Positions 1-64,000 of a stretch of 64,000 bases of DNA are shown here, one piece after another. The position numbers and the translations under genes were made by a program. The stretch comes from an uncultured Flavobacteriales bacterium (GTDB taxonomy: Bacteria; Bacteroidota; Bacteroidia; Flavobacteriales; Crocinitomicaceae), in assembly GCA_946480815.1 (NCBI GenBank), contig CAMLLB010000008.1, positions 1 through 64,000 on the forward strand. Direction: 5' to 3'. Positions within the stretch are counted from its first letter, which is position 1, and each line of letters starts with the position of its first letter. The notes under the pieces were generated by a model. The model made no database searches. It was given only the letters and a program-made list of their open reading frames with translations, and was not told where the DNA came from.

Positions 1-42
1 AAAACATGTAGGGGCGCGATTAATCGCGCCCCTACATGTTTT
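1..42. repeat. GTAGGGGCG-family palindrome, copy 1
   Basis: This is a perfect 42-bp palindrome (21-bp arms) with GTAGGGGCGCGATT as the inner part of its left arm. It starts at base 1, so it may extend outside the window. It lies a few bases past the recQ stop codon and ends in a T run, so it could act as a bidirectional terminator. Four related copies lie at 29804, 29845, 38792 and 56573. Confidence 0.85.
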
Positions 43-48
43 TATAAA

Positions 49-2229
49 TCAATTTGCCATTTCGCTCATGAATTTGATGCGCATCAGGCGTAATTCTTCT
101 TCAGTGTAATCACCATCAAATTCATGGTAAGCTGTCGCCAAATCATCTGTTTCAGCCTCAGAGAAGTATTCGTAGATCTCCTCCTGGTTATCTGAATCCA
201 GGATATCGTCGATGTAGTAATTGATATTTACCCTCGTTCCGGAAGAAACGATTGCTTCAATCTCTTCGATTACCTCATCCATCGATTTCCCTTGTGCTCT
301 TCCGATATCCTCCAAAGGTAATTTACGGTCAATATTCTGAATCAGTTGGACTTTCAGTACCGATTTATTGATCAATGATTTCACCACCAAATCCTGTGGT
401 CGGTCAATATCATTTTCTTCCACGTAATTATGGATCATTTCAACGAAAGGCTGACCGTATCGTTGTGCTTTTCCGGCACCAACACCCTGACAGTTCGTCA
501 ATTCTTCGATCGTAATCGGATATTGAAAACACATGTCTTTTAAAGTCGGTTCCTGGAAGATCACGAACGGTGGAATATTATTTTGTTTTGAAAGTGATTT
601 TCTCAAATCAATCAGCATTTCATACAGGACTTCATCAAATGCACCACCTTTTCCAGGTGCAACAATTCCTTCATCTTCGTCTGAAGCAGAATAGTCGTGC
701 TGTTTCAACAAGGTAAACGATACCGGATTTGCTAAAAATTCCTGGCCCTTTTCCGTAAACTTAAGCGTTCCGTAGGTTTCAATATCTTTGTAAAGAAGTC
801 CTGCAACAACTGTTTGCCTGATTACTGCATTCCAGAAATGTTCATCGCGGTCTTTCCCAATTCCAAACAAAGGTGTCTGATCGTGACGGTAACTTTTGAT
901 CTCGGCAGTTACTCCACCGGATAGAAATGCACACACGTGTTTTGCCTTTTGCTGTTCCTGAAGGAAGTCGACAACCTGGAGCAACTGGTGGACAAATTCT
1001 TTACCTTCGAGTTTTTCTCTTGGGTACTTGCAATTATCACACATATCGTTGCATTTCTTTTCATCGAATGTTTCTCCGAAATAATGCAAGATGAATTTTC
1101 GTCTGCAAACGGAAGTTTCCGAATAAGAAACAATTTCACTCAACAATTGCTTCCCGATTTCCTGCTCTGCAACCGGTTTTCCCTGAAGGAATTTCTCCAG
1201 TTTCTCAATGTCTTTGTAGGAATAGAATGTGATACACTCACCTACTCCACCATCACGTCCGGCCCTACCGGTTTCCTGGTAATAACTTTCCAATGATTTC
1301 GGGATGTCGTGGTGAATCACAAAACGCACATCCGGCTTGTCAATTCCCATTCCGAAAGCAATCGTTGCAACAATCACATCTACTTCCTCCATCAGGAACA
1401 TATCCTGGTGTTTAGCGCGTGTAGTTGCATCCAGCCCGGCATGATAAGCCAGAGCATTGACTCCGTTCACTTGAAGTAATTCGGCCATTTCTTCTACTTT
1501 CTTCCTGGAAAGACAATAGATAATCCCGGATTTTCCCTGGCGTTGACGGATGTATTTAATGATTTCTTTTTCAACGTCTTTTTTCGCACGGATCTCATAA
1601 TACAGGTTATCCCTGTTGAATGATGATTTGAACAAGGTCGCATCCATCATATTGAGATTCTTTTGGATATCCGCCTGTACTTTTGGAGTTGCCGTAGCGG
1701 TCAGGGCAATGATCGCCACATCAGAGATTTTCTCAAAAATCTCACGCAACCTGCGGTATTCAGGACGGAAATCGTGTCCCCACTCGGAAATGCAATGTGC
1801 TTCATCAATTGCAAAAAAGGAGATGGGAACAGACGTTAAAAATTCTATATTTTCTTGTTTCGTAAGTGATTCAGGGGCTACGTACAATAATTTCGTTTTG
1901 CCGGCAAGAATATCATCCTTCACCCGGTTAATTTCGGTTTTGCTGAGTGATGAATTCAAAAAATGTGCAACCGAATTGTGATCACTCACATTCCGGATTG
2001 CATCCACCTGATTTTTCATCAGTGCAATCAATGGAGAAACTACAATCGCAGTGCCTTCTGATAATAATGCCGGAAGCTGATAGCAAAGGGACTTCCCACC
2101 ACCGGTAGGCATAATTACAAACGTGTTCTTTTTTTGCAACACATTGGTAATAATATTTTCTTGTTGTCCTTTAAACTGATCAAAACCAAAAAATGTCCTA
2201 AGCGCTTCCTTTAGATCATTCTGATCCAT
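49..2229 (-). CDS. recQ: ATP-dependent DNA helicase RecQ
   Basis: RecQ unwinds DNA 3'-5' with ATP during recombination and replication repair. The 726-residue product shows the superfamily-2 helicase motifs in order: MPTGGGKS (Walker A, about residue 40), IDEAHCISEWGHDFR (DEAH box), SFNRDNL, and the motif VI region YYQETGRAGRDG. A zinc-binding set follows (CRRKFILHYFGE then CNDMCDNC), then a winged helix, an HRDC-like segment around residues 530-610 ending in QGVGAGKAQRYG, and a C-terminal helical extension as in longer Bacteroidota RecQs. Length and motif order are complete. It is transcribed alone, divergently from tatC, and ends at the palindrome at the window start. Identity is certain at family level; which of several RecQ paralogs it is cannot be told here. 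Confidence 0.96.
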   Translation of the reverse strand: MDQNDLKEALRTFFGFDQFKGQQENIITNVLQKKNTFVIMPTGGGKSLCYQLPALLSEGTAIVVSPLIALMKNQVDAIRNVSDHNSVAHFLNSSLSKTEINRVKDDILAGKTKLLYVAPESLTKQENIEFLTSVPISFFAIDEAHCISEWGHDFRPEYRRLREIFEKISDVAIIALTATATPKVQADIQKNLNMMDATLFKSSFNRDNLYYEIRAKKDVEKEIIKYIRQRQGKSGIIYCLSRKKVEEMAELLQVNGVNALAYHAGLDATTRAKHQDMFLMEEVDVIVATIAFGMGIDKPDVRFVIHHDIPKSLESYYQETGRAGRDGGVGECITFYSYKDIEKLEKFLQGKPVAEQEIGKQLLSEIVSYSETSVCRRKFILHYFGETFDEKKCNDMCDNCKYPREKLEGKEFVHQLLQVVDFLQEQQKAKHVCAFLSGGVTAEIKSYRHDQTPLFGIGKDRDEHFWNAVIRQTVVAGLLYKDIETYGTLKFTEKGQEFLANPVSFTLLKQHDYSASDEDEGIVAPGKGGAFDEVLYEMLIDLRKSLSKQNNIPPFVIFQEPTLKDMCFQYPITIEELTNCQGVGAGKAQRYGQPFVEMIHNYVEENDIDRPQDLVVKSLINKSVLKVQLIQNIDRKLPLEDIGRAQGKSMDEVIEEIEAIVSSGTRVNINYYIDDILDSDNQEEIYEYFSEAETDDLATAYHEFDGDYTEEELRLMRIKFMSEMAN

Positions 2230-2533
2230 AAAGTTTGAATATTAGAGGATTACCTAAATTAATAAATCGAAATTACAGATAATAAAACGCTTCAGCGCTA
2301 TAAAATCGGCAACTACACTAAAATACAAGATAAATCAATAAAAAACAACTATTAATCTGAGTTCAACTACTATTTTTTTGGTTCCTAATCCGTTTTTGCA
2401 TCCATTTCTGTGTGATTTTCCGGAGCATTGAGCTTTCATTTTAAAACAGAATCAATAAAATTGATTGAATAACACAGTTATTAACATTTGAAACCCTTAA
2501 AATTTTGATGAATTATTAACTTTGCGCCGAAGT
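2230..2533. other. recQ-tatC divergent intergenic region
   Basis: These 304 AT-rich bases hold no credible ORF. A Bacteroidota-like -7 box TAACTTTG is at 2517-2524, pointing at tatC and only about 10 nt before its ATG. No well-spaced TTG -33 element accompanies it (nearest candidates at 2488 and 2505). Nothing else was recognised. Confidence 0.5.
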
Positions 2534-3331
2534 ATGGAAGAAGAAAAAAATATGTCATTCTTGCAGCATCTCGAGGAATTGAGATGGAGACTGGTTCGAT
2601 GCGCAGCTGTAATCATTGTTTTGGCTATTGTAATTTGGTGGAACCAGGATTGGATCATGAGACATATCTTCCTTTCCATGAGCAAACCAGATTTTTTCAC
2701 TTTTGACTTCTTCTGTCGGTATATGAACTTCATGTGCGTGGAAGAAATTCCGATCAATTTCCAGTCGACAACGATGGGAGGTCAGTTTTCCTACGCTTTA
2801 TGGATGAGTTTCTTAGGTGGTGTCGTAGTTGGTTTTCCTTTTATCTTCTATCAATTGTGGTCCTTCGTAAAACCGGGACTGAAGCAAAACGAAAAGAAAA
2901 TGGTGAAAGGAATTGTTTTCTATGTAAGCCTTCTTTTCTTCCTGGGAATTTTATTCGGATATTTCATTGTTGCCCCGATGAGTGTTCAATTCTTTGGTAC
3001 CTACCAAATTTCCAAAGAGATTAAAAACGACTTCACCATTAATTCCTATATGAGCACCGTGCTTTCTACCGTGTTCTATTCGGGATTGTTCTTCTTACTT
3101 CCGATTTTAGCTTACCTATTGGGAAAATTGGGAATCGTTTCCTCCGGTTTCCTTACCAAATACCGCAAACATTCTATTGTGGTAGTCTTAATTCTGGCCG
3201 CAATTATCACTCCGCCGGATATTATTTCCCAGGTGATTGTCAGTATTCCGATCCTGCTTCTTTATGAAATCGGGATTTTTGTCGTGAAACGTGTTGAAAA
3301 GGCACGCTTGAAAGACGAAATGAACGGCTAA
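2534..3331 (+). CDS. tatC: Sec-independent protein translocase TatC
   Basis: TatC is the multi-spanning receptor of the twin-arginine translocase, which exports folded proteins across the inner membrane. The N-terminus carries the family signature MSFLQHLEELRWRL, and six hydrophobic segments follow. The ...YQLWSFVKPGL stretch and the late AAIITPPD motif are TatC hallmarks. An upstream TTG at 2522 would add four residues but overlaps the -7 box (2517-2524), so I start at ATG 2534. ATG 2552 (MSFLQ) is also possible because transcription probably begins near 2530, which would leave 2534 almost leaderless. tatA/tatB are not adjacent. Confidence 0.95.
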   Translation: MEEEKNMSFLQHLEELRWRLVRCAAVIIVLAIVIWWNQDWIMRHIFLSMSKPDFFTFDFFCRYMNFMCVEEIPINFQSTTMGGQFSYALWMSFLGGVVVGFPFIFYQLWSFVKPGLKQNEKKMVKGIVFYVSLLFFLGILFGYFIVAPMSVQFFGTYQISKEIKNDFTINSYMSTVLSTVFYSGLFFLLPILAYLLGKLGIVSSGFLTKYRKHSIVVVLILAAIITPPDIISQVIVSIPILLLYEIGIFVVKRVEKARLKDEMNG

Positions 3332-3378
3332 TTCCTGTCTTGTTTTTACTATGAGTTTTTCTTAGTTTTATGCCGTCT

Positions 3379-5838
3379 ATGTTTAAACTAAGGATTCTAT
3401 TTCTGCTCTGCCTGATTCAAAGTGCTGTCTATTCTCAGCAGACAAAAGTTTCAGGTCGCGTAACTGATGCAGAGACGGGAGAAGGAATGCCTGATGTAAG
3501 AGTCCAGTTCCAGTATTCAAAAATCGGCACGCTTACGGACAGTCTTGGTTTTTATACACTCCAGACCTATTATGCAACGGACAGTATCACCTATTTGATG
3601 CCTGAGTTCAACCTGGTAACCAAAGCGGTAAAAAAAGACCAGGAACAGGTTATTGATGTGAAGCTGAGTGAAGACATCATGGACATCACGGAAGTGACCG
3701 TAAAACCACCCGATGAATTTCCTTCAACCACCCTGCACAAGAAAGTAATTGCACATAAGGATGCGAACAACAAGGAAAAATTGAGTTCCTACGAATACGA
3801 GCTATACAACAAGATCCAGATTGACCTCAACAATATCGGGGATAAATTTAAAGACCGGGATATTGTAAAACGCCTGGACGTAGTGATGGATTACCTTGAT
3901 TCCATTGATGGAGGAAAAACGTATTTACCTGTAATCCTCTCGGAAAACATTTCCCAGTTCAGTTACAAAAACAATCCGAAAAAGAAGCGGGAATTGGTCT
4001 CCGCTACCCGGATTTCCGGAATCGAGAACCTCCAATTGAACCAGTTCCTGGGAGAGATGTACCTGGATTTCAACATCTACGACAACTACCTCAACATCTT
4101 TCAAAAAGCATTTATCAGCCCGGTAGCAAATTTTGCACGCAACTATTATAAGTTCTACCTGGAAGACAGTATGTTTATTGATAATAACTGGTGCTACAAA
4201 TTGCGTTTTACTCCGAAAAGAACCGGTGACATGACTTTCGAAGGTGAAATGTGGATCAATGATACTACGTATGCCGTAAAATCCTTTAAAGCAAAATTAT
4301 CTCCGTGGGCAAATATCAATTATGTACAGGACATGTACATGGAGCATCATTTTGCGCAGGTCCTTCCGGAAGTATGGATGCTGACAGAAGAAAAAATGAT
4401 CCTCGACCTGAAAATCACCAAAGGAACAAAACTCTATGGCTTTTATGGTCGAAAATATTCATCCCGGAAGAATTTCATCATTAATAAAGACCGGCCTGAC
4501 GACTTCTACAAAAGTGAATTTACGGTAGAACTTGCCGATAGTGCCAAAATAAGGGATAAAGCATATTGGATTGCCCACCGGCACATTCCGTTGAACGACC
4601 AGGAAAACGGGATTGACAACATGGTCGATTCTTTGAATCACGATCCGTTCTTTAAGTTCCTGAAGAATTCTACTTACATGCTTGCTTCAGGATACTATCC
4701 GGTCGGGCCTATTGAGATCGGGTCCATTTACTCGCTCATTTCTGTGAATCCGGTTGAAAAATTCCGGACTGGATTAGCTATCCGGACTTCCAATGCCTTT
4801 TCCAAACGAATCGAATTCGGAGGACGGTTATATTATGGTTTCGGGGATCAGCGATTCAAGTACGGATTAACAACCCGCATCAATATTACTCCCAAGAAAC
4901 GTGGGCTTTTGATTTTTTACGGGAACCGGGATATCGAACAAATCGGGATTTCTCCTACAGCAGCGGCAGTTGGGTCCACCTTTAGTTCGCTTTTAAGGAC
5001 CGGACCTCTTGACAAGCTGACCTTTGTGGATAAAGCCGGGATCAACCTGGAAAAAGATCTTGGGAAGGATTTCATAATCTTTGGAGGATTTGAATGGAAA
5101 GAATACACTCCGCTGGGACTTGCAACCTATGAGAAGCGTAATGAATACGGCGGATTGGATACCATCAGACATATCCAAAGCTCCGAAGTAACCCTGCGTT
5201 TCAGATGGTGTAAAGATGAAGAGTTTATTTCCGGGAATTTTGACCGTACGACACTTCCTTCCAAATTCCCTATTTTATCCATCCAGGGAATTTTTGGGAT
5301 CAAGGGTGTTTTCGGAAGTGATTACAATTATCAAAAACTGGAATTTGCATTGGAGCACAACCGGAACGTAGGAGTTTTGGGAAGACTTCGTTACGGGATA
5401 AATGCCGGTGTGGTTTTGGGAACAGTTGCTTACCCCTTCCTGAAAGTGCACGAAGGAAGCCAATCGTATTGGTTATACACAAACTCATTTAACCGCATGT
5501 CTTATTTTGAATTCATTTCCGACAGATATGTGGGTGGGTTTATTGAACAACATTGGCAGGGATTGTTATTTGACCGCATTCCGTTGATCAAGAAATTAAA
5601 ATGGAGATTGGTTACTTCCGGCAGAATTACTTACGGAGCGATCAGTCAGAGACACAATGATGTGATGATCATTCCATCCTTTACAAAACAATTTGGAAAC
5701 ACCCCTTATGCCGAAGCTGCAGTAGGGATTGAAAATATTTTCAAATTGGGACGTGTAGATTTGGTTTGGAGAATCACTCATCTTGCACCGGGCATTGCAC
5801 CATTGGGAATCCGTGCACGCTGGTCGTTTGCCTTTTAA
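3379..5838 (+). CDS. DUF5686 family outer-membrane protein with carboxypeptidase-like N-domain
   Basis: This is an exported protein of about 819 residues. It has a signal peptide (MFKLRILFLLCLIQSAVYSQ), an N-terminal CarboxypepD_reg-like beta-sandwich (KVSGRVTDAETGEGMPDVRV...), and a long C-terminal region rich in alternating beta strands that ends in aromatic RARWSFAF, as expected for an outer-membrane barrel. The layout matches Bacteroidota DUF5686 proteins, whose biochemical role is not established. I start at the second ATG (3379) because the first (3370) overlaps a TAGTTTTA -7-like box; either gives a signal peptide. Its neighbours tatC and lptB are also envelope functions, but the genes do not overlap. 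Confidence 0.85.
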   Translation: MFKLRILFLLCLIQSAVYSQQTKVSGRVTDAETGEGMPDVRVQFQYSKIGTLTDSLGFYTLQTYYATDSITYLMPEFNLVTKAVKKDQEQVIDVKLSEDIMDITEVTVKPPDEFPSTTLHKKVIAHKDANNKEKLSSYEYELYNKIQIDLNNIGDKFKDRDIVKRLDVVMDYLDSIDGGKTYLPVILSENISQFSYKNNPKKKRELVSATRISGIENLQLNQFLGEMYLDFNIYDNYLNIFQKAFISPVANFARNYYKFYLEDSMFIDNNWCYKLRFTPKRTGDMTFEGEMWINDTTYAVKSFKAKLSPWANINYVQDMYMEHHFAQVLPEVWMLTEEKMILDLKITKGTKLYGFYGRKYSSRKNFIINKDRPDDFYKSEFTVELADSAKIRDKAYWIAHRHIPLNDQENGIDNMVDSLNHDPFFKFLKNSTYMLASGYYPVGPIEIGSIYSLISVNPVEKFRTGLAIRTSNAFSKRIEFGGRLYYGFGDQRFKYGLTTRINITPKKRGLLIFYGNRDIEQIGISPTAAAVGSTFSSLLRTGPLDKLTFVDKAGINLEKDLGKDFIIFGGFEWKEYTPLGLATYEKRNEYGGLDTIRHIQSSEVTLRFRWCKDEEFISGNFDRTTLPSKFPILSIQGIFGIKGVFGSDYNYQKLEFALEHNRNVGVLGRLRYGINAGVVLGTVAYPFLKVHEGSQSYWLYTNSFNRMSYFEFISDRYVGGFIEQHWQGLLFDRIPLIKKLKWRLVTSGRITYGAISQRHNDVMIIPSFTKQFGNTPYAEAAVGIENIFKLGRVDLVWRITHLAPGIAPLGIRARWSFAF

Positions 5839-5992
5839 GGAGGTAACTTCGACTCCGCTGCGCCTATGCTGTAGCTCCTGCGTAAGCATTCAGCCACCTT
5901 CTAGTATAAAATTTCAGAGGATTTAGCTATTCTAAATTAACGACTCTTAACCATTCGCAATTGGGCATTCACAATTCGCAATTGTTTTTTCT

Positions 5993-6000
5993 TATTTTTG
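5993..6000 (+). promoter_or_regulatory. -7 box upstream of lptB
   Basis: TATTTTTG matches the Bacteroidota TAnnTTTG consensus and lies 5 nt before the GTG start at 6006. It rules out the longer reading frame that would begin at 5961. No convincing -33 TTG at the usual spacing was found. Confidence 0.55.
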
Positions 6001-6005
6001 CCAAA

Positions 6006-6740
6006 GTGAAATTACATACGCACGATATCAAAAAGACCTACAAAGGTCGAAATGTAGTAAAAGGTGTTACAATTGAAGTGAACCAGGGAGAAATTGTTGG
6101 TTTATTAGGCCCCAACGGTGCCGGTAAGACCACATCTTTCTACATGATGGTTGGTTTGGTTAAACCGGATGAAGGCCATGTATTCCTGGACGATCTTGAG
6201 ATTACACATTACCCTATGTACAAGCGTTCTCAATTGGGAATCGGGTACCTTCCGCAGGAAGTTTCGGTATTTCGCAAATTAAGTGTTGAAGACAACATTC
6301 TGTCCATTTTAGAGCTTTCCGACCTGACCAAGATTCAGCGAAAAGAAAAAATGGAGCAGCTTTTGGAAGAATTCAGCTTGACAAAAGTTCGGAAAAACCT
6401 GGGAAACAGACTTTCTGGTGGTGAAAAAAGAAGAACAGAAATTGCACGTGCCCTGGCGACCGATCCGAAATTCGTTTTATTGGATGAACCCTTCGCCGGT
6501 GTCGATCCGATTGCAGTGGAAGACATTCAGAGTATTGTTTCGGACCTGCGTAAACGCAACATCGGGATCCTGATCACGGACCACAATGTACAGGAAACAC
6601 TTTCTATTACAGACAGAGCTTATTTGTTATTCGAAGGAAGTATTTTGAAATCAGGGACCGCCGAAGAATTGGCTTCCGATGAACAAGTACGCAAGGTATA
6701 CCTGGGTCAAAATTTCGTTCTACGCACTAAAAACACTTAG
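6006..6740 (+). CDS. lptB: LPS export ABC transporter ATP-binding protein LptB
   Basis: LptB is the cytoplasmic ATPase of the LptBFGC transporter that extracts lipopolysaccharide from the inner membrane and drives it to the outer membrane. It shows Walker [10 protein letters not shown], a Q-loop (GYLPQE), signature LSGGEKRR, Walker [16 protein letters not shown] with the LptB-typical AGVDP, and an H-loop in ITDHNVQET. The frame opens at 5961, but a promoter -7 box at 5993-6000 and homologous N-termini ([14 protein letters not shown]) support GTG 6006, giving 244 residues, the usual length. lptF/G are not adjacent. Downstream is a pair of tiny lipoproteins on the opposite strand. Confidence 0.94.
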
Positions 6741-6785
6741 TAATAAAAAAAGCCTCCGTGGGAAGAGACTTTTGGTTTTGTTTCG

Positions 6786-6923
6786 TTATTTAGATGCTAA
6801 ATCAGCGTTTTCTGTGTTATCAACACTTCCGTAAGCATCACAATGTCCTCTGGAGGATCCGCAAGATGCTAAAACTACCGCTAAGAAAGCAGCCATTGCT
6901 GCGTAGGCAAAAAATTTCTTCAT
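6786..6923 (-). CDS. Tiny lipoprotein (45 aa), paralog of 7142-7267
   Basis: A 45-codon frame encodes MKKFFAYAAMAAFLAVVLAS followed by C, a textbook lipoprotein signal with lipobox LASC. The mature part is only about 25 residues (CGSSRGHCDAYG...). Its CDAY motif recurs in the neighbouring small ORF, where spacing from the lipobox Cys is also similar, so the two look like ancient tandem duplicates. Mature peptides this short may be surface-stabilising or regulatory, but no function can be assigned. It is the only plausible gene in an otherwise gene-free gap of about 670 bases besides its paralog. Confidence rests on the signal peptide and conservation between the pair. Confidence 0.75.
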   Translation of the reverse strand: MKKFFAYAAMAAFLAVVLASCGSSRGHCDAYGSVDNTENADLASK

Positions 6924-7141
6924 AGTTATTGCTTGTTTTTTAGTTTACTAGTTGTTGTCAGGTTACAAATCTATCATTTTTTAACGTTAGTTTGCATAAA
7001 TATTATTCACATTCCAAATTTTTATGATGTGGATTAGTTGTGATTTAATCTAAAAACGCACTTTTTTTTTAACGTTACACCAAATCAAAAAAGCCGAAAG
7101 TTACTGTTTATCTATGTTTCAAGTAGAATATGATTAAACAA

Positions 7142-7267
7142 TTATTGTTCAGGTTTTTCCGTTTGATCCATTCCATTATATGCGTCACAATTTGCTTTTG
7201 TTCTACAAGATGCACCTGCTAAGAGCACAAACAGTGCTAAAGCAAGAATTCCAAGGATTTTCTTCAT
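7142..7267 (-). CDS. Tiny lipoprotein (41 aa), paralog of 6786-6923
   Basis: A 41-codon frame encodes MKKILGILALALFVLLAGAS then C, a lipoprotein-like signal, although the lipobox (GASC) is less canonical than its neighbour's LASC. The mature portion is 21 residues with CDAY (mature residues 7-10) aligned to CDAY in the 45-aa paralog, and both end in short polar tails rich in acidic residues and lysine. The conserved second cysteine suggests a disulfide, metal contact or dimerisation. The product is unrecognised; the call rests on signal peptide and paralogy only. Confidence 0.7.
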   Translation of the reverse strand: MKKILGILALALFVLLAGASCRTKANCDAYNGMDQTEKPEQ

Positions 7268-7416
7268 GATCTTCAGTTTAATGGTTCATACTAATTGTAA
7301 CTTCTATACAAACTTACTACTTTCAACGTTATATTACAGGATATTCTGGAAATTTGTGAAAGGAAATAATTGATTTCGAGGGTTTAAGCAACTAATTAAA
7401 ACTAAAAATATAAAAA

Positions 7417-9162
7417 TTGAAAGAAAAACTGCGCTTACGCTTGTTTGTATCAAAAGCTTTGCTTTCTCTTATTCAACAAAAATGGCTGGCCGGTCTTTTG
7501 ATCAGCTTATCTATTTTCAGTTCCCAAATCCTCCATTCCCAAAAAAGTATTCATTTCCCGGACCCGAGCTTTAAAAAGATCAGCAAGCGCACCAGTTTTG
7601 CTTATTCGGATAGCCTTTCCCTTCAAAATCAACTTCGGGATATCCGGTTTCTGGCTTACAAAAAAGGCTACCTCACTTTCGGAATTGATTCCATTATCCG
7701 GGTTGACAGTCTTCAGAGTGAAGCTTACTTCACACTTGGTTTACGCTACAAAGAATTAAACCTTTCCATTTCCGATAACAGCAAACGTGCACTGAGGGAA
7801 ATCGGGATCAGCCCGAGAACCATTGAAACACTTCCTCCCACTCCTTCGGAAATTTCCAGGAACCTGGAACGCGTTCTTCATGAATTTGAAATAGCAGGTT
7901 ATCCTTTTGCACGAATTTCATTTGAAGATCTGCGTGTTGAGAAAGAAATCCTTTTTGCGGAACTGATTGTCACACCGAACTCGCGGGTAAAATGGAACGA
8001 ACTCATCGTTTCCGGGAACAAGGTGAAACTATCCAAAAAATACCTGGAGAATTTTCTGCACATTGAAAAAGGCGATTGGTACAACCAGGAACAGGTGAAT
8101 CTGATCAATACACGTCTTGCCCAATTGATCTTCGTAAAACAAACCAAACCGGCAGAAATTTTATTTACCCCGGAAGGTGCCAATCTTTATTTATACATCG
8201 AAACAAAACCCGTTTCGTTATTCAACGGAACCATCGGACTCCAACAGGACCCAATCAAATTAAAGTACCAGCTTACCGGTGATTTACGGCTAAAGCTTCA
8301 GAATGCTTTCAAACACGGAGAATTGTTTGACCTGAATTGGCGTTCCATCCAACCAGGAAGTCCGCAATTGAAAATCCAGGCAGCTTACCCGTTTCTATTC
8401 AATACTCCTTTTGGATTGGACGGACAATTTTCCCTGTTCAAACGGGATTCGACCTTTTTGGAGTTAAAAACCAGCATTGGTGTAACTTACTTCGTTTCAG
8501 GAGGAAAAACCCTGACCGGATTTTACAAGAACCAACAATCCAACCTGCTTGGGGCCGCGAATACCGGGTTAACGTACGGAACTTCCAGGAGTAACCTGTA
8601 CGGACTTTCATTCCGCAATCAAACCGTAGATTACCTGCCCAATCCGCGAAAAGGATTTATCTGGTACCTGGAAGGAAATATCGGAAAACGGACCCTGATA
8701 AAAGATACCCTGACCAATCATTACCTCATCTATGGCGGGAAAGTCCAAATCGAATACTATCAATCGCTTGGAAAACGGTTTGTACTAAAAACAGGTCTGA
8801 TCAGTGAATCGTTTTACACCAACAACATTCAGCAAAACGAGTTGCTGCGTTTCGGCGGAAACCTTTCACAACGCGGTTTCATGGAAGATGAGTTATTAAG
8901 TACTTTTCGTGCAACACTCACCATTGAACCCCGGTTCATCCTCGATCAGAATTCCTATTTGTTTGTTTTCTACGATCAAAGCTGGTATGAGCGCAACGTA
9001 CAACTCTACCGGCACGATTCTCCGAAAGGCTTCGGTGCAGGACTTTGTTTTGGCACGAACATCGGGATTTTCTCATTGACCTATGCCCTGGGACAGCAAT
9101 TCTCCAATCCGATCCTGTTCAGGGATTCGAAGGTGCATTTTGGGTATGTCGCTTACTTCTAA
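7417..9162 (+). CDS. BamA/TamA-like outer-membrane protein (POTRA plus Omp85 barrel)
   Basis: This 581-residue exported protein has an N-terminal hydrophobic segment ending near SSQILHSQ, POTRA-like segments around residues 60-270 (for example ELIVSGNKVKLSKKYLENFL), and a C-terminal beta-barrel with the Omp85-type element LLRFGGNLSQRGFMEDEL near residues 475-495. It resembles short BamA/TamA-like proteins of Bacteroidota that insert or export outer-membrane components. It is shorter than BamA (about 800), so it is not the main assembly factor. The start is TTG 7417: no in-frame ATG exists before the barrel, and this codon precedes the positively charged signal N-region. A start in the non-standard set is unusual and lowers certainty about the exact N-terminus. 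Confidence 0.8.
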   Translation: MKEKLRLRLFVSKALLSLIQQKWLAGLLISLSIFSSQILHSQKSIHFPDPSFKKISKRTSFAYSDSLSLQNQLRDIRFLAYKKGYLTFGIDSIIRVDSLQSEAYFTLGLRYKELNLSISDNSKRALREIGISPRTIETLPPTPSEISRNLERVLHEFEIAGYPFARISFEDLRVEKEILFAELIVTPNSRVKWNELIVSGNKVKLSKKYLENFLHIEKGDWYNQEQVNLINTRLAQLIFVKQTKPAEILFTPEGANLYLYIETKPVSLFNGTIGLQQDPIKLKYQLTGDLRLKLQNAFKHGELFDLNWRSIQPGSPQLKIQAAYPFLFNTPFGLDGQFSLFKRDSTFLELKTSIGVTYFVSGGKTLTGFYKNQQSNLLGAANTGLTYGTSRSNLYGLSFRNQTVDYLPNPRKGFIWYLEGNIGKRTLIKDTLTNHYLIYGGKVQIEYYQSLGKRFVLKTGLISESFYTNNIQQNELLRFGGNLSQRGFMEDELLSTFRATLTIEPRFILDQNSYLFVFYDQSWYERNVQLYRHDSPKGFGAGLCFGTNIGIFSLTYALGQQFSNPILFRDSKVHFGYVAYF

Positions 9163-9261
9163 TTATAATTGATCCTTTCAAATTTTCCTAAAATCAATTA
9201 ACAGAACACTTTAATCAATCCATTTGATCCCGTTTCTTTTTTTGGTTAACTTAAAACTCTG

Positions 9262-10578
9262 ATGAACTACTTATGTATATCGAACAGGGTTTGGAAATCC
9301 ATTCTGATGATCTGCATTCACTTATTTTGCATGAATGTTCATTCCCAGGATGTGGTGGTTACCGGAACGGTTTTGAATGAACAGAACCAACGGGTGTCCG
9401 GTGCTGAAATCAAACTAGGCCCCGCAAATGTAAAAACCAATTCAATAGGAATTTTTACCCTTCGGGCCAATGTATTTCCTGTTCAATTACACCTTAAGCA
9501 CCCGCTTTACAAAGATTATTTTGAAGTTGTTCGTGCCCCGATAAACAACAGTGACACCGTTAAGCTGGAAATTGTCCTGGAAGGAAAAGAAACAGAACTG
9601 GAAGAGGTGACCATCAATTCTTCACGCATTATTTGGGCCTATGAAAAGAAAAACACCCACATTATTGATTTCGCCCTTTATGAAAAAGAAATGCTCCTGC
9701 TTTGCAGTGAGAATCACCGTTACTTTTTGAGGAGACTCGATTCGATCGGTAAGAAAATTGTAGATGTTCAGATCAAAAAAAATCCGGTTGGCTTATATTC
9801 GGATTGCACCGGTGGAACTCATTTGGTTTATGCCGACAGTATTTTCGAACTAAAATTCATCCGGAATTCCATCGGGATGCTTTCAGGAAATTCGTATAGT
9901 GAGACTATGAAACTTCTGGGACCGTGTATTATCTCCAGTAAAGACAACATTATTTTAAAACGTCTGGGGGCACACAACAAGCTGGTCGAATACGTAAAAG
10001 TCGATTGGAATACTAAAAAACCCAGCCAGCTTTATATCACCAGTGATCAGATAATGATGCGTCAATTGGATGAGTTTGCGTCTGATAATCAAATTGCTGT
10101 TGCATACTCAAATCCAAATTACAGACGTCCGAACATAACCAATAACTTAACTGACAAACAAAAATGGGATAACCAGCAGTTTTATGATCAACTCCTCAAA
10201 AAACCATTGTATGCTCCTATTTTCGAGATCAATGATTCGGTTTATGTATTTGACCATTTCAAAGACAGTGCATTCGTTTATTCCATGTCGGGTAGGTTTA
10301 TTCGCTCATACCAGTTCAGCTATCATTATTTTGAGAATTGGAAAAATGAATTACTTATCAACGAAGAAAAAACAAAGCTCTACGCCAGGTATGAAGTGGA
10401 TGGTTTGGTAACGCTTCGACAAATCAATCCTTCAACCGGAAAAGTCTTGAACCTGGACATCCTTGAAAAGCATATCCATCCGATGCGGATACAAATCCGG
10501 GGGAATTATGCCTATTATATCTATAAGCACTACCTGGATAACAGTATTCATTATCTCTACAAACAACATCTTGAATAG
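9262..10578 (+). CDS. Exported carboxypeptidase-like regulatory domain protein (tandem paralog A)
   Basis: This 438-residue protein has a signal peptide (hydrophobic to about residue 29, ending HSQ) and a CarboxypepD_reg-like beta-sandwich (GTVLNEQNQRVSGAEIKLG). A boundary motif TELEEVTIN follows near residue 115, normally the start of a TonB plug, but here about 320 residues rich in short beta strands and aromatics replace plug and barrel. The C-terminal part resembles a beta-propeller-like sensor by repeat texture only. It is a clear paralog of the next gene: shared QFYD.L..KP.YAP.FE.NDS...FDH..DSA and the ends IHYLYKQHLE / MHYIFKQHLT. Function unknown; probably periplasmic or surface-exposed. 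Confidence 0.72.
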   Translation: MNYLCISNRVWKSILMICIHLFCMNVHSQDVVVTGTVLNEQNQRVSGAEIKLGPANVKTNSIGIFTLRANVFPVQLHLKHPLYKDYFEVVRAPINNSDTVKLEIVLEGKETELEEVTINSSRIIWAYEKKNTHIIDFALYEKEMLLLCSENHRYFLRRLDSIGKKIVDVQIKKNPVGLYSDCTGGTHLVYADSIFELKFIRNSIGMLSGNSYSETMKLLGPCIISSKDNIILKRLGAHNKLVEYVKVDWNTKKPSQLYITSDQIMMRQLDEFASDNQIAVAYSNPNYRRPNITNNLTDKQKWDNQQFYDQLLKKPLYAPIFEINDSVYVFDHFKDSAFVYSMSGRFIRSYQFSYHYFENWKNELLINEEKTKLYARYEVDGLVTLRQINPSTGKVLNLDILEKHIHPMRIQIRGNYAYYIYKHYLDNSIHYLYKQHLE

Positions 10579-10725
10579 GAATCAATACATATCCGAAATC
10601 GGACTGGGGTCTATAACCCTGGAAGGGTCCTGTCAAAAAAACAGGATCTATTTTCATGCGCGCAGAAAGCGACTAATTAGCAACGCAACAACTTTTTCTT
10701 ATTTTTATCTAAATTCGTTAAACAT

Positions 10726-12057
10726 ATGATGAGTCTTTCAAAACCGCTGTTCTTTCTTCTTTTCTTTACATTGGCGAATACCATTTGGTGCCAGGACGAT
10801 ATCATAATAAAAGGAAAAGTAGTGAATGAAACGGGAAGCCCCATTAAAAATGCTTCTGTTCAAATCGACATTCATAACACGCGCACCAATTCAAATGGAA
10901 TTTTCATTCTGAAAAACGGAAACTTCCCTGCACAGATCACTGTGAAAGGGAATTTATACAATGTCTTTACCGATATTCTTTTATTCCCGGAAAAGTGGAA
11001 AGACACGATGATGGTTTACGTTGTCATGACAGGCAAAGAAACCCAATTGGAAGAGGTAACGATTAATGCCGACAGCAAATTCTGGGTCTATCCGCGTAAG
11101 CAGGCAAACGTACTGGATTTCAAAGTGCAGGCAGATGGAAATATTATTTTATGCTGCAGCGATGAACACAATTATTTCCTCCGTCATTTGAATGAAATGG
11201 GAGATAAAATGTATGAAACATCAATTCGTAAGCACCCCAAACAGATCCGGCAGGATTGTGGCGGAAAATTCCATCTGGTTTACAATGACAGCATTTACGA
11301 AACATCCATCGTGGGTCAAGCAGTGGGGATTTTTTCTCCGATTCCCTATTACAAAGCAATCGGATTACTCGACAATTGCTCTTATTCGGATGATACGTCG
11401 ATTATTATCCGGACGTACATGAACCAAAAGCAATACCTGGAATACCAGCTGATCACCAAAAAGACACGTCACAGCAAGACACTTTATGTAAGTCAGGACC
11501 GGCAAAAAAACCGGCAGCTAAAAGACTACCAACGTGAAAACAAACTGACCGTTCAGGAAATTCTAAAAGAATCGAATGCAAATCACAGCGATAAGCTTTC
11601 AAACGACAATTACGACCTGAAAAAAGCAAGAGAACGGTGGACAACCCAACAATTTTACGACCTCATCATTTTAAAACCGGTCTATGCTCCTTTGTTTGAG
11701 CTGAACGATTCATTGATCATTTTTGATCATCCGAATGATTCTGCTGTTGTATTTACAAAATCCGGTGTTCGTGTCCGGAGTTTCCCCATTTCTTATCATT
11801 ATTTCCGGGGCTGGAAAAGTGAATTGATCCCCAACATCGAAAAAACCAGCGTTTACGCCCGTTTTGAAAGAGACGGCATAACGAGTTTAAGAAAGATCAA
11901 CCTTCTTACCGGTAAAGCGGAAGAAGTGGTTCAGATTAAAGACCACATTTACCCGGAACACATTCAGATCCGGCAGGATTTCATTTACTACGTTTATAAG
12001 GACTATCTCGACTTAAGTATGCATTATATTTTCAAACAACATTTGACAAACAGATAA
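10726..12057 (+). CDS. Exported carboxypeptidase-like regulatory domain protein (tandem paralog B)
   Basis: This 443-residue paralog of the preceding gene is collinear throughout. It has a signal peptide (MSLSKPLFFLLFFTLANTIWC), a carboxypeptidase-like sandwich (GKVVNETGSPIKNASVQI), the TQLEEVTIN boundary, a middle region with CCSDEHNYFLRHL, and the C-terminal IFDHPNDSAVVF...YHYFRGWKSELI. The two differ mainly by a lysine/arginine-rich insertion around residues 245-290. The 147-bp gap between them argues for tandem duplication rather than a domain split. No catalytic motif was recognised. The adjacent ATG at 10729 is an equally good start. Confidence 0.72.
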   Translation: MMSLSKPLFFLLFFTLANTIWCQDDIIIKGKVVNETGSPIKNASVQIDIHNTRTNSNGIFILKNGNFPAQITVKGNLYNVFTDILLFPEKWKDTMMVYVVMTGKETQLEEVTINADSKFWVYPRKQANVLDFKVQADGNIILCCSDEHNYFLRHLNEMGDKMYETSIRKHPKQIRQDCGGKFHLVYNDSIYETSIVGQAVGIFSPIPYYKAIGLLDNCSYSDDTSIIIRTYMNQKQYLEYQLITKKTRHSKTLYVSQDRQKNRQLKDYQRENKLTVQEILKESNANHSDKLSNDNYDLKKARERWTTQQFYDLIILKPVYAPLFELNDSLIIFDHPNDSAVVFTKSGVRVRSFPISYHYFRGWKSELIPNIEKTSVYARFERDGITSLRKINLLTGKAEEVVQIKDHIYPEHIQIRQDFIYYVYKDYLDLSMHYIFKQHLTNR

Positions 12058-12060
12058 AGA

Positions 12061-12092
12061 TTTGATTTCGGTTTGAAAAGACGGTATTTTTG
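12061..12092 (+). promoter_or_regulatory. Promoter of the PIF1-like helicase gene
   Basis: TTTG at 12061-12064, a 20-bp spacer, then TATTTTTG at 12085-12092 match the Bacteroidota -33/-7 pattern. The ATG is 19 nt downstream at 12111. Confidence 0.6.
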
Positions 12093-12110
12093 CATATCTT
12101 CAAGTAAGAG

Positions 12111-14417
12111 ATGAAAAATAATACAGAATCCATCAGCAGTCCTGCTGAATTTACAGAACGATTTATCAATCAAACCAACAGTCCCGTTTTTTTGACCGGG
12201 AAAGCGGGAACCGGGAAAACCACATTGCTTCGAAAGATTGTAGAAACAACACATAAAAACACGGTGATTGTTGCTCCTACCGGAATTGCGGCTTTAAATG
12301 CAGGCGGAGTAACGATCCATTCCTTTTTTCAGCTTCCGTTCAGTTCATTCATTCCCGAGTTTGTTTCGGACGGACTCGTTTCCGGAAATACCAAATTTGA
12401 ATCGAAGGAAACATTAAAACGCCATTTTCATTTCAACAAAACCCGCCAAAACCTCATCCGGAATGTAGAATTGCTGATCATCGACGAAGTTTCCATGTTG
12501 CGTGCAGATTTACTGGATGCGATCGACTGGACTTTGCGGAATGTGCGCAAGAACAACAATCCTTTCGGTGGACTTCAGGTGCTTTTCATCGGCGATTTGT
12601 TACAGCTTCCACCGGTCATTAAACCGGAAGAATGGAGTGTTTTACAAAAATATTATCACGGAATTTTCTTCTTCAATGCCCGCGTTCTGCAGGAACAAGC
12701 CCCGGTTTATATTGAACTGGAAAAAATTTTCCGACAAGATGATCAAGTGTTCATTGATCTGTTAAATAACCTGAGAAACAACCAGGTTACCAGGGAAGAT
12801 CAAACATTACTGGAACGCTATGTCAATCCGACATTCGATGCAACAAAAGAAGAAGGATACATCACCCTGACAACGCATAATTCCAAAGCTGACCAGATGA
12901 ATGCTGCAGCCTTGAATTCATTGGATGAGAAATCAATCACCTATTCTGCGGAGATCAAGAATGATTTTCCACCTCATCTCTATCCATTGGAGAAAGAAAC
13001 AGAATTGAAGGTTGGTGCCCAGATCATGTTCATTAAAAATGACATTTCCTTTGAGAAGAACTTCTACAATGGTAAAATGGGGGTGATCAAATCACTTACT
13101 GCAGACGAGATCGAAGTATTCTTCCCCGATGAAAAGCGAAGTATCACTGTTGAAAAATACGAGTGGAACAACATCAAATACACACTGAACGAACAAACAG
13201 GTGAAATTGAGGAAGAGATCCTTGGGACCTTTGTTCACTATCCGATCAAACTTGCCTGGGCAATCACCATTCACAAAAGTCAGGGCTTAACCTTCGACAA
13301 AGCAGTTTTGGATGTTTCGAATGTATTTGCTCCGGGCCAGGCCTATGTTGCTTTATCCCGATTGCGAAGCCTGGCAGGATTGGTTTTATTGAAACCGCTT
13401 TCCATGAACGGATTGGTCAATGACCACCAGGTCGTTTCCTATTCTTCGAATAAAGCACCTGAAGATAGGATGAAATTATACCTCGACCAGGAAACTGCGC
13501 GGTTTGTTTACACGAGTTTGGTACAAGCTTTTGACTGGTACGATTATACCACCAAGTGGGCCACTTTCGAATTGGGTTTTAAAAACCAGGGACCAAAAAC
13601 CGAAAAAGGAAAGGACAAATCCTGGGTGGCGAATCAATTGCAAACCGTTCAGGCCACTTTTGATGCAGCACGTAAATTCCAGAATCAATTAACAAACCTA
13701 TTCTCCAAAGAAAAACCGGAATGGGAATTCATTCACGAACGCGTACAAGCCGCTTACCAATATTTCTATAAACCATTGGATGCACAGGTCTATTCAATCA
13801 TGAAACGGCGTTATGAAGTAGCCAAGGTCAAAAAAACGAAAAGTTATTTTGAAGAGCTGGAAGAATTGGAACAGGAAGTTGTTGCAGTAGTTCACCGCCT
13901 GATGAAAGGCCGCTTATTGATGGAAGCTGTTGTGAATCAAAAACCCTTTACGAAGGAAACGGTACGTTCGGCTGAAGTCACCAATTATGTCATTGCAAAA
14001 AGCCACAGTATCCAGCAGGAATTGCGGGCAAATCGCTCCATGATGGATGAAATGATGGAAGAAGATTTTACAGACGTACTTCAATTAGTAAAACCCAAAA
14101 AGGAAGCCAAAGAAGAAAAGGTCATTAAGAAAAATACCTATGAGATTACATTCGAATTATTCGAAGCAGGAAAAACAATTGAAGAAATCGCCAGCGAACG
14201 GCAATTGGGGTTAACCACCATCGAAGGGCATTTTGCCAAACTCATCCAGCAGGAAAAAATCGACATTACTGCCGTTCTTGATCCCAAACGCATGAGTGAA
14301 ATTGAATCCTACCTGGAAGGTTCCGAAGGAAAAACGCTTGGAACTATCAAAGAAGAATTGGGAGATAAAGTAAGTTATGCCGAGTTGAAATGGGTACAGG
14401 CATCGAAGATGTTGTGA
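12111..14417 (+). CDS. PIF1/RecD-like ATP-dependent helicase with C-terminal HTH
   Basis: This 768-residue superfamily-1B helicase has Walker A LTGKAGTGKTTLL (about residue 30), the DEAD-equivalent LLIIDEVSML, a Q/R-rich motif III region (GDLLQLPPV), and a UvrD-C2-type domain with WAITIHKSQGLTFDKA and YVALSRLRSLAGL near residues 385-430. The last 60-70 residues carry a helix-turn-helix of the type also found at RecQ C-termini (GKTIEEIASERQLGLTTIEGH; HTH_40-like). Such proteins are widespread in Bacteroidota and presumably resolve structured or paused DNA. It stands alone under its own promoter and converges on metK with a shared terminator at 14613-14650. Confidence 0.88.
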   Translation: MKNNTESISSPAEFTERFINQTNSPVFLTGKAGTGKTTLLRKIVETTHKNTVIVAPTGIAALNAGGVTIHSFFQLPFSSFIPEFVSDGLVSGNTKFESKETLKRHFHFNKTRQNLIRNVELLIIDEVSMLRADLLDAIDWTLRNVRKNNNPFGGLQVLFIGDLLQLPPVIKPEEWSVLQKYYHGIFFFNARVLQEQAPVYIELEKIFRQDDQVFIDLLNNLRNNQVTREDQTLLERYVNPTFDATKEEGYITLTTHNSKADQMNAAALNSLDEKSITYSAEIKNDFPPHLYPLEKETELKVGAQIMFIKNDISFEKNFYNGKMGVIKSLTADEIEVFFPDEKRSITVEKYEWNNIKYTLNEQTGEIEEEILGTFVHYPIKLAWAITIHKSQGLTFDKAVLDVSNVFAPGQAYVALSRLRSLAGLVLLKPLSMNGLVNDHQVVSYSSNKAPEDRMKLYLDQETARFVYTSLVQAFDWYDYTTKWATFELGFKNQGPKTEKGKDKSWVANQLQTVQATFDAARKFQNQLTNLFSKEKPEWEFIHERVQAAYQYFYKPLDAQVYSIMKRRYEVAKVKKTKSYFEELEELEQEVVAVVHRLMKGRLLMEAVVNQKPFTKETVRSAEVTNYVIAKSHSIQQELRANRSMMDEMMEEDFTDVLQLVKPKKEAKEEKVIKKNTYEITFELFEAGKTIEEIASERQLGLTTIEGHFAKLIQQEKIDITAVLDPKRMSEIESYLEGSEGKTLGTIKEELGDKVSYAELKWVQASKML

Positions 14418-14612
14418 AAACCGGCCGAAACCCAGAGTGGGACTGATCCGTTCGTTATATAACGAAATCATAAAAATAGGATATCATGTTATAAAAAATC
14501 ACACACGCAACAACAGATGTGATTTCACCAAACTACCAAATAACTACTCGTCATTTAACCAACTCAAATGACGTTGTTTCCAATAGAATACATTCCTTTC
14601 AAAAAGTAACAA

Positions 14613-14650
14613 AAAACCCCGAAGCAGATCGTACATCGCTTCGGGGTTTT
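14613..14650. terminator. Bidirectional terminator between PIF1-like gene and metK
   Basis: A 13-bp perfect stem (AAAACCCCGAAGC at 14613-14625 with GCTTCGGGGTTTT at 14638-14650) and a 12-nt loop give A/T tails on both strands, as expected for a terminator shared by convergent genes. Confidence 0.88.
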
Positions 14651-14672
14651 CAATTTATCACGTTGCTGTTTC

Positions 14673-15953
14673 TTACAAAGAAAAAGCAGCTTTTACTTTA
14701 TCTACGAAATCCAATTTCTCCCAAGTGAACAATTCTACTTCTTTCACTACCTGGGATCCATCCGGAGCACTAAACGTTTTCTTCACTACTTCGTTCTTAC
14801 GTCCCATGTGTCCGTAAGCAGCAGTTTCAGAATACATCGGGTTTCTCAATTTCAAACGTTGTTCGATCGCATAAGGACGCATATCGAAGATCTCCGCACA
14901 TTTCTTAGCGATATCACCGTCAGTCATATTCACTTTCGCTGTTCCGTAAGTATTGATGAATAAACCACAAGGTTTAGCAACACCGATCGCATAAGAAACC
15001 TGTACCAACACCTCATCACACAAACCTGCAGCTACCAGGTTCTTAGCAATGTGGCGTGTTGCATATGCTGCAGAACGGTCAACTTTTGAAGGATCTTTCC
15101 CGGAGAAAGCACCACCACCGTGAGCTCCTTTTCCACCGTAAGTATCCACGATGATCTTACGACCTGTCAAACCTGTATCTCCGTGAGGACCTCCGATAAC
15201 GAATTTCCCTGTTGGATTGATATGGTAAGTGATCTGGTCGTTGAACAACGCTTGCAATTCCGGCTTTAATTTTTCCTTTACGCGCGGAATAACGATGTTC
15301 ACGATATCTTCCTTGATCTTTTTCAACATGTCAGCTTCTGTTCCGAAATCATCGTGTTGTGTAGAAACTACGATCGTATCGATACGTTGAGGAACATTGT
15401 CATCAGAATATTCGATCGTTACCTGCGATTTTGCATCCGGGCGCAAATACCCGATGATATGAGATTCGTTATTACGGATTCGGGACAATTCCTGTAAGAT
15501 ATTGTGTGCCAAATCCAAAGCCAACGGCATGTAATTTTCAGTTTCTTTTGTCGCATAACCGAACATCATCCCCTGGTCACCAGCTCCCTGAGCTTCCGCT
15601 TTCGCTTCGAAGTCATCATTGGAAACTTTGCGGTCAACCCCCTGGTTGATATCAGAAGATTGATCATGGATTGCAGAAAGAATTCCACAAGAGTTCGCTT
15701 CGAACATATACTCAGACTTCGTGTAACCGATCTTACGGATTACATCACGTGCAATCGACTGAACGTCCAAATACGTATTTGTTTTTACCTCTCCGGCCAA
15801 GACTACCTGACCTGTTGTTACTAGCGTTTCGCATGCGACCTTCGACGTTGGGTCAAAAGCCATAAAGTTATCAATTAGCGCATCTGAAATTTGATCCGCT
15901 ACTTTATCCGGGTGTCCTTCAGAAACAGATTCTGAGGTAAACAAGTATGACAT
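14673..15953 (-). CDS. metK: S-adenosylmethionine synthetase
   Basis: MetK makes S-adenosylmethionine from ATP and methionine in the cytosol. The 426-residue product shows the family's N-terminal [20 protein letters not shown], the DQGMMFGYA hexapeptide region, the phosphate loop [19 protein letters not shown] and [16 protein letters not shown]. Length is slightly above the usual 380-420. It reads toward the bidirectional terminator at 14613. Upstream (15954-16174) no SAM riboswitch fold was recognised, only a weak -7-like TAATTTCG near 15982. Confidence 0.97.
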
Positions 15954-16174
15954 AGTCCTTGAGTATAAAATTTATGGTCGCGAAATTAGTGAAAAAAAAA
16001 GAAATGGTTTCGCGAATGTTGAAAAAACAGACGTTAATAATCTATTAGTTAATAGGCTAATTTGTTGATATAACTTTTCTTCTCGGAATTAGGAACGGGA
16101 ATCAAGATCCAATTTCAGGTGCATAAAAAAAACTGCGATAAATACGATCACTGATAATTACCAAATCAAAGTCC

Positions 16175-16978
16175 ATGAATCTTAAAATAGAAATTCCGGC
16201 TTACATTGAAGAAAAGTTCGTCGGAAAAAATCCCTATCTTCGATCTGTAATTATGATCCAAATAGCACTTTTTGTTCTTTCAGTTCTGTTCCTTGCACTC
16301 CTGGTGTATTGCAGAATACTGTACCTGAAATTAAAGGAAGCCAAGCAGACAAAAAACGAATTGTCATTGAAAAATCATGAATTGAATGCAATGGCCCATT
16401 CCAATGAATTGAGTTCGATCCGCTATAAATTGAATCCGCATCTGTTTAAAAATGCTCTGAATTCCATTCAATCGCATGCTTATCAAACCTATTACTCTAT
16501 GGACAAGCTTTCCGGAGTACTGGATTACATTTTGTACGAAAGTGACCAGCCATTGGTGAGTTTGCAGGAAGAAATGGATTTCGCTGCTAATTTTATTGAG
16601 ATCAATCGTCTGAAATTAAGCCCTTTATTCGATCTGCGAATCCGGAACACGATCAACCTGAAAGACGAACGTATCAGCAATCTGAAAATTCTTCCGCTCA
16701 TTACGGTCGATTTGATTGAAAATGCTTTTAAGCATACCGACTTCCAAAAAAGCGAATCGTTCATTTCGATCCACCTGGAAGTCGAAAACAACGATTTTGT
16801 ACTGGAAGTAAGTAACCGCATCTCGGAAAGCAAACCATTAAAAAAAGAACGCAGTGGTTTAGGGATCCAAAACCTGGAAGAACGTTTAAAGATCGCTTAT
16901 CCGAATGCCTATGAACTTACGTTGAAAAACGACAAACCGGTTTTCCATGCACGTCTCAAACTGAAATTGAATGGATAA
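16175..16978 (+). CDS. LytS-type sensor histidine kinase (single TM)
   Basis: This 267-residue kinase has one transmembrane helix near residues 25-50, a coiled linker, a His_kinase (LytS/YehU family) H-box KLNPHLFKNALNSI with the phosphoacceptor His around residue 92, an N-box (DLIENAFKH) and a G-box (GLGIQNLEERL). No extracellular sensor domain is present, so the signal may come through the membrane or a partner. The stop codon overlaps the next gene's start by 8 nt, showing translational coupling with its LytTR response regulator. Confidence 0.88.
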   Translation: MNLKIEIPAYIEEKFVGKNPYLRSVIMIQIALFVLSVLFLALLVYCRILYLKLKEAKQTKNELSLKNHELNAMAHSNELSSIRYKLNPHLFKNALNSIQSHAYQTYYSMDKLSGVLDYILYESDQPLVSLQEEMDFAANFIEINRLKLSPLFDLRIRNTINLKDERISNLKILPLITVDLIENAFKHTDFQKSESFISIHLEVENNDFVLEVSNRISESKPLKKERSGLGIQNLEERLKIAYPNAYELTLKNDKPVFHARLKLKLNG

Positions 16979-17690
16979 TAAAACACTTCGGGTTGTTTTA
17001 CTGGATGATGAATTACTGGCATTGGGATATTTAAGGACCCTTTGTGAGGGAATTCCGAATATCGAAGTGGTAAAAGCGTTCGATAATCCTGCGTTATTCT
17101 TATCTGAAGTCGAAAGCCTTTCCTTCGATTTTTGTATTTCGGATATTGTAATGCCTAACTTCAGCGGACTGGAAGTTGCCGAAAAACTGCATGCAAAACC
17201 AATCATTTTCACCACAGCCCACAATGAATATGCTGCAGACGCATTTGACATTGAGGCGATCGATTATCTGCGAAAACCGGTACAACGGGAACGCCTGGAA
17301 CGAGCTATCGAAAAAGTAAAAATCCGTATCGAACAATCGAAGCAACATGCTGCCTGGACGGTTAATACCAACAAGGGAAAATTTACGATCCGCTTGTCAC
17401 ATATTGTCAGCTTTTCAACAGACACTTACGACCGGAGGGATAAGCTCATGCTATTGGAAAACGGTGATAAGCTGGTAGTTAAAAACAAATCGTTCGATCA
17501 ATTACTGCAGGAATTGGGTGGCATTTCGTTTATCCGCATTTCGAAATCCGAATTAATCTCCAAAGATTTTATACAAGGGTACCAGGGTGATGTTGTATTG
17601 AGCAAAATCCGGAATAAAGAAGGGAAATACCTTGAATTCAGCTTAAGCGAAAACTACCGGAAAACCTTTATAGAAGCTTTCAATCAATAA
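16971..17690 (+). CDS. LytTR-family response regulator
   Basis: This 239-residue regulator has a receiver domain (acidic pocket LLDDE, phosphoacceptor D58 in CISDIVMP, KP switch lysine in YLRKPVQ) and a LytTR DNA-binding domain (KGKFTIRLSHIVSFS... FIRISKSELIS). It is cotranscribed with, and overlaps by 8 nt, the upstream LytS-type kinase, so it is the cognate output. LytTR regulators bind paired direct repeats; no target site was identified in the window. Confidence 0.9.
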   Translation: MDNKTLRVVLLDDELLALGYLRTLCEGIPNIEVVKAFDNPALFLSEVESLSFDFCISDIVMPNFSGLEVAEKLHAKPIIFTTAHNEYAADAFDIEAIDYLRKPVQRERLERAIEKVKIRIEQSKQHAAWTVNTNKGKFTIRLSHIVSFSTDTYDRRDKLMLLENGDKLVVKNKSFDQLLQELGGISFIRISKSELISKDFIQGYQGDVVLSKIRNKEGKYLEFSLSENYRKTFIEAFNQ

Positions 17691-17817
17691 CCTCATTCTG
17701 TTTCTGCTTCTCATTCTGTCCCTGTCGGTACAATTAAAACTGGTTTCAGTACATTCTTAAAACAGAACGTAATTAGATTACTGACTGTGGGCTTACTTTT
17801 GCTGAAAATTTTAAGCC

Positions 17818-20100
17818 ATGCGCAATCTCAGAAATCTCCTGTTTTACATTATAACCATCGGTGGATTCGCCGCTTTAATTTTTGGAGTGATCTTATCCGG
17901 AAAACCGCTGGAAGCTGCAAAAGTAACAATCGCATTTAAACCGGAAGTAACTGCATCTACCTGGCAACAATTCACAGAAACATACTACCATAATTTAACA
18001 CACCCTTTAGCAATCCTTTTACTTCAAATCATTACCATTATTGTGGTGGCGCGAATTTTCGGATATTTCTGCCGCAAGATCGGACAACCTTCTGTCATCG
18101 GTGAAATTATAGCTGGTATTTTCCTTGGACCATCATTCATTGGAATGTATTTCCCGGATTTCGCACACTTCGTTTTCCCGGACAAATCAATGGACAATCT
18201 GAAATTTTTAAGTCAAATCGGCTTAATCCTTTTCATGTTTGTGGTAGGAATGGAATTAGAAATGAAAACATTGAAGAACAAAGCAAATGATGCCGTTGTA
18301 ATCAGCCACGCAAGTATCATTTTCCCCTTCACCTTGGGTGTCGGACTTGCTTACCTGCTCTACTCGGAATTTGCCCCTGCAAATGTCAACTTTCTTTCTT
18401 TTGCCTTATTCATTGGGATTTCAATGAGCATTACGGCATTTCCGGTATTGGCCCGAATAGTACAGGAACGTGGATTGACCAAAACCCGTTTGGGATCGAT
18501 CGTGATTACGTGTGCTGCTGCCGACGATATTACCGCCTGGTGTATTTTGGCAGCCGTTATTGCAATTGTGAAGGCAGGTTCCATACTGAGTGCAATCTAC
18601 ATTATCCTCATGGCGATTGCTTATGTTTTCCTGATGATCAAAATTGTTCAGCCCTTCCTGAAACGACTTGGTGACAAACATTCAAATAAGAAAAGTTTAA
18701 GTAAACCGGTGGTTGCCATTTTCTTTGTCACATTAATGACATCTTCATTCGCTACGGAAGTAATCGGAATTCACGCCTTGTTCGGAGCATTCCTTGCCGG
18801 TGTGATCATGCCTTCCAATATGAATTTCAGGACCATCTTTATTGAAAAGGTCGAAGATGTTGCTGTTCTATTACTCCTTCCGTTATTCTTTGTTTTTACC
18901 GGATTGAGAACACAGATTGGCTTGCTTGATGATTGGCATTTGTGGTTGATCGCACTTTTGATTATTGTAGTAGCGACTGTTGGAAAGTTTGTCGGATCTG
19001 CTTTTGCAGCAAAATTCGTAGGGCAATCATGGAGAGACAGCCTGATCATCGGTGCGCTTATGAATACACGGGGATTAATGGAGTTGATCGTACTGAATAT
19101 CGGTTATGATCTGGGAGTCCTTTCCGATGAGATCTTTGCGATGCTGGTAATTATGGCATTGATAACAACTTTTATGACCGGTCCGTTTCTGGACCTGATC
19201 AACTGGTGGATGCCCGAGAAGAAATCGGAAGAGGAAATTCAGGACGGTAAACAGGTATCCACGAAATATTCCATCCTGCTTTCATTCGGAAACCCGGAAA
19301 GAGGAAGGACTTTGCTGCGATTGGCAAACAGTTTCATCCGCAAATCCCCTGAAAATGCGAATGTAACGGCGTTACATGTTTCTTTGAGTAATGATCTGAA
19401 CCAGTTCAATGCCGAAGAATATGAACGTGTAAGCTTTGCTCCTATTTCAGAAGAATCCGAAAAGCTGAATATGTCCGTGGTAACCATGTTCAAACCTACC
19501 GTGGATATAGACAAGGAGATCACGGATACATCCAACGCAGGAAACTTTGACTTGTTATTGATCGGGATCGGAAGTTCTGTTTTTGAAGGGTCACTTTTGG
19601 GACGAATTCTAGGATTCACAACCAAACTGATCAATCCGGAACGTTTATACGAAACCATTACCGGTAAAGAACCTTTGTTTGAGAACACTGTTTTTGATGA
19701 ACGGACGCGTCAATTGATCAAAAACGCAAAATTGCCGATTGGAATTGTGATTGATAAAGACCTGGAAAAAGTGGAAAATGTATTCCTTCCGATTTTCTCT
19801 ATTCACGATAGTTTCCTGTTGGTTTACGCCCAAAAACTGATCCATCACAGCAATGCATGCGTCACAATCATCGATTCTTCTGGAATTGTGAAAACACATC
19901 CGGAATTAAAAGAATCTATCCGTATGATCGAACAAGTTGCTCCAAACCATATTTCACTTCAAACAGAGCCGAGACTGGATAAAGATTTCATGAGTCGGCA
20001 AGACTTAATGTTGATCAGTCACGACAGTTGGAGAAAAGCAGTAGAGACCCAAAGCCTATGGCTCACAAATACCCCTTCAGTTCTTATTCTAAAACCATAA
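17818..20100 (+). CDS. CPA2-family cation/proton antiporter with USP-like tail
   Basis: This 760-residue inner-membrane protein has about 12-13 hydrophobic helices forming a Na+/H+ exchanger (CPA2/KefB-like) domain. Signatures are GQPSVIGEIIAGIFLGPS, LILFMFVVGMELEM, a discontinuous-helix region with AADDITAW and GALMNTRGLMELIVLNIG. The C-terminal 270 residues are soluble and resemble a universal-stress-type domain rather than a KTN/RCK nucleotide-binding domain. It probably exchanges Na+ or K+ for H+ in pH and ion homeostasis. A second antiporter of similar layout is encoded at 21359. Confidence 0.9.
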   Translation: MRNLRNLLFYIITIGGFAALIFGVILSGKPLEAAKVTIAFKPEVTASTWQQFTETYYHNLTHPLAILLLQIITIIVVARIFGYFCRKIGQPSVIGEIIAGIFLGPSFIGMYFPDFAHFVFPDKSMDNLKFLSQIGLILFMFVVGMELEMKTLKNKANDAVVISHASIIFPFTLGVGLAYLLYSEFAPANVNFLSFALFIGISMSITAFPVLARIVQERGLTKTRLGSIVITCAAADDITAWCILAAVIAIVKAGSILSAIYIILMAIAYVFLMIKIVQPFLKRLGDKHSNKKSLSKPVVAIFFVTLMTSSFATEVIGIHALFGAFLAGVIMPSNMNFRTIFIEKVEDVAVLLLLPLFFVFTGLRTQIGLLDDWHLWLIALLIIVVATVGKFVGSAFAAKFVGQSWRDSLIIGALMNTRGLMELIVLNIGYDLGVLSDEIFAMLVIMALITTFMTGPFLDLINWWMPEKKSEEEIQDGKQVSTKYSILLSFGNPERGRTLLRLANSFIRKSPENANVTALHVSLSNDLNQFNAEEYERVSFAPISEESEKLNMSVVTMFKPTVDIDKEITDTSNAGNFDLLLIGIGSSVFEGSLLGRILGFTTKLINPERLYETITGKEPLFENTVFDERTRQLIKNAKLPIGIVIDKDLEKVENVFLPIFSIHDSFLLVYAQKLIHHSNACVTIIDSSGIVKTHPELKESIRMIEQVAPNHISLQTEPRLDKDFMSRQDLMLISHDSWRKAVETQSLWLTNTPSVLILKP

Positions 20101-20191
20101 TTTGATTTACGGGAAAAGTCGAAAGATTGAAACTTTTTGAAATCAATCGATTCGATTTGAAGGGTATTTTTCCTTACTACTGATACCATAA

Positions 20192-20225
20192 AAAAACCCA
20201 TCTGCCAGCTGACAGATGGGTTTTT
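20192..20225. terminator. Terminator between antiporter and DUF4476 gene
   Basis: AAAAACCCATCTG (20192-20204) pairs perfectly with CAGATGGGTTTTT (20213-20225) around an 8-nt loop; A and T runs on both flanks make it bidirectional for the convergent genes. Confidence 0.88.
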
Positions 20226-20245
20226 AAAATTTTTACCGGTTCAAA

Positions 20246-21205
20246 TTATCTTCTGAATCCGTTGGTATATTCGTTCAATTCCTCAATACTGGACTCGAAT
20301 TTAAATGCATCATTTAATTGGTAGTAATTCCCAATATCATACGTATAACCATACGCATACTTTGCTAAGTCTAATCTGGTATCTTCAAAACTGAACACTA
20401 GCATCAATCGTTTCACCTGATTGCTTGTCATACAGTTTGTACTGATCACCTGTTTCGACATCGTCAATTTTGAATCATCGAATCCCTTAGACTCAATTGA
20501 CTGAACAACCTGACTGAACTGATTTTCACTCATTGGATAGCCGCTACATCCAACATTACCATTATAACCCGGCATCACGTACCCATTCTGAACTGTTCCA
20601 ACATTTCCGGAAGTAGTTGTTGTAGTTGTAGAATAAGTAGTTGTTGTACTCTGAGTTTGAGTATTCATTCCCGTCTCATTCACGTTGATATTCATATTGA
20701 TATTGGCTCCGCCTGTCATCGGGTCATTCACATTGATTCCAACATTCATTTGATCAGTTGTACCAGGATTCGTAGTGGTGTTGGAAATAACTGTTGTTTG
20801 AGTTACCGTAGTTGGAAGCGGCGTATCGTGATAAACGATTACATTCTGACCACCAATCGGTCTTGGTGCCTGAGCAATCGGAACTTCACTCATCCATCTC
20901 AAAACAATCTCCCCTTTGTTGTTGCTTTTGATAGAATAAGTCGTTTCTGTTCCCGGGTTGAAGTTCAATGTCTTATCGATATCCGGAGTCATTCCATCGG
21001 CAAATTTCACTTTTACCTTGTAATAAGGCTGGATAAGGTTCGTAACCCGCACGTTTGTTTCCGGGTTCGGATTCTGCTGGATACCATTCAATATAATGTA
21101 AAACTGCTGTCCCTGCTCGGAAAAGAAAACCAAATTCGTGTTTTGCTGAGCAGTTGTCCATTGGGAAATGAATAGTAAAATAAAAAAAGTAAAAAAATGT
21201 TTCAT
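20246..21205 (-). CDS. Exported DUF4476 domain protein
   Basis: This 319-residue secreted protein has a signal peptide (MKHFFTFFILLFISQWTTAQ), a beta-rich N-domain, a central Thr/Asn/Gly-rich low-complexity linker of about 90 residues (many TTT and NIN repeats), and a C-terminal DUF4476 helical domain (residues about 225-319; PMSENQFSQVVQSIESKGFD). The open frame extends upstream to 21253, but the signal peptide sets the start at ATG 21205. The family is common in Bacteroidota and uncharacterised. It converges with the first antiporter and is divergent from the second. Confidence 0.85.
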   Translation of the reverse strand: MKHFFTFFILLFISQWTTAQQNTNLVFFSEQGQQFYIILNGIQQNPNPETNVRVTNLIQPYYKVKVKFADGMTPDIDKTLNFNPGTETTYSIKSNNKGEIVLRWMSEVPIAQAPRPIGGQNVIVYHDTPLPTTVTQTTVISNTTTNPGTTDQMNVGINVNDPMTGGANINMNINVNETGMNTQTQSTTTTYSTTTTTTSGNVGTVQNGYVMPGYNGNVGCSGYPMSENQFSQVVQSIESKGFDDSKLTMSKQVISTNCMTSNQVKRLMLVFSFEDTRLDLAKYAYGYTYDIGNYYQLNDAFKFESSIEELNEYTNGFRR

Positions 21206-21358
21206 TGTGGTAATATTTAAATTTCGAAAGTCCTTTTTCAAAAACGATGCCAAACCCCATCATCATAAGTTCAGAAAAGAAAATTTCATCAACCCTTTTA
21301 GTGATAATCGGGATTCATAAAAAAATGCGATTAATTTTGTTGCAGATATTCCAAAAGG

Positions 21359-23539
21359 ATGAACGGGCTGTTTCAACAATTTTCCAAAGAATTCCAAAAC
21401 CTCATCGGTGAGTTTACACTGCCTTTGGAAAACCCGATCCTTACATTTTCCCTGCTCCTTTTAATCATTCTCTTTTCCCCGATTATCTTAAGAAGAGTAA
21501 AAATTCCGGCATTGATCGGTCTGATTATTTCAGGTGTTATCATCGGCCCGAATGGATTTCAACTGATCTCGGAGGCGAATATGAAGACCGGTTTCGTGAA
21601 TATGTTTGCCAAGATCGGTTTGCTCTACATCATGTTTATGGCCGGTTTGGAACTGGACATGCAGGAATTCAGACGTTATCGAAACAAATCGCTTGCTTTT
21701 GGAGCGCTCACCTTTTTCATTCCATTGCTTTTGGGTTATCCGACTTGCCGGTATGCCCTGGGATTAAACGAAATCGCCAGTTTGCTGACCGCAAGCATGT
21801 TCGCTACACATACGCTGGTTGCTTACCCGATCGTCTCCAAATTCGGGATTTCAAAAATGGAAGCCGTTGCCATCGCTATTGGTGGAACAATACTAACAGA
21901 TACCGCTGTTTTGATTATCCTGGCAGTCATTTCAGGATCGGATCATGGAGTCATTAATACAAGTGTTCTGGTTCATTTAGGCATTACACTTTCTATCTTC
22001 AGCCTGATCATGTTTTGGGGAGTTCCCCAAATTTCGCGTTGGTTTTTGAGTAAATTGGAATCCGAAAAATATTCCCAATTCATTTATGTTTTATCGATTC
22101 TATTTTTCGCAGCATTCCTTGCAGAAGTTGCTGGAATCGAAGGCATCATTGGTGCTTTCGTTGCCGGATTGGTCATGAACCGCTTGATTCCCCACTCTTC
22201 CACCTTGATGAACCGGATCGAATTTATCGGAAATGCTTTGTTTATCCCATTCTTCCTGATTTCAATCGGGATGGTGGTCAATGTAAAAGCATTGGCAAAC
22301 GAACCGTGGGCTTGGGCTGTTGCAGGAATTTTGAGTGCTTTTGCAATTTTCAGTAAGTTTCTGGCTGCTTTGATCACCCAATTGATTTTTAAGATGAGCC
22401 GTCCGGAACGACAAGTCATTTTTGGACTAAGTACCGCGCATGCCGCTGCAACATTAGCCGTAATCAATGTGGGATATACCATGGGAATCCTGGATATCGA
22501 GATTGTGAACGGGACCGTTATTCTGATCCTGATTACCAGTATGACAGCTTCTTTCGTGACTGAGAATGCAGGAAAAAAACTGCGTATTTCCCAAACCAAA
22601 AACGAGCCTTTGGAAGGTCCTTCCATGCGAAGTCAGCATGTACTGGTTGCAGCAAATGAGTTGAAAGGGAATGAAGCCTTACTTGATTTTTCAGTTCTCA
22701 TCACAGACAGGACTGTTATGAATCCAATTTCAGTGGTCAGTGTTTTGGAGAATGATGAAGAAGCGGAAATGCGTATTCGCCGCTCAAGAAAGCACATCGA
22801 CGATTTTATCACGCATTACAATAGTGGCGAAATTAATGTGCACGCTATGGCAACGATCGATCACAATCTATCGAGTGGGATTGCCCGCGTTTCAAAAGAA
22901 TTGGTTGCTGACATCGTACTCATCAATGACAATTCAAAAGTCAATCTGCTCAAAAGGCTGATTGGTGATGACCGGGATCATTTACTGAGTGTTTGTGATA
23001 AAACGGTTTTCTTTTGTCACTTCAACCATGCGTTTTCGAACTATCGGAAAATTTCGCTTGTTTGTCCGGTTTATGCCGAATTGGAGCAAGACTCCAATCA
23101 ATGGCTGGAGCGTGTAATGCGTATTTCAAAAGAATTGAATGTGGATATCGATGTATATAGTACCCGCGAAACTTTTGAAAAAGTAAAAGCATACCGTACC
23201 TATCGTAAATACAGTGCGGATTTAACTCATTTCCCAATCGAATCTCCGGAAGATATGTTGGAAAAACTGGCAAGATTCAATGAACACCACTTGTTCATTT
23301 CTGTTTTTGCACGACCGGGATCAGTTTCTGCCTTCGCAGGAATGGAATCTTTACCACAGCGGATGGAAAAAGAGAATTCAAACCTCGACCACATTTTTAT
23401 CTATCCGTCACAAAGTGCATCGGATCTGTCCTATGCAGCTTATGATGACATGAGCGGAAGCCCGCTTGCTGCCGGTGTTGAAACCATTCAACGTATATCG
23501 AAAGAAGTGGGTGGAATGTTTAAGAAGAATGAGGAGTAA
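21359..23539 (+). CDS. CPA2-family cation/proton antiporter, second copy
   Basis: This 726-residue inner-membrane antiporter has the CPA2 fold. Motifs are KIPALIGLIISGVIIGPNG, LLYIMFMAGLELDMQ, AIAIGGTILTDTAVLIILA (core ion-site helix, with TDTA replacing the ADD of the first copy) and FGLSTAHAAATLAVINVGY. The final 300 residues form a soluble regulatory domain. It is paralogous to the gene at 17818, but the ion-site motif differs, so the two may differ in ion choice or stoichiometry. It is separated from the first copy by a DUF4476 gene on the opposite strand. Confidence 0.88.
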   Translation: MNGLFQQFSKEFQNLIGEFTLPLENPILTFSLLLLIILFSPIILRRVKIPALIGLIISGVIIGPNGFQLISEANMKTGFVNMFAKIGLLYIMFMAGLELDMQEFRRYRNKSLAFGALTFFIPLLLGYPTCRYALGLNEIASLLTASMFATHTLVAYPIVSKFGISKMEAVAIAIGGTILTDTAVLIILAVISGSDHGVINTSVLVHLGITLSIFSLIMFWGVPQISRWFLSKLESEKYSQFIYVLSILFFAAFLAEVAGIEGIIGAFVAGLVMNRLIPHSSTLMNRIEFIGNALFIPFFLISIGMVVNVKALANEPWAWAVAGILSAFAIFSKFLAALITQLIFKMSRPERQVIFGLSTAHAAATLAVINVGYTMGILDIEIVNGTVILILITSMTASFVTENAGKKLRISQTKNEPLEGPSMRSQHVLVAANELKGNEALLDFSVLITDRTVMNPISVVSVLENDEEAEMRIRRSRKHIDDFITHYNSGEINVHAMATIDHNLSSGIARVSKELVADIVLINDNSKVNLLKRLIGDDRDHLLSVCDKTVFFCHFNHAFSNYRKISLVCPVYAELEQDSNQWLERVMRISKELNVDIDVYSTRETFEKVKAYRTYRKYSADLTHFPIESPEDMLEKLARFNEHHLFISVFARPGSVSAFAGMESLPQRMEKENSNLDHIFIYPSQSASDLSYAAYDDMSGSPLAAGVETIQRISKEVGGMFKKNEE

Positions 23540-23685
23540 AAACCTGAGTCTTTTTAAGATAAGGGAAAAATGAATTAAATGCAAACCAACTAGTAGTTTT
23601 CAAAAAATTAACCGTTAAAAACACTTAGAGCTACTGTTCATAGGCATTTCAATAATTCACCACAGATATAATCGCTAATTTTTGA

Positions 23686-23705
23686 TAACGGTTGTGTAAC
23701 CGTTA
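23686..23705. other. Hairpin in the gap before the YjbR gene
   Basis: TAACGGTT and AACCGTTA form an 8-bp stem with a GTGT tetraloop, followed by an A run; read on the minus strand it has the opposite polarity. The same AACCGTTAAAAAC string also occurs near 23609. It may be a weak terminator or a protein-binding palindrome in the 200-bp gap. Confidence 0.4.
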
Positions 23706-23738
23706 AAAACCGTTAGAATCCCGAAAACAAAGAGAAAA

Positions 23739-24077
23739 TCAATCAGAAAGCAACTCCGTTAACTTCTTAGGCGCTACATTCGAATAAGATGTCTTCACAA
23801 TATCTTTCAGAAAATCTTCATCCACTTTTTCGAAATAGACCCGTGTCCAGCCTTGTAAACCCCATTTGTTCGGAACAGGATGACAAGCACTTTCGTCCCA
23901 TTTACAAAACACGGATTGTTGTATATCCGTCAGTTTTACGACAAAAAACGCTTCATCCATACTGACAGTTGCGAAAATTTTCTTTTTGACCCGGTAAGAC
24001 CGTTTCTCGAAATGCGGCTCTTCCGTTGCCTCAGGTAAAGACAAGGCATAAGCGGAAAGCATGGAAAAATTTGTCAT
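23739..24077 (-). CDS. MmcQ/YjbR family protein
   Basis: This 112-residue single-domain protein of the MmcQ/YjbR family has a CyaY-like double-wing fold that binds DNA in some members. Typical features are the early ALSLPEATEEPHFEK, the KKIFATV strand and the C-terminal KVDEDFLKDIVKTSYSNVAPKKL. Length is normal. It is a single gene convergent with the preceding antiporter; no operon partner. Family-level call only. Confidence 0.88.
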   Translation of the reverse strand: MTNFSMLSAYALSLPEATEEPHFEKRSYRVKKKIFATVSMDEAFFVVKLTDIQQSVFCKWDESACHPVPNKWGLQGWTRVYFEKVDEDFLKDIVKTSYSNVAPKKLTELLSD

Positions 24078-24158
24078 GGTTTAGCAACTTATTGACGAAT
24101 ATAGCGTTTCCAGTTTACAGAAGTAATTTTTAGTTGCTTTTAAACAGTAAAACAAACC

Positions 24159-24527
24159 ATGGCTATTATTCTCAACTTACTCGCTTTTATCGCCTGCATC
24201 ATTTGGTTTCACAAATTGATCCAACAACCGGGAAACAAATTAATCCTTCCGGTTATCCTGGTTTACCTTGCCAGTTCGATCATTAGTTTTATCCTCTCTT
24301 TCGCTTTGCAACATGATTACCTGGACGGGCTCGTACATATGATTGTCAGCGGAGCTTCCATTTTTTTATTCTGGCTCTGGACAACCGTTGTTCTGATTGT
24401 AAAGCATGTCAAAAAAGATCAGATCAAATTGCTCCTGATCGATTTGGCACAAACCAGCACCTTGCTCATCGTTCCCCTGGCAATTGTTTTTCTTATCAGC
24501 AATGCATCATTTAAAATAGGCGGATAA
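24159..24527 (+). CDS. Small inner-membrane protein, unrecognised
   Basis: A 122-residue, very hydrophobic protein with four predicted membrane helices (about residues 3-18, 28-48, 63-85 and 95-117), separated by short Lys/Gln loops such as KHVKKDQIK. No family was recognised. The ATG at 24159 follows an A-rich leader. It converges with the HMA protein gene, with a short hairpin terminator between them. Confidence 0.65.
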   Translation: MAIILNLLAFIACIIWFHKLIQQPGNKLILPVILVYLASSIISFILSFALQHDYLDGLVHMIVSGASIFLFWLWTTVVLIVKHVKKDQIKLLLIDLAQTSTLLIVPLAIVFLISNASFKIGG

Positions 24528-24532
24528 AAAAA

Positions 24533-24558
24533 TCCTGGCTTTAATTAAAAAACCAGGA
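24533..24558. terminator. Convergent terminator hairpin
   Basis: TCCTGG (24533-24538) pairs with CCAGGA (24553-24558), and inner CTTT/AAAA extends the stem imperfectly; A and T runs flank it. It sits between two convergent genes. Confidence 0.6.
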
Positions 24559-24582
24559 CTGCATTCACTTATAAAAATCAAC

Positions 24583-24939
24583 TTAGTGACCAGAGTGCTC
24601 CATGCCACCGGCTTTGCAACAAGCAGGCAATTTTTCATAGGCCACCGGATCAGCCAATACCTCATCGGCATTGTATCCCAGGCTTGAAATCTGCTTTTTG
24701 ATTTCTGCCAGTGTGATCACGTCATTCTTGAACTTTACAGTCAGTTTTCGCGATGCTACATCTAATTCTGCGAATTTTACGCCTTTTGTATAGTTCAAAG
24801 AACCTTCAATACGCTCCTTGCATTCATCACATTCGGCGCTGGTCATAATCACTACGGTTTCTGTTTTCGCAGCAGGTTTTTGACTAAATGCGAAACTGCT
24901 TACAAATAACAAAGCCAACATTAATAAACTATTTTTCAT
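24583..24939 (-). CDS. Exported heavy-metal-associated (HMA) domain protein
   Basis: This 118-residue protein has a signal peptide (to about residue 19, ending AFSQ) followed by an HMA ferredoxin-like domain with the metal-binding pair C37-D-E-C40 and the family strand pattern VKFAELDVASRKLTVKF. A Cys/His/Met-rich tail (CCKAGGMEHSGH) could bind a second metal ion. It is the last gene of a minus-strand operon with a TonB receptor and an HYC_CC_PP-like protein, consistent with capture of a soft metal such as copper in the periplasm. The metal is inference. Confidence 0.85.
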   Translation of the reverse strand: MKNSLLMLALLFVSSFAFSQKPAAKTETVVIMTSAECDECKERIEGSLNYTKGVKFAELDVASRKLTVKFKNDVITLAEIKKQISSLGYNADEVLADPVAYEKLPACCKAGGMEHSGH

Positions 24940-24987
24940 CTGGTTCTATTTTAATTTTAAACGCTATTTAATCAGCGTGATTGATTA

Positions 24988-27204
24988 CTACTTTTTTTCA
25001 ACTTTTCTTTTAATTTCATATCTGAATCCGGCGTAAATGACTGTTCCCATTACAGGTGCCCAGACACGTGTTGCATCGAATGTCGGGTCATACGGATTAT
25101 TCGCGCTGATAATCGGGTTCTTTTGTCTGAAGTTAAACAAATTCTCTCCCCCGACATAGACATCCCAACGTTTGAAATGACGCGTAATTTGTGCCAATCC
25201 TACCGGCACCGCTTTACTCTTTTCATTCGTTAAACGCGATCCGTCCGCTAAAGTAACATCCGGTAAACGCATGGGACTATATACAGAAATCGTACCATCC
25301 ACTTCCCATTTCTTATTCCTGCTCGCAAAAGCCACATTAAACAGTCCGCGATGCTGTGGGATCATGACCTGTTGTCTCAAACTTCCTGCATAATCTGCCT
25401 TTACCTCCAGGAATTTGTAAGCTAAACGGAACGTAATCGTTTTCCATGGCATGAAGCTTAATTCGGTTTGAAAAGTGCTGCTCCTGGAAACATTTCGCTG
25501 GAACCCGAAGAAGATCGAATCTGTGGATTGCTCACGGTCAATAATAAGCTGTTTGGTAAAACGTGCATGGTAGAAATCGGCAGAAATACTCGCAGTGCGG
25601 TTCCACCACCTCATTGTTCGTATTACTGAAATACCCGAATTCCAAACTTCTTCCTGTTCATTGCTGCTGTTTACGATCCAGGATTTTGAAGTTGCCATTA
25701 AGGAAGAATTATCCATCACAATGGTTGGCAATCTCCACGATTTTCCGGTTGTTACACGAAGATCCGTAAATTCATCCAAGGTCCATTTCGCATGTACTCT
25801 TGGAGAAAACTGGAATTTTTCTTTTTGGTCACTGAAAGCAGTTTGATAATCTGCACGCATCCCTGCCACCAAAACCAAACGCGTTCCGGTATAAGTGTAT
25901 TCAAAAAAAGCTCCGGGTGTAATTACATTCCGATTGAATCTCATGGAATCAACATGTTGTTGCAAATCCTGACCAACTGCTGAAACTCCTACTTTATATT
26001 TATGAGTAGTCGTTCCGATAATGCCATCAAAAATCGCATTTACATATCCACGCAATTCTCTTCCGCCAAAATCTCTCAGTCCATACAATCCATCTGATTG
26101 ATGGTATTTGAATTGATAAACAATTCCCAAACTATGGTACGGTTTATTGGGGAATAAAAAACCGGTTTTCGCAAAGAACTCCGCATGCTGATTCGTTGTT
26201 TCCGCACGGTAACGATTTGCAATTCCATACAGTTGTCCTCCCAATCGCTGATCGTAATAGGCATTTACCCCAAAACGGGTTTCGAATTTCTTCCCGGTAT
26301 ATTCCCAACGGTTCATAAACGAACCGGATTTACTGAGAGGCACGTCACGAAAACCATCCTTATTAAAATCCCATTCGCTTTGTAATGTGGAAACGTGCGC
26401 AAAAGTTCCGGTGCTCCATTTATCATTGATAATCTGGCCGCCATGAACATTGAGTTCTGCCCTTCCCAAATAATTGCCATATCCGTTTACAAAAAAACGT
26501 TGCATGGTTGTTGGTTTACGGAATTCAACATTGATCAGACCAGCCATGGATTCATAGCCATTCACTACCGAACCGGTACCTTTTGTAATCTGAATTGATT
26601 CCACCCAGGTTCCCGGAACAGAATTCAATCCGAAACTGCTTTCCAAACCGGTTAGGAATGGAACATTCTCCATTTGCAATTGCGTGTACACTCCATCCAA
26701 TCCCAATAACTGGATCTTCTTTGCACCGGAAACTGCATCCGTGAAATTTACATCCACTGTCGCATTCGTTTCAAAGGATTCGGACAAGTTGCAACAGGCT
26801 GCTTTTTTAAATTCTCCTTCACCCAGGTTTTCCACCTGAAGTGGTTTCAGACGTGAAAAGGTCTTGGAATCTTGTTTGTATTCAACCACTACCTCATCCA
26901 GTTCGTCTATTTCAAAAAGAATGATCTCCAATCCGGAAAATCGGTCATCTTTTGTTACCGTAACGGAATCACTTTCATAACCTGGTGCGGATATGACAAG
27001 AACATCCGGAAGATCTTTAGGTAGAATCAGTTCAAATCGTCCGTTCTCTTCACTATAGACTTGTGTCTGAGCTTTTCTTAATATAATTTTTGCTTGTTTA
27101 AGCGGGACTTTTCCGCCATTTTTTATTCCAAATACAATCCCCTGAAGCTGGGCCTGACTATAAGAAAGAAAAAACAGGAAAAAACCAAGTACGATATATT
27201 TCAT
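24988..27204 (-). CDS. TonB-dependent outer-membrane receptor (probable metal uptake)
   Basis: This 738-residue receptor has a signal peptide ending about SQAQ, a CarboxypepD_reg-like domain (residues about 22-105), a plug (GAKKIQLLGLDGVYTQLQ... ITKGTGSVVNGYESMAGLINVEF) and a 22-strand-type barrel ending GTVIYAGFRYEI. Near the plug start is a KAACCNLSESFE segment, the CC feature found in receptors paired with HYC_CC_PP proteins. The substrate is not encoded in the motif. The neighbours (HMA protein, Fur-family regulator, CDF exporter) point to a transition metal, probably copper or zinc. Confidence 0.9.
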   Translation of the reverse strand: MKYIVLGFFLFFLSYSQAQLQGIVFGIKNGGKVPLKQAKIILRKAQTQVYSEENGRFELILPKDLPDVLVISAPGYESDSVTVTKDDRFSGLEIILFEIDELDEVVVEYKQDSKTFSRLKPLQVENLGEGEFKKAACCNLSESFETNATVDVNFTDAVSGAKKIQLLGLDGVYTQLQMENVPFLTGLESSFGLNSVPGTWVESIQITKGTGSVVNGYESMAGLINVEFRKPTTMQRFFVNGYGNYLGRAELNVHGGQIINDKWSTGTFAHVSTLQSEWDFNKDGFRDVPLSKSGSFMNRWEYTGKKFETRFGVNAYYDQRLGGQLYGIANRYRAETTNQHAEFFAKTGFLFPNKPYHSLGIVYQFKYHQSDGLYGLRDFGGRELRGYVNAIFDGIIGTTTHKYKVGVSAVGQDLQQHVDSMRFNRNVITPGAFFEYTYTGTRLVLVAGMRADYQTAFSDQKEKFQFSPRVHAKWTLDEFTDLRVTTGKSWRLPTIVMDNSSLMATSKSWIVNSSNEQEEVWNSGISVIRTMRWWNRTASISADFYHARFTKQLIIDREQSTDSIFFGFQRNVSRSSTFQTELSFMPWKTITFRLAYKFLEVKADYAGSLRQQVMIPQHRGLFNVAFASRNKKWEVDGTISVYSPMRLPDVTLADGSRLTNEKSKAVPVGLAQITRHFKRWDVYVGGENLFNFRQKNPIISANNPYDPTFDATRVWAPVMGTVIYAGFRYEIKRKVEKK

Positions 27205-27253
27205 TGTTTTTAACGTTTAAATTCAACTTCACTTTTGTTACAAAAGGAAGGAA

Positions 27254-27694
27254 TCACAGACGCCAAATACACAAATGAGTTAATCGTTCGAGGGAAGTTA
27301 AAGTGGGTGGATCGGACCCTGAAAACAATTCTTCATCCTCATTTGTCCACAGGGTTTCGAAATGAGAGAAGAAAGAAAGAATGGAAATTTCTTCCAAAGC
27401 TTCTGCAAAGATCGGATGGACATCCTGGAAGAAGAAAAACGAAAATTGCCAGTTGGAAACCTCATCCAAACAGCAGTTATCAGAAATTGTTTCTCTGTCA
27501 GAAACCGTCACCTGAGCCACCGAACAACAATCCGGCTGTTCTGCTTTCAAATGCTCTTCCGAGCATTCGTTGGACGGAACAAAAACAGATTTCAAGACCC
27601 GGTTCTCATGCAAACAGGTATGCTGATAGAATGGTATACCGATGGTTCCCATCAATACTACCACAATCATTCCTATTTGAAGTACTCGTTTCAT
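27254..27694 (-). CDS. HYC_CC_PP family-like exported protein
   Basis: This 146-residue protein has an N-terminal hydrophobic segment (MKRVLQIGMIVVVLMGTIGI) followed by HTC, then two CC pairs (PDCC and DNCC) and a C-terminal PPT, the arrangement that names the Bacteroidota HYC_CC_PP proteins; here HYC reads HTC. Such genes sit beside TonB receptors of the kind found downstream. The open frame extends to 27850, but ATG 27694 starts exactly at the membrane segment. It is the first gene of the metal operon and diverges from the Fur-family gene 107 bp away, so regulation by that protein is likely (inference). Confidence 0.75.
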   Translation of the reverse strand: MKRVLQIGMIVVVLMGTIGIPFYQHTCLHENRVLKSVFVPSNECSEEHLKAEQPDCCSVAQVTVSDRETISDNCCLDEVSNWQFSFFFFQDVHPIFAEALEEISILSFFSHFETLWTNEDEELFSGSDPPTLTSLERLTHLCIWRL

Positions 27695-27775
27695 CGAAAT
27701 CAAAAGTACAAAAAAAGAAGTTCGCTTAAATTCATAAAAAACAATTAACTTGAAATGCCAACGGATTAAACTTCG

Positions 27776-27783
27776 TACTTTTG
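27776..27783 (+). promoter_or_regulatory. -7 box of the Fur-family gene
   Basis: TACTTTTG fits TAnnTTTG and lies 17 nt before ATG 27801. It lies inside the longer open frame starting at 27750 and so argues for the shorter protein. A TTG at 27750-27752 gives a slightly long spacer of 23. Confidence 0.55.
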
Positions 27784-27800
27784 CTATCCTGATAATCAAA

Positions 27801-28196
27801 ATGAAGACAACAAGAAACACAGCTGCCAGAAGCGCTATCCTGGAACTCATTAACGACTCAAGTGTGGCGTTGTCTCAGCCGGCTATTCAACATAAATTGA
27901 ACGGTTTGTGCGATCGCGTAACCATTTATCGCGTTTTGGACCGCTTGTTAGATGATGGTTTAATTCACAAAATCGTCAATGTCAACGGGGTGGTAAACTA
28001 TGCAGCATGTTCTTCCTGTAATCACAATCATGAACACGATCACGAACATATCCATTTCAGTTGCAGAATTTGCAGTGAACTGACATGCCTTGACCAGGTC
28101 ATCCCTTCGTTCTCACTTCCGGAAGGATTTCAGGCAGAAGAAACCTTTTTTACGATCTCCGGAATTTGTAAAAACTGCCAAGGCTCCGGAAAATGA
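27801..28196 (+). CDS. Fur/Zur-family metal-responsive repressor
   Basis: This 131-residue Fur-family protein has an N-terminal winged helix (TRNTAARSAILELI ... DRVTIYRVLDRLLDDGLIHKI) and a C-terminal dimer/metal domain with a His-rich run (NHNHEHDHEHIHF) and two Cys pairs (CRIC; CKNC) for structural zinc. A further CSSC occurs near residue 75. The extra histidines suggest zinc sensing, but Fur, Zur and PerR types cannot be separated here. It overlaps the CDF exporter gene by 4 nt (ATGA) and diverges from the TonB/HMA operon, which suggests it controls both. Confidence 0.88.
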   Translation: MKTTRNTAARSAILELINDSSVALSQPAIQHKLNGLCDRVTIYRVLDRLLDDGLIHKIVNVNGVVNYAACSSCNHNHEHDHEHIHFSCRICSELTCLDQVIPSFSLPEGFQAEETFFTISGICKNCQGSGK

Positions 28197-29065
28197 GTTT
28201 AAATCATGAAAAAGCAGAAAGAACCGCCTGGTTCAGTTTAATAGGCAATTTCCTGATGGCTGCAGTGAAAGGATTGGTTGGCTATTTCGGGAATTCCTAT
28301 GCTTTGATTGCAGATGCGATCGAATCCACCGGCGATGTTTTTGCTTCTGCTTTGGTCATTGTAGGATTTCGCTATGCCAAACGGCCACCGGATGAAAATC
28401 ATCCATACGGACACGGAAAAGTAGAACCTTTGATCACTTTCGTGGTCGTTGGATTTTTAGTTGCTTCTGCAACACTGATCATCATTGAAAGTATCTACAA
28501 TATCCGAATACCTCACAAAGCTCCGGCATCCTATACACTTTGGGTTATCGGTGGAGTCATTATTGTAAAAGAATTGTTTTTTCGTTTTGTTTCCAAATCC
28601 AGTGAAGAAGTAGGAAGCACGTCCTTAAAGGCAGATGCCTGGCATCATCGCAGTGACGCAATTACTTCAGCTTGTGCTTTCGTGGGAATCGCCATTGCAG
28701 TTTACATGGGTGATTCCTGGGCCCAGGCAGATGATTGGGCAGCATTGGTCGCCTCATTCATTATCCTGTTCAATGCCTATAAAATATTCCGGCCGGCGCT
28801 TGGAGAGATTATGGACGAACACTTGTATGACGAATTTATTTTGATCATCCGGGAAAAATCAAAAGAAGTTGCAGGAATTATCGATACGGAAAAATGTTTG
28901 GTCAGAAAATCCGGCATGCGCTATTGGGTGGACCTCCACATTCATGTGAACGGGAACCTGAGCGTACATGAAGGACACACCATTGCTCATAACCTGAAAA
29001 AGCATTTAATGAATGAAATCCCGGAAATTGAAGACATTTTGGTACACGTGGAACCGGCTGAATAA
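28193..29065 (+). CDS. Cation diffusion facilitator family metal exporter
   Basis: This 290-residue CDF protein has six membrane helices and a C-terminal cytoplasmic domain (about residues 205-290) with the HEGHTIAHNLKKHL element. The transport site has IADAIESTGD in helix 2 and WHHRSDAITS in helix 5. So the first pair is Glu/Asp where zinc exporters usually have Asp/Asp or His/Asp, a possible selectivity change. It overlaps the Fur-family gene by 4 nt. It would export divalent metal in exchange for protons, opposing the TonB import operon on the other strand. Confidence 0.92.
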   Translation: MSLNHEKAERTAWFSLIGNFLMAAVKGLVGYFGNSYALIADAIESTGDVFASALVIVGFRYAKRPPDENHPYGHGKVEPLITFVVVGFLVASATLIIIESIYNIRIPHKAPASYTLWVIGGVIIVKELFFRFVSKSSEEVGSTSLKADAWHHRSDAITSACAFVGIAIAVYMGDSWAQADDWAALVASFIILFNAYKIFRPALGEIMDEHLYDEFILIIREKSKEVAGIIDTEKCLVRKSGMRYWVDLHIHVNGNLSVHEGHTIAHNLKKHLMNEIPEIEDILVHVEPAE

Positions 29066-29069
29066 TTGA

Positions 29070-29146
29070 TCATTGAAAATGGAATAATTGAAAAGGAAGG
29101 AATTATCGCAAACTTTTCAATTTTCAATTCTACATTTTCAATTTGA
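29070..29146. repeat. AT-rich inverted repeat (TTTTCAATT family)
   Basis: Arms built from GAAAATGGAATAATTGAAAAGG on the left and complementary CTTTTCAATTTTCAATTC on the right surround about 15 nt. Similar imperfect repeats fill gaps at 32641-32732 and 51488-51590. All are strictly intergenic. Confidence 0.6.
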
Positions 29147-29182
29147 CCTATCTTTGTACTATAAAATAAACAGACAAACATC

Positions 29183-29788
29183 ATGACATCAGTCCCAGTT
29201 ACAGTATACGTTGAAATGACTCCCAATCCAAACACGATGAAATTCGTTGCAAATAAATATTTGCTTATTAACGGTGAGTCGGTTGAATTCCATTCAGGTG
29301 CAGAAGCCAAAGGTTATTCTCCATTAGCAGAAGAATTATTCCGTTTTCCATTTGTGAAAACCGTTTTCATTACTGCAAACTTTGTTACCATTGCTAAAAA
29401 CGATACCATTTCCTGGGATTTCATAACCATGGAATTACGTGAATTCGTGAAGAACTGGATCGTTGAAGGAAAAGATATCCTAATCCAAATGCCGGTTGCA
29501 AAACCAAAAACTTCAGATGAAGCGGATGCAAAACCGGTGAAGGAATATGCTCCGTCTGAATACGATGATGCTATTCGTGCTTTATTGGATGAATATGTCC
29601 GTCCGGCAGTTGAAGGCGATGGTGGAGCGATCGACTTTGTTGGGTTTGAGGAAGGGACAGTTACGGTTGCACTCCGCGGCGCATGTTCAGGTTGTCCTTC
29701 CAGTACGGCAACATTGAAAGGCGGAATCGAAAATTTATTGAAACAGCATTTACCGGATGTAAAAGAGGTGGTTGCAGAATCACTTTAA
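29183..29788 (+). CDS. Nfu/NifU-type iron-sulfur cluster carrier
   Basis: This 201-residue protein has an N-terminal Nfu_N domain (residues about 8-95: VYVEMTPNPNTMKFV) and a C-terminal NifU-like domain (about 128-198) with the cluster-binding GACSGCPSSTATL motif. Such proteins carry 4Fe-4S clusters to apo-proteins; this organisation is standard in Bacteroidota. A TATCTTTG -7 box is at 29149-29156. It is monocistronic and ends at a palindromic repeat at 29804. Confidence 0.93.
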   Translation: MTSVPVTVYVEMTPNPNTMKFVANKYLLINGESVEFHSGAEAKGYSPLAEELFRFPFVKTVFITANFVTIAKNDTISWDFITMELREFVKNWIVEGKDILIQMPVAKPKTSDEADAKPVKEYAPSEYDDAIRALLDEYVRPAVEGDGGAIDFVGFEEGTVTVALRGACSGCPSSTATLKGGIENLLKQHLPDVKEVVAESL

Positions 29789-29803
29789 GAGATTGACACA
29801 CAT

Positions 29804-29837
29804 ACAGTAAGGGCGGAAAATTTTCCGCCCTTACTGT
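29804..29837. repeat. GTAAGGGCG palindrome, copy 2
   Basis: A perfect 34-bp palindrome (17-bp arms, GTAAGGGCGG core) lies 16 nt past the nfu stop. It has the same design as the other family members but a different middle (GGAAAATTTTCC). Confidence 0.82.
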
Positions 29838-29844
29838 TATTATT

Positions 29845-29869
29845 GGGCGCGATTAATCGCGCCCTTACG
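29845..29869. repeat. GGGCGCGATT palindrome, copy 3 (asymmetric)
   Basis: A perfect 20-bp palindrome (29845-29864) with a right flank TTACG matching the family but no matching left flank, so it looks like a decayed copy. It lies only 7 bp after copy 2 and is followed by a T run. Confidence 0.75.
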
Positions 29870-29941
29870 TTTTTTTTCAGATCATTTATGGAATTTCTAT
29901 CTGCCCAACATCTCTATAGAAATCAATTAAAAAATCAGATC

Positions 29942-30649
29942 ATGAAAACAATCACATTTATCGGAGCTTTATTCCTTAGCGGAATGACTTTCGCACAAAA
30001 CACGTTCGGCGACATTATCGGAACCTTTACTACTCCGGATAAAAAAGAAGGAATTTACGGCGCCTATGCAGTAACAACCAGAGGAGATCAAGTTTTTAAG
30101 GCCGTAACGGATGAAGATGGACGATTCCGGATCTCAGCTGTTCCTGCGGGTACTTATAAAGTTTTCTTCATCTACGATGGTGATACAACCTATTCAAAAG
30201 ACATGGTAGAAGTTTCCCCAGATGGATTTGGAAATAATGGATTGGTAGCCCAAGCTTCAACAAAAGAACTTGAGGTGTTGGTTGTAACAGCACCAATTTA
30301 TAAACTAACAACAGGTGTTGCTCCTGAGATCAAATTGACAAAAAAAGACATTCAGCACATGCCGATCAAATTTGATGCAAAACAAATGGTCGCTGCAATG
30401 ACATCTGAAGTCAAATTGACAGACGACGGAGAATTAATCTTCCGTGGAGCACGCAAAGGAGATGTGATCAACTACATTGACGGAGTGAAAATGACCGATG
30501 TTCAAAATGTACCAAGTGCTGCTTTGGGTTACGTGATGGTTTACTCCGGAGCAATTCCTGCAAAATACGGAGATACAACCGGCGGTGTTGTGGTGATGGA
30601 AACTTTAAGCTACTTCGATCTATTACGTGAATACAATAACAGACCCTAA
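29942..30649 (+). CDS. Plug-domain-only TonB-receptor-like protein
   Basis: This 235-residue exported protein has a signal peptide (MKTITFIGALFLSGMTFAQ), a carboxypeptidase-like sandwich (FRISAVPAGTYKVFFIYDG) and a TonB-receptor plug-like domain (DGVKMTDV...YSGAIPAKYGDTTGGVVVME), then stops. No beta-barrel follows, so it cannot itself be a channel. It may be a free plug or signalling domain, or part of a split receptor. ATG 29942 is chosen over the longer frame from 29843 because it starts the signal peptide. A strong terminator at 30667 shows the gene ends here naturally rather than by frameshift. Confidence 0.8.
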   Translation: MKTITFIGALFLSGMTFAQNTFGDIIGTFTTPDKKEGIYGAYAVTTRGDQVFKAVTDEDGRFRISAVPAGTYKVFFIYDGDTTYSKDMVEVSPDGFGNNGLVAQASTKELEVLVVTAPIYKLTTGVAPEIKLTKKDIQHMPIKFDAKQMVAAMTSEVKLTDDGELIFRGARKGDVINYIDGVKMTDVQNVPSAALGYVMVYSGAIPAKYGDTTGGVVVMETLSYFDLLREYNNRP

Positions 30650-30666
30650 AAAATCATCTTTTACCC

Positions 30667-30703
30667 AAAAAGGGTTGTGCACTAATAGTTCACAACCCTT
30701 TTT
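30667..30703. terminator. Strong terminator after the plug-only gene
   Basis: AAAAAGGGTTGTG (30667-30679) pairs perfectly with CACAACCCTTTTT (30691-30703), 11-nt loop, followed by a T-rich tail. Confidence 0.9.
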
Positions 30704-30833
30704 CTTTTGAATACTTCATACTGTTCTATGTGACCTATGTTTCTATGTGGTTTGTATTTTTAACCACAATGGGTACATAGAACAAATAGCGAAGATTAAT
30801 AACAATTGAAAAATTGTATCACTTCTTAATTTT

Positions 30834-31922
30834 TTATTTCGGGAAAAACTCCGGGCTTGCTTCTTCCATCGGAGCCATGTATTTTTTCAGGTTTTGTTCA
30901 TCGTGCTGGTTCAGGATCATCAGCATATTATCCGATTCAACGATAATGTAATTTTCCAATCCCTGGATCAAAGCCAATTTGTTGCTTGGAAGATTTACAA
31001 TACAATTCTCCGAATTGATCATATGTACGTGATCCCCAATCACCGCATTTCCATTGTAATCTTTTTCGAGATGGGTATACAAACTTCCCCACGTTCCTAA
31101 ATCCGACCAATCAAAATTGGACAAAACTACATCTACATTTTTCGCATTTTCCATCACTGCAAAGTCGATCGAAATATCTTCGCATGCAGCAAAAGAAGCA
31201 TTTACATAAGCCTGCTCTTCCGGCGTATTGTATTTCTGGGATTCGTCAGTAAATAAATGGAACAATTCCGGTTTAAATTTCTCCAACGCATTCAGGATCG
31301 TTTTTGCACGCCAGATAAAAATTCCGGAATTCCAATAGTAATTCCCGCTTCTAAGGAAGATTTCAGCCAATTCACGATTCGGTTTCTCTGTAAAATGTTT
31401 CACGTCTTTCACTTGTCCGGGAAGAATATCTCCGTCCTCAATAAATTCGATGTATCCGTAACCGGTATCAGGTCGTGTGGGCTTAATTCCTAAAGTCACC
31501 AAACGGTCTTCCTTATTCGCTGTGGCAATGGCTGTATTCACAATTTCCGTGAATTTATCTTCTTTCAGGATCAAATGGTCAGAAGGGGCTACAACCAAAG
31601 TCGCATTCGGATTCAAAGCATGAATTTTCGCTGCTGCATAAGTAATACAAGGCGCTGTATTCTTTCTTTCCGGTTCTGTCAGGATCTGGCCATCACTCAA
31701 CTCGGGAAGTTGCTCTTTCACCAAGGAAAAATAATTTGCGTTGGTAACAATGTAAATATTTTCTGCCGGTGCAATGTGTAACAAACGTTCAAAAGTCATT
31801 CGCAACAAGGATTTCCCGATTCCGAGAACATCTAAAAATTGCTTCGGGCGTTGAACCGTTGACATGGGCCAAAACCGGCTTCCGATCCCGCCAGCCATGA
31901 TCACGCAGTAATTATCTTTCAT
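30834..31922 (-). CDS. manC: Mannose-1-phosphate guanylyltransferase
   Basis: This 362-residue nucleotidyltransferase makes GDP-mannose from mannose-1-phosphate and GTP, for O-antigen, capsule or glycoprotein sugars. Motifs are MAGGIGSRFWPMST and VQRPKQFLDVLG (nucleotide loop), VVAPSDHLI, and the FTEKPNRELAEIFL and NSGIFIWRAKTIL pairs. The bifunctional isomerase half seen in some ManC proteins is absent, which is usual for this phylum. Its start overlaps the stop of the upstream SprT-like gene by 11 nt. Confidence 0.92.
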   Translation of the reverse strand: MKDNYCVIMAGGIGSRFWPMSTVQRPKQFLDVLGIGKSLLRMTFERLLHIAPAENIYIVTNANYFSLVKEQLPELSDGQILTEPERKNTAPCITYAAAKIHALNPNATLVVAPSDHLILKEDKFTEIVNTAIATANKEDRLVTLGIKPTRPDTGYGYIEFIEDGDILPGQVKDVKHFTEKPNRELAEIFLRSGNYYWNSGIFIWRAKTILNALEKFKPELFHLFTDESQKYNTPEEQAYVNASFAACEDISIDFAVMENAKNVDVVLSNFDWSDLGTWGSLYTHLEKDYNGNAVIGDHVHMINSENCIVNLPSNKLALIQGLENYIIVESDNMLMILNQHDEQNLKKYMAPMEEASPEFFPK

Positions 31923-32559
31923 GTATATTTTCTAAAAGTTGAACAGTAGCAAGTGAATGAATTAAGAACTGGCGCTTCGAAGGTACTTCCGTACACAAGA
32001 AACGGGTACGTCTCAATTCCCCTTTCACAAAGGTTTTTCCTTGCAAAACAAAAGTAGCATTTTTTGGAATTTCTTCAAGTATAATCTCCCCGCCATCACG
32101 CTTGTCATATTGCCTTAAAACACGTGACAATTGTGTATCTGTGCAGGATGAGGCTTTCATATTGGTTAAACTGGTCATCAACGCAATTTCAATGTCTTTG
32201 GGAAGTAATCCGGTTTGAATCGCGGGCCATAATAACTTACGAAATTCGGACTTCCATTCTTCACCATGGGGTTTGATCCGGAAACCGAAGCGCAGGTAAA
32301 CACGCAAATGCGCAAATTCATGCAGGGTGGTAATCAGAAAATTATACGGATTCAAATTTCCATTTACTGAAATCCGATGGAATGTTTCACCTTGTTGCGG
32401 AGCACGGTAATCTCCCAATTTTGTCGACCGCGGATTGGTAATTGCAAAACGTACCGGATGACTGAGCAGTAAATCCGCAACCATCTCTTCAAAGCCATTT
32501 GGCAAGTATGGCTTCAATTGCCTGATGTATTTTTCCTTTTTTGTTGGTTTTGATTCCAC
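31912..32559 (-). CDS. SprT-like zinc metalloprotease-type protein
   Basis: This 215-residue protein has the SprT/zincin active-site HEFAHLRVYLRFGF (HExxH: the Glu base between zinc-binding His residues). SprT-like proteins are linked to DNA-protein crosslink repair in eukaryotes; bacterial roles are unclear. The frame runs back to 32709, but that part lies in an AT-rich repeat. A -7 box TAATTTTG (minus strand, 32572-32565) sits immediately before GTG 32559, so GTG is the likelier start. It overlaps the manC-type gene and they are probably cotranscribed. Confidence 0.78.
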   Translation of the reverse strand: MESKPTKKEKYIRQLKPYLPNGFEEMVADLLLSHPVRFAITNPRSTKLGDYRAPQQGETFHRISVNGNLNPYNFLITTLHEFAHLRVYLRFGFRIKPHGEEWKSEFRKLLWPAIQTGLLPKDIEIALMTSLTNMKASSCTDTQLSRVLRQYDKRDGGEIILEEIPKNATFVLQGKTFVKGELRRTRFLCTEVPSKRQFLIHSLATVQLLENIHER

Positions 32560-32640
32560 GTCTGCAAAATTAAGGTGATTTCGAATGCAAAATCCGGAAT
32601 CACGGAACAAGTTATGAATCAAGGGTGGTGAACAAGTCAT

Positions 32641-32732
32641 AATTGAGAATTGAAAATGTAAAATTGAAAAGGTATCACGATGGATAAAAAGAGATTCATG
32701 CCTTTTCAATTCTCAATTCTCTATTTTCAATT
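32641..32732. repeat. AT-rich inverted repeat (AATTGAGAATTGAAAA family)
   Basis: The left arm 32641-32672 and the right arm 32701-32732 are largely complementary, both built from CAATT/AATTG units around a 28-bp unrelated centre. It occupies the divergent gap between the SprT-like gene and mlaE. Confidence 0.6.
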
Positions 32733-32758
32733 GTTTTTCTTTTAACTTTATATCCGAA

Positions 32759-33499
32759 ATGGGGATTATACAAAATATCGGCAAGTATTTCATGATGATG
32801 TGGATCGTGTTTTCGAAGCCAGAAAAATGGAGAATATTCCGCAGACGCTTTTTTGAAGAAATGGAATTGATCGGGATCAAGTCGATTCCAATCGTTGCCT
32901 TGATGTCTGCTTTTATGGGTGCTGTAATTGCCTTACAGACCGCTTCAAATATGGACAATCCGCTTCTGCCGACATATACTGTCGGTTATATTACGCGTTC
33001 CTCAACTATTTTGGAATTCTCACCAACCATCATTTCTTTGATCCTGGCCGGAAAGGTAGGTTCAAACATTGCATCCGAAGTAGGTACAATGCGTGTTACA
33101 GAACAAATTGACGCCCTGGAAATTATGGGAGTAAATTCATTAAGTTATCTGGTACTTCCAAAAGTAACTTCAGCAATGATCTTCTTCCCGGTACTGATTA
33201 TTTTTTCCATTGGCTTGAGTTTGATCGGTGGTTGGATGTCATTAAAACTTTCCGGACTTTCATCGACAGAAACATATATTTATGGTATTCGTTTCTTTTA
33301 CAGAGACAGTGATATCGTTTACGCCCTGACCAAAACGGTTGTCTTTGCATTCCTGATTACCTCTATCGCATCCTTCAAAGGTTATTATACCAAAGGTGGT
33401 GCTTTGGATGTTGGTAAATCTTCAACCGAAGCAGTTGTAAGTGCCAGTATCGCTATTTTGATTGCGAATTTCTTCTTAACTCAAATGTTCTTATTGTAA
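32759..33499 (+). CDS. mlaE: MlaE-family ABC transporter permease
   Basis: This 246-residue inner-membrane permease of the MlaE/YrbE family works in phospholipid transport between the inner and outer membranes. Five to six hydrophobic segments are visible. Family motifs include GAVIALQTA, SPTIISLILAGKVGSNIASEVGTMRVTEQIDALEIMGVNS and the late GYYTKGGALDVGKSSTEAVV. The ATG overlaps a weak TAACTTTA -7 region at 32743. It is coupled to mlaF by a one-base overlap (TAATG). An MlaD-type periplasmic gene is not adjacent. Confidence 0.93.
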   Translation: MGIIQNIGKYFMMMWIVFSKPEKWRIFRRRFFEEMELIGIKSIPIVALMSAFMGAVIALQTASNMDNPLLPTYTVGYITRSSTILEFSPTIISLILAGKVGSNIASEVGTMRVTEQIDALEIMGVNSLSYLVLPKVTSAMIFFPVLIIFSIGLSLIGGWMSLKLSGLSSTETYIYGIRFFYRDSDIVYALTKTVVFAFLITSIASFKGYYTKGGALDVGKSSTEAVVSASIAILIANFFLTQMFLL

Positions 33500-34260
33500 T
33501 GATAGAAGTTCTTAACGTCAATAAGACTTTTGGCGACAATCAAGTATTGAATGATGTCAGTGCCAGTTTTGAAAAAGGTAAGGTCAACCTCATCATTGGT
33601 CAGTCGGGGCAGGGAAAATCCGTACTTGCTAAATGTATCGTGGGACTTCACGAGGTAGATTCCGGTCAAATTTTGTACGATGGAAGAGATTTTACCAAAA
33701 TGGACCGTTTGCAGCGAAAAGAAGTTCGGCAGGAAATCGGGATGTTATTCCAGGGATCTGCTCTTTTTGATTCCATGACCGTTGAACAGAACATCATGTT
33801 CCCTTTGACGATGTTCACTAAAATGAGTAGAAAAGAAATGCAGGAACGTGTGGATTTTTGTTTGGAACGTGTGAACCTTGCCGGAAGAAACACGCTGTAT
33901 CCCGCAGAATGTTCCGGGGGAATGCAAAAACGTATCGCCATTGCCCGTGCAATTTCCATGAACCCAAAATACCTGTTTTGTGATGAGCCGAATTCCGGGT
34001 TAGATCCACAAACTTCGATCCTGATCGACAATCTGATCCGTGAGATTACCTACGAATATGAAATTACAACGATCGTGATTACCCACGATATGAATTCGGT
34101 AATTGAGATCGGTGACAGTATTGTGTTCATTAATAAAGGCCAGAATTGGTGGCAGGGAGATCGCAGGTCAATTATCACCACTGACAATCAAGAGATCAAT
34201 GACTTCGTGTTTGCTTCAGACTTTATGAAAGAGATCAAGGAGAAGATGAAAGCCGAATAA
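33499..34260 (+). CDS. mlaF: MlaF-family ABC transporter ATPase
   Basis: This 253-residue ATP-binding partner of the preceding permease has Walker A GQSGQGKSVLAK, the Mla-family signature CSGGMQKRIAIARAI (in place of LSGGQ), Walker B YLFCDEPNSGLDPQT and H-loop VITHDM. Its translation start overlaps the mlaE stop by one base. Together they energise lipid transfer in outer-membrane maintenance. Confidence 0.94.
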   Translation: MIEVLNVNKTFGDNQVLNDVSASFEKGKVNLIIGQSGQGKSVLAKCIVGLHEVDSGQILYDGRDFTKMDRLQRKEVRQEIGMLFQGSALFDSMTVEQNIMFPLTMFTKMSRKEMQERVDFCLERVNLAGRNTLYPAECSGGMQKRIAIARAISMNPKYLFCDEPNSGLDPQTSILIDNLIREITYEYEITTIVITHDMNSVIEIGDSIVFINKGQNWWQGDRRSIITTDNQEINDFVFASDFMKEIKEKMKAE

Positions 34261-34311
34261 TGCCGAATGCCTAATTAAAAAGATCAGTCCTTAGGCTCAA
34301 TCAATTCGCAA

Positions 34312-34959
34312 TTAATAATAAATTTTCATGATCATCGGCTTCGGCTCCTTATCAATAATCGGGATCAACTCTTCGAAATAATTCTCTGATAACATCGCAC
34401 AACCCAAACTGTTACAGATCGGATAGTACTGCTCTTCATCCGGAACACAACTGTACCGATGCAATACGATCGCCCTGGCCGCTGCCTTGTCATTTGATTT
34501 TTCCAAACCAGTCAGCTTATACGATTTACCGAAACTTCCCTGGTAAGAACCTCCGATCTTATACAAACCCAGTGAAGTCATATATGAATTCGGGATATTG
34601 CTGAACTGCAATGAATCCGTCCCGGCGATTTCGGATCCGGAACCATGCGCACACAATCCTCTCGAAATAATCTGATTCGTTTTCAAATCCACTACAAACA
34701 GGCGAAAATACTTGGATGGGATTTTCATATCGATCAGGATTGCTTTCTGATTGGAATACATTCCGCCCTTACTCTTGATGTACGTTTTGACAGATTCAAT
34801 TTGCCTGGGAAGCACTTGTAAAAACCGGGTGGAATCGTAATCCGACACCAGTGTCAATTCCTGGGAATCTTCCTGATTCAAACCGGAAGTCTGTGCCTGG
34901 TTATAAGTACAGGCACAAACAATTAAGATAAAGGCAATGAGATAATACAATCGGTTCAT
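34312..34959 (-). CDS. Murein L,D-transpeptidase catalytic-domain family protein
   Basis: This 215-residue exported protein has a lipoprotein-like N-terminus (YLIAFILIVCAC) and a YkuD_2-type catalytic region: HGSGSEIAGTDSLQFSNIPNS (His motif) and YPICNSLGCAMLSENYFEEL (catalytic Cys in SxGC). Proteins of this type probably cross-link or trim peptidoglycan in the periplasm. Length matches the family. It is a lone gene, convergent with mlaEF, with no clear terminator hairpin. Confidence 0.87.
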   Translation of the reverse strand: MNRLYYLIAFILIVCACTYNQAQTSGLNQEDSQELTLVSDYDSTRFLQVLPRQIESVKTYIKSKGGMYSNQKAILIDMKIPSKYFRLFVVDLKTNQIISRGLCAHGSGSEIAGTDSLQFSNIPNSYMTSLGLYKIGGSYQGSFGKSYKLTGLEKSNDKAAARAIVLHRYSCVPDEEQYYPICNSLGCAMLSENYFEELIPIIDKEPKPMIMKIYY

Positions 34960-35105
34960 TATCAGTTTTTTTTGGTCTAACGCTAAAAATCAAATTTGGG
35001 TACAAAATAAGAAAAACAGCTTCATTTTTCTTCCTTCATTTCATTCAATACAACAAGTCTGATTAAAAGTTCAGCTTTTTGCTATATTTATGGAAACAAT
35101 TTGAC

Positions 35106-35522
35106 ATGAAGAAAGGAACCATTGCAATTATCGTCGGAATTATCGTTGGAGGACTTTTCGTTGCTCTTGGTGAAAGTATGTCTACCTATATTTTCCCTCT
35201 GGAAAAACCAATTCCTACCGATCCGACCCTTTTAACTGATTATATTGAAAATGATGTGCCTTTAGGTTCCAAATTGGTTGTTGTCTTGAATTGGATTGTG
35301 GCGGCTTTTATTGCCGGTCTTGCAAGCACCTACATTTCAGGAAGAACCTCACCAAAACCCATGCTGGCTTCAGTTGGTGTATTGAATGTTCTCACACTTA
35401 TGAATTTATTCATCATTCACCATCCGAAATGGATGTGGATCACCTGTTTGCTTACGTTCATTCCAGTTGGCTATATTGCCTATTTTTTAATCCGTAAAAA
35501 GAAGACCGATGAAAGCGCGTGA
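35106..35522 (+). CDS. Four-helix membrane protein, unrecognised
   Basis: This 138-residue protein has four hydrophobic helices (about residues 5-25, 55-75, 85-105 and 112-130), Lys-rich ends and a KKKTDESA tail. The open frame starts at 35079, but that part covers a TATATTTA -7-like element, so ATG 35106 is preferred. It overlaps the next gene by 14 nt, implying cotranscription. No family is recognised; similar small membrane proteins accompany YdeI-type genes, but that is only an impression. Confidence 0.65.
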   Translation: MKKGTIAIIVGIIVGGLFVALGESMSTYIFPLEKPIPTDPTLLTDYIENDVPLGSKLVVVLNWIVAAFIAGLASTYISGRTSPKPMLASVGVLNVLTLMNLFIIHHPKWMWITCLLTFIPVGYIAYFLIRKKKTDESA

Positions 35523-36123
35523 CGAACGAATTACACAATACATTTCAAAATCGGCTGATTTTGCACAGGAAATATTGCTTCATTTAAGAGAAGTTATTCA
35601 CGATTTTTGTCCGGATGTAGAAGAAGGAATGAAGTGGAGCATGCCGTATTTCATGTACCGGGGAAAAATCCTTTGCAGTTTTGCATCCTTTAAAAACCAT
35701 TGTTCTTTTGGCTTTTGGCTGCAATCCGAAATGAAAGACCAGCATGGAATTTTCAAACGTGCACAGGAGGGCGGTATGGGAAGCCTGGGTAAAATATCCG
35801 CTATGAGTGATTTACCCAAAGACGAACAACTTGGAGCCTATATCCTGGAAGCAATGAATTTAATTGAACACGGAACAACACCGCGGGAACTTAATCCAAA
35901 ATTCAAAAAAACCATGCCGGAAATTCCTTCAGAATTACTGAAATTATTGGAATCGGAACCCAAAGCAAAAGCAGCATTCGACAACTTCCCCCCTTCTCAT
36001 CAAAGAGAATATATCGAATGGATCACAGAAGCAAAACGCGAGGAAACCAAACAACGCAGACTACAGCAAACCATTGAAAACCTGTTGGAAGGCAAGTCAA
36101 AAGACTGGAAATATATGCGTTAA
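35509..36123 (+). CDS. YdeI/OmdA-type protein with DUF1801 domain
   Basis: This 204-residue cytoplasmic protein has an N-terminal DUF1801 fold (residues about 15-115: MKWSMPYFMYRGKILCSFASF) and a C-terminal YdeI/OmpD-associated helical tail (PSELLKLLESEPKAKAAFDNFPPSHQREYIEWI...RRLQQTIENLLEG). Related YdeI proteins are linked to peptide stress resistance, but the biochemical role is unknown. It overlaps the upstream four-helix gene by 14 nt. Confidence 0.85.
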   Translation: MKARDERITQYISKSADFAQEILLHLREVIHDFCPDVEEGMKWSMPYFMYRGKILCSFASFKNHCSFGFWLQSEMKDQHGIFKRAQEGGMGSLGKISAMSDLPKDEQLGAYILEAMNLIEHGTTPRELNPKFKKTMPEIPSELLKLLESEPKAKAAFDNFPPSHQREYIEWITEAKREETKQRRLQQTIENLLEGKSKDWKYMR

Positions 36124-36178
36124 CCGATTTTCGCCCACCATTGACCGATTTTGACTATTCAACTCCTGATTAGTCTTA

Positions 36179-36186
36179 TACCTTTG
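36179..36186 (+). promoter_or_regulatory. -7 box of the LiaF-like operon
   Basis: TACCTTTG lies 20 nt before ATG 36207. The nearest TTG (36151) gives a long spacer of 25, so only the -7 element is well supported. Confidence 0.45.
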
Positions 36187-36206
36187 CCTTATAAATCTTT
36201 CAGATT

Positions 36207-37019
36207 ATGGAAACAGATAACATCCGCACGGAAATAGAACACGAAATCTTAAAAGCACAAAAAGGACATCGTCGCGGAAAAATAGCTGGTGGATTAGCCA
36301 TTGTATTCTTTGGTATAGTCTATCTGCTTAAACAATTGGATTACAATATTCCTTCCTATTTGCTGAGCTGGCAAATGATCCTTATTGTAATCGGGATCGT
36401 TGTACTGATCAAACACAAATTCAGTAAGTTTCACGGGTATTTGATGATCATTATCGGGAAACTCTTTCTTTTAGCGGAATGGTACCCTAAAATAATCAAT
36501 GTCAAAATCATTGTCCCGGTTGCCATCATTGTTGTTGGTTTGGCAGTTGTCTTTTTATCGAATAAAAAATTCGGAAAACATCATCGGAGAAGACAGCGTT
36601 TTTCACGTGAAAACTGGAAAGAAATTCACGAAGCGCAACACAGAGGCCTGAGTTATTACAAATACAACGAAGACGATTTCATTGACAGTGTCAGTTTCTT
36701 TGGAGGGATCACCAAAACGATCGTCAGTAAAACATTTAAAGGTGCAGACATTGTTTCTTTCTTCGGTGGAACGGATATTAATCTTTCACAAGCCGATTTT
36801 CAGGGACGAATTGTCATTGATATAACAAACATCTTCGGTGGGACCACGTTGACCATTCCGAACAATTGGGAAGTCATTTCTGAAGTTGCCAGTATTTTCG
36901 GAGCTTTTGAAGATAAGCGTCCACAATACCAACGGGAAGCCGGTGAAGAAAGCAAGGTAATTATCCTGAGAGGGACTTGCATGTTCGGTGGAATTGAAGT
37001 AAACAGTTTCAACAAGTAA
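36207..37019 (+). CDS. LiaF-like membrane protein
   Basis: This 270-residue protein has three to four N-terminal membrane helices (about residues 25-115; the region used by LiaF-type DUF5668 proteins), a basic linker (HHRRRQRFSREN) and a C-terminal beta-helix-like domain with repeated FGGI/FFGGT/IFGGTTL turns, the LiaF_C pattern. In Firmicutes LiaF restrains a kinase that senses envelope damage. The same placement here, 6 bp before a LytS-type kinase and its regulator, supports that reading by analogy. Confidence 0.85.
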   Translation: METDNIRTEIEHEILKAQKGHRRGKIAGGLAIVFFGIVYLLKQLDYNIPSYLLSWQMILIVIGIVVLIKHKFSKFHGYLMIIIGKLFLLAEWYPKIINVKIIVPVAIIVVGLAVVFLSNKKFGKHHRRRQRFSRENWKEIHEAQHRGLSYYKYNEDDFIDSVSFFGGITKTIVSKTFKGADIVSFFGGTDINLSQADFQGRIVIDITNIFGGTTLTIPNNWEVISEVASIFGAFEDKRPQYQREAGEESKVIILRGTCMFGGIEVNSFNK

Positions 37020-37025
37020 GAAGAC

Positions 37026-38051
37026 ATGTTTTTAAAGACAAGTACAAAGGTGCAATTGCTTTTCATCGTTTGGACGGTGATTGCAAGCCTTGTGCTTTTC
37101 TGTATTCTCATTGTCAATCATTTCCCCTTTGATATAGCCTGGAAAGACGCGCTTTTTTCCGGTCTCTTAATCTCCGTGATTTCCCAGATCATCTATTTCA
37201 TTCAAACGTATTATCACGCGAAAAGACCAGTCAATTTTTCCAACTTTGGGTTGGTCCTCGTTTTAACAGCATTTTACCAACTCTTAATTAACAGTGCATT
37301 TAAACTGGTCTTGGGTGATGAACGTTGGAGAGAATACATCCTTCCTTTTGAAGGAGCGCGGGCATTCATTGTCTTTTTCATCCTGATCTCAGTGAGTTTG
37401 TACTGGTGGATCAATAAGAACCAACAGATTCAGTCGCAAGTGCACCAGCAGCTCATTGAACAGGAACGCGCATTAACAAAAGCCGAACTGGACAATATTC
37501 ACCAGCAATTACAACCTCATTTCCTGTTCAACAGTTTGAACTCGATCGGAGCTTTGACAGAAATAAACCCGAAAGAAGCAAACCGGATGATTCTCCTCCT
37601 GAGCGATTTTTTAAGGGGAACTCTGCGCAAAGACATTCAAACCCTGATTCCGATTGCAGAGGAAATTGAGCAGGTAAAGCGTTACCTGGAAATTGAAAAG
37701 ATCCGTTTCGGACATCGTTTAAAGACAGCTTTCGATATCGATGAAGGATGTATGAAAACACCGGTCCCGCCACTTTTACTGCAACCGGTAATCGAAAATG
37801 CGATCAAATTCGGTTTATACGGATCTACTGATGAAGTAACTATTTACGTAGGAGTGAAACAGCAGGAAAATGGGTTGATAATCGAAGTCAGAAATCCATT
37901 CGACTCAGATTTCACACAATATAAAACCGGAAAAGGATTTGGATTGACAAGTATCAAACGTAGATTGATGTTGCTTTTTAATCAATACGACCTGTTAACT
38001 ACCGAGAAGCAAGATAAACTATTCATTACTAAAATTTTGATTCCAAGATGA
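37026..38051 (+). CDS. LytS-type sensor histidine kinase (four TM)
   Basis: This 341-residue kinase has four membrane helices in the first 135 residues, a coiled linker, H-box QLQPHFLFNSLNSIGAL (phosphoacceptor His about residue 160), an N-box (QPVIENAIKFGL) and a G-box (GKGFGLTSIKRRL). It belongs to the His_kinase/LytS group common in Bacteroidota. It sits between the LiaF-like gene and the LytTR regulator, overlapping the latter by 4 nt (ATGA). The signal is probably membrane or envelope state. Confidence 0.91.
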   Translation: MFLKTSTKVQLLFIVWTVIASLVLFCILIVNHFPFDIAWKDALFSGLLISVISQIIYFIQTYYHAKRPVNFSNFGLVLVLTAFYQLLINSAFKLVLGDERWREYILPFEGARAFIVFFILISVSLYWWINKNQQIQSQVHQQLIEQERALTKAELDNIHQQLQPHFLFNSLNSIGALTEINPKEANRMILLLSDFLRGTLRKDIQTLIPIAEEIEQVKRYLEIEKIRFGHRLKTAFDIDEGCMKTPVPPLLLQPVIENAIKFGLYGSTDEVTIYVGVKQQENGLIIEVRNPFDSDFTQYKTGKGFGLTSIKRRLMLLFNQYDLLTTEKQDKLFITKILIPR

Positions 38052-38773
38052 TTAAGGCATTCATTGTAGACGACGAACCTTTGGCAAGAGAAGTTGTTAA
38101 AAAGCATTTAGAAAAGTATTCGGATATTGTTCTGGTCGGAGAAGCCAATGACGGATTTGAGGCATTGAAATTGATTCCTGAAGCGAAACCTGATTTGTTA
38201 TTCCTGGATATCCAAATGCCGAAGATCAATGGATTTGAATTATTGGAATTACTTTCCGAAAATCCATCTGTGATCTTTACAACTGCTTTTGACGAATTTG
38301 CTTTAAAGGCATTCGAAGTAAATGCACTGGATTACCTGTTGAAACCATTTTCGGAGGAACGTTTCGACACCGCAGTTACTAAAAAACGAAATTCCGAATT
38401 GCAGGGCGATCCGAAAAAGGATATTCCGCTTCAAATTATTCATGAACAGAACCGGATCGTTGTGAAAGACGGAACTGAAATCAAGATTATCCCGATCAAT
38501 GAAGTTGATTACATTGAAGCGTATGACGATTACGTAAAGATCTACCAGGGCAAAAAATACATTCTGAAGAAACAGACTATGAATCATTTCGAACAGGTTC
38601 TTCCCAAGGATCAGTTCATCCGGATTCATCGTTCGTACATATTAAACGCCAATCAATTAACCAAAATTGAGTCGTACGAAAAAAATAGCTATGTAGCCAT
38701 TTTGAAGAGTGGCACAAGTATTCCGATTTCCCGTTCTTCTTATAGTGATTTGAAAGCGCGGTTAGGATTGTAA
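38048..38773 (+). CDS. LytTR-family response regulator
   Basis: This 241-residue regulator has a receiver domain (VDDEP, phosphoacceptor D54 in LFLDIQMP, LLKPFSEERF) and a LytTR DNA-binding domain (KIIPINEVDYIEAYDDYVKI ... FIRIHRSYILN). Overlap with the kinase gene indicates cotranslation. It lies immediately upstream of the accessory operon starting at 39066, so it is a candidate controller of that operon, but the palindromes there do not look like the direct repeats LytTR proteins usually bind. Confidence 0.92.
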   Translation: MIKAFIVDDEPLAREVVKKHLEKYSDIVLVGEANDGFEALKLIPEAKPDLLFLDIQMPKINGFELLELLSENPSVIFTTAFDEFALKAFEVNALDYLLKPFSEERFDTAVTKKRNSELQGDPKKDIPLQIIHEQNRIVVKDGTEIKIIPINEVDYIEAYDDYVKIYQGKKYILKKQTMNHFEQVLPKDQFIRIHRSYILNANQLTKIESYEKNSYVAILKSGTSIPISRSSYSDLKARLGL

Positions 38774-38791
38774 ACAACAAACTATAGATTT

Positions 38792-38831
38792 AAAAATGTA
38801 GGGGCGTAAAATTTTACGTCCCTACATTTTT
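38792..38831. repeat. GTAGGGGCG palindrome, copy 4
   Basis: A 40-bp palindrome with 20-bp arms and one G-T mismatch; GTAGGGGCG core, AAAATTTT centre, A/T ends. It lies 19 nt past the response regulator stop and probably terminates that operon, separating it from the accessory block. Confidence 0.83.
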
Positions 38832-38860
38832 ATATACCACCCGCAATTGACCTGCATTTC

Positions 38861-38885
38861 TTTTTGATTAAAAAATAATCAAAAA
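38861..38885. promoter_or_regulatory. Upstream palindrome (candidate operator, distal)
   Basis: TTTTTGATTA and TAATCAAAAA form perfect 10-bp arms around an AAAAA centre. Its 15-bp core (38866-38880) recurs in inverted orientation at 38931-38945. Confidence 0.6.
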
Positions 38886-38930
38886 TATTTTTCTTGAAAA
38901 CATCAATAAAACTGGGCTAAAATGAAAAAA

Positions 38931-38945
38931 GATTATTTTTTAATC
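38931..38945. promoter_or_regulatory. Upstream palindrome (candidate operator, proximal)
   Basis: GATTATTTTTTAATC is the exact reverse complement of the distal site core. It ends 18 bp before the -33 element of the accessory-operon promoter. Centres of the two sites are 65 bp apart, close to six helical turns. Confidence 0.6.
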
Positions 38946-38963
38946 AAAATTTATTGAAAAAAA

Positions 38964-38995
38964 TTTGGTAGATCGAAAATGATTTCTTATCTTTG
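38964..38995 (+). promoter_or_regulatory. Promoter of the accessory operon
   Basis: TTTG at 38964-38967, a 20-bp spacer, and TATCTTTG at 38988-38995 match the Bacteroidota -33/-7 pattern. Transcription would start about 39001, leaving a leader of about 65 nt before GTG 39066. Confidence 0.7.
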
Positions 38996-39065
38996 TAAGG
39001 TAGCAAGTTCAGAGAAGGACTAATTACAAAAACAACCTTAATATTAACCATTATAAAATCGAATC

Positions 39066-40124
39066 GTGAAACGAATTATCATCCTTTCCGTTGGTACGGC
39101 GACTCCTAAAGTTATCAAAGCACTTTCTGAAGCTTTTGAAATCAATCAGGAGTTATTATTCAAAATTCTTTACAATGCGCCTGCTGTCTTTTTGGACAAT
39201 GCAGAAGAAGCGCTGGCAGAAAAAGCATTCACCATTTTGACAGAACTCGGGCTGGAAGTTCTGATCCAAAATACGGATGAAACTGCTCCACAGCCTACAG
39301 AATCCCTTGATATTTCCGTACATATCAATGATCCGGTGAAACTAAGCACCGTCAACAAACAGCTTTCAGAATTCCTGGGCTGCGATGAAAATGAATCTCT
39401 GCAACTTTTGCTCAACGAACCAAGCGTGGTTTTGGGCGGAGTTTCTATGGCCACTGCAGAGAGCTTGCAAAAACGAATAGATGCTGAAGTCATTGCAAGT
39501 AACCCGAAAATGGATTTATATACCATTGAATTCACCGCAGAATCAGAAAATGAACGCATGAAGCTGATTAACCTCATCACAAGCAAGGAAATTACCATTC
39601 CAAAAGGAGAAACAAAATGGGTTCGCAACTTAACCTACGACCAAATGAACCAGTTTCTCACGCGCTATCGCTCGCAACATGGGGTTAAGATCTACAATCA
39701 AAGTTATTCCAGGTTTCGTATTCTACTGGAAAACTTTGAACTGACAAATACTTCCCAAACCAATTTCCTGGTAAACGAAATCGGGATGCCGGAGGAAGTA
39801 CTCGCAGAAATCCACGCCAATCTGCCTGTTTTACTGGACGAATCTGTCAATTTCGGAATACTTCAGGAAAAATTAGCCTGTTATAAACAAGCCGGTTTAA
39901 CCTGTTCCGAAGAACAAATTCCATTCGGAAAGTATGTCATCTCTGTCAGTAACATTACCGATTCAGGGAAAGCAAGGGAAATCCTGAGCAAATTTTACAA
40001 AGATGTCAATTTAGACAAACTCACAGATGTCTGGAAAGCCCCTCTGCCCCTCGGTGGAACTTTGAGTCGACTACTTGAAAAACAGTTGGAATATATTGGA
40101 TGTGAAATTGAATACGAATACTAA
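39066..40124 (+). CDS. Protein of about five L7/L12-CTD-like repeats
   Basis: This 352-residue soluble protein, no signal peptide, starts at GTG. About five modules of 60-70 residues can be aligned by eye. Each has an [LE]..xPxx[VL]xx...(A)xxLxxxLxxxGxxxxI helix-strand unit: YNAPAVFLDNAEEALAEKAF (about 36-55), NEPSVVLGGVSMATAESLQK (117-136), a degenerate one near 185-210, NLPVLLDESVNFGILQEKLA (252-271) and KAPLPLGGTLSRLLEKQLEY (324-343). The pattern matches the C-terminal domain of ribosomal protein L7/L12, used elsewhere as a protein-interaction module. It is too long and repetitive to be L7/L12. It is the first gene of the accessory operon, 5 bp before a helical-repeat gene; a scaffold or adaptor role is inference. 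Confidence 0.6.
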   Translation: MKRIIILSVGTATPKVIKALSEAFEINQELLFKILYNAPAVFLDNAEEALAEKAFTILTELGLEVLIQNTDETAPQPTESLDISVHINDPVKLSTVNKQLSEFLGCDENESLQLLLNEPSVVLGGVSMATAESLQKRIDAEVIASNPKMDLYTIEFTAESENERMKLINLITSKEITIPKGETKWVRNLTYDQMNQFLTRYRSQHGVKIYNQSYSRFRILLENFELTNTSQTNFLVNEIGMPEEVLAEIHANLPVLLDESVNFGILQEKLACYKQAGLTCSEEQIPFGKYVISVSNITDSGKAREILSKFYKDVNLDKLTDVWKAPLPLGGTLSRLLEKQLEYIGCEIEYEY

Positions 40125-40129
40125 CCACT

Positions 40130-40687
40130 ATGAACGAAAACCAACCTAACCTCCATCTCCAAATCGCTGAAAACGGAAAAGTACTCGCTTTAAGAGGAGA
40201 TCACAAAGAAGCATTGCGCCATTACAAAGAGGCCATGCGCATGTGTCAAACGGCCGAAAATTCAGAAATTTTCCTTCAGCATTACAGTTTGTGTGCAATG
40301 GAATCATTGGAATTGATGGGGGCACACGAAGAAATCATCACGTTTTGTGATAAAAGCATCGATTTCCTGATACCTCAAAAAAATGAACGAACAGACGAAT
40401 GGTTCAGGAAAAACCTCGCTTCCCTCTTCGAACGGAAAGGCATCCAGTGCATCTACCTGGATGAAAAAGAAGAGGCAATAGAAGCTTTCAATTCTGCACT
40501 CAAAGAATCAAAAGGTTTACCCTTGCCTTTGAGCAAAGAATTACTGAACTGGCTTCAAAGAGGTTATGCAATTACTCATCAAAAAGTGCGTGATCTTCAA
40601 AACAGACATCATTACTTTACTGTTCGAAAGGAAAATGTCAACGAAAAAATAGCAGTTCAACTGCCGGAAATGATCAATCCGTTTTAA
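40130..40687 (+). CDS. Helical-repeat (TPR-like) protein
   Basis: This 185-residue cytoplasmic protein has TPR-like helix pairs: NGKVLALRGDHKEALRHYKE (about residues 14-33) and KGIQCIYLDEKEEAIEAFNS (near 106-125), both carrying the A..h....A...Y/F spacing of TPR units. No enzyme motif is visible. It starts 5 nt after the L7/L12-like repeat gene and is surely cotranscribed; both look like interaction proteins. Between its stop and the next start lies the structured RNA element (40694-40826), so it may also be affected by processing there. Confidence 0.65.
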   Translation: MNENQPNLHLQIAENGKVLALRGDHKEALRHYKEAMRMCQTAENSEIFLQHYSLCAMESLELMGAHEEIITFCDKSIDFLIPQKNERTDEWFRKNLASLFERKGIQCIYLDEKEEAIEAFNSALKESKGLPLPLSKELLNWLQRGYAITHQKVRDLQNRHHYFTVRKENVNEKIAVQLPEMINPF

Positions 40688-40693
40688 ACCAAC

Positions 40694-40826
40694 GTTTTAT
40701 ACGAAATACAGGTAGCCTTATTTGTGCGCACAAATAATTATCCGCCTGAAACCCATCATTAAAAATGAACGGGACACACCGGTTACACCCTCATTTTTCG
40801 GATGCTGCCTGTGTTTCGTATGGAAC
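40694..40826 (+). ncRNA. Predicted multibranched structured RNA / leader element
   Basis: On the plus-strand transcript, 40694-40716 pairs with 40804-40826 over 23 bp: 19 Watson-Crick pairs and four G-U pairs (U40697, U40698, U40707 and U40713 with G on the 3' arm), with no true mismatch or bulge. Inside are an 8-bp hairpin with a GCGC loop (40718-40737, a perfect 20-bp palindrome) and a second hairpin closed by AAAAATGA/TCATTTTT (40761-40768 with 40791-40798). TCATT at 40756-40760 can compete for the same AATGA (40764-40768), a switch-like option. It ends 19 nt before ATG 40846. It could be a riboregulator, processing signal or guide-like RNA; a MITE is an alternative. Confidence 0.6.
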
Positions 40827-40845
40827 AATTAAAAACAATTAATTT

Positions 40846-42711
40846 ATGAGTGATTTAACCAATTTCAGTGAAGGAGCTTCCATTCTGCAGCAGGTTGATG
40901 TCAGCGACATCTTTACAAACCTCGCGATGGGAATTGCGGAAGCTCAACAGAAACTAGATGACAATTCGATAGCCCAGGCTATTAAGTTGGCAGAAACCAA
41001 CATCGACGGTGAATCCTTGTTGTCTTTAGGATTCGCTCCTGTCTTTTACGCATTCCAATATGCGGACATCAGTGCCAGTATCAGTTTGAGAATGGGTCTG
41101 AAAGAAGCATTGGAATTCGGATTCGGAATCGATGTCCAATTGTCCAACCAGAAAGGGTACACCACAGCTAACCGAACATTCCTGAGTTCAAACAGTTATT
41201 CCGAAACATCCGAAGAATACAAATCTGTGAGACAACTGAATTTTCGCGCAAAAGAAAAAAAGGCGATCAAGATCAACAACAAATTCGTCAGCCAAAGCGA
41301 GTTCCTTGATTCGAAAAGCCGTCTGGAAGATTTCAAACAAACAATCCAGAATGAAGCATCTGTTGACCAGGTGTATGAAGAAATCCAGTCCAAAACAATT
41401 ACTGACAACAATAGTGTCGGAGTAGATGTCTGGATGGATGGAGGCTTTGTTCGAATTGAAGAGGCGTTGCATTTCAACAAGCTTGGTGTCGGTATCTTAA
41501 AAATCAAGGATTATTCAGTTGATCAAACGATTGATATTGACGGACCACTTGGTTCAACAAATACCTTCGATCTTACTACCGATCTCAAGAATAGTTTGGA
41601 TGCCGCTGTATTAGTTCCTGGTGTTATTCCAACTCCTGTTGCCGGTAAATTATACGGTTTAAGTAAAACTGGAACCTTGTACACGCATGATGGAACAAAT
41701 TGGATTCCAATTTCAAGTAAATTCTATTTCGCTTACAATAGCGATAAGATTACTTACAATGAAAATCTGAAATTACCTGCAGAAACAAGTGTCTTGGATT
41801 ATAATACTCCGTATGAAGCACCAGCGACCGCAGTTGACAATCAAAACTACCCAGAGCATAAACTGATCCATAAAGTACTTCGTTTGATCCAAAGCCATGA
41901 TTCTAGTGTATCGATTACTATTACTGGAATGACAGATCCGAAAGGTGGAAACAATCCGAACAACAAGAGTTTGGCAAGAAGACGTGCTGAAAAGCTATGC
42001 AACCATATCTTCGGATCTTCGGCTCCAGTCAATGTTACAATTGGTGCCGTAACGAATACAGCCGGTTCCAGTGATTTATTAAAGCGTCATGCCACAATTG
42101 AATTGAATGCTGATTACATGATTTTTGTTGAAGGTAATGTGAAAAAAGAAGCATCACCAATCAAAACAAGTACCGGACAAAACAAATTCATCTATGCTGA
42201 TAATGCTCCATCAACAACAAGTACTTTTACTACATTGAATGCTCAATATGGTACGATTGCGCTTTCAGCGTCGGCAACCAACTTTAGTTCAATTGTGAGT
42301 AGTGCCGAGTCTCAATTGCTGAATCACAAACATGAAACTACTTCAGAAGGCTTTCATTATTCTTTGGACGACGAAGCAATTGTCAAATTGCATTTGCTTT
42401 CCAATGCGTCAGAGGAGATTTCTATTGAAGAAAATTCAGAAAGTGAAACGGAAGGGTCTGAAAACCAAAGTTCTTACTTATGGGCGAAAACCAAGAAAGA
42501 AAGTGCCGCAGAAAGTGAAAGTTCAAGTAACAGTACGCAAAGTAAGTCGTTCGCTTTCGGAGCAAATGTGGATTTCAGAATGTCTCGCCAGTTTGAAATG
42601 TCGATGGAAGGAAATTCCGCTATGTCTGCACGATTAGTTTCGCTTCCTGCGCCTGAGAACTTCCTGAATTACCTGAATACCAAATATGGAAGTCAGACTA
42701 CGGAAGAATAG
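40846..42711 (+). CDS. Accessory paralog 1, with inserted OmpA-like domain
   Basis: This 621-residue protein lacks a signal peptide. It carries the operon's shared signature: the N-terminal helix GIAEAQQKLDDNSI (residues 29-42), SLLSLGFAPVFYAF (57-70) followed by a beta strand, and a C-terminal strand plus SLPAPENF (near 600). About residues 292-425 form an insertion resembling an OmpA-like domain: KFYFAYNSDKITYNENLKL, then TDPKGG (ligand Asp) and NKSLARRRAEKLCN (ligand Arg). OmpA-like domains normally bind peptidoglycan in the periplasm. Residues about 530-570 are Ser/Glu-rich low complexity. It follows the structured RNA and is the first of the paralog series. Confidence 0.7.
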   Translation: MSDLTNFSEGASILQQVDVSDIFTNLAMGIAEAQQKLDDNSIAQAIKLAETNIDGESLLSLGFAPVFYAFQYADISASISLRMGLKEALEFGFGIDVQLSNQKGYTTANRTFLSSNSYSETSEEYKSVRQLNFRAKEKKAIKINNKFVSQSEFLDSKSRLEDFKQTIQNEASVDQVYEEIQSKTITDNNSVGVDVWMDGGFVRIEEALHFNKLGVGILKIKDYSVDQTIDIDGPLGSTNTFDLTTDLKNSLDAAVLVPGVIPTPVAGKLYGLSKTGTLYTHDGTNWIPISSKFYFAYNSDKITYNENLKLPAETSVLDYNTPYEAPATAVDNQNYPEHKLIHKVLRLIQSHDSSVSITITGMTDPKGGNNPNNKSLARRRAEKLCNHIFGSSAPVNVTIGAVTNTAGSSDLLKRHATIELNADYMIFVEGNVKKEASPIKTSTGQNKFIYADNAPSTTSTFTTLNAQYGTIALSASATNFSSIVSSAESQLLNHKHETTSEGFHYSLDDEAIVKLHLLSNASEEISIEENSESETEGSENQSSYLWAKTKKESAAESESSSNSTQSKSFAFGANVDFRMSRQFEMSMEGNSAMSARLVSLPAPENFLNYLNTKYGSQTTEE

Positions 42712-42736
42712 TATTCACCTATTAAATTCCTAGTAC

Positions 42737-43201
42737 ATGCCAGCAATTGAAACAATAACAAGCACGCTAACGAACTCCCCTCTTTCATCAATGATCGAAA
42801 ACATGGGACTTTCAATAGCAACAGCGCAAGCAGCTTTGGACGGCAATTCCATCAAAATGCTCAAGGAGATCGCTTCCAGTACCGTGGAAATCGGAGGAAA
42901 ACAAGTAAGCCTGTTAAATCTAGGTTTCGTTCCCAGTTTCTATGCTTTTACAGAAGCAAGTTTTGATGCAAAAATGGACTTTGCGATGTCAGAATCAACT
43001 GCTTTCGATGTCAATGGTGTGGTTTCAGTTGAAACAAAGGTAGTTTCGACTACCGTAAGTGCAGGTTACGCACGTAAATTCGATCAATCCGCTTCGGCTT
43101 CTTCGAGTATTGCAGCCCGCATGGTTTCACTGCCTCCACCCGAAAATTTAGTGACTCTTCTGAAAAACTTAAGTGCTGAAGGGACCACAACAACAACGTA
43201 A
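42737..43201 (+). CDS. Accessory paralog 2 (minimal form)
   Basis: At 154 residues this is the shortest complete member and best defines the family core: SPLSSMIENMGLSIATAQAALDGNSI (core IATAQ at 27-31), VSLLNLGFVPSFYAF (57-71) leading into a strand (SFDAKMDFAM), a second strand (VSTTVSAGYARKF) and SLPPPENL (131-138). It has no signal peptide, no catalytic motif and low Cys/Trp. It starts 25 nt after paralog 1. The layout (helix, strand ladder, proline motif) recalls DUF2589-type proteins, but I treat that as a guess. Confidence 0.68.
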   Translation: MPAIETITSTLTNSPLSSMIENMGLSIATAQAALDGNSIKMLKEIASSTVEIGGKQVSLLNLGFVPSFYAFTEASFDAKMDFAMSESTAFDVNGVVSVETKVVSTTVSAGYARKFDQSASASSSIAARMVSLPPPENLVTLLKNLSAEGTTTTT

Positions 43202-43226
43202 TCATTAATCACAAAAACAACAAATT

Positions 43227-44102
43227 ATGTTTGGAAACAACAAACCACGCATTGGTCAGGAACTTCTTGACGTGCCTATGGGCGACATGATTCGCCAAAT
43301 GGCTTTTGCAATCGCAGAAGCACAAATCGTTCTGGATCAGAACTCTATCGACGTAGCCGAAATGATGGGCGGTTTAACAACCGTTACGGATGAAGCCGGA
43401 AATGTGACTTTCCACGACAGTCGTGTATTTTTTGGAACTGAAAGTATCTCAAGAACAGAGGCTGTTGCACGCCACAATAGCACTGCAAACATTCAGCAAA
43501 AAGCAGAAATCCGTGCATTATTGGGAACTACTTACAAACCAACATTATTAACAACTGTTCCAAGTGGTTTCGAGCCTGGAGATGCTATTTCAACAGCAGA
43601 TTCATACATTGATTTCCAGGGATCTTATTTTGTAAGTAACGGGACCAATCCTGCAATCCAGATTTCTTATGGGGACTTGGAAATTACTTCAACAACTCCA
43701 ACTACGGATAATGCCACCATCTTAAGCCTTCCACGCCGAATCTCTATGTTAGAATGTGGTTTCACCCCAACCTTCTATCAATTCGTGGATACGATCATTG
43801 AAGTAAAAATTTCCATCCGTTACACGCAGGAAGGATCAACTAACAGTGCCGTAAACAACAATATAAAATCAAGTGCAGCACGCATTGGTTTTGGATTGGG
43901 ACGAATCAAATTCGGACGATCTGTTCAAACCACGCAGGTAAATGCCAGCTATGCTCAGAAATACAGCTACTCAGCTGAAGGATCGAGTTTGCTTCGCACC
44001 AAATTGGTTCCGATCCCGGCTCCTGCAGTTCTGGAACAGCGTATTCAGCGCTTAATGGAGGAAGAGTTTAATAACTCGGCGCCACCACAAACTACAGCAT
44101 AA
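43227..44102 (+). CDS. Accessory paralog 3
   Basis: This 291-residue family member has LDVPMGDMIRQMAFAIAEAQ (14-33) and LDQNSIDVAEMM, then a middle insertion of about 125 residues (50-170) that is beta-rich and unrelated to the paralogs. The core resumes with SMLECGFTPTFYQF (near 172-186), a strand, VNASYAQKYSY and VPIPAPAV (about 261-268). The insertion point is the same as for the OmpA-like domain of paralog 1 only in general order (paralog 1's lies after GFxPxF), so the family accepts inserts at two sites. It starts 25 nt after paralog 2. Confidence 0.68.
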   Translation: MFGNNKPRIGQELLDVPMGDMIRQMAFAIAEAQIVLDQNSIDVAEMMGGLTTVTDEAGNVTFHDSRVFFGTESISRTEAVARHNSTANIQQKAEIRALLGTTYKPTLLTTVPSGFEPGDAISTADSYIDFQGSYFVSNGTNPAIQISYGDLEITSTTPTTDNATILSLPRRISMLECGFTPTFYQFVDTIIEVKISIRYTQEGSTNSAVNNNIKSSAARIGFGLGRIKFGRSVQTTQVNASYAQKYSYSAEGSSLLRTKLVPIPAPAVLEQRIQRLMEEEFNNSAPPQTTA

Positions 44103-44112
44103 TTAACCCCGG

Positions 44113-44135
44113 GCAGCTGTCGCAATGGCAGCTGC
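44113..44135 (+). other. Intercistronic hairpin in the accessory operon
   Basis: GCAGCTG (44113-44119) pairs with CAGCTGC (44129-44135) around a 9-nt loop, followed by TTTATT. It is a weak terminator or attenuator that could lower expression of downstream paralogs. Confidence 0.5.
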
Positions 44136-44161
44136 TTTATTAACCCTTAATCAATAAGCTT

Positions 44162-44707
44162 ATGATAAATGTTGGAAGAGAGTTATTGAATGCTCCGTTT
44201 CCTGAATTGGTTCGCACGCTTGGTGTAGGGATTGCCGAGGCTCAATATGCTCTCGATCGTGTTTCTATTAAGATCGCCCAATTAATGGCGGGATTTGTAC
44301 TGAATGATCAAGGAAACCTGGAACGTGATGAAACTTCGTTAATCAAACTCAGAGAAAATGATCCCGGAGTGAGTTTACTGGCTCTCGGTTTCACACCTAC
44401 ATTTTACCAGTTCGTAGAAACATACATTGAACTCAAATTGGCTATTTCAATGAAAAAAGAAGAGGAAATTGGCGCTGAAACTTCTGTCAGAGGCGTTGCC
44501 TGGTCACCCTTTGGGGTAATTGCAGCCTCTGTAAACGCAAGTTATTCTCAGAAATACCAATATGAAGCAAGCGGAAGTTCCGAAATGCGTACCAAACTCG
44601 TAACGGTTCCGGCTCCGGCCATGTTTGAAAGTCGTTTGAAACAATTGATGGACGAAAAAGAAATCGCCAGAGTTCAAGCCGAAATGCCACCTCCACCTGA
44701 AAACTAA
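44162..44707 (+). CDS. Accessory paralog 4
   Basis: This 181-residue family member is closest to paralog 3: ELLNAPFPELVRTLGVGIAE (residues 7-26), AEAQYALDRVSI, SLLALGFTPTFYQF (71-84), VNASYSQKYQYEASGSS (124-140) and VTVPAPAM (147-154). The tail is Met/Pro/Glu-rich (EMPPPPEN). It has no signal peptide. It is separated from paralog 3 by 59 bp containing a hairpin and followed by the coiled-coil gene after 50 bp. Confidence 0.7.
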   Translation: MINVGRELLNAPFPELVRTLGVGIAEAQYALDRVSIKIAQLMAGFVLNDQGNLERDETSLIKLRENDPGVSLLALGFTPTFYQFVETYIELKLAISMKKEEEIGAETSVRGVAWSPFGVIAASVNASYSQKYQYEASGSSEMRTKLVTVPAPAMFESRLKQLMDEKEIARVQAEMPPPPEN

Positions 44708-44757
44708 GTGGAAGGCTAAAACGAAGTTTAAATACTAACCTATTCTAAAACAAGATT

Positions 44758-45825
44758 ATGACAAAAAGCTGGAAAAAACTCGTCAAAACCACGGATTTCG
44801 ATTCGAACAACGAAAGCGAAAACTCTTTTAGTGATATCCAATTAACCCTGGACGAAATTGCTTCGCAAAACCGGGAACTGGAGGAATTGTTGAGGGAACG
44901 ACAATCTTTGGAAAATGAGATGGGCAATTTACTTCAATCGAATAATCCTGTAGCAGAAGATCCTCGGTTCACCGGTACGATCGAATCGTTTAAGCATAAA
45001 CGTGAGAAAGAAAAAAACAGAGCCGCTCGGAAGAGAAAACTCGAAGAGCGGCTCTTAAAAAAAAGCAAGGAATTGGAGCAATGGGAGAAAAATCAGGATC
45101 GACTGAGAAAAAAACTTGCCCTCCAAAAGAAATCTTTGCTTAAGAAAGAAACCGAACAAGATCCTTCAACCAGCCAGAAAGCACCGAAATCAAAAGAAAA
45201 AAGTTCCGTAAAACGTTGGTTGGATCCCAACCCGATCCGGAAAAAGAAAGATGTAATAGAAAGAAAGAAGAAAGTGCTGACCGAACCAATTGAGAAAGTA
45301 AAACAGATCCCGGAAAAAATCAGGGAAAAACCAATCGATGAATTCGGACAGAAGGATCTTGTGAAGTTTCAACAGAAACTGGATCAGGTGAAAAAAAATG
45401 TTGAGATTCCGACAAGGATTCGCAGGATAAAAGATGACTGGGACGAAAAGCATGAAACCCGAAAAGAAAAACTGAAAGAAAAGATAAATCTTAAAAAACT
45501 TTCAGAAAAACTGGAAGAAGTAAAGCGTTTTGGTCAATCGGTGAAATCTGATATCAAAAACTCAGTGGAATCCCTGGAGTCAAAAGTGCCGGAAATCAAA
45601 GAAATGACCGAAAAGCTGGAAAAAGAAATGTCTCTGGATGATCGCCAAAACAAAATTTCCGAAAATGCTGCTGCAAAAAAAGCAGAGGAAAAAGAAAACG
45701 AACAGAAAGAGACAGAACGCAGGGAAAGATTGAAAGAACGATTTCTATCCCAAAAAAAGGCCGAACGAAAAGAAGAAGAACGGTCAAGTAGAAAAAAAGA
45801 ACGCAAAAACGAAAAATACACTTAA
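44758..45825 (+). CDS. Highly charged coiled-coil protein
   Basis: This 355-residue protein is dominated by Lys, Glu and Arg (runs such as KKKDVIERKKK and KAERKEEERSSRKKERKN) with long predicted coiled coils (about 20-125 and 190-355) and Pro breaks near 140-170. It has no signal, membrane helix or known domain. It sits in the middle of the paralog operon and ends one base before the next gene. Likely a structural or tethering protein; because of composition its ancestry cannot be judged by eye. Confidence 0.6.
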   Translation: MTKSWKKLVKTTDFDSNNESENSFSDIQLTLDEIASQNRELEELLRERQSLENEMGNLLQSNNPVAEDPRFTGTIESFKHKREKEKNRAARKRKLEERLLKKSKELEQWEKNQDRLRKKLALQKKSLLKKETEQDPSTSQKAPKSKEKSSVKRWLDPNPIRKKKDVIERKKKVLTEPIEKVKQIPEKIREKPIDEFGQKDLVKFQQKLDQVKKNVEIPTRIRRIKDDWDEKHETRKEKLKEKINLKKLSEKLEEVKRFGQSVKSDIKNSVESLESKVPEIKEMTEKLEKEMSLDDRQNKISENAAAKKAEEKENEQKETERRERLKERFLSQKKAERKEEERSSRKKERKNEKYT

Positions 45826-45826
45826 A

Positions 45827-46501
45827 ATGAGTTCAACAACAACCACCAATTCACTGGCCCTGCATGAAATAGTTCTCAGCTTAGCGGACAGTTTGAATGA
45901 TGCGCAGGAAACCTTGCGCAGTGTGCCTCAGTATGACGAATACGGAAGGCCAAATACATTATACCAACTTCCCTATTTGGATTTTAACCTGGAAGTGATT
46001 TCTCAATTTGAAACGACACAAACAGGCGGAAATACTGCCGGTGGAAACGCGATTCGTTTCGTACCGTTTCGAAGCACTGAAACCACAACCAAAAACCTGG
46101 GCACTATCACCAGTAACATTTCAGGGAGATTTGTCGCTGTAATGCCGAACGAAGGATTACCTCAAATTGCATTGAATGCAATTACCAAACCCAATGGAAC
46201 CGACGGTGAATACACTGTTTACTCAATTGCTGTTCAGGCAATTCAACCAAACAATGAGTGGATAGTCGGACAGCGAATAGAAATCAACTTCGATGAAGCT
46301 ACATCACTCAGTCTTAACGCTAACATTCCTGTTACCCCACCGATTTTTATTGGTGCAAAAGACGGTTTCACACGAGCTGACGACGGAAGTGTTTACGTCC
46401 AGGTCAAACTTAAGACCACAGATTACAACGCGGGAAGGACCTTCGTTTTTAAAGCCAATAGTGGCACACAATTTATGTCAATCGCAATTAGTAAGCCATG
46501 A
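45827..46501 (+). CDS. Accessory paralog 5 (divergent)
   Basis: This 224-residue protein keeps the N-terminal helix (LHEIVLSLADSLNDAQETL, residues 12-30) and a strand that aligns with the family's FYQFVETYIELKL (TLYQLPYLDFNLEVI, 44-58), then diverges into a beta-rich domain of about 150 residues with no proline motif. So it looks like the family N-module fused to a different C-terminal domain. It overlaps the next gene by 4 nt. Confidence 0.55.
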   Translation: MSSTTTTNSLALHEIVLSLADSLNDAQETLRSVPQYDEYGRPNTLYQLPYLDFNLEVISQFETTQTGGNTAGGNAIRFVPFRSTETTTKNLGTITSNISGRFVAVMPNEGLPQIALNAITKPNGTDGEYTVYSIAVQAIQPNNEWIVGQRIEINFDEATSLSLNANIPVTPPIFIGAKDGFTRADDGSVYVQVKLKTTDYNAGRTFVFKANSGTQFMSIAISKP

Positions 46502-47412
46502 TAGATTTTTTATCCATTAACTTTACACTTCGGCTTCTTGGTCTTTCGACCGATGGACGAGCTGCTGAAATGCCACTTATAATTCAGTATTTTCATTTCG
46601 AACAACAGACTTGGGTCAATCTTTATGAAATAACAACGATTAAAGCAGGTATAAATTTTCGGAGAATGGCTTCGGAAGTTGATACTACCAATGAAATCGA
46701 AACGTATTTCTTTAATACGATAAGAGCCGGATATACTCCACACATGCGTATTCTTCCCGGAGCTGGGGCTATTGTGCCTGATTTGGGAAAAGACCTGGTT
46801 ATTTCAAGTAATTATTCCTTTGGTTTGAATGAAGTGCTGGAAGCTTATGAGTTTAATTTCGGCAATTTATATTTAGAAACTGAAGAACGAATAACCGAAA
46901 TTGCTGCGACGTTCGAGGAATTCATTCCAATGACGACATTCTTTCCCGTTGCATCCGAAAGTGTTCCCGTTCCTATCAATGAATTGTATACCAACATTGT
47001 TTCTGAAATCGTAACAGCAAGTGACGCAGGTATTGATTCTCCATACAAATTATCCAATATTTCACTAAAACTGAAAGCATTGATTCATGACGACGGCAGC
47101 GGATCATTAAGTGCTACACTATTGGATCTGGAGAATTCTGAAACTGTCAATGAAGGAGCAATCAGTGAGCTTGTTTTTGACATTACTCCTGTTGACAACC
47201 GGGAAAACACTAGCGCAGTCATGCCAAATTGTATTGGTTTGACAGAAACAGCGGTCCGAAGAATCCTGAAAAATGCAGGTTTGCGCCTGAATCCGGTTTA
47301 TCAGAAAAAAGATACTGTGGTGAACGGTGATTCGTTCAAACAGTCTCCAATTCAGGGAACAGGCGTTCAGCCAAATCAATTAGTAACCGTAATTTTTAGT
47401 AAACATGAGTGA
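46498..47412 (+). CDS. Beta-rich protein with C-terminal PASTA domain
   Basis: This 304-residue protein lacks the family helix but ends in a PASTA domain (about 240-302: MPNCIGLTETAVRRILKNAG, then QSPIQGTGVQPNQLVTV, the typical P-x-hx-G...A...L...G pattern). PASTA domains usually bind muropeptides or mediate contacts outside the membrane, but no signal or membrane segment is present. The first 230 residues are beta-rich and unrecognised. It overlaps its neighbours on both sides by 4 and 8 nt. Confidence 0.65.
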   Translation: MIDFLSINFTLRLLGLSTDGRAAEMPLIIQYFHFEQQTWVNLYEITTIKAGINFRRMASEVDTTNEIETYFFNTIRAGYTPHMRILPGAGAIVPDLGKDLVISSNYSFGLNEVLEAYEFNFGNLYLETEERITEIAATFEEFIPMTTFFPVASESVPVPINELYTNIVSEIVTASDAGIDSPYKLSNISLKLKALIHDDGSGSLSATLLDLENSETVNEGAISELVFDITPVDNRENTSAVMPNCIGLTETAVRRILKNAGLRLNPVYQKKDTVVNGDSFKQSPIQGTGVQPNQLVTVIFSKHE

Positions 47413-48079
47413 TACAAATAACCCTATTCAATTATTCAGTGAATTGCTTAGCAGTCCGCTCGGACAATTGATCTCATCAGTTGGCCAGGGAGTCGGCGAT
47501 GCACAAGCTGCCCTTGATCAGGGAGCACTTCAGCAAACATTAGACATCTACGATTTCAGCAAAGATGGAGAAAGAACCAATGAGGAATTAAACCTCGTAA
47601 ACCTGATTCGGGAAATGGGATACCAACCTACATTTTACACCATTCCTGAAACAGAGGTGGAAGCACAGATTTCATTATCGCTGGACCTGAAAGCGGAACA
47701 AACTGCTCCTACGATCGGCTATACACTTTCCAAGTATAAAGTCAACGCAACTCCGCTAAATGCCGGGAACATGAACCGTTATGGATTACAGGCAGATGCT
47801 ATGGCAAAACTGAAATTCAAAATTGTACCGGTTCCACCACCTCCTGGCAGCGAAGAACTGCGTCTTGTACCGGATTTTTATGGAAAATTCTGGAACGAGA
47901 CAACGAAGGAGTTAATTGCAAATCTTGGGTTCCTTTATGAGTTACGAAATGACGTAACTAACGAAGTAATCGAAGACGAAGAAACAGTATTGAATTGCGC
48001 TATTTCGAACCAAAGTCCGGTAAAAGGGACTGTTTCCAAAGTCGGCAATGTGCTTGTTTTGCAAATCACAGTGATCTAA
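47405..48079 (+). CDS. Accessory paralog 6, with PASTA-like tail
   Basis: This 224-residue family member has LLSSPLGQLISSVGQGVGDA (residues 14-33) and AQAALDQ, LIREMGYQPTFYTI (67-80) with strand VEAQISLSL, and VPVPPPPG (141-148), followed directly by a PASTA-like segment (about 153-224: VPDFYGKFWNETTKELIANL...NQSPVKGTVSKVGNVLVL). It thus fuses the family core to the domain found at the end of the preceding gene. It is the last gene of the operon; the terminator starts 9 nt after the stop. Confidence 0.65.
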   Translation: MSDTNNPIQLFSELLSSPLGQLISSVGQGVGDAQAALDQGALQQTLDIYDFSKDGERTNEELNLVNLIREMGYQPTFYTIPETEVEAQISLSLDLKAEQTAPTIGYTLSKYKVNATPLNAGNMNRYGLQADAMAKLKFKIVPVPPPPGSEELRLVPDFYGKFWNETTKELIANLGFLYELRNDVTNEVIEDEETVLNCAISNQSPVKGTVSKVGNVLVLQITVI

Positions 48080-48087
48080 ACTACAGG

Positions 48088-48127
48088 AAAAATCCGGGAC
48101 AAAACACAACACTTTGTCCCGGATTTT
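48088..48127 (+). terminator. Terminator of the accessory operon
   Basis: A 15-bp stem of AAAATCCGGGACAAA with TTTGTCCCGGATTTT (3' arm 48113-48127) and a 9-nt loop, GC-rich in the middle, ending in a short T run. It is the strongest hairpin between 39 and 49 kb and closes the operon. Confidence 0.9.
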
Positions 48128-48165
48128 AAATCACCAAACCAACCATTTATTCACAACCATCCAAC

Positions 48166-49155
48166 ATGCTTAATCTAAAAAACACACGCTCAATTTTCGA
48201 CCAGGTCGCGGAAATAAACAGCCAAAAAGAATATTGGTATGTCAGAACCGACGGAGGAGATCATTATGCCGATTTTATTCGAAATGGATATATCGGAATC
48301 CCCTGGAATTTTATCACTGCTTCCGATATTTGTGAAGAAAACCTGGATTACCTTCGAAAATCAGTCATTTCACACAGTTACAAATACAGACACATTCCTT
48401 ATAACAAATTGGGATCCGGGGAAAAATCGTCCGTTACCAAGACCATTAACAAACTATTTTCTTTTAAGAACCTGAAAAAAGGCGATGTCGTGCTGATCCC
48501 TTCAGAAGAAGCCGATCGTTTCAGTATCGGTGAAATTGCCGACGATGAAATCTATACTGCATCCGAAGGTGATTTATCCACTTGCGCTTATCTGAAAAGA
48601 AGAAAAGTAAACTGGTTGAAAACTTCGATCAGGCATCCTTATTATAATTCCCTGTTTTATTTACTGAAACACTCACACACCATTGTTTCGATAAAACAAC
48701 ACGCCGATTTCATTGATTCGATCATGGAAGAATTATACATCAAGGATGGAGATTGTTTTTTGTCTTTGCGGATCAACAAAGAATCTGAAATCAGTCTGAA
48801 AGACCTGAAAGATTTGTTTGACAATTACCTGGGACTCATTTCGAAAGTAAATACTGATTTCAATTTTGGAGAACAAATCGATACCACCACTGTCAAATTA
48901 AGCTTAAATTCTCCTGGATTCATCAATATCAAATTACCGGTTGGAAAGTCACTGATTGTAACCAGTTTGATCGTTTCCATGTTCCTGAACGGTTGTTCCA
49001 ACGAGGAAATCAGCTTGAAAATCAATCGCGAACACATTCCCACGGAGTATATTCCATATATGGATTCCATTCAGCATATCCGGAAAAACCTGGAAGTGGA
49101 GAACGACACTATTTTTGACCGCTTAACAAGTTTTGAAAATGGAAACAGTAAGTAG
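48166..49155 (+). CDS. Protein with PUA/EVE-like N-domain and hydrophobic C-segment
   Basis: In this 329-residue protein, residues about 22-150 read EYWYVRTDGGDHYADFIRNG, GYIGIPWNF and LKKGDVVLIPSEEADRFSIGEIADD. That spacing resembles the EVE/PUA-like beta-barrel domains at the N-terminus of restriction and other defence proteins, which read modified bases or nucleotides. Residues about 205-300 hold a second domain with SPGFINIKLPVGKSLIVT and a short hydrophobic stretch (SLIVSMFLNG). It overlaps the following membrane protein gene by 17 nt. The domain reading is by pattern only. Confidence 0.55.
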   Translation: MLNLKNTRSIFDQVAEINSQKEYWYVRTDGGDHYADFIRNGYIGIPWNFITASDICEENLDYLRKSVISHSYKYRHIPYNKLGSGEKSSVTKTINKLFSFKNLKKGDVVLIPSEEADRFSIGEIADDEIYTASEGDLSTCAYLKRRKVNWLKTSIRHPYYNSLFYLLKHSHTIVSIKQHADFIDSIMEELYIKDGDCFLSLRINKESEISLKDLKDLFDNYLGLISKVNTDFNFGEQIDTTTVKLSLNSPGFINIKLPVGKSLIVTSLIVSMFLNGCSNEEISLKINREHIPTEYIPYMDSIQHIRKNLEVENDTIFDRLTSFENGNSK

Positions 49156-49609
49156 TTTTTTAGCATCGGGCGATAACGTGTTCAAATTCCTGTTGACCAT
49201 GTGCATCGGCACCATCCTGTTCAACATCATTTATCCGACGGATAAGATCCGGCAAATTGAAATCCGGCAAAGCGAACTGAATTACAAGCTGGACATCATG
49301 AACAATGAATCCAGAGTATTGTATGATGAGATCAAGCTGCTGAGTAACGTTAAAAAAAGACTGACCGTTTTCGGATCGGCTGATTTCCGGAAAAAATTGG
49401 AATCCTTTGACGCGAAATACGACCTGCTTGTAAGAAAAGCCTACGAAATCAAACACATGCGCAGATTGATCATTATTTCCAGAGATGAATTGGAATTTTA
49501 TTCCGGTTTCCGTTTCTGGAGTTATTATCCGTCGATGGTGATTGGTTTGGTATCTTTGATTTTTTGGATTAAGTTTTATGTGAAGAGCCTGGAAAAGGAT
49601 GAAGACTAA
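49139..49609 (+). CDS. Two-helix membrane protein with coiled-coil
   Basis: This 156-residue protein has an N-terminal membrane helix (about 14-30), a cytoplasmic or periplasmic coiled-coil (about 35-100), and a C-terminal membrane helix (YPSMVIGLVSLIFWIKFYV). ATG 49139 is chosen over the in-frame TTG 49133. It overlaps the PUA/EVE-like gene by 17 nt, so the two act together. Pairing of a sensor-like protein with a small membrane protein is common in abortive-infection loci, but no effector motif is visible. It converges with rfaE2, overlapping it by 4 bp. Confidence 0.6.
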   Translation: METVSSFLASGDNVFKFLLTMCIGTILFNIIYPTDKIRQIEIRQSELNYKLDIMNNESRVLYDEIKLLSNVKKRLTVFGSADFRKKLESFDAKYDLLVRKAYEIKHMRRLIIISRDELEFYSGFRFWSYYPSMVIGLVSLIFWIKFYVKSLEKDED

Positions 49610-50121
49610 GCCTTCAGTTTCTTCACAATATTCGTCGTGCTGAATCCTTCAACAAGTTCAACCGTTTTTACTTCACCGCCATTTGCAAGCATCGTTTCTC
49701 TGCCAACAATGTATTTTTTACTGGAAGGATCCGGTTCATTCGCGTCGTAGTCAGCACCTTTCACCAACACATCAGGTTTCAGCAATTCGATCACGGAAAC
49801 AGGGGTATCTTCATCAAAAAATACGACACCGTCAACAAATCCAAGGGAAGCCAAAATCAACGCACGGGAAGATTCCGGGTTAATCGGTCGCTCCTCTCCT
49901 TTTCCCTGTCTTCTGACCGAAGCATCAGTATTGATGGCGATAATCAATTTCGAACCGAAATCGGCCGCTTTTGCCAGGTATGTAACGTGTCCTTCATGCA
50001 AAATATCGAAACAACCGTTCGTAAACACCACCTTTTCACCGGATTGTTTCCAATCGCGAATGCGTTGTCCCATTTCTTCCTGCGAAGAAACTTTATGCTT
50101 GATCTGCTCGAACTTCCCCAT
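49606..50121 (-). CDS. rfaE2: D-glycero-beta-D-manno-heptose 1-phosphate adenylyltransferase
   Basis: This 171-residue nucleotidyltransferase has the HIGH-type motif TNGCFDILHEGHVTYL (about residues 34-49) and KGADYDANE. It makes ADP-heptose precursors for the LPS core. It is the monofunctional C-terminal half of E. coli HldE, as is usual in Bacteroidota. Its start overlaps the upstream flippase-like gene by 29 nt, so they are cotranscribed. Confidence 0.9.
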   Translation of the reverse strand: MGKFEQIKHKVSSQEEMGQRIRDWKQSGEKVVFTNGCFDILHEGHVTYLAKAADFGSKLIIAINTDASVRRQGKGEERPINPESSRALILASLGFVDGVVFFDEDTPVSVIELLKPDVLVKGADYDANEPDPSSKKYIVGRETMLANGGEVKTVELVEGFSTTNIVKKLKA

Positions 50122-51115
50122 CTTTTGAATAGTTTTTTGGTAAGAGAAAAAAGGACAACATTCCTAAAATAATAATTAGCAAAGTTTGAGAAGCCCAGAT
50201 GATCATCCCCAAAGCCCGACCTATTCCTTGGGCCTCAGTTCCGTATTGATCTTTCAAATAATATTCGATCACTAATCCAACAACGATCGGAAAGATTCCG
50301 AGCCCACCATTGGTTAGTGTGATTCCTAATGAACCAGCCAGAAATGCAAGTAACATTCCTTTCGGAGGTACCCCCGAGGTTTCGTCCAGTGCAAAGAAGC
50401 AAACAGCAAAATAAACCACGTACAATCCCCAAATGAACAAGGTATGTCCAATAAACCCAAGTGGATTCCTTGTTTTGAAAATCGATAAAGCCCCATCAAT
50501 CAATCCTTTCACAAATCCAATCACTTTCAAACGAATGGATTTCAGCAGTAACATCACACCAAAAGCTACCACGATCAGGCCGATTACGATCCATTTGATT
50601 AACTGGAATAACAAAGCCGATTCCGGATCGTTACCAACACCTTCGATCAACCCTTTAATCTTCCAAAAGTCTCCTGCTCCAACAATAGAAGCAAGCAATG
50701 CAACCAAAAACAGCATGATGAGGTCGAAAACGCGCTCCGCCAGGATAGTCCCGAACGATTTGGAAAAAGGAATTCCATCCGATCGATACAGCATGGCAGC
50801 TCTCGAGGCTTCTCCTGCTCTTGGAATTGTGAGATTCACAATGTAACCGATCATGATTGCGTGGTAACGATTCCAAAGTGATGTTTGGTAGCCCATTGGC
50901 TCCAACAGGTACTTCCAGCGATATGCACGTGAAAGCAACGCAAAAAAGCTTAATAATAAAGACAGGAAAATCCAGAAATAATTGGCTTCACGAAGTGCCT
51001 TATAAAAAGCAACTTCTACAGCCGGCTCCATGGATGTGAAAAAATACCAGATCAGATAAACACCTAAGGCCAGTGGAAGAACTGTTTTTAGAAGAATACC
51101 TGCTGTTTTTTTCAT
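50093..51115 (-). CDS. Lysylphosphatidylglycerol synthase TM-region/flippase-like protein
   Basis: This 340-residue integral membrane protein has eight or so helices of the LPG_synthase_TM (UPF0104) family. Motifs are RAYRWKYLLEPMGYQ, YIVNLTIPRAGEASRAAMLYR and LAFLAGSLGITLTNGGLGIFP. The C-terminal aminoacyl-transfer domain of MprF is absent, so it probably flips or transports a lipid rather than aminoacylating it. It starts at the base where panD stops (51115 shared), making a panD-flippase-rfaE2 operon. Confidence 0.88.
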   Translation of the reverse strand: MKKTAGILLKTVLPLALGVYLIWYFFTSMEPAVEVAFYKALREANYFWIFLSLLLSFFALLSRAYRWKYLLEPMGYQTSLWNRYHAIMIGYIVNLTIPRAGEASRAAMLYRSDGIPFSKSFGTILAERVFDLIMLFLVALLASIVGAGDFWKIKGLIEGVGNDPESALLFQLIKWIVIGLIVVAFGVMLLLKSIRLKVIGFVKGLIDGALSIFKTRNPLGFIGHTLFIWGLYVVYFAVCFFALDETSGVPPKGMLLAFLAGSLGITLTNGGLGIFPIVVGLVIEYYLKDQYGTEAQGIGRALGMIIWASQTLLIIILGMLSFFLLPKNYSKDGEVRADQA

Positions 51116-51465
51116 CAGACTATCAAATTAGTCAATTCGTTTGGAAAAACCAAGGAAGGTTTAAATGATCTTGCTTCCTCGGGAGTCATGTATCCGTAAC
51201 CGATTACAATAATCATATCTCCAACAGCTACTTTTCTGGCTGCCGGTCCGTTTAAACAAATTGTTCCGCTTCCTCTGTCGCCCTTGATTACGTATGTTTC
51301 CAAACGCTCTCCGTTATTGATATTAACAACCTGAACACGTTCTCCTTCAACCAGGTTAGAGGCGTCCATCAATGCTTCATCAATGGTAATACTTCCAACG
51401 TAATTTAATTCAGCTTGAGTAACGCGTACGCGGTGAATTTTTGATTTGACTACTTGTATCAACAT
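51115..51465 (-). CDS. panD: Aspartate 1-decarboxylase
   Basis: PanD decarboxylates aspartate to beta-alanine for pantothenate and CoA. In this 116-residue proenzyme, the self-cleavage site G24-S25 ([11 protein letters not shown]) yields the pyruvoyl group from Ser25. [20 protein letters not shown] is the conserved C-terminal block. Length is usual. It is separated from panC by an AT-rich repeat but has the same orientation. Confidence 0.96.
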
Positions 51466-51487
51466 GTTTGTAAAAATCGAAGTGCAA

Positions 51488-51590
51488 AGTTAATGTAAAA
51501 TTGAGAATGTAAAATGTAGAATTGAAAAGTTAATACCGCTTATTCCGAAAAATCAGCTTTTCAATTTTCACTTCTCAATTTTCAATTTAG
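51488..51590. repeat. AT-rich inverted repeat (TTTTCAATT family)
   Basis: TTGAGAATGTAAAATGTAGA and AATTGAAAAG on the left are complementary to CTTTTCAATTTTCACTTCTC and following bases on the right (51558-51590), around a centre of about 30 bp. Its right end overlaps the last bases of panC (stop at 51582). Confidence 0.6.
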
Positions 51591-52421
51591 AGTCATATTA
51601 TCAATCAACCGCACCTCCCCGCAAAAACAGGCAATGCACATGGTTGCCCCCGGAACCCACTGATCTGTGAGATCTTGCAAGGTATGCGGATCAACAATTG
51701 TTAAATATTCAAGCTGGAGTGTCCCACATTCAAAAAATTCCGTTGCCCGAACAACCGTTTCGGCAGGTGAGAATTTACCGGCATCTTCCTTCGAATGAAC
51801 GAGGGTTTTATAGATAATTAACGCTTCATCCTTTTGGGTTTCCGACAAACGCTTATTGCGACTGCTCATGGCAAGTCCTTTTTCTGTCCTTGAAGTTTCG
51901 CAGGGAACAATTTGAATAGGGAGATTCAATTGAGACACCATTTTCTTGATTACCGCAACCTGCTGAAAATCTTTTAATCCGAAAAATGCCTTTTGCGGTT
52001 CCACCAAATCAAATAAACGCGAAACAACTTGTACAACTCCTTTAAAATGCCCCGGACGGAACTTCCCTTCCATTACTTCATCCAACCCTTCCAAATCTAC
52101 CCGGGGAGATACCAGGTTTTCAGGATAAATTTCTCTTTCTGAAGGAAAAAAAGCGACATCACATCCGAATTTTTTCAACAATTCGGAATCTGCCTCCGGA
52201 GTTCGCGGATACTTTTCAAGATCCGATGGATTATTGAACTGGGTAGGATTTACGAAAACACTTACAACAACCACGTCACATTCAGCACTGGCGCGACTTA
52301 CCAAGTCCATATGCCCTTGATGTAAGGCTCCCATAGTTGGCACAAAACCAATGCTTTTACCTTCTTTACGAGCTGAATTAAGAGCTTGCTTTAGCCCTTC
52401 AATTGTGTTGATTATTTCCAC
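51582..52421 (-). CDS. panC: Pantothenate synthetase
   Basis: PanC joins pantoate and beta-alanine with ATP. In this 279-residue protein the motifs are IGFVPTMGALHQGHMDLV (HIGH-like), VVSVFVNPTQFNN, VVQVVSRLFDLVEPQKAFFGLKDFQQ and ETSRTEKGLAMSSRN (KMSKS-like). The frame extends to 52454 as TTG, but that codon overlaps the -7 box; GTG 52421 (giving MEIINTIEGLK) fits the family N-terminus. Upstream of panD in the same orientation, and divergent from the glycogen-synthase-like gene. Confidence 0.93.
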   Translation of the reverse strand: MEIINTIEGLKQALNSARKEGKSIGFVPTMGALHQGHMDLVSRASAECDVVVVSVFVNPTQFNNPSDLEKYPRTPEADSELLKKFGCDVAFFPSEREIYPENLVSPRVDLEGLDEVMEGKFRPGHFKGVVQVVSRLFDLVEPQKAFFGLKDFQQVAVIKKMVSQLNLPIQIVPCETSRTEKGLAMSSRNKRLSETQKDEALIIYKTLVHSKEDAGKFSPAETVVRATEFFECGTLQLEYLTIVDPHTLQDLTDQWVPGATMCIACFCGEVRLIDNMTLN

Positions 52422-52451
52422 ATTTCTACCCTTTCGTTCAAAACAAGCAGG

Positions 52452-52459
52452 CAAAACTA
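52452..52459 (-). promoter_or_regulatory. -7 box of panC
   Basis: On the minus strand this reads TAGTTTTG, a TAnnTTTG match, about 31 nt before GTG 52421. Its downstream position relative to the 52454 frame start excludes that start. Confidence 0.55.
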
Positions 52460-52469
52460 TACTAATATC

Positions 52470-52500
52470 TTGAAGATTCCGTGTTTTTTTCTTAATTTTG
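52470..52500 (+). promoter_or_regulatory. Promoter of the glycogen-synthase-like gene
   Basis: TTG at 52470-52472, a 20-bp spacer and TAATTTTG at 52493-52500. The ATG is 36 nt downstream at 52537. It is back-to-back with the panC promoter. Confidence 0.62.
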
Positions 52501-52536
52501 CACTTATAATATTCAAAAATTCCCCTATCGAATTCT

Positions 52537-53367
52537 ATGGAAAAGAAAAGAATTCTCTTTGTTTCTCAGGAAATTTACCCATTTCTTGCAAAAACAGAAA
52601 TTTCTCACAATGCTCGTAAGCTTCCGCAAGGAACGCAGGAGAATGGTAAAGAGATCCGTGTTTTCACACCTCGCTTTGGCAGTATTAATGAAAGAAGACA
52701 TCAGCTTCATGAAGTTATCCGCCTTTCGGGAATGAATATCATAATTGACGACAATGATCACCCGTTGATCATTAAAGTTGCGTCAATTCCGGCTGCACGT
52801 TTACAGGTTTACTTCATCGACAATGATGAGTTCTTCAAACGTAAGACAAATGTATCAGATGATAAAGGAACTGATTTCACGGACAATGATGAAAGAAGTA
52901 TGTTCTTTTGCCGTGGCGTTTTGGAAACAGTTAAAAAATTAGGATGGAAACCGGATGTGATCCACTGTCACGGATGGATGACTTCTTTGATGTCTTTATA
53001 CATTAAGAAAATCTATAATAAGGATCCTCATTTTGCTGATACCAAAGTAGTTTACAGCATCTATGATGATAAAGAAGGGTTTGAATCATCCTGGGACGAA
53101 CGTTTCCATGAGAAATTGAAATTCGACGGATTTGATGAAGAAGTCACAAATTTAGTTAAAACACCTACCCTGGACGCAATAACCAAAGCAGCGGTGACGT
53201 TTTGTGACGGTGTTGTTCAAGGCAGTGAAGCAATTCCGGCGGATTTACAAAAAGTCTATGACGACGCAACATGTTTAAAACTAAATTATTTACCTGAAGA
53301 ACACTTAACCAAAGGATTATCAGAGTTCTTTGATAAAGTAATAGAAGAAGGCATTTTGATACAATGA
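52537..53367 (+). CDS. Glycogen/starch synthase N-terminal-domain protein
   Basis: This 276-residue protein matches the GT5 N-terminal half: KKRILFVSQEIYPFLAKTE at the start, RVFTPRFGSINERRHQLHEV, DVIHCHGWMTSLMSLYI (catalytic-domain-1 motif) and TKAAVTFCDGVVQGSEAIP. The C-terminal Rossmann domain that binds ADP-glucose in full-length GlgA (about 470-500) is absent. Short proteins of this type are standard in Bacteroidota next to panC, so this is a lineage form rather than a truncation. Whether it makes glycogen alone is doubtful. It overlaps the DUF4270 gene by 4 nt. Confidence 0.87.
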   Translation: MEKKRILFVSQEIYPFLAKTEISHNARKLPQGTQENGKEIRVFTPRFGSINERRHQLHEVIRLSGMNIIIDDNDHPLIIKVASIPAARLQVYFIDNDEFFKRKTNVSDDKGTDFTDNDERSMFFCRGVLETVKKLGWKPDVIHCHGWMTSLMSLYIKKIYNKDPHFADTKVVYSIYDDKEGFESSWDERFHEKLKFDGFDEEVTNLVKTPTLDAITKAAVTFCDGVVQGSEAIPADLQKVYDDATCLKLNYLPEEHLTKGLSEFFDKVIEEGILIQ

Positions 53368-54710
53368 TGAATCTAAAAAAACTACATAATAACTGGCGGG
53401 AAGCAATTTTACTTTCCGCTTGTTTTGTCTTAACACTTTCCGTTTTGCCTGGCTGTAAAAAAACATCTTCCAAATTCGGAACGGAAGCGCTCAATGTTGA
53501 CGACTTATTAGCTGCCGGTGGTGTGGACACTTTCCAATTGAAAACCTATTCGATTTTGGAAGACACTTTATCAACAGGAAATCAGATCTTTGGTACGGTC
53601 GGAGCACTTCACGATCCCAAATTCGGAATTGTAAACGCCTCGCTATATACTCAAATGACTATCAGCGGATCCATCCAAATCGCGTCCCCTGCTCTTGTTG
53701 ATTCCGTAGTTTTAAGTTTGAACTATGGTGGTTACTACGGAAAATTGGACCCACAAACATTTGAAGTTTACGAACTTGCAGATGAGGTGAGTAAAGATGG
53801 TACCTATAAAAGAAATTCAACCAAAACAACTATGGGAGCCAACCTGGTTGACGCAGGTTCGGCTACGCAAACACCAAATACCACTAATAAAGTGGTGATT
53901 TCTGACGGCGAAGGAGGTAATGACACATTAAATCCACAGCTCCGTTTGAAACTGGACAATGCTTTTGGTCAGCAATTCCTGGACGATATGGTTGCTTCCG
54001 GAGGAACGGGCACTTTTGCAAGCAGCGATGCTTTCCTTAGCTCCGGTTATTTCAAAGGATTCAAAATCAATGTTGCCAATACAACACCTTCAAGTGGAAA
54101 AGGAGCAGTTTTGTATTTCAATTTAGGAAATGCACAAACCAAGATGACTATCTATTACAAACTTGTCAGTGATCCGGCAACTCCTCGTGAAGTTGCTTTG
54201 ATCATCAACTCTTCTTGTGGTGATTTCAATCATGCGGATGTGGATCATACGGGCTATCATATTGCAGATGTACTGGCAAACTCTTTGAACGGACAAACAC
54301 AATTCTACACCCAATCTTTTGACAGCAGAGCGGTAATCGAATTTCCTACCATAAATAACCTGAGCAGCAAATCGGTAATCAACAATGCCTTATTGTACCT
54401 TCCTGTTGCTTATCAAACCGGAAATTATTATTACCCGAGTGTTACACTGGAGTTGGGATACAAAACAGATTCCGGGAAAATTGTAGCTTTCCGGACAGCT
54501 TCATACAATAATAATCAAAAAGCTTTTGTTTTGGATTTGAGAGATTACATCCAGGATATTGTTTCAGGAAAGGCGGAAAACAGAGGTTTGTATCTGATGC
54601 AGGCATCCAATTACTTTAGTTGTACGGCGGAACGCATTGTTTTCAATGGTCCGGCAACTCCTTACAAAACAAAACCTAAATTAGTTATTAAATACACTGA
54701 ATTTAAATAA
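53364..54710 (+). CDS. DUF4270 family lipoprotein
   Basis: This 448-residue lipoprotein has the signal LTLSVLPGC (lipobox LPGC, Cys about residue 31) and a long beta-rich body typical of Bacteroidota DUF4270 (LNVDDLLAAGGVDTFQLKTYS; LYLPVAYQ; C-terminal KPKLVIKYTEF). Outer-membrane or surface location is expected; function unknown. It is coupled to the upstream glycogen-synthase-like gene and followed by glmS 2 bp later. Confidence 0.88.
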   Translation: MMNLKKLHNNWREAILLSACFVLTLSVLPGCKKTSSKFGTEALNVDDLLAAGGVDTFQLKTYSILEDTLSTGNQIFGTVGALHDPKFGIVNASLYTQMTISGSIQIASPALVDSVVLSLNYGGYYGKLDPQTFEVYELADEVSKDGTYKRNSTKTTMGANLVDAGSATQTPNTTNKVVISDGEGGNDTLNPQLRLKLDNAFGQQFLDDMVASGGTGTFASSDAFLSSGYFKGFKINVANTTPSSGKGAVLYFNLGNAQTKMTIYYKLVSDPATPREVALIINSSCGDFNHADVDHTGYHIADVLANSLNGQTQFYTQSFDSRAVIEFPTINNLSSKSVINNALLYLPVAYQTGNYYYPSVTLELGYKTDSGKIVAFRTASYNNNQKAFVLDLRDYIQDIVSGKAENRGLYLMQASNYFSCTAERIVFNGPATPYKTKPKLVIKYTEFK

Positions 54711-54712
54711 AC

Positions 54713-56557
54713 ATGTGTGGAATTGTAGCATATATCGGGAAGAAAGAAGCTTATCCAATTTTAATTAAAGGATTAAAGCGTTTAGAATATCGTGGGTATG
54801 ATAGTGCGGGAATCGCATTATTGGATTCGGGAAAAGTGAATTTATACAAACGCCAGGGAAAAGTATCAAACCTTGAAGAGTTTGCGGCAGGAAAGAACCT
54901 CGCAGGACATGCCGGAATCGGGCATACACGCTGGGCTACTCACGGAGCACCGAACGACATCAACGCGCACCCGCATTATTCCAATGACGAAAAAATCGCG
55001 TTGATCCATAATGGGATCATTGAGAACTATAGCAGCTTAAAAGAAGAATTGATCGTTCGCGGATATCATTTTAAAAGTCAAACGGATACGGAAGTATTGG
55101 TGCATTTGATTGATGATATCCAAAAGAAGGAAAATGTTGATCTGGCAGAAGCTGTTCGTATGGCATTGCAAAATGTGATCGGCGCTTACGCAATCGTTGT
55201 TATTTCATCTGACAATCCGAACCAGCTGATTGCAGCTCGTAAGAGTTCTCCTTTAGTTGTCGGAATCGGGAAAGAAAATGATTTCTACCTGGCTTCAGAT
55301 GCAACACCGATCATTGAATATACCAACCAGGTAGTTTATCTGGAGGACGAAGAAATTGCAGTAGTTGACCTCACAACAGGATTAAATATTACGAATCTTC
55401 GCAACCAGCCAAAAACACCCTACGTTCAGGAGTTGGAAATGCAATTGGAAACACTTGAAAAAGGTGGTTACGAGCATTTCATGCTGAAAGAAATCCACGA
55501 ACAACCGCGTTCCATCAAAGATTGTTTCCGCGGACGTTTAAACGCATCCGAAGGATGGGTTTCTTTGGGTGGAGTGAAAGACTATGAGCAAAAAATGATC
55601 AATGCACAACGCATTGTAATGGTTGCCTGCGGAACTTCCTGGCACGCTTGTCTGGTTGGAGAATACTTATTTGAAGACCTTGCACGAATCAACGTAGAAG
55701 TAGAATACGCATCCGAATTCCGATACCGCAATCCGATCATTAATGAAAATGATATCGTGATCGCCGTATCTCAATCCGGTGAAACTGCAGATACGCTTGC
55801 TGCTCTTGAATTGGCAAAATCAAAAGGGGCTACCATTCTTGGAATTTGTAACGTGGTTGGATCTTCTATTTCACGTATTACAGATGCAGGTTCCTATACA
55901 CACGCAGGTCCGGAAATTGGTGTGGCTTCCACCAAAGCGTTTACCGCACAGGTAACCGTCCTGACTTTAATGGCGCTTTCTTTGGCACACAAAAAAGGAA
56001 CGTTGAGCGAGTCAAAATTCAGAACAATGCTTTCGGAACTGGAAGTTATTCCGGAGAAAGTAAAACGTGTATTGGAACGCAATGCAGAGATCGAAGAAAT
56101 TTCCAAGATCTATAAAGACGCAAATAATGCACTTTACTTAGGAAGAGGAAGTTCGTTCCCGGTTGCATTGGAAGGAGCATTGAAACTGAAAGAAATCTCT
56201 TACATCCACGCAGAAGGATATCCTGCAGCAGAAATGAAGCACGGACCGATCGCATTGATCGATGAAGAAATGCCGGTTTTCGTCATTGCTACAAAAGGAA
56301 CTTCTTACGAAAAAGTAGTAAGTAATATCCAGGAAGTAAAAGCACGTAAAGGAAAGATCATCGCGATTGTTACGGAAGGTGACACCGATGTAAAAGAAAT
56401 GGCTGATCACGTGATCGAAATTCCGGATACGGATGAGCATCTGGTTCCGATTTTGGCAACCATCCCGTTCCAGTTATTGAGCTATCACATTGCGGTTATG
56501 AGAAATTGCAACGTAGATCAACCAAGAAACTTAGCGAAGTCGGTTACTGTTGAGTAA
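54713..56557 (+). CDS. glmS: Glutamine-fructose-6-phosphate aminotransferase
   Basis: GlmS converts fructose-6-phosphate and glutamine to glucosamine-6-phosphate, the first step to UDP-GlcNAc for peptidoglycan and LPS. In this 614-residue protein Cys2 (MCGIVAYIG) is the glutaminase nucleophile. The N-terminal domain (about 1-240) has GHTRWATHGAPNDINAHPH and the two SIS domains follow, with MVACGTSWHA, SQSGETADT and the C-terminal LAKSVTVE. Length is standard. A palindromic repeat 15 nt past the stop probably terminates it. No glmS ribozyme was seen in the 2-bp gap upstream, as expected. Confidence 0.97.
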   Translation: MCGIVAYIGKKEAYPILIKGLKRLEYRGYDSAGIALLDSGKVNLYKRQGKVSNLEEFAAGKNLAGHAGIGHTRWATHGAPNDINAHPHYSNDEKIALIHNGIIENYSSLKEELIVRGYHFKSQTDTEVLVHLIDDIQKKENVDLAEAVRMALQNVIGAYAIVVISSDNPNQLIAARKSSPLVVGIGKENDFYLASDATPIIEYTNQVVYLEDEEIAVVDLTTGLNITNLRNQPKTPYVQELEMQLETLEKGGYEHFMLKEIHEQPRSIKDCFRGRLNASEGWVSLGGVKDYEQKMINAQRIVMVACGTSWHACLVGEYLFEDLARINVEVEYASEFRYRNPIINENDIVIAVSQSGETADTLAALELAKSKGATILGICNVVGSSISRITDAGSYTHAGPEIGVASTKAFTAQVTVLTLMALSLAHKKGTLSESKFRTMLSELEVIPEKVKRVLERNAEIEEISKIYKDANNALYLGRGSSFPVALEGALKLKEISYIHAEGYPAAEMKHGPIALIDEEMPVFVIATKGTSYEKVVSNIQEVKARKGKIIAIVTEGDTDVKEMADHVIEIPDTDEHLVPILATIPFQLLSYHIAVMRNCNVDQPRNLAKSVTVE

Positions 56558-56572
56558 TATCAAATTTATAAT

Positions 56573-56614
56573 AAAACACGTAGGGGCGCGATTAATTGCG
56601 CCCCTACGTGTTTT
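56573..56614. repeat. GTAGGGGCG palindrome, copy 5
   Basis: A 42-bp palindrome with 21-bp arms and one G-T mismatch, nearly the same as copy 1 (GTAGGGGCGCGATT core). It lies between convergent glmS and the Cys-motif genes, with A/T ends suited to terminating both. Confidence 0.84.
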
Positions 56615-56637
56615 CATATTTGAGGTTGTTGGTAGAA

Positions 56638-57348
56638 CTATTTATTCTCGAGTTTAATCACATTCCCTTTTAACATGATTTCCTCCTTGTAAAGCGTGAT
56701 CTTCAAATCTTGAATAGATTCCTTCTCACTTAAAATGAGTGTAGAAGAAATCAGACCCGGAGCACTAACGGACAAAGAGACGGGTTTTTTACTCCAATCG
56801 AGTGGGATTTTGAATTTCCCATTCTGCCACTCAGCAAAGGTTTTCAAAATTTCGTTTCCGGCCTCATCCATTAATTGGATAATTACAATTCCATTGTCTT
56901 TTCCATACACTAAAATCGTCCCACTTATAAATTTCTCATCTGAATGATCGTAATATTCGGTCATGCTGACCAAACCATCCAGCGGTTCCTGGTAAATTAC
57001 CTGTGTTGTATCGATCGGTGTAACCTGTGCATCCACATGAATCGCCGAAAAAGTTGTCAGCGCCAATCCCAATGCAACCGCTTTCAAATCAAAAGAAAAT
57101 GAACGATGAGGTATCGAAAGTGAATAACTCTTCTCCATTTGATCAGGCCGGAATCTTCCGCAAACCGATTCATGCTTCTTTCCTTCCAGGTAGCTTACAA
57201 TGGAAAAATCCGACATGGAACTAAAATCAACCACCGTTTTACTGCACGCTTCACAAAATCTGCCTTTAGCTTCCGGTTTCATCTGGTTCCAGTCTTCGTG
57301 ACATGGTTCCTCAATAGTATACTTGATTGTTTTTGCTTTCATAGCCAT
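56638..57348 (-). CDS. Cys-motif membrane protein, tandem paralog 1
   Basis: This 236-residue protein has the N-terminal signature shared with the next two genes: IKYTIEEPCHEDWNQMKPEA, then GRFCEACSKTVVDFSSMSDF, giving a C..C..C set that could bind metal or heme. A single hydrophobic segment follows near residues 85-105 (LKAVALGLALTTFSAIHV), then a beta-sandwich domain with SGTILVYGKDNGIVIIQL, resembling a carboxypeptidase-like regulatory fold. So a cytoplasmic Cys module and an exported sandwich are joined by one helix. Starts at 57348 or 57342 are equally good. Function unknown. Confidence 0.78.
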   Translation of the reverse strand: MAMKAKTIKYTIEEPCHEDWNQMKPEAKGRFCEACSKTVVDFSSMSDFSIVSYLEGKKHESVCGRFRPDQMEKSYSLSIPHRSFSFDLKAVALGLALTTFSAIHVDAQVTPIDTTQVIYQEPLDGLVSMTEYYDHSDEKFISGTILVYGKDNGIVIIQLMDEAGNEILKTFAEWQNGKFKIPLDWSKKPVSLSVSAPGLISSTLILSEKESIQDLKITLYKEEIMLKGNVIKLENK

Positions 57349-57353
57349 CCGTT

Positions 57354-58058
57354 TTATCTGTCAGAAACAACCTTACCCATTTTCATCGGGCGTTTTTTGT
57401 GCAAGGTAACCGTTAAATTACCTAATGACTGATGGTTACTGAAATAAATTGTTTCGGAATTATAATCGGGAGCACTCACACGGATAGAAGCCGGATTCTT
57501 CGTCCAATCCAAAGGAATCTTAAACGTTCCGTTCTTTGAAACTTTTACGGAAGATAATTCAACAGAACTTCCGTTCATCAAAGCAATTCTGATATCTTCC
57601 ACGTGTGCCCCGTCCAGTTTGATTTTCCCACTTACAAACTTTTCATTGCTGTGATCATAAGATATGGCAACTGCACCCTGGATCATTACTATATCAGGTT
57701 CAACAATTGAATCATGCAGTGCAACCGGTACCTGCGTTTGAGCTTGTGATGGAATTGCAGAAAAAGTACTCAAAGCCAAGCCTAGCACAACTGCTTTCAG
57801 ATCAAAAGAAAATACCGGCTGATGAGGCTTAGACCACAAATAAGTTTTCGATAACTGATCTTCAGCAAAGCGGCCACAAACTGATTGATGTTTATTGTTT
57901 TCGAGGTAATTCACGATTGAAAAATCAGACATCTTACTGAAATCTACAACCGTTTTACTGCATGAACTGCAAAAACGACCTTGCGTTTCCGGCTTCATCT
58001 GGTTCCAGTCTGCATGACATGGCTCCTCGATTTTATAGTTTATTTTCTTCGGTTTCAT
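57354..58058 (-). CDS. Cys-motif membrane protein, tandem paralog 2
   Basis: This 234-residue paralog has KIEEPCHADWNQMKPETQGR then FCSSCSKTVVDFSKMSDFSI, the hydrophobic LKAVVLGLALSTFSAIP, and a C-terminal sandwich (SGKIKLDGAHVEDIRIALM...IPLDWTKNPASIRVSAPDY). The Cys spacing matches its neighbours exactly. It lies 5 bp upstream of paralog 1 in reading order and both are probably cotranscribed. Confidence 0.78.
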   Translation of the reverse strand: MKPKKINYKIEEPCHADWNQMKPETQGRFCSSCSKTVVDFSKMSDFSIVNYLENNKHQSVCGRFAEDQLSKTYLWSKPHQPVFSFDLKAVVLGLALSTFSAIPSQAQTQVPVALHDSIVEPDIVMIQGAVAISYDHSNEKFVSGKIKLDGAHVEDIRIALMNGSSVELSSVKVSKNGTFKIPLDWTKNPASIRVSAPDYNSETIYFSNHQSLGNLTVTLHKKRPMKMGKVVSDR

Positions 58059-58111
58059 GGCTCACTTTATTTGGAGTACACGCCTTTTCAAAAAAGGTTC
58101 AAAGGTGTTCT

Positions 58112-58900
58112 TTATTTTTGTTCAATACTCACATTTCCCATCTCGATCTTTTGCAGGATCTGATCTTCTTCCGGGCCATCAGCAGCTTTCACATCTCCCT
58201 GGATCACTTCGCCGCGAATTAATTCGATTTGGTCGTGCAAGGTAATCTGCAGGTCACTCAATACCGGAATTTTCGAAAGTTCCTGTTCCCAGGTTTCATA
58301 TCCGGCACCGGAAACTGAAATAAAGACGGGATTTAATTTCCAATTCAAGTCCATGGAGAATTGTCCATTTGCGTCCGGATGAATCGATTTCAAGACTTCT
58401 CCCTTTGAATTTTTCAATTGAACATCGACCAGCTTAAAATCGTTTTTGGAAAGATGAACGACTCCGCTAATCATCTTGTCATTTCTGTGATCATAATGAT
58501 CCAATGCTACTTTTCCCATAAAAAAAGATGTAGGGTCCATAAGCAAAGTCGTATCCGGTTTAACCGGCTCACGTGGCTCGGTTTGCCCAAAACTATGAAT
58601 CGCACAAAAAGTAGTCAGGGCCAAACCCAAAACAACTGCACGTAAGTCAAAAGTTGGAGCAAAAACCGGTTGATTCAAGCTGTAAACACGATTCAATTGT
58701 GGCTTCGTAAACCGTCCGCACACTTTTTCGTGCTTGTGATTTTCCAGGTAATTGACAATAGAAAAATCCGACATAACCGTAAAATCAACAACCGATTTCT
58801 GACAGGAACCACAAAAACGTCCGCTTGATTCGGGAGTCATATCATTCCAGCTTTCATCACATGGATTCTGGATCGTATATTGAATGGATTTTGCCTTCAT
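58112..58900 (-). CDS. Cys-motif membrane protein, tandem paralog 3
   Basis: This 262-residue paralog begins MKAKSIQYTIQNPCDESWND, then SGRFCGSCQKSVVDFTVMSD, the hydrophobic LRAVVLGLALTTFCAIH, and a longer C-terminal sandwich (SGVVHLSKNDFKLVDVQLKN) with an acidic tail. The open frame extends to 58936, but ATG 58900 aligns with the paralogs. It is the first transcribed of the three and the most divergent; 53 bp separate it from paralog 2. Confidence 0.78.
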   Translation of the reverse strand: MKAKSIQYTIQNPCDESWNDMTPESSGRFCGSCQKSVVDFTVMSDFSIVNYLENHKHEKVCGRFTKPQLNRVYSLNQPVFAPTFDLRAVVLGLALTTFCAIHSFGQTEPREPVKPDTTLLMDPTSFFMGKVALDHYDHRNDKMISGVVHLSKNDFKLVDVQLKNSKGEVLKSIHPDANGQFSMDLNWKLNPVFISVSGAGYETWEQELSKIPVLSDLQITLHDQIELIRGEVIQGDVKAADGPEEDQILQKIEMGNVSIEQK

Positions 58901-59020
58901 AGTATGGTTTTTTGACAGTACAGTATATAACTCCAAAAGTTCAGATCTATTTTGTTTATTTATTAACTTACTTGATTATCAATTCATTTTTTGTTTAAAT
59001 TAGTTCAAAACAAGTAGTTA

Positions 59021-59227
59021 ATGATTCGAATAAAACGATTTCAGAGAACACTGATTATTTTGCTGGCAGCCATTAATTCGCTTTTCTATTCCAGTTCGCG
59101 TTCTTACTCCCTGCCCGACATTCTTTCCAATACTATAATCTTTACAGGAGTTGTCACCCTCTTTGTATTCAGCTATGTATACATACAAAACAGTTCTCGC
59201 AGAAAAAAAGCAAAGATTAAATCCTAG
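59021..59227 (+). CDS. Small two-helix membrane protein
   Basis: This 68-residue protein has two hydrophobic helices (about residues 10-27 and 37-55) and basic ends (MIRIKRF; RRKKAKIKS). It is an unrecognised small protein. ATG 59021 is the only sensible start. Divergent from the Cys-motif trio. Confidence 0.5.
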   Translation: MIRIKRFQRTLIILLAAINSLFYSSSRSYSLPDILSNTIIFTGVVTLFVFSYVYIQNSSRRKKAKIKS

Positions 59228-59306
59228 TTAATGCCCGATTTACTGCTTTTTTATAGTCCCCAAATTGACTTTTTTAGGTATTTTTGAGCAACTTGAAAAA
59301 AAGCTA

Positions 59307-61337
59307 ATGGGCAAACTATCAATTTTCCTGGCGCTGATTGCGGGCGCTCTTATACAATTTCAGGCTAAAGCGCAAGAATTTACTCCTGAAAAAATGTGGT
59401 CTCTCAATCGAATTTCAGGAACAATCGGTTCATCCAATGAAGAATGGATGGTCTACCAAAGTACTAAAACCGATTATACGATCAATAAGGGAAAAACAAC
59501 TACTTTCCTTGTTGAATTAAAAACAGGAAAAACAAGTATCCTGGATATTGACGGAGCCTGGAATTTAATCTGGAATACGGAAAATCAATTGGTATTTCTT
59601 CAGGCTTCCGGTTCAGAGATTGAATTAAAGTGTTTAAATCCTTCCAACAAATCAGTTAAGGTCCTTCACAATTTCGGAACAACTCAAGTCGATGGGCTTA
59701 CTTTAAGTCCTGACGGGAAACGATTTGCTACGCTTGAACCATTGAAAATAAAGCAAACGGTCAAAGACAAATATCCCGACCTTCCTCAAACTTCCGGAAG
59801 AGCGGAAACCGATCTGATGTACCGTCACTGGAACCAATGGTCATCACCTGAAGTTCCTCATTTATACTGGTACGAAGCCTCTTCTGAAGGTAAATTCACG
59901 AAGAAAGCAGATGTAATGGAAAGTGAAAACTTCCCTTCTGTTACCGGTCCATTCGGTGGAATAGAAAGTGTTTGTTTCAGTAAAGACGGGCAAACCATTT
60001 TTTACGCTACAAAGAAAATGGCGGGTAAAACATTTGCTCAGTCTACCAACTCGGAAATTTACGCGTACCGCACTTCGGATAAAATCACGACCATTTTGTC
60101 TTCCGCTCACAAAGGATATGATACGAATCCGGCAATTAATTTTACGGGAAAAACCCTTGCCTGGTTAAGCATGGAAAAGGATGGGTTTGAAGCGGACAAG
60201 AACCGAATTCGCATCATGGACCTCGAAAGCAGACAGGAAAAAGACCTGACGGCAAGCATCGATGTAAGCGTGAATGAATTTGCGTGGCATCCGTCCAAAG
60301 AAATTATTTATTTCACTGCAACTGTGAAAGCAACGAAGCAATTGTACTCCATCGATGTGAAAACCGGTAAAATTCAGCAATTGACAGGTGATCGTTGTGA
60401 TTACGTCAGTTTCAGCGTGATGAAAGACCGGATCTTACTCGAAAGACAGGACATGATCCACCCAACAGACGTCTGGATCTTCACACCAAAAACCGGTTTA
60501 CTCGAGCAATTCACTCAGGCAAACAAGGAAGAATTGAAAGGAATTGCGGAACCAACTGTCCAGGAAAAATGGATCACGACAACAGATGGTAAAAAAATGC
60601 TTACATGGGTCATTTATCCCCCGAATTATGATCCTGCAAAAAAATATCCGGCTTTGCTTTATTGCCAGGGCGGACCGCAAAGCCCGGTTTCGCAGTACTT
60701 CTCTTATCGCTGGAACTTTCGCTTAATGGCTTCCCAGGGTTACATCATTATTGCTCCGAACAGAAGAGGTTTACCCGGATTCGGTCAAGAATGGAACGAT
60801 GCAATTTCAAAAGATTGGGGCGGGCAAGCCATGCGGGATTACTTAACTGCAACAGATAGCTGTGTTGCCCAAATTCCGGCAATCAATAAAGACAAACTGG
60901 GAGCTGTGGGAGCAAGTTACGGTGGTTATTCCGTTTATTATCTGGCAGGAATTCACGAAAACCGTTTCAAAGCATTTATTTCTCATTGCGGATTATTCAA
61001 TCTTGAAAGCTGGTACGGCACAACAGAAGAGTTGTTCTTTGCAAACTGGGATATCGGTGGACCGTATTGGTTACCTGAGAATAAGGAATTGTATGCAAAA
61101 AACAGTCCGCACAAACTGGTTGACAAATGGAACACTCCCATGCTTGTAATTCACGGAGGTAAAGATTTCCGCGTTCCGGAATCAGAAGGCATGCAAGCAT
61201 TCCAGGTACTTCAATTGAAAGGAATCCCAAGTAAGTTCCTTTATTTTCCGGATGAAGGACATTGGGTAACCAAACCACAAAACAGTATCTTGTGGAACAG
61301 GGAATTTTTTGACTGGTTAAATACTTATTTGAAATAG
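59307..61337 (+). CDS. S9-family (prolyl oligopeptidase-like) serine peptidase
   Basis: This 676-residue exported peptidase has a signal peptide (MGKLSIFLALIAGALIQFQA), an N-terminal beta-propeller (about 30-410; repeated SPDGKRFATL/ SKDGQTIFYAT blades) and a C-terminal alpha/beta hydrolase. Catalytic Ser is in VGASYGGYSVYY, Asp in VIHGGKDFRVPESEG and His in FPDEGHWVTKP. It would cleave peptides in the periplasm or at the surface. The frame begins at TTG 59265, but ATG 59307 starts the signal peptide and follows a TATTTTTG -7 box (59279-59286). Confidence 0.93.
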   Translation: MGKLSIFLALIAGALIQFQAKAQEFTPEKMWSLNRISGTIGSSNEEWMVYQSTKTDYTINKGKTTTFLVELKTGKTSILDIDGAWNLIWNTENQLVFLQASGSEIELKCLNPSNKSVKVLHNFGTTQVDGLTLSPDGKRFATLEPLKIKQTVKDKYPDLPQTSGRAETDLMYRHWNQWSSPEVPHLYWYEASSEGKFTKKADVMESENFPSVTGPFGGIESVCFSKDGQTIFYATKKMAGKTFAQSTNSEIYAYRTSDKITTILSSAHKGYDTNPAINFTGKTLAWLSMEKDGFEADKNRIRIMDLESRQEKDLTASIDVSVNEFAWHPSKEIIYFTATVKATKQLYSIDVKTGKIQQLTGDRCDYVSFSVMKDRILLERQDMIHPTDVWIFTPKTGLLEQFTQANKEELKGIAEPTVQEKWITTTDGKKMLTWVIYPPNYDPAKKYPALLYCQGGPQSPVSQYFSYRWNFRLMASQGYIIIAPNRRGLPGFGQEWNDAISKDWGGQAMRDYLTATDSCVAQIPAINKDKLGAVGASYGGYSVYYLAGIHENRFKAFISHCGLFNLESWYGTTEELFFANWDIGGPYWLPENKELYAKNSPHKLVDKWNTPMLVIHGGKDFRVPESEGMQAFQVLQLKGIPSKFLYFPDEGHWVTKPQNSILWNREFFDWLNTYLK

Positions 61338-61424
61338 CAATCCAACACCACACAGCTAAATCGCAGGAAATTGATACAAAAATGGACGCACTAACGCGAT
61401 CCGATTAAAAATAAAAAAAGAGAT

Positions 61425-64000
61425 ATGTGGAATAGAATAGCCAATATCATTCTGAGAAATCGTTTTATTATCCTTGCCATCATGGCCTTATTGACCGTTT
61501 TGTTCGGTTATTATGCATTGACAGGGTTAAAGATCGATAATAAGTATGGGAACATGCTTCCGAAGGATAGCCCAACCCAAATTACTTACCTGAAATTCAA
61601 GAAGATGTTTGGTGAAGACGGATCTGCATTGATTATTGCAATCAAAGATAAGGATCTCTATACCAAAGAAAAATTCATGCTCTGGAAGAAACTGGGAGAT
61701 TCCATTCTTCAGATCGACGGGGTTATTTCTGTTATCTCGGAAGCAAAGCTTTTCAACCTGATCAACGATACTGCAAACAGCCAGTTCACGATCAAACCCA
61801 TCTTCTCGGATGTATCGTTCAAAGAGAAGTCCATTGAACAGATCAAAAGTGAAATCCGCAGAAATCCGATTTACAATGGGATCATGTATAATGACTCATC
61901 CAATGTGAGTCTGATGATGGTGACGCTGGATGAAAATTTCCTGATCGATAAAGAGAAGCAAAAAGTCGTTATTGAGATTGAAGACCTTGCAAAATCCTAC
62001 GAAAAGCAATTCAACGAGATCCACTTTGCCGGATTGCCGCATATGCGTGTATTGATCGGGAAACGTGTGATGGGAGAAATGTACATTTTCGTGGTGCTTT
62101 CCATGCTGATTTCCTTCGGGATCATGTATTTCTTCTTCCGTTCGGTCCGGGTAACGCTCATCAGTCTTTTGGTAGTTGCAATTACCGTAATCTGGGCCAT
62201 GGGAACGATCGGGCTCTTCAATTACAACATTTCCATCATGATGGCGCTTATTCCTCCATTGATGATTGTTATCGGGATTCCAAATTGTATTTACCTGTTT
62301 AATAAATACCACTACGAGTTCAAACAACACGGAAATAAGATCAAGGCACTTACGCAGGTAATCCGTAAAACAGGAACTGCTATGTGGTTGACCAATGTTA
62401 CCACTGCAATTGGTTTCATGACATTCCTCTTTACAAATTCTTCCAAGTTCTTCGAATTCGGAGTTATTTCATCGGTGAATATCATGTTGTGTTATGTGGT
62501 TTCCCTTTGTTTGATCCCGATTTTTGCATCGTTCTCCAAGCAACCGAAGACACGCCATTTAAAGCATCTTGATCGCAAGGCTGCTGTAAAATTCCTGGAG
62601 AAACTGGTTAAAATTACTGCTCACAACCGTAAAACAGTTTACGTAGTGACCATTCTTTTAACAGTGGGAACAGGTATCGGGATTTTCTTCATGAAAGTTA
62701 CCGGAAACATAACCGGGGATTTACCTGCCCGTGATCCGATCCTGAAAGACATCCAGTTCATGGAGGCTAATTTCGGGGGAGCAGTTCCTTTCGAAGTTTT
62801 GATCGACTACAAGGAAAAAGGCCGTTTATTTGGTAAAAACACCATGCAAAGCGTGGAACAGGTGCAGGAAATGCTTTCCAAAGACACCTTGTTCGCGAAA
62901 AGCTTATCCATCGTGGATTTTGTGAAAGTGATCAATATGGCTTACTACAACAACAATCCGGAGCAATACAAGATCTTTGCAACCAAAGACAAACTGCGTT
63001 TAAATGCGTACTTAAAGAATTTATCTACGACCACTAATAATTCCACTTTATCAATTAAGGAATTGGTGGATACTACCAATCACATTCTACGCGTCAGAAC
63101 TTCCATGAAAGATCTGGGATCTTATGAAGTAGAAGACCAGGTCCATTTGATCGAACACCGCATTGACAGTATCATGAACCCGGATAAATCGCTACTGGAG
63201 AAATACTATTCCAAATTTGAAAAAGGCAAAAAAGAGTACATCGATTCCATTTTTGAATTATCAAGTGGTGTTTATAACAACCTTACCGCCCTGCTTTCAA
63301 ATGGTGATGATAAAAAGCAGTATGCTTTCGATTCTGATCCGGAATTGGTACGGAATTATTTCGGCAAACCGACATTCAAGAAAACACTCCGTGAAGCGAT
63401 CAATAATGAATATTATGATATTACACTTACAGGAACATCGGTTGTAGCTTCTGAAGGGACCAAGTACCTGGTAAGCAATTTAACTTCCAGTATCGTATTT
63501 GCAGTTATCTCGATTGCCGCATTGATGTGCATCCTGTTCTATTCGTTCCGCATGGTGGTGGTGTCCATGATCCCGAACCTCATCCCGATGGCGATCACAG
63601 CAGGAATTATGGGAATCTTCGGAATTCCGTTGAAGCCTTCTACCCTGTTGATTTTCTCCATTGCATTGGGGATCACGGTCGATAATACCATTCACTTCCT
63701 GGCACATTACCGCCATGAACTGAAAACGAAAAAATGGGATTTAAAGGAATGTATCGCGATCTCTATCCGTGAAACCGGTTTGAGTATTATTTATACTTCG
63801 GTTATCCTGTTCTTTGGATTTATTGTCTTTGTATTCTCGGATTTCGGAGGAACACAAGCCTTAGGATACTTATCGGCCATTACCTATTTCGTGGCACTCT
63901 TTACAAATCTTATCCTATTGCCTTGTTTGCTTTTAAGTTACGAGCGCAGATTGACAACCAAATCATTTGAAGAACCGTTGTTTGAGATCTACGACGAAGA
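61425..64000 (+). CDS. RND/MMPL-superfamily exporter, 3' end outside the window
   Basis: The frame is open from ATG 61425 to the window end (858 codons, incomplete). The protein has an N-terminal membrane helix (ILRNRFIILAIMALLTVLFG), a large periplasmic loop, then a bundle of five helices with the RND/SSD-type element YIFVVLSMLISFGIMYFFFR and MALIPPLMIVIGIPNCIYLF. After a second periplasmic loop the matching helices recur (IAAGIMGIFGIPLKPSTLL and FSIALGITVDNTIHFLAH). This is the duplicated architecture of MMPL/HpnN-type lipid or hydrophobe exporters rather than AcrB drug pumps. The substrate is unknown; S9 peptidase upstream is unrelated. Confidence 0.9.
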   Translation, partial: MWNRIANIILRNRFIILAIMALLTVLFGYYALTGLKIDNKYGNMLPKDSPTQITYLKFKKMFGEDGSALIIAIKDKDLYTKEKFMLWKKLGDSILQIDGVISVISEAKLFNLINDTANSQFTIKPIFSDVSFKEKSIEQIKSEIRRNPIYNGIMYNDSSNVSLMMVTLDENFLIDKEKQKVVIEIEDLAKSYEKQFNEIHFAGLPHMRVLIGKRVMGEMYIFVVLSMLISFGIMYFFFRSVRVTLISLLVVAITVIWAMGTIGLFNYNISIMMALIPPLMIVIGIPNCIYLFNKYHYEFKQHGNKIKALTQVIRKTGTAMWLTNVTTAIGFMTFLFTNSSKFFEFGVISSVNIMLCYVVSLCLIPIFASFSKQPKTRHLKHLDRKAAVKFLEKLVKITAHNRKTVYVVTILLTVGTGIGIFFMKVTGNITGDLPARDPILKDIQFMEANFGGAVPFEVLIDYKEKGRLFGKNTMQSVEQVQEMLSKDTLFAKSLSIVDFVKVINMAYYNNNPEQYKIFATKDKLRLNAYLKNLSTTTNNSTLSIKELVDTTNHILRVRTSMKDLGSYEVEDQVHLIEHRIDSIMNPDKSLLEKYYSKFEKGKKEYIDSIFELSSGVYNNLTALLSNGDDKKQYAFDSDPELVRNYFGKPTFKKTLREAINNEYYDITLTGTSVVASEGTKYLVSNLTSSIVFAVISIAALMCILFYSFRMVVVSMIPNLIPMAITAGIMGIFGIPLKPSTLLIFSIALGITVDNTIHFLAHYRHELKTKKWDLKECIAISIRETGLSIIYTSVILFFGFIVFVFSDFGGTQALGYLSAITYFVALFTNLILLPCLLLSYERRLTTKSFEEPLFEIYDE

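Follow-up and report, generated by a model that had tools for sequence, protein, structure and literature searches.

An uncharacterised ten-gene operon, common to bacteria of several phyla, with five or six copies of a predicted helix-and-hairpin protein

Results

Genes and flanking signals

The window is the whole stretch of 64,000 nucleotides that was analysed. An uncharacterised operon of ten genes, common to bacteria of several phyla, lies on its + strand at 39066–48079 in the order A, B, P1, P2, P3, P4, CC, P5, P7, P6 (Table 1). All of the eight open reading frames given by the initial annotation were found at their positions on this strand. The unit is larger than first noted, as the upstream genes A and B belong to it. 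The median intergenic gaps within the unit are from –4 to 30.5 nt, and the ten genes are bracketed by two hairpins. They probably form one transcription unit that is read as one transcript.

The terminator proposed earlier was located after P6 as a hairpin with perfect arms, and the segment 48083–48125 folds at –19.1 kcal/mol (z –5.9). The consensus terminator scan did not list this hairpin, probably owing to its 9-nt loop. Of the 16 relatives looked at, seven have a hairpin no more than 120 nt from the stop codon of P6. The upstream hairpin folds at –25.7 kcal/mol (38790–38832, z –9.5). From the 19-nt inverted repeat downstream of it, 16–17 nt are present in the loci L001 and L002. L004 has another repeat of 13 nt instead, and no such repeat was found in L003 or L006. 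The promoter-like site precedes gene A and not P1. Its pattern, TTTG-N-TAnnTTTG, is taken by us to be the Bacteroidota-type promoter consensus. Two matches occur in the window against 3.6 expected, and therefore the site is not significant on its own. TAnnTTTG is placed 77–80 nt before gene A in four of the five close relatives (L001, L002, L003, and L006). It is absent in L004 and does not occur at this distance in five more distant loci.

Table 1. Features of the ten-gene unit and its flanks (positions in the window).
Feature	Position	Strand	Basis or remark
Terminator-like hairpin, between upstream regulator gene and operon	38788..38835	+	24-nt arms 92% complementary
Perfect inverted repeat, 19 nt, copies 50 nt apart, candidate operator	38862..38949	.	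Repeat search
Bacteroidota-type promoter-like site TTTG-N-TAnnTTTG	38964..38995	+	Consensus match
Gene A, 352 aa, L7/L12-CTD-like domain at N-terminus, possibly repeated	39066..40124	+	Pfam, PDB profile
Gene B, 185 aa, TPR protein	40130..40687	+	Pfam TPR_2 9e-7; conserved slot
Gene P1, 621 aa, large insert interrupts core domain	40846..42711	+	hhalign 98–99% to P2, P3, P4, P6
OmpA-like segment in P1, residues 341–394	41866..42027	+	Weak in window copy; PF00691 matches in relatives
Gene P2, 154 aa, minimal core subunit	42737..43201	+	AF2 model
Gene P3, 291 aa, insert separates helix of core from hairpin	43227..44102	+	phmmer, hhalign
Gene P4, 181 aa, core subunit closest to DUF2589	44162..44707	+	hhalign; 597 relatives at E ≤ 0.001
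Gene CC, 355 aa, charged protein, probable coiled coil	44758..45825	+	Conserved slot; coiled coil by eye
Gene P5, 224 aa, diverged core then Ig-like region	45827..46501	+	Profile comparisons
Gene P7, 304 aa, PASTA protein, no core paralog	46498..47412	+	PASTA matches
PASTA domain of P7, residues 241–302	47218..47403	+	Pfam E 1e-8
Gene P6, 224 aa, core then PASTA	47405..48079	+	phmmer, hhalign
PASTA domain of P6, residues 155–220	47867..48064	+	Window copy E 0.003, under Pfam cut-off
Terminator hairpin after P6	48089..48127	+	15-nt perfect arms; folding

The core domain and its copies

The initial annotation described an operon built from a repeated protein family, and this was confirmed. P1, P2, P3, P4, and P6 are clear paralogs, with hhalign probabilities of 98–100% for all ten pairs. 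The phmmer E values are 1e-33 for P3-P4, 1e-19 for P2-P4, and 1e-16 for both P4-P6 and P1-P2. P7 is no paralog of the core domain by hhalign; it is a PASTA protein and a member of the unit only. By phmmer, P5 was not detected against any other paralog. Its family profile matched the superfamily profile at 94% with a score of 55.9, where the maximum in 60 column shuffles was 29.0. By hhalign it matched the P1 family at 92% and the P6 family at 93%, but the P2 family at 45% only and the P3 and P4 families not at all (2 and 4%). P5 is thus best regarded as a probable distant sixth paralog, linked through P1 and P6.

Diversification by duplication was supported by a quick tree of only 116 columns, in which five label changes were counted, the least possible being four and the shuffled mean 45.8. 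This difference from the shuffled mean indicates that duplication preceded the spread, so the clear paralogs had diverged by the time the operon spread. Each of the five clear paralogs makes one near-clade of its own across phyla, which suggests that their roles have stayed separate.

No match covering the core domain was found in Pfam, PHROG, or solved structures, and no significant PDB match was obtained for the core family by sequence or fold. AlphaFold models of middling confidence predict a subunit of helix, beta-hairpin, and helix. In the P2 model (pLDDT 73.8, pTM 0.56), helix 16–47 is followed by strands 68–93 and 108–132 and by helix 136–152. The core elements come in the identical order in the separately predicted P4 model. 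Each of the five clear paralog families has an amphipathic first strand (p 0.001–0.044). In a Foldseek search with the P2 model, most of the 50 rows shown are ring or barrel proteins that have long hairpins, at E values of 0.05 and worse; none of the 50 reached E ≤ 0.001.

Accessory domains and partner proteins

The window copy of P1 is weak in its OmpA-like segment (NCBIfam E 0.0047, no Pfam match at 0.01). PF00691 matched at E ≤ 0.01 in 35 of the 39 P1 members scanned out of 76 (best 2.1e-18). PASTA matched at the same threshold in all 57 P7 members scanned, the window included (78 in total, fragments and near-copies excluded), and in 34 of the 41 P6 members scanned out of 75. The P6 profile also matched the PknB PASTA structure (E 1.8e-11). 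Big_1 was obtained at E ≤ 1 for 19 of the 48 P5 members scanned out of 78 (best 1.4e-6) and was not found at this threshold in the window copy. Ribosomal_L12 of Pfam appeared at E ≤ 0.1 in 23 of the 37 members of gene A scanned out of 73, with a best E of 2.3e-7 and 0.023 for the window copy, and the gene A profile matched PDB 1ctf (E 2.2e-6). Judged by eye, this domain is perhaps repeated. CC is charged, as the charge content of six relatives also shows, and by eye it is probably a coiled coil. A weak NCBIfam match of CC to a tail_tube protein (E 0.021) falls in a charged stretch and was given no weight.

As the initial annotation had held, no signal peptide was found; by a hydropathy rule that is crude, with some ORF starts over-extended, no family of the unit has a signal peptide or an N-terminal hydrophobic stretch. 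A 19-residue window with a mean hydropathy of at least 1.8 occurs in three of 72 A and two of 77 P5 relatives. At 1.6 or above, the counts are 15 for A, 12 for P5, and one to three for most others.

Conservation in other genomes

Relatives were collected from 80 genome loci, the titles of which name eight phyla, and 12 cut or partial loci were excluded from the slot count. All of the ten slots are filled in 67 of the 68 loci with A, P5, and P6, from five phyla. The exception is a partial, rearranged Chloroflexota locus. The linkage on which the initial annotation had made its reading depend is strongly conserved. The distribution of the operon is patchy, and it has spread between bacterial classes. 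Clusters of flanking genes shared by at least four loci are confined to close relatives, apart from common genes, namely those for two-component proteins (18 of 81 loci, window counted), ABC ATPase, and chaperonin. These common genes were given no weight as functional neighbours.

Discussion

No published function of the ten-gene unit was found in the open-access literature, among the matches listed. A unit whose core is unrecognised and which is kept together in distant bacteria is a promising candidate for a cellular machine that has so far been overlooked. In our opinion, with a probability of about 0.6, it encodes a hetero-oligomer of hairpin subunits that is made in the cytoplasm from one transcription unit and displays cell-wall-binding modules. 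The ten genes would be transcribed together, and the paralogs P1 to P6 are likely to assemble with each other. The body would be composed of five or six paralogous subunits, each with a long helix, one beta-hairpin, and a C-terminal helix. The hairpins would most likely lie side by side in a ring, barrel, or tube, with a fixed position for each paralog; a barrel or pore formed by them is speculative. The accessory domains probably face outward and would bind cell-wall-type ligands; P1 contributes its OmpA-like insert, P6 and P7 contribute PASTA domains, and P5 ends in an Ig-like region. CC, P7, B (TPR), and A (L7/L12-CTD-like) may serve in scaffolding, tethering, and assembly. This raises the question of why proteins made in the cytoplasm carry PASTA and OmpA domains.

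A rival reading, which we consider unlikely, is that the PASTA and OmpA-like folds serve subunit contacts only and that the paralogs co-assemble into the ribbon, wall, or filament of a cytoplasmic polymer or inclusion body. R-bodies (Reb proteins) are reported to be formed by several small cytoplasmic paralogs and to be horizontally spread. The number of small paralogs in the present unit, its patchy distribution, and its lack of export signals by the rule used agree with such a polymer. Gas vesicle proteins likewise come from a multi-paralog operon, and the alpha-beta-beta-alpha subunit of the P2 model recalls GvpA. However, neither the RebB nor the GvpA-type Pfam models matched the ten proteins of the window or 47 P4 relatives (33 of 73 loci rows and 14 database proteins) at E ≤ 1, and no companion gas-vesicle protein was recognised in the unit. 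We know of no PASTA or OmpA domain in Reb clusters. In the present unit both are very widely kept, which seems more than subunit glue needs. A defence or conflict system, in which a triggered cytosolic complex inserts its hairpins into the membrane of its own cell and growth stops, is still less probable. The amphipathic first strands and the spread between bacterial classes agree with it. Trypco2 (PF19631) matched four of the 48 P5 members (best 0.0039) and one of the 47 P4 members (0.031) at E ≤ 1. According to PMC7159879, Trypco domains adjoin trypsin-like peptidases in conflict systems, and in a related class a membrane segment is followed by OmpA and PASTA domains. The Trypco2 matches are weak and not significant, though, and no trypsin-like partner or any protease, nuclease, or other enzyme was recognised in the unit by Pfam. 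No membrane segment stands before its OmpA or PASTA domains, and only two PD-T4-6 models of PADLOC matched, both to the PASTA end of P7.

If the unit were what is left of a phage or phage-tail-like particle, a lack of export signals would also be in keeping. One strong Foldseek match in predicted viral proteins (A0A516MP19, E 6.7e-6) and, in the weak PDB rows, a small number of collar or portal proteins of phages point in this direction. On the other hand, structural PHROG models did not match the ten proteins at E ≤ 1, and no sheath, tube, or baseplate gene was accepted in the unit. A pattern scan of viral contigs found no relative, and neither did a tblastn search of 50,697 phage records with P4 as the query. 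The ten slots are all occupied in loci from five phyla. Such an origin is very improbable.

The hetero-oligomer of hairpin subunits may be placed in a wider setting. A tentative extension, against which the odds stand, is an undescribed machine in which five or six hairpin paralogs build one hetero-oligomeric beta-barrel or tube addressing peptidoglycan via PASTA and OmpA-like modules; its ten-gene block would move between lineages, and its superfamily would include a minimal form and DUF2589. The likeness to DUF2589 had been only an impression. It gained support from profiles for P4 (hhalign 93% over 166 aligned columns, score 41.7, with shuffles reaching 23.7 at most) and was equivocal for P2 (51%). 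It was not supported for P3 (15%, reversed control 20%) or for P1, P5, and P6 (below 1%). A remote link to P4 is thereby supported at the level of profiles, and a vague resemblance becomes a testable system with defined subunits. The mixed superfamily alignment reached 8% only, near its reversed control, and the Pfam model (PF11655) matched none of the ten proteins at E ≤ 1 and none of the 47 P4 members. By eye, both have an N-terminal helix with an AQ motif, a proline-rich turn into a strand, and a later strand before a proline-rich motif and a C-terminal helix. In DUF2589, however, strand alternation is not significant (p 0.50 and 0.09), and in six loci read by eye (L082, L085–L088, and L094) its gene lies in a short cassette with a partner of about 240 aa and a helical one of about 180 aa. 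The neighbours in the ten-gene operon differ from those of this cassette. The partner of about 240 aa looks like P5 by eye but was not supported as its equivalent (4%, within the shuffle range).

The minimal cluster (L118–L121 and the Sphaerotilus plasmid L097) has two core paralogs in tandem, like the ten-gene unit. Models of A, B, CC, P5, and P7 did not match it, and PASTA was not found in the four Sphaerotilus proteins scanned. By eye, a gene like the N-terminal part of P5 and then a coiled-coil gene lie downstream in L118–L120 and L097; in L121 the two core genes are all that was recognised. The core genes of L118–L121 score 57–143 bits against the P2 and P4 models, and the pair of the plasmid was found by tblastn with 35% identity (E 1e-14).

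Gene layout and probable transcription unit

Ten plus-strand genes lie in a row from 39066 to 48079, flanked by two hairpins (table). The three inverted repeats listed are the only ones of at least 12 nt within 60 nt in 38700–48200. A hairpin at most 120 nt from the P6 stop was also present in 7 of the 16 relatives examined. The 19-nt repeat, largely common to loci L001 and L002, could be a regulator site. No Rfam family matched in 38000–49500. Promoter-like sites are not above chance in the window (2 found, 3.6 expected). In four of five close relatives the TAnnTTTG part of the site preceding A lies 77–80 nt 5' of the gene; the five more distant loci all lack it at this distance. This kept spacing in close relatives mildly supports A, not P1, as the first gene. 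The operon of the initial annotation, which began at P1, stands as a run closed by a 3' hairpin, and it also takes in A and B.

Coordinates of the operon genes and nearby sequence features
Feature	Position	Strand	Remark
Hairpin, 24-nt arms	38788-38835		5' of gene A
Inverted repeat, 19-nt perfect	38862-38949		before gene A
Promoter-like site	38964-38995	+	before gene A
Gene A	39066-40124	+	ORF
Gene B	40130-40687	+	ORF
Gene P1	40846-42711	+	ORF; start of the initially annotated span
Gene P2	42737-43201	+	ORF
Gene P3	43227-44102	+	ORF
Gene P4	44162-44707	+	ORF
Gene CC	44758-45825	+	ORF
Gene P5	45827-46501	+	ORF
Gene P7	46498-47412	+	ORF
Gene P6	47405-48079	+	ORF
Hairpin, 15-nt perfect arms	48089-48127		3' of P6

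Directly 5' of the operon (37026-38773) there are two genes that, by eye, encode a sensor kinase and a paired LytTR-type regulator, and Fluviicola loci have related two-component genes near the matching place. Two similar tandem genes (438 and 443 aa) were seen by eye at 9262-12057.

Conservation across genomes

A scan of genome contigs gave 148 relatives of P4, and the best 80 were taken as loci. A, P5 and P6 are present together in 68 of these 80, of which 67 have all ten slots filled, CC being counted by position in some loci; the sole exception, from Verrucomicrobiota (L041), is without a recognisable CC. The linkage supposed from the window alone is therefore conserved in other genomes. 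By family model alone, all ten were in order in 55 loci; in eight Bacteroidota loci the gene at the P4 position scores higher as P2. By record title, the best 80 come from Bacteroidota, Pseudomonadota, Myxococcota, Gemmatimonadota, Acidobacteriota, Verrucomicrobiota, Latescibacterota and Chloroflexota, the last five as metagenome bins only, where binning error is possible. Complete loci occur in the first five of these phyla. Median intergenic gaps are –4 to 30.5 nt, and, common genes aside, flanking genes are shared by close relatives only. The order test flagged three loci. Two flags (L043, L060) are overlaps from over-extended ORF starts, and the third (L066, Chloroflexota, partial) has P3- and P4-like genes after P6. 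An additional core-like gene follows P6 in L033 and L051. The P7 of L066:2807-7447, an Anaerolineales bin, has 1546 aa with repeats resembling LamG domains by eye.

Paralogy and relation to DUF2589

The kinship claimed for P1, P2, P3, P4 and P6, which share the core helix and hairpin domain, was borne out. The phmmer values were 1e-33 for P3-P4, 1e-19 for P2-P4 and 1e-16 for both P4-P6 and P1-P2, and family profiles derived from the retrieved loci gave 98–100% for all ten pairs. P5, the weaker paralog, is in all probability a sixth, more distant member, considering its profile values (P1 92%, P6 93%, P2 45%, P4 4%, P3 2%) and its score of 55.9 against the mixed superfamily alignment, where the highest of 60 column shuffles was 29.0 and reversing the alignment gave 16.4. 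In profile comparison none of A, B, CC and P7 matched the core families (8.3% or less), except for P6-P7, where the 95% match is the PASTA domain common to both.

The suggested likeness to DUF2589 held in part. Its profile matched P4 at 93% (166 columns aligned) and P2 at 51%; there was no match to P1, P3, P5 or P6, and the mixed superfamily alignment reached only 8%. Smaller P4 alignments gave 26% (10 rows) and 83% (41 rows). DUF2589 is probably a remote relative, not the family itself. Its genes, unlike the operon, form their own short cassette in the six loci read. In L086 and L122:6557-8576 the DUF2589 gene adjoins a gene that, by eye, encodes a patatin-like phospholipase; in L122 the pair lies at one edge of a viral contig that also carries tail-like genes. 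L118-L120 and a Sphaerotilus plasmid carry a minimal cluster, in which two core paralogs are accompanied by what, by eye, are a P5-N-like and a coiled-coil gene; in L121, two core genes were recognised.

Predicted fold and proposed assembly

A carries an N-terminal L7/L12-CTD-like domain and B TPR repeats. The domains first described as OmpA-like and PASTA were found at E≤0.01 in relatives: OmpA in 35 of 39 P1 members scanned, the window copy being diverged, and PASTA in 57/57 P7 and 34/41 P6 members. Big_1 appeared in 19 of 48 P5 members at E≤1 (best 1.4e-6). As had been noted, N-terminal export signals were absent from every family by a crude hydropathy rule.

The models of P4 (pLDDT 70.5, pTM 0.50; strands 83-95 and 132-144) and P2 (73.8, 0.56; 68-93 and 108-132) share one predicted architecture, in which a long helix is followed by two strands and then by a C-terminal helix. 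In each model, confidence is low at the tip of the hairpin. Hydrophobic/polar alternation marks the first strand in all five clear families (p 0.001–0.044). In the second it appears in P1 and P6 only, the P2 segment being misplaced by pattern, and fixed columns of the mixed alignment gave p 0.08. Foldseek found no PDB match to the P2 model at E≤0.001; among the 50 rows listed, most were pore proteins that form barrels or the MS ring of the flagellum, and a few were collar or portal proteins of phages. We take this resemblance to reflect a long hairpin set in a ring and not common descent. The predicted viral protein A0A516MP19 (178 aa) matched the P2 model (E 6.7e-6, TM 0.62), and viral contig relatives sought by sequence pattern were not found.

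We favour, with a probability of roughly 0.6, an operon encoding a hetero-oligomer with cell-wall modules. Since one arrangement is kept and each clear paralog has its own ancient lineage, the six paralogs would occupy fixed, non-redundant positions in one assembly. Each predicted subunit would offer one hairpin needing partners, and the accessory domains would be directed at cell-wall-type ligands. Given that no export signal was seen, the hetero-oligomer might act inside the cell, at the envelope or after release. A bolder reading as a barrel machine seems rather unlikely. No function of the operon was found in the open-access literature searched.

History and distribution

Among named organisms, Fluviicola has the proteins closest to P4, and in the operon tree the window is placed next to Fluviicola chungangensis. 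A quick tree of core domains cut from 16 loci (75 rows, 116 columns) needed 5 label changes for the five clear paralogs (minimum 4; shuffles 45.8). The proposed diversification by duplication agrees with this, and the duplications very probably predate the dispersal across phyla. The tree of the operon was also quick (71 rows, many long branches), and single joins were not relied on. It keeps Bacteroidota together, apart from one Glaciecola-labelled record, and intermixes Alpha- and Gammaproteobacteria with one Gemmatimonadales bin, which suggests transfer between classes. The unit is rare, at 4/395, 2/274 and 1/289 sampled genomes, seed included; the minimal form accounts for three of the four and one of the two. 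L006 (CP034120.1), a record entitled Glaciecola amylolytica strain THG-3.7, carries a Fluviicola-type operon with 87% identity in P4 and downstream genes common to Fluviicola loci, and its label looks wrong.
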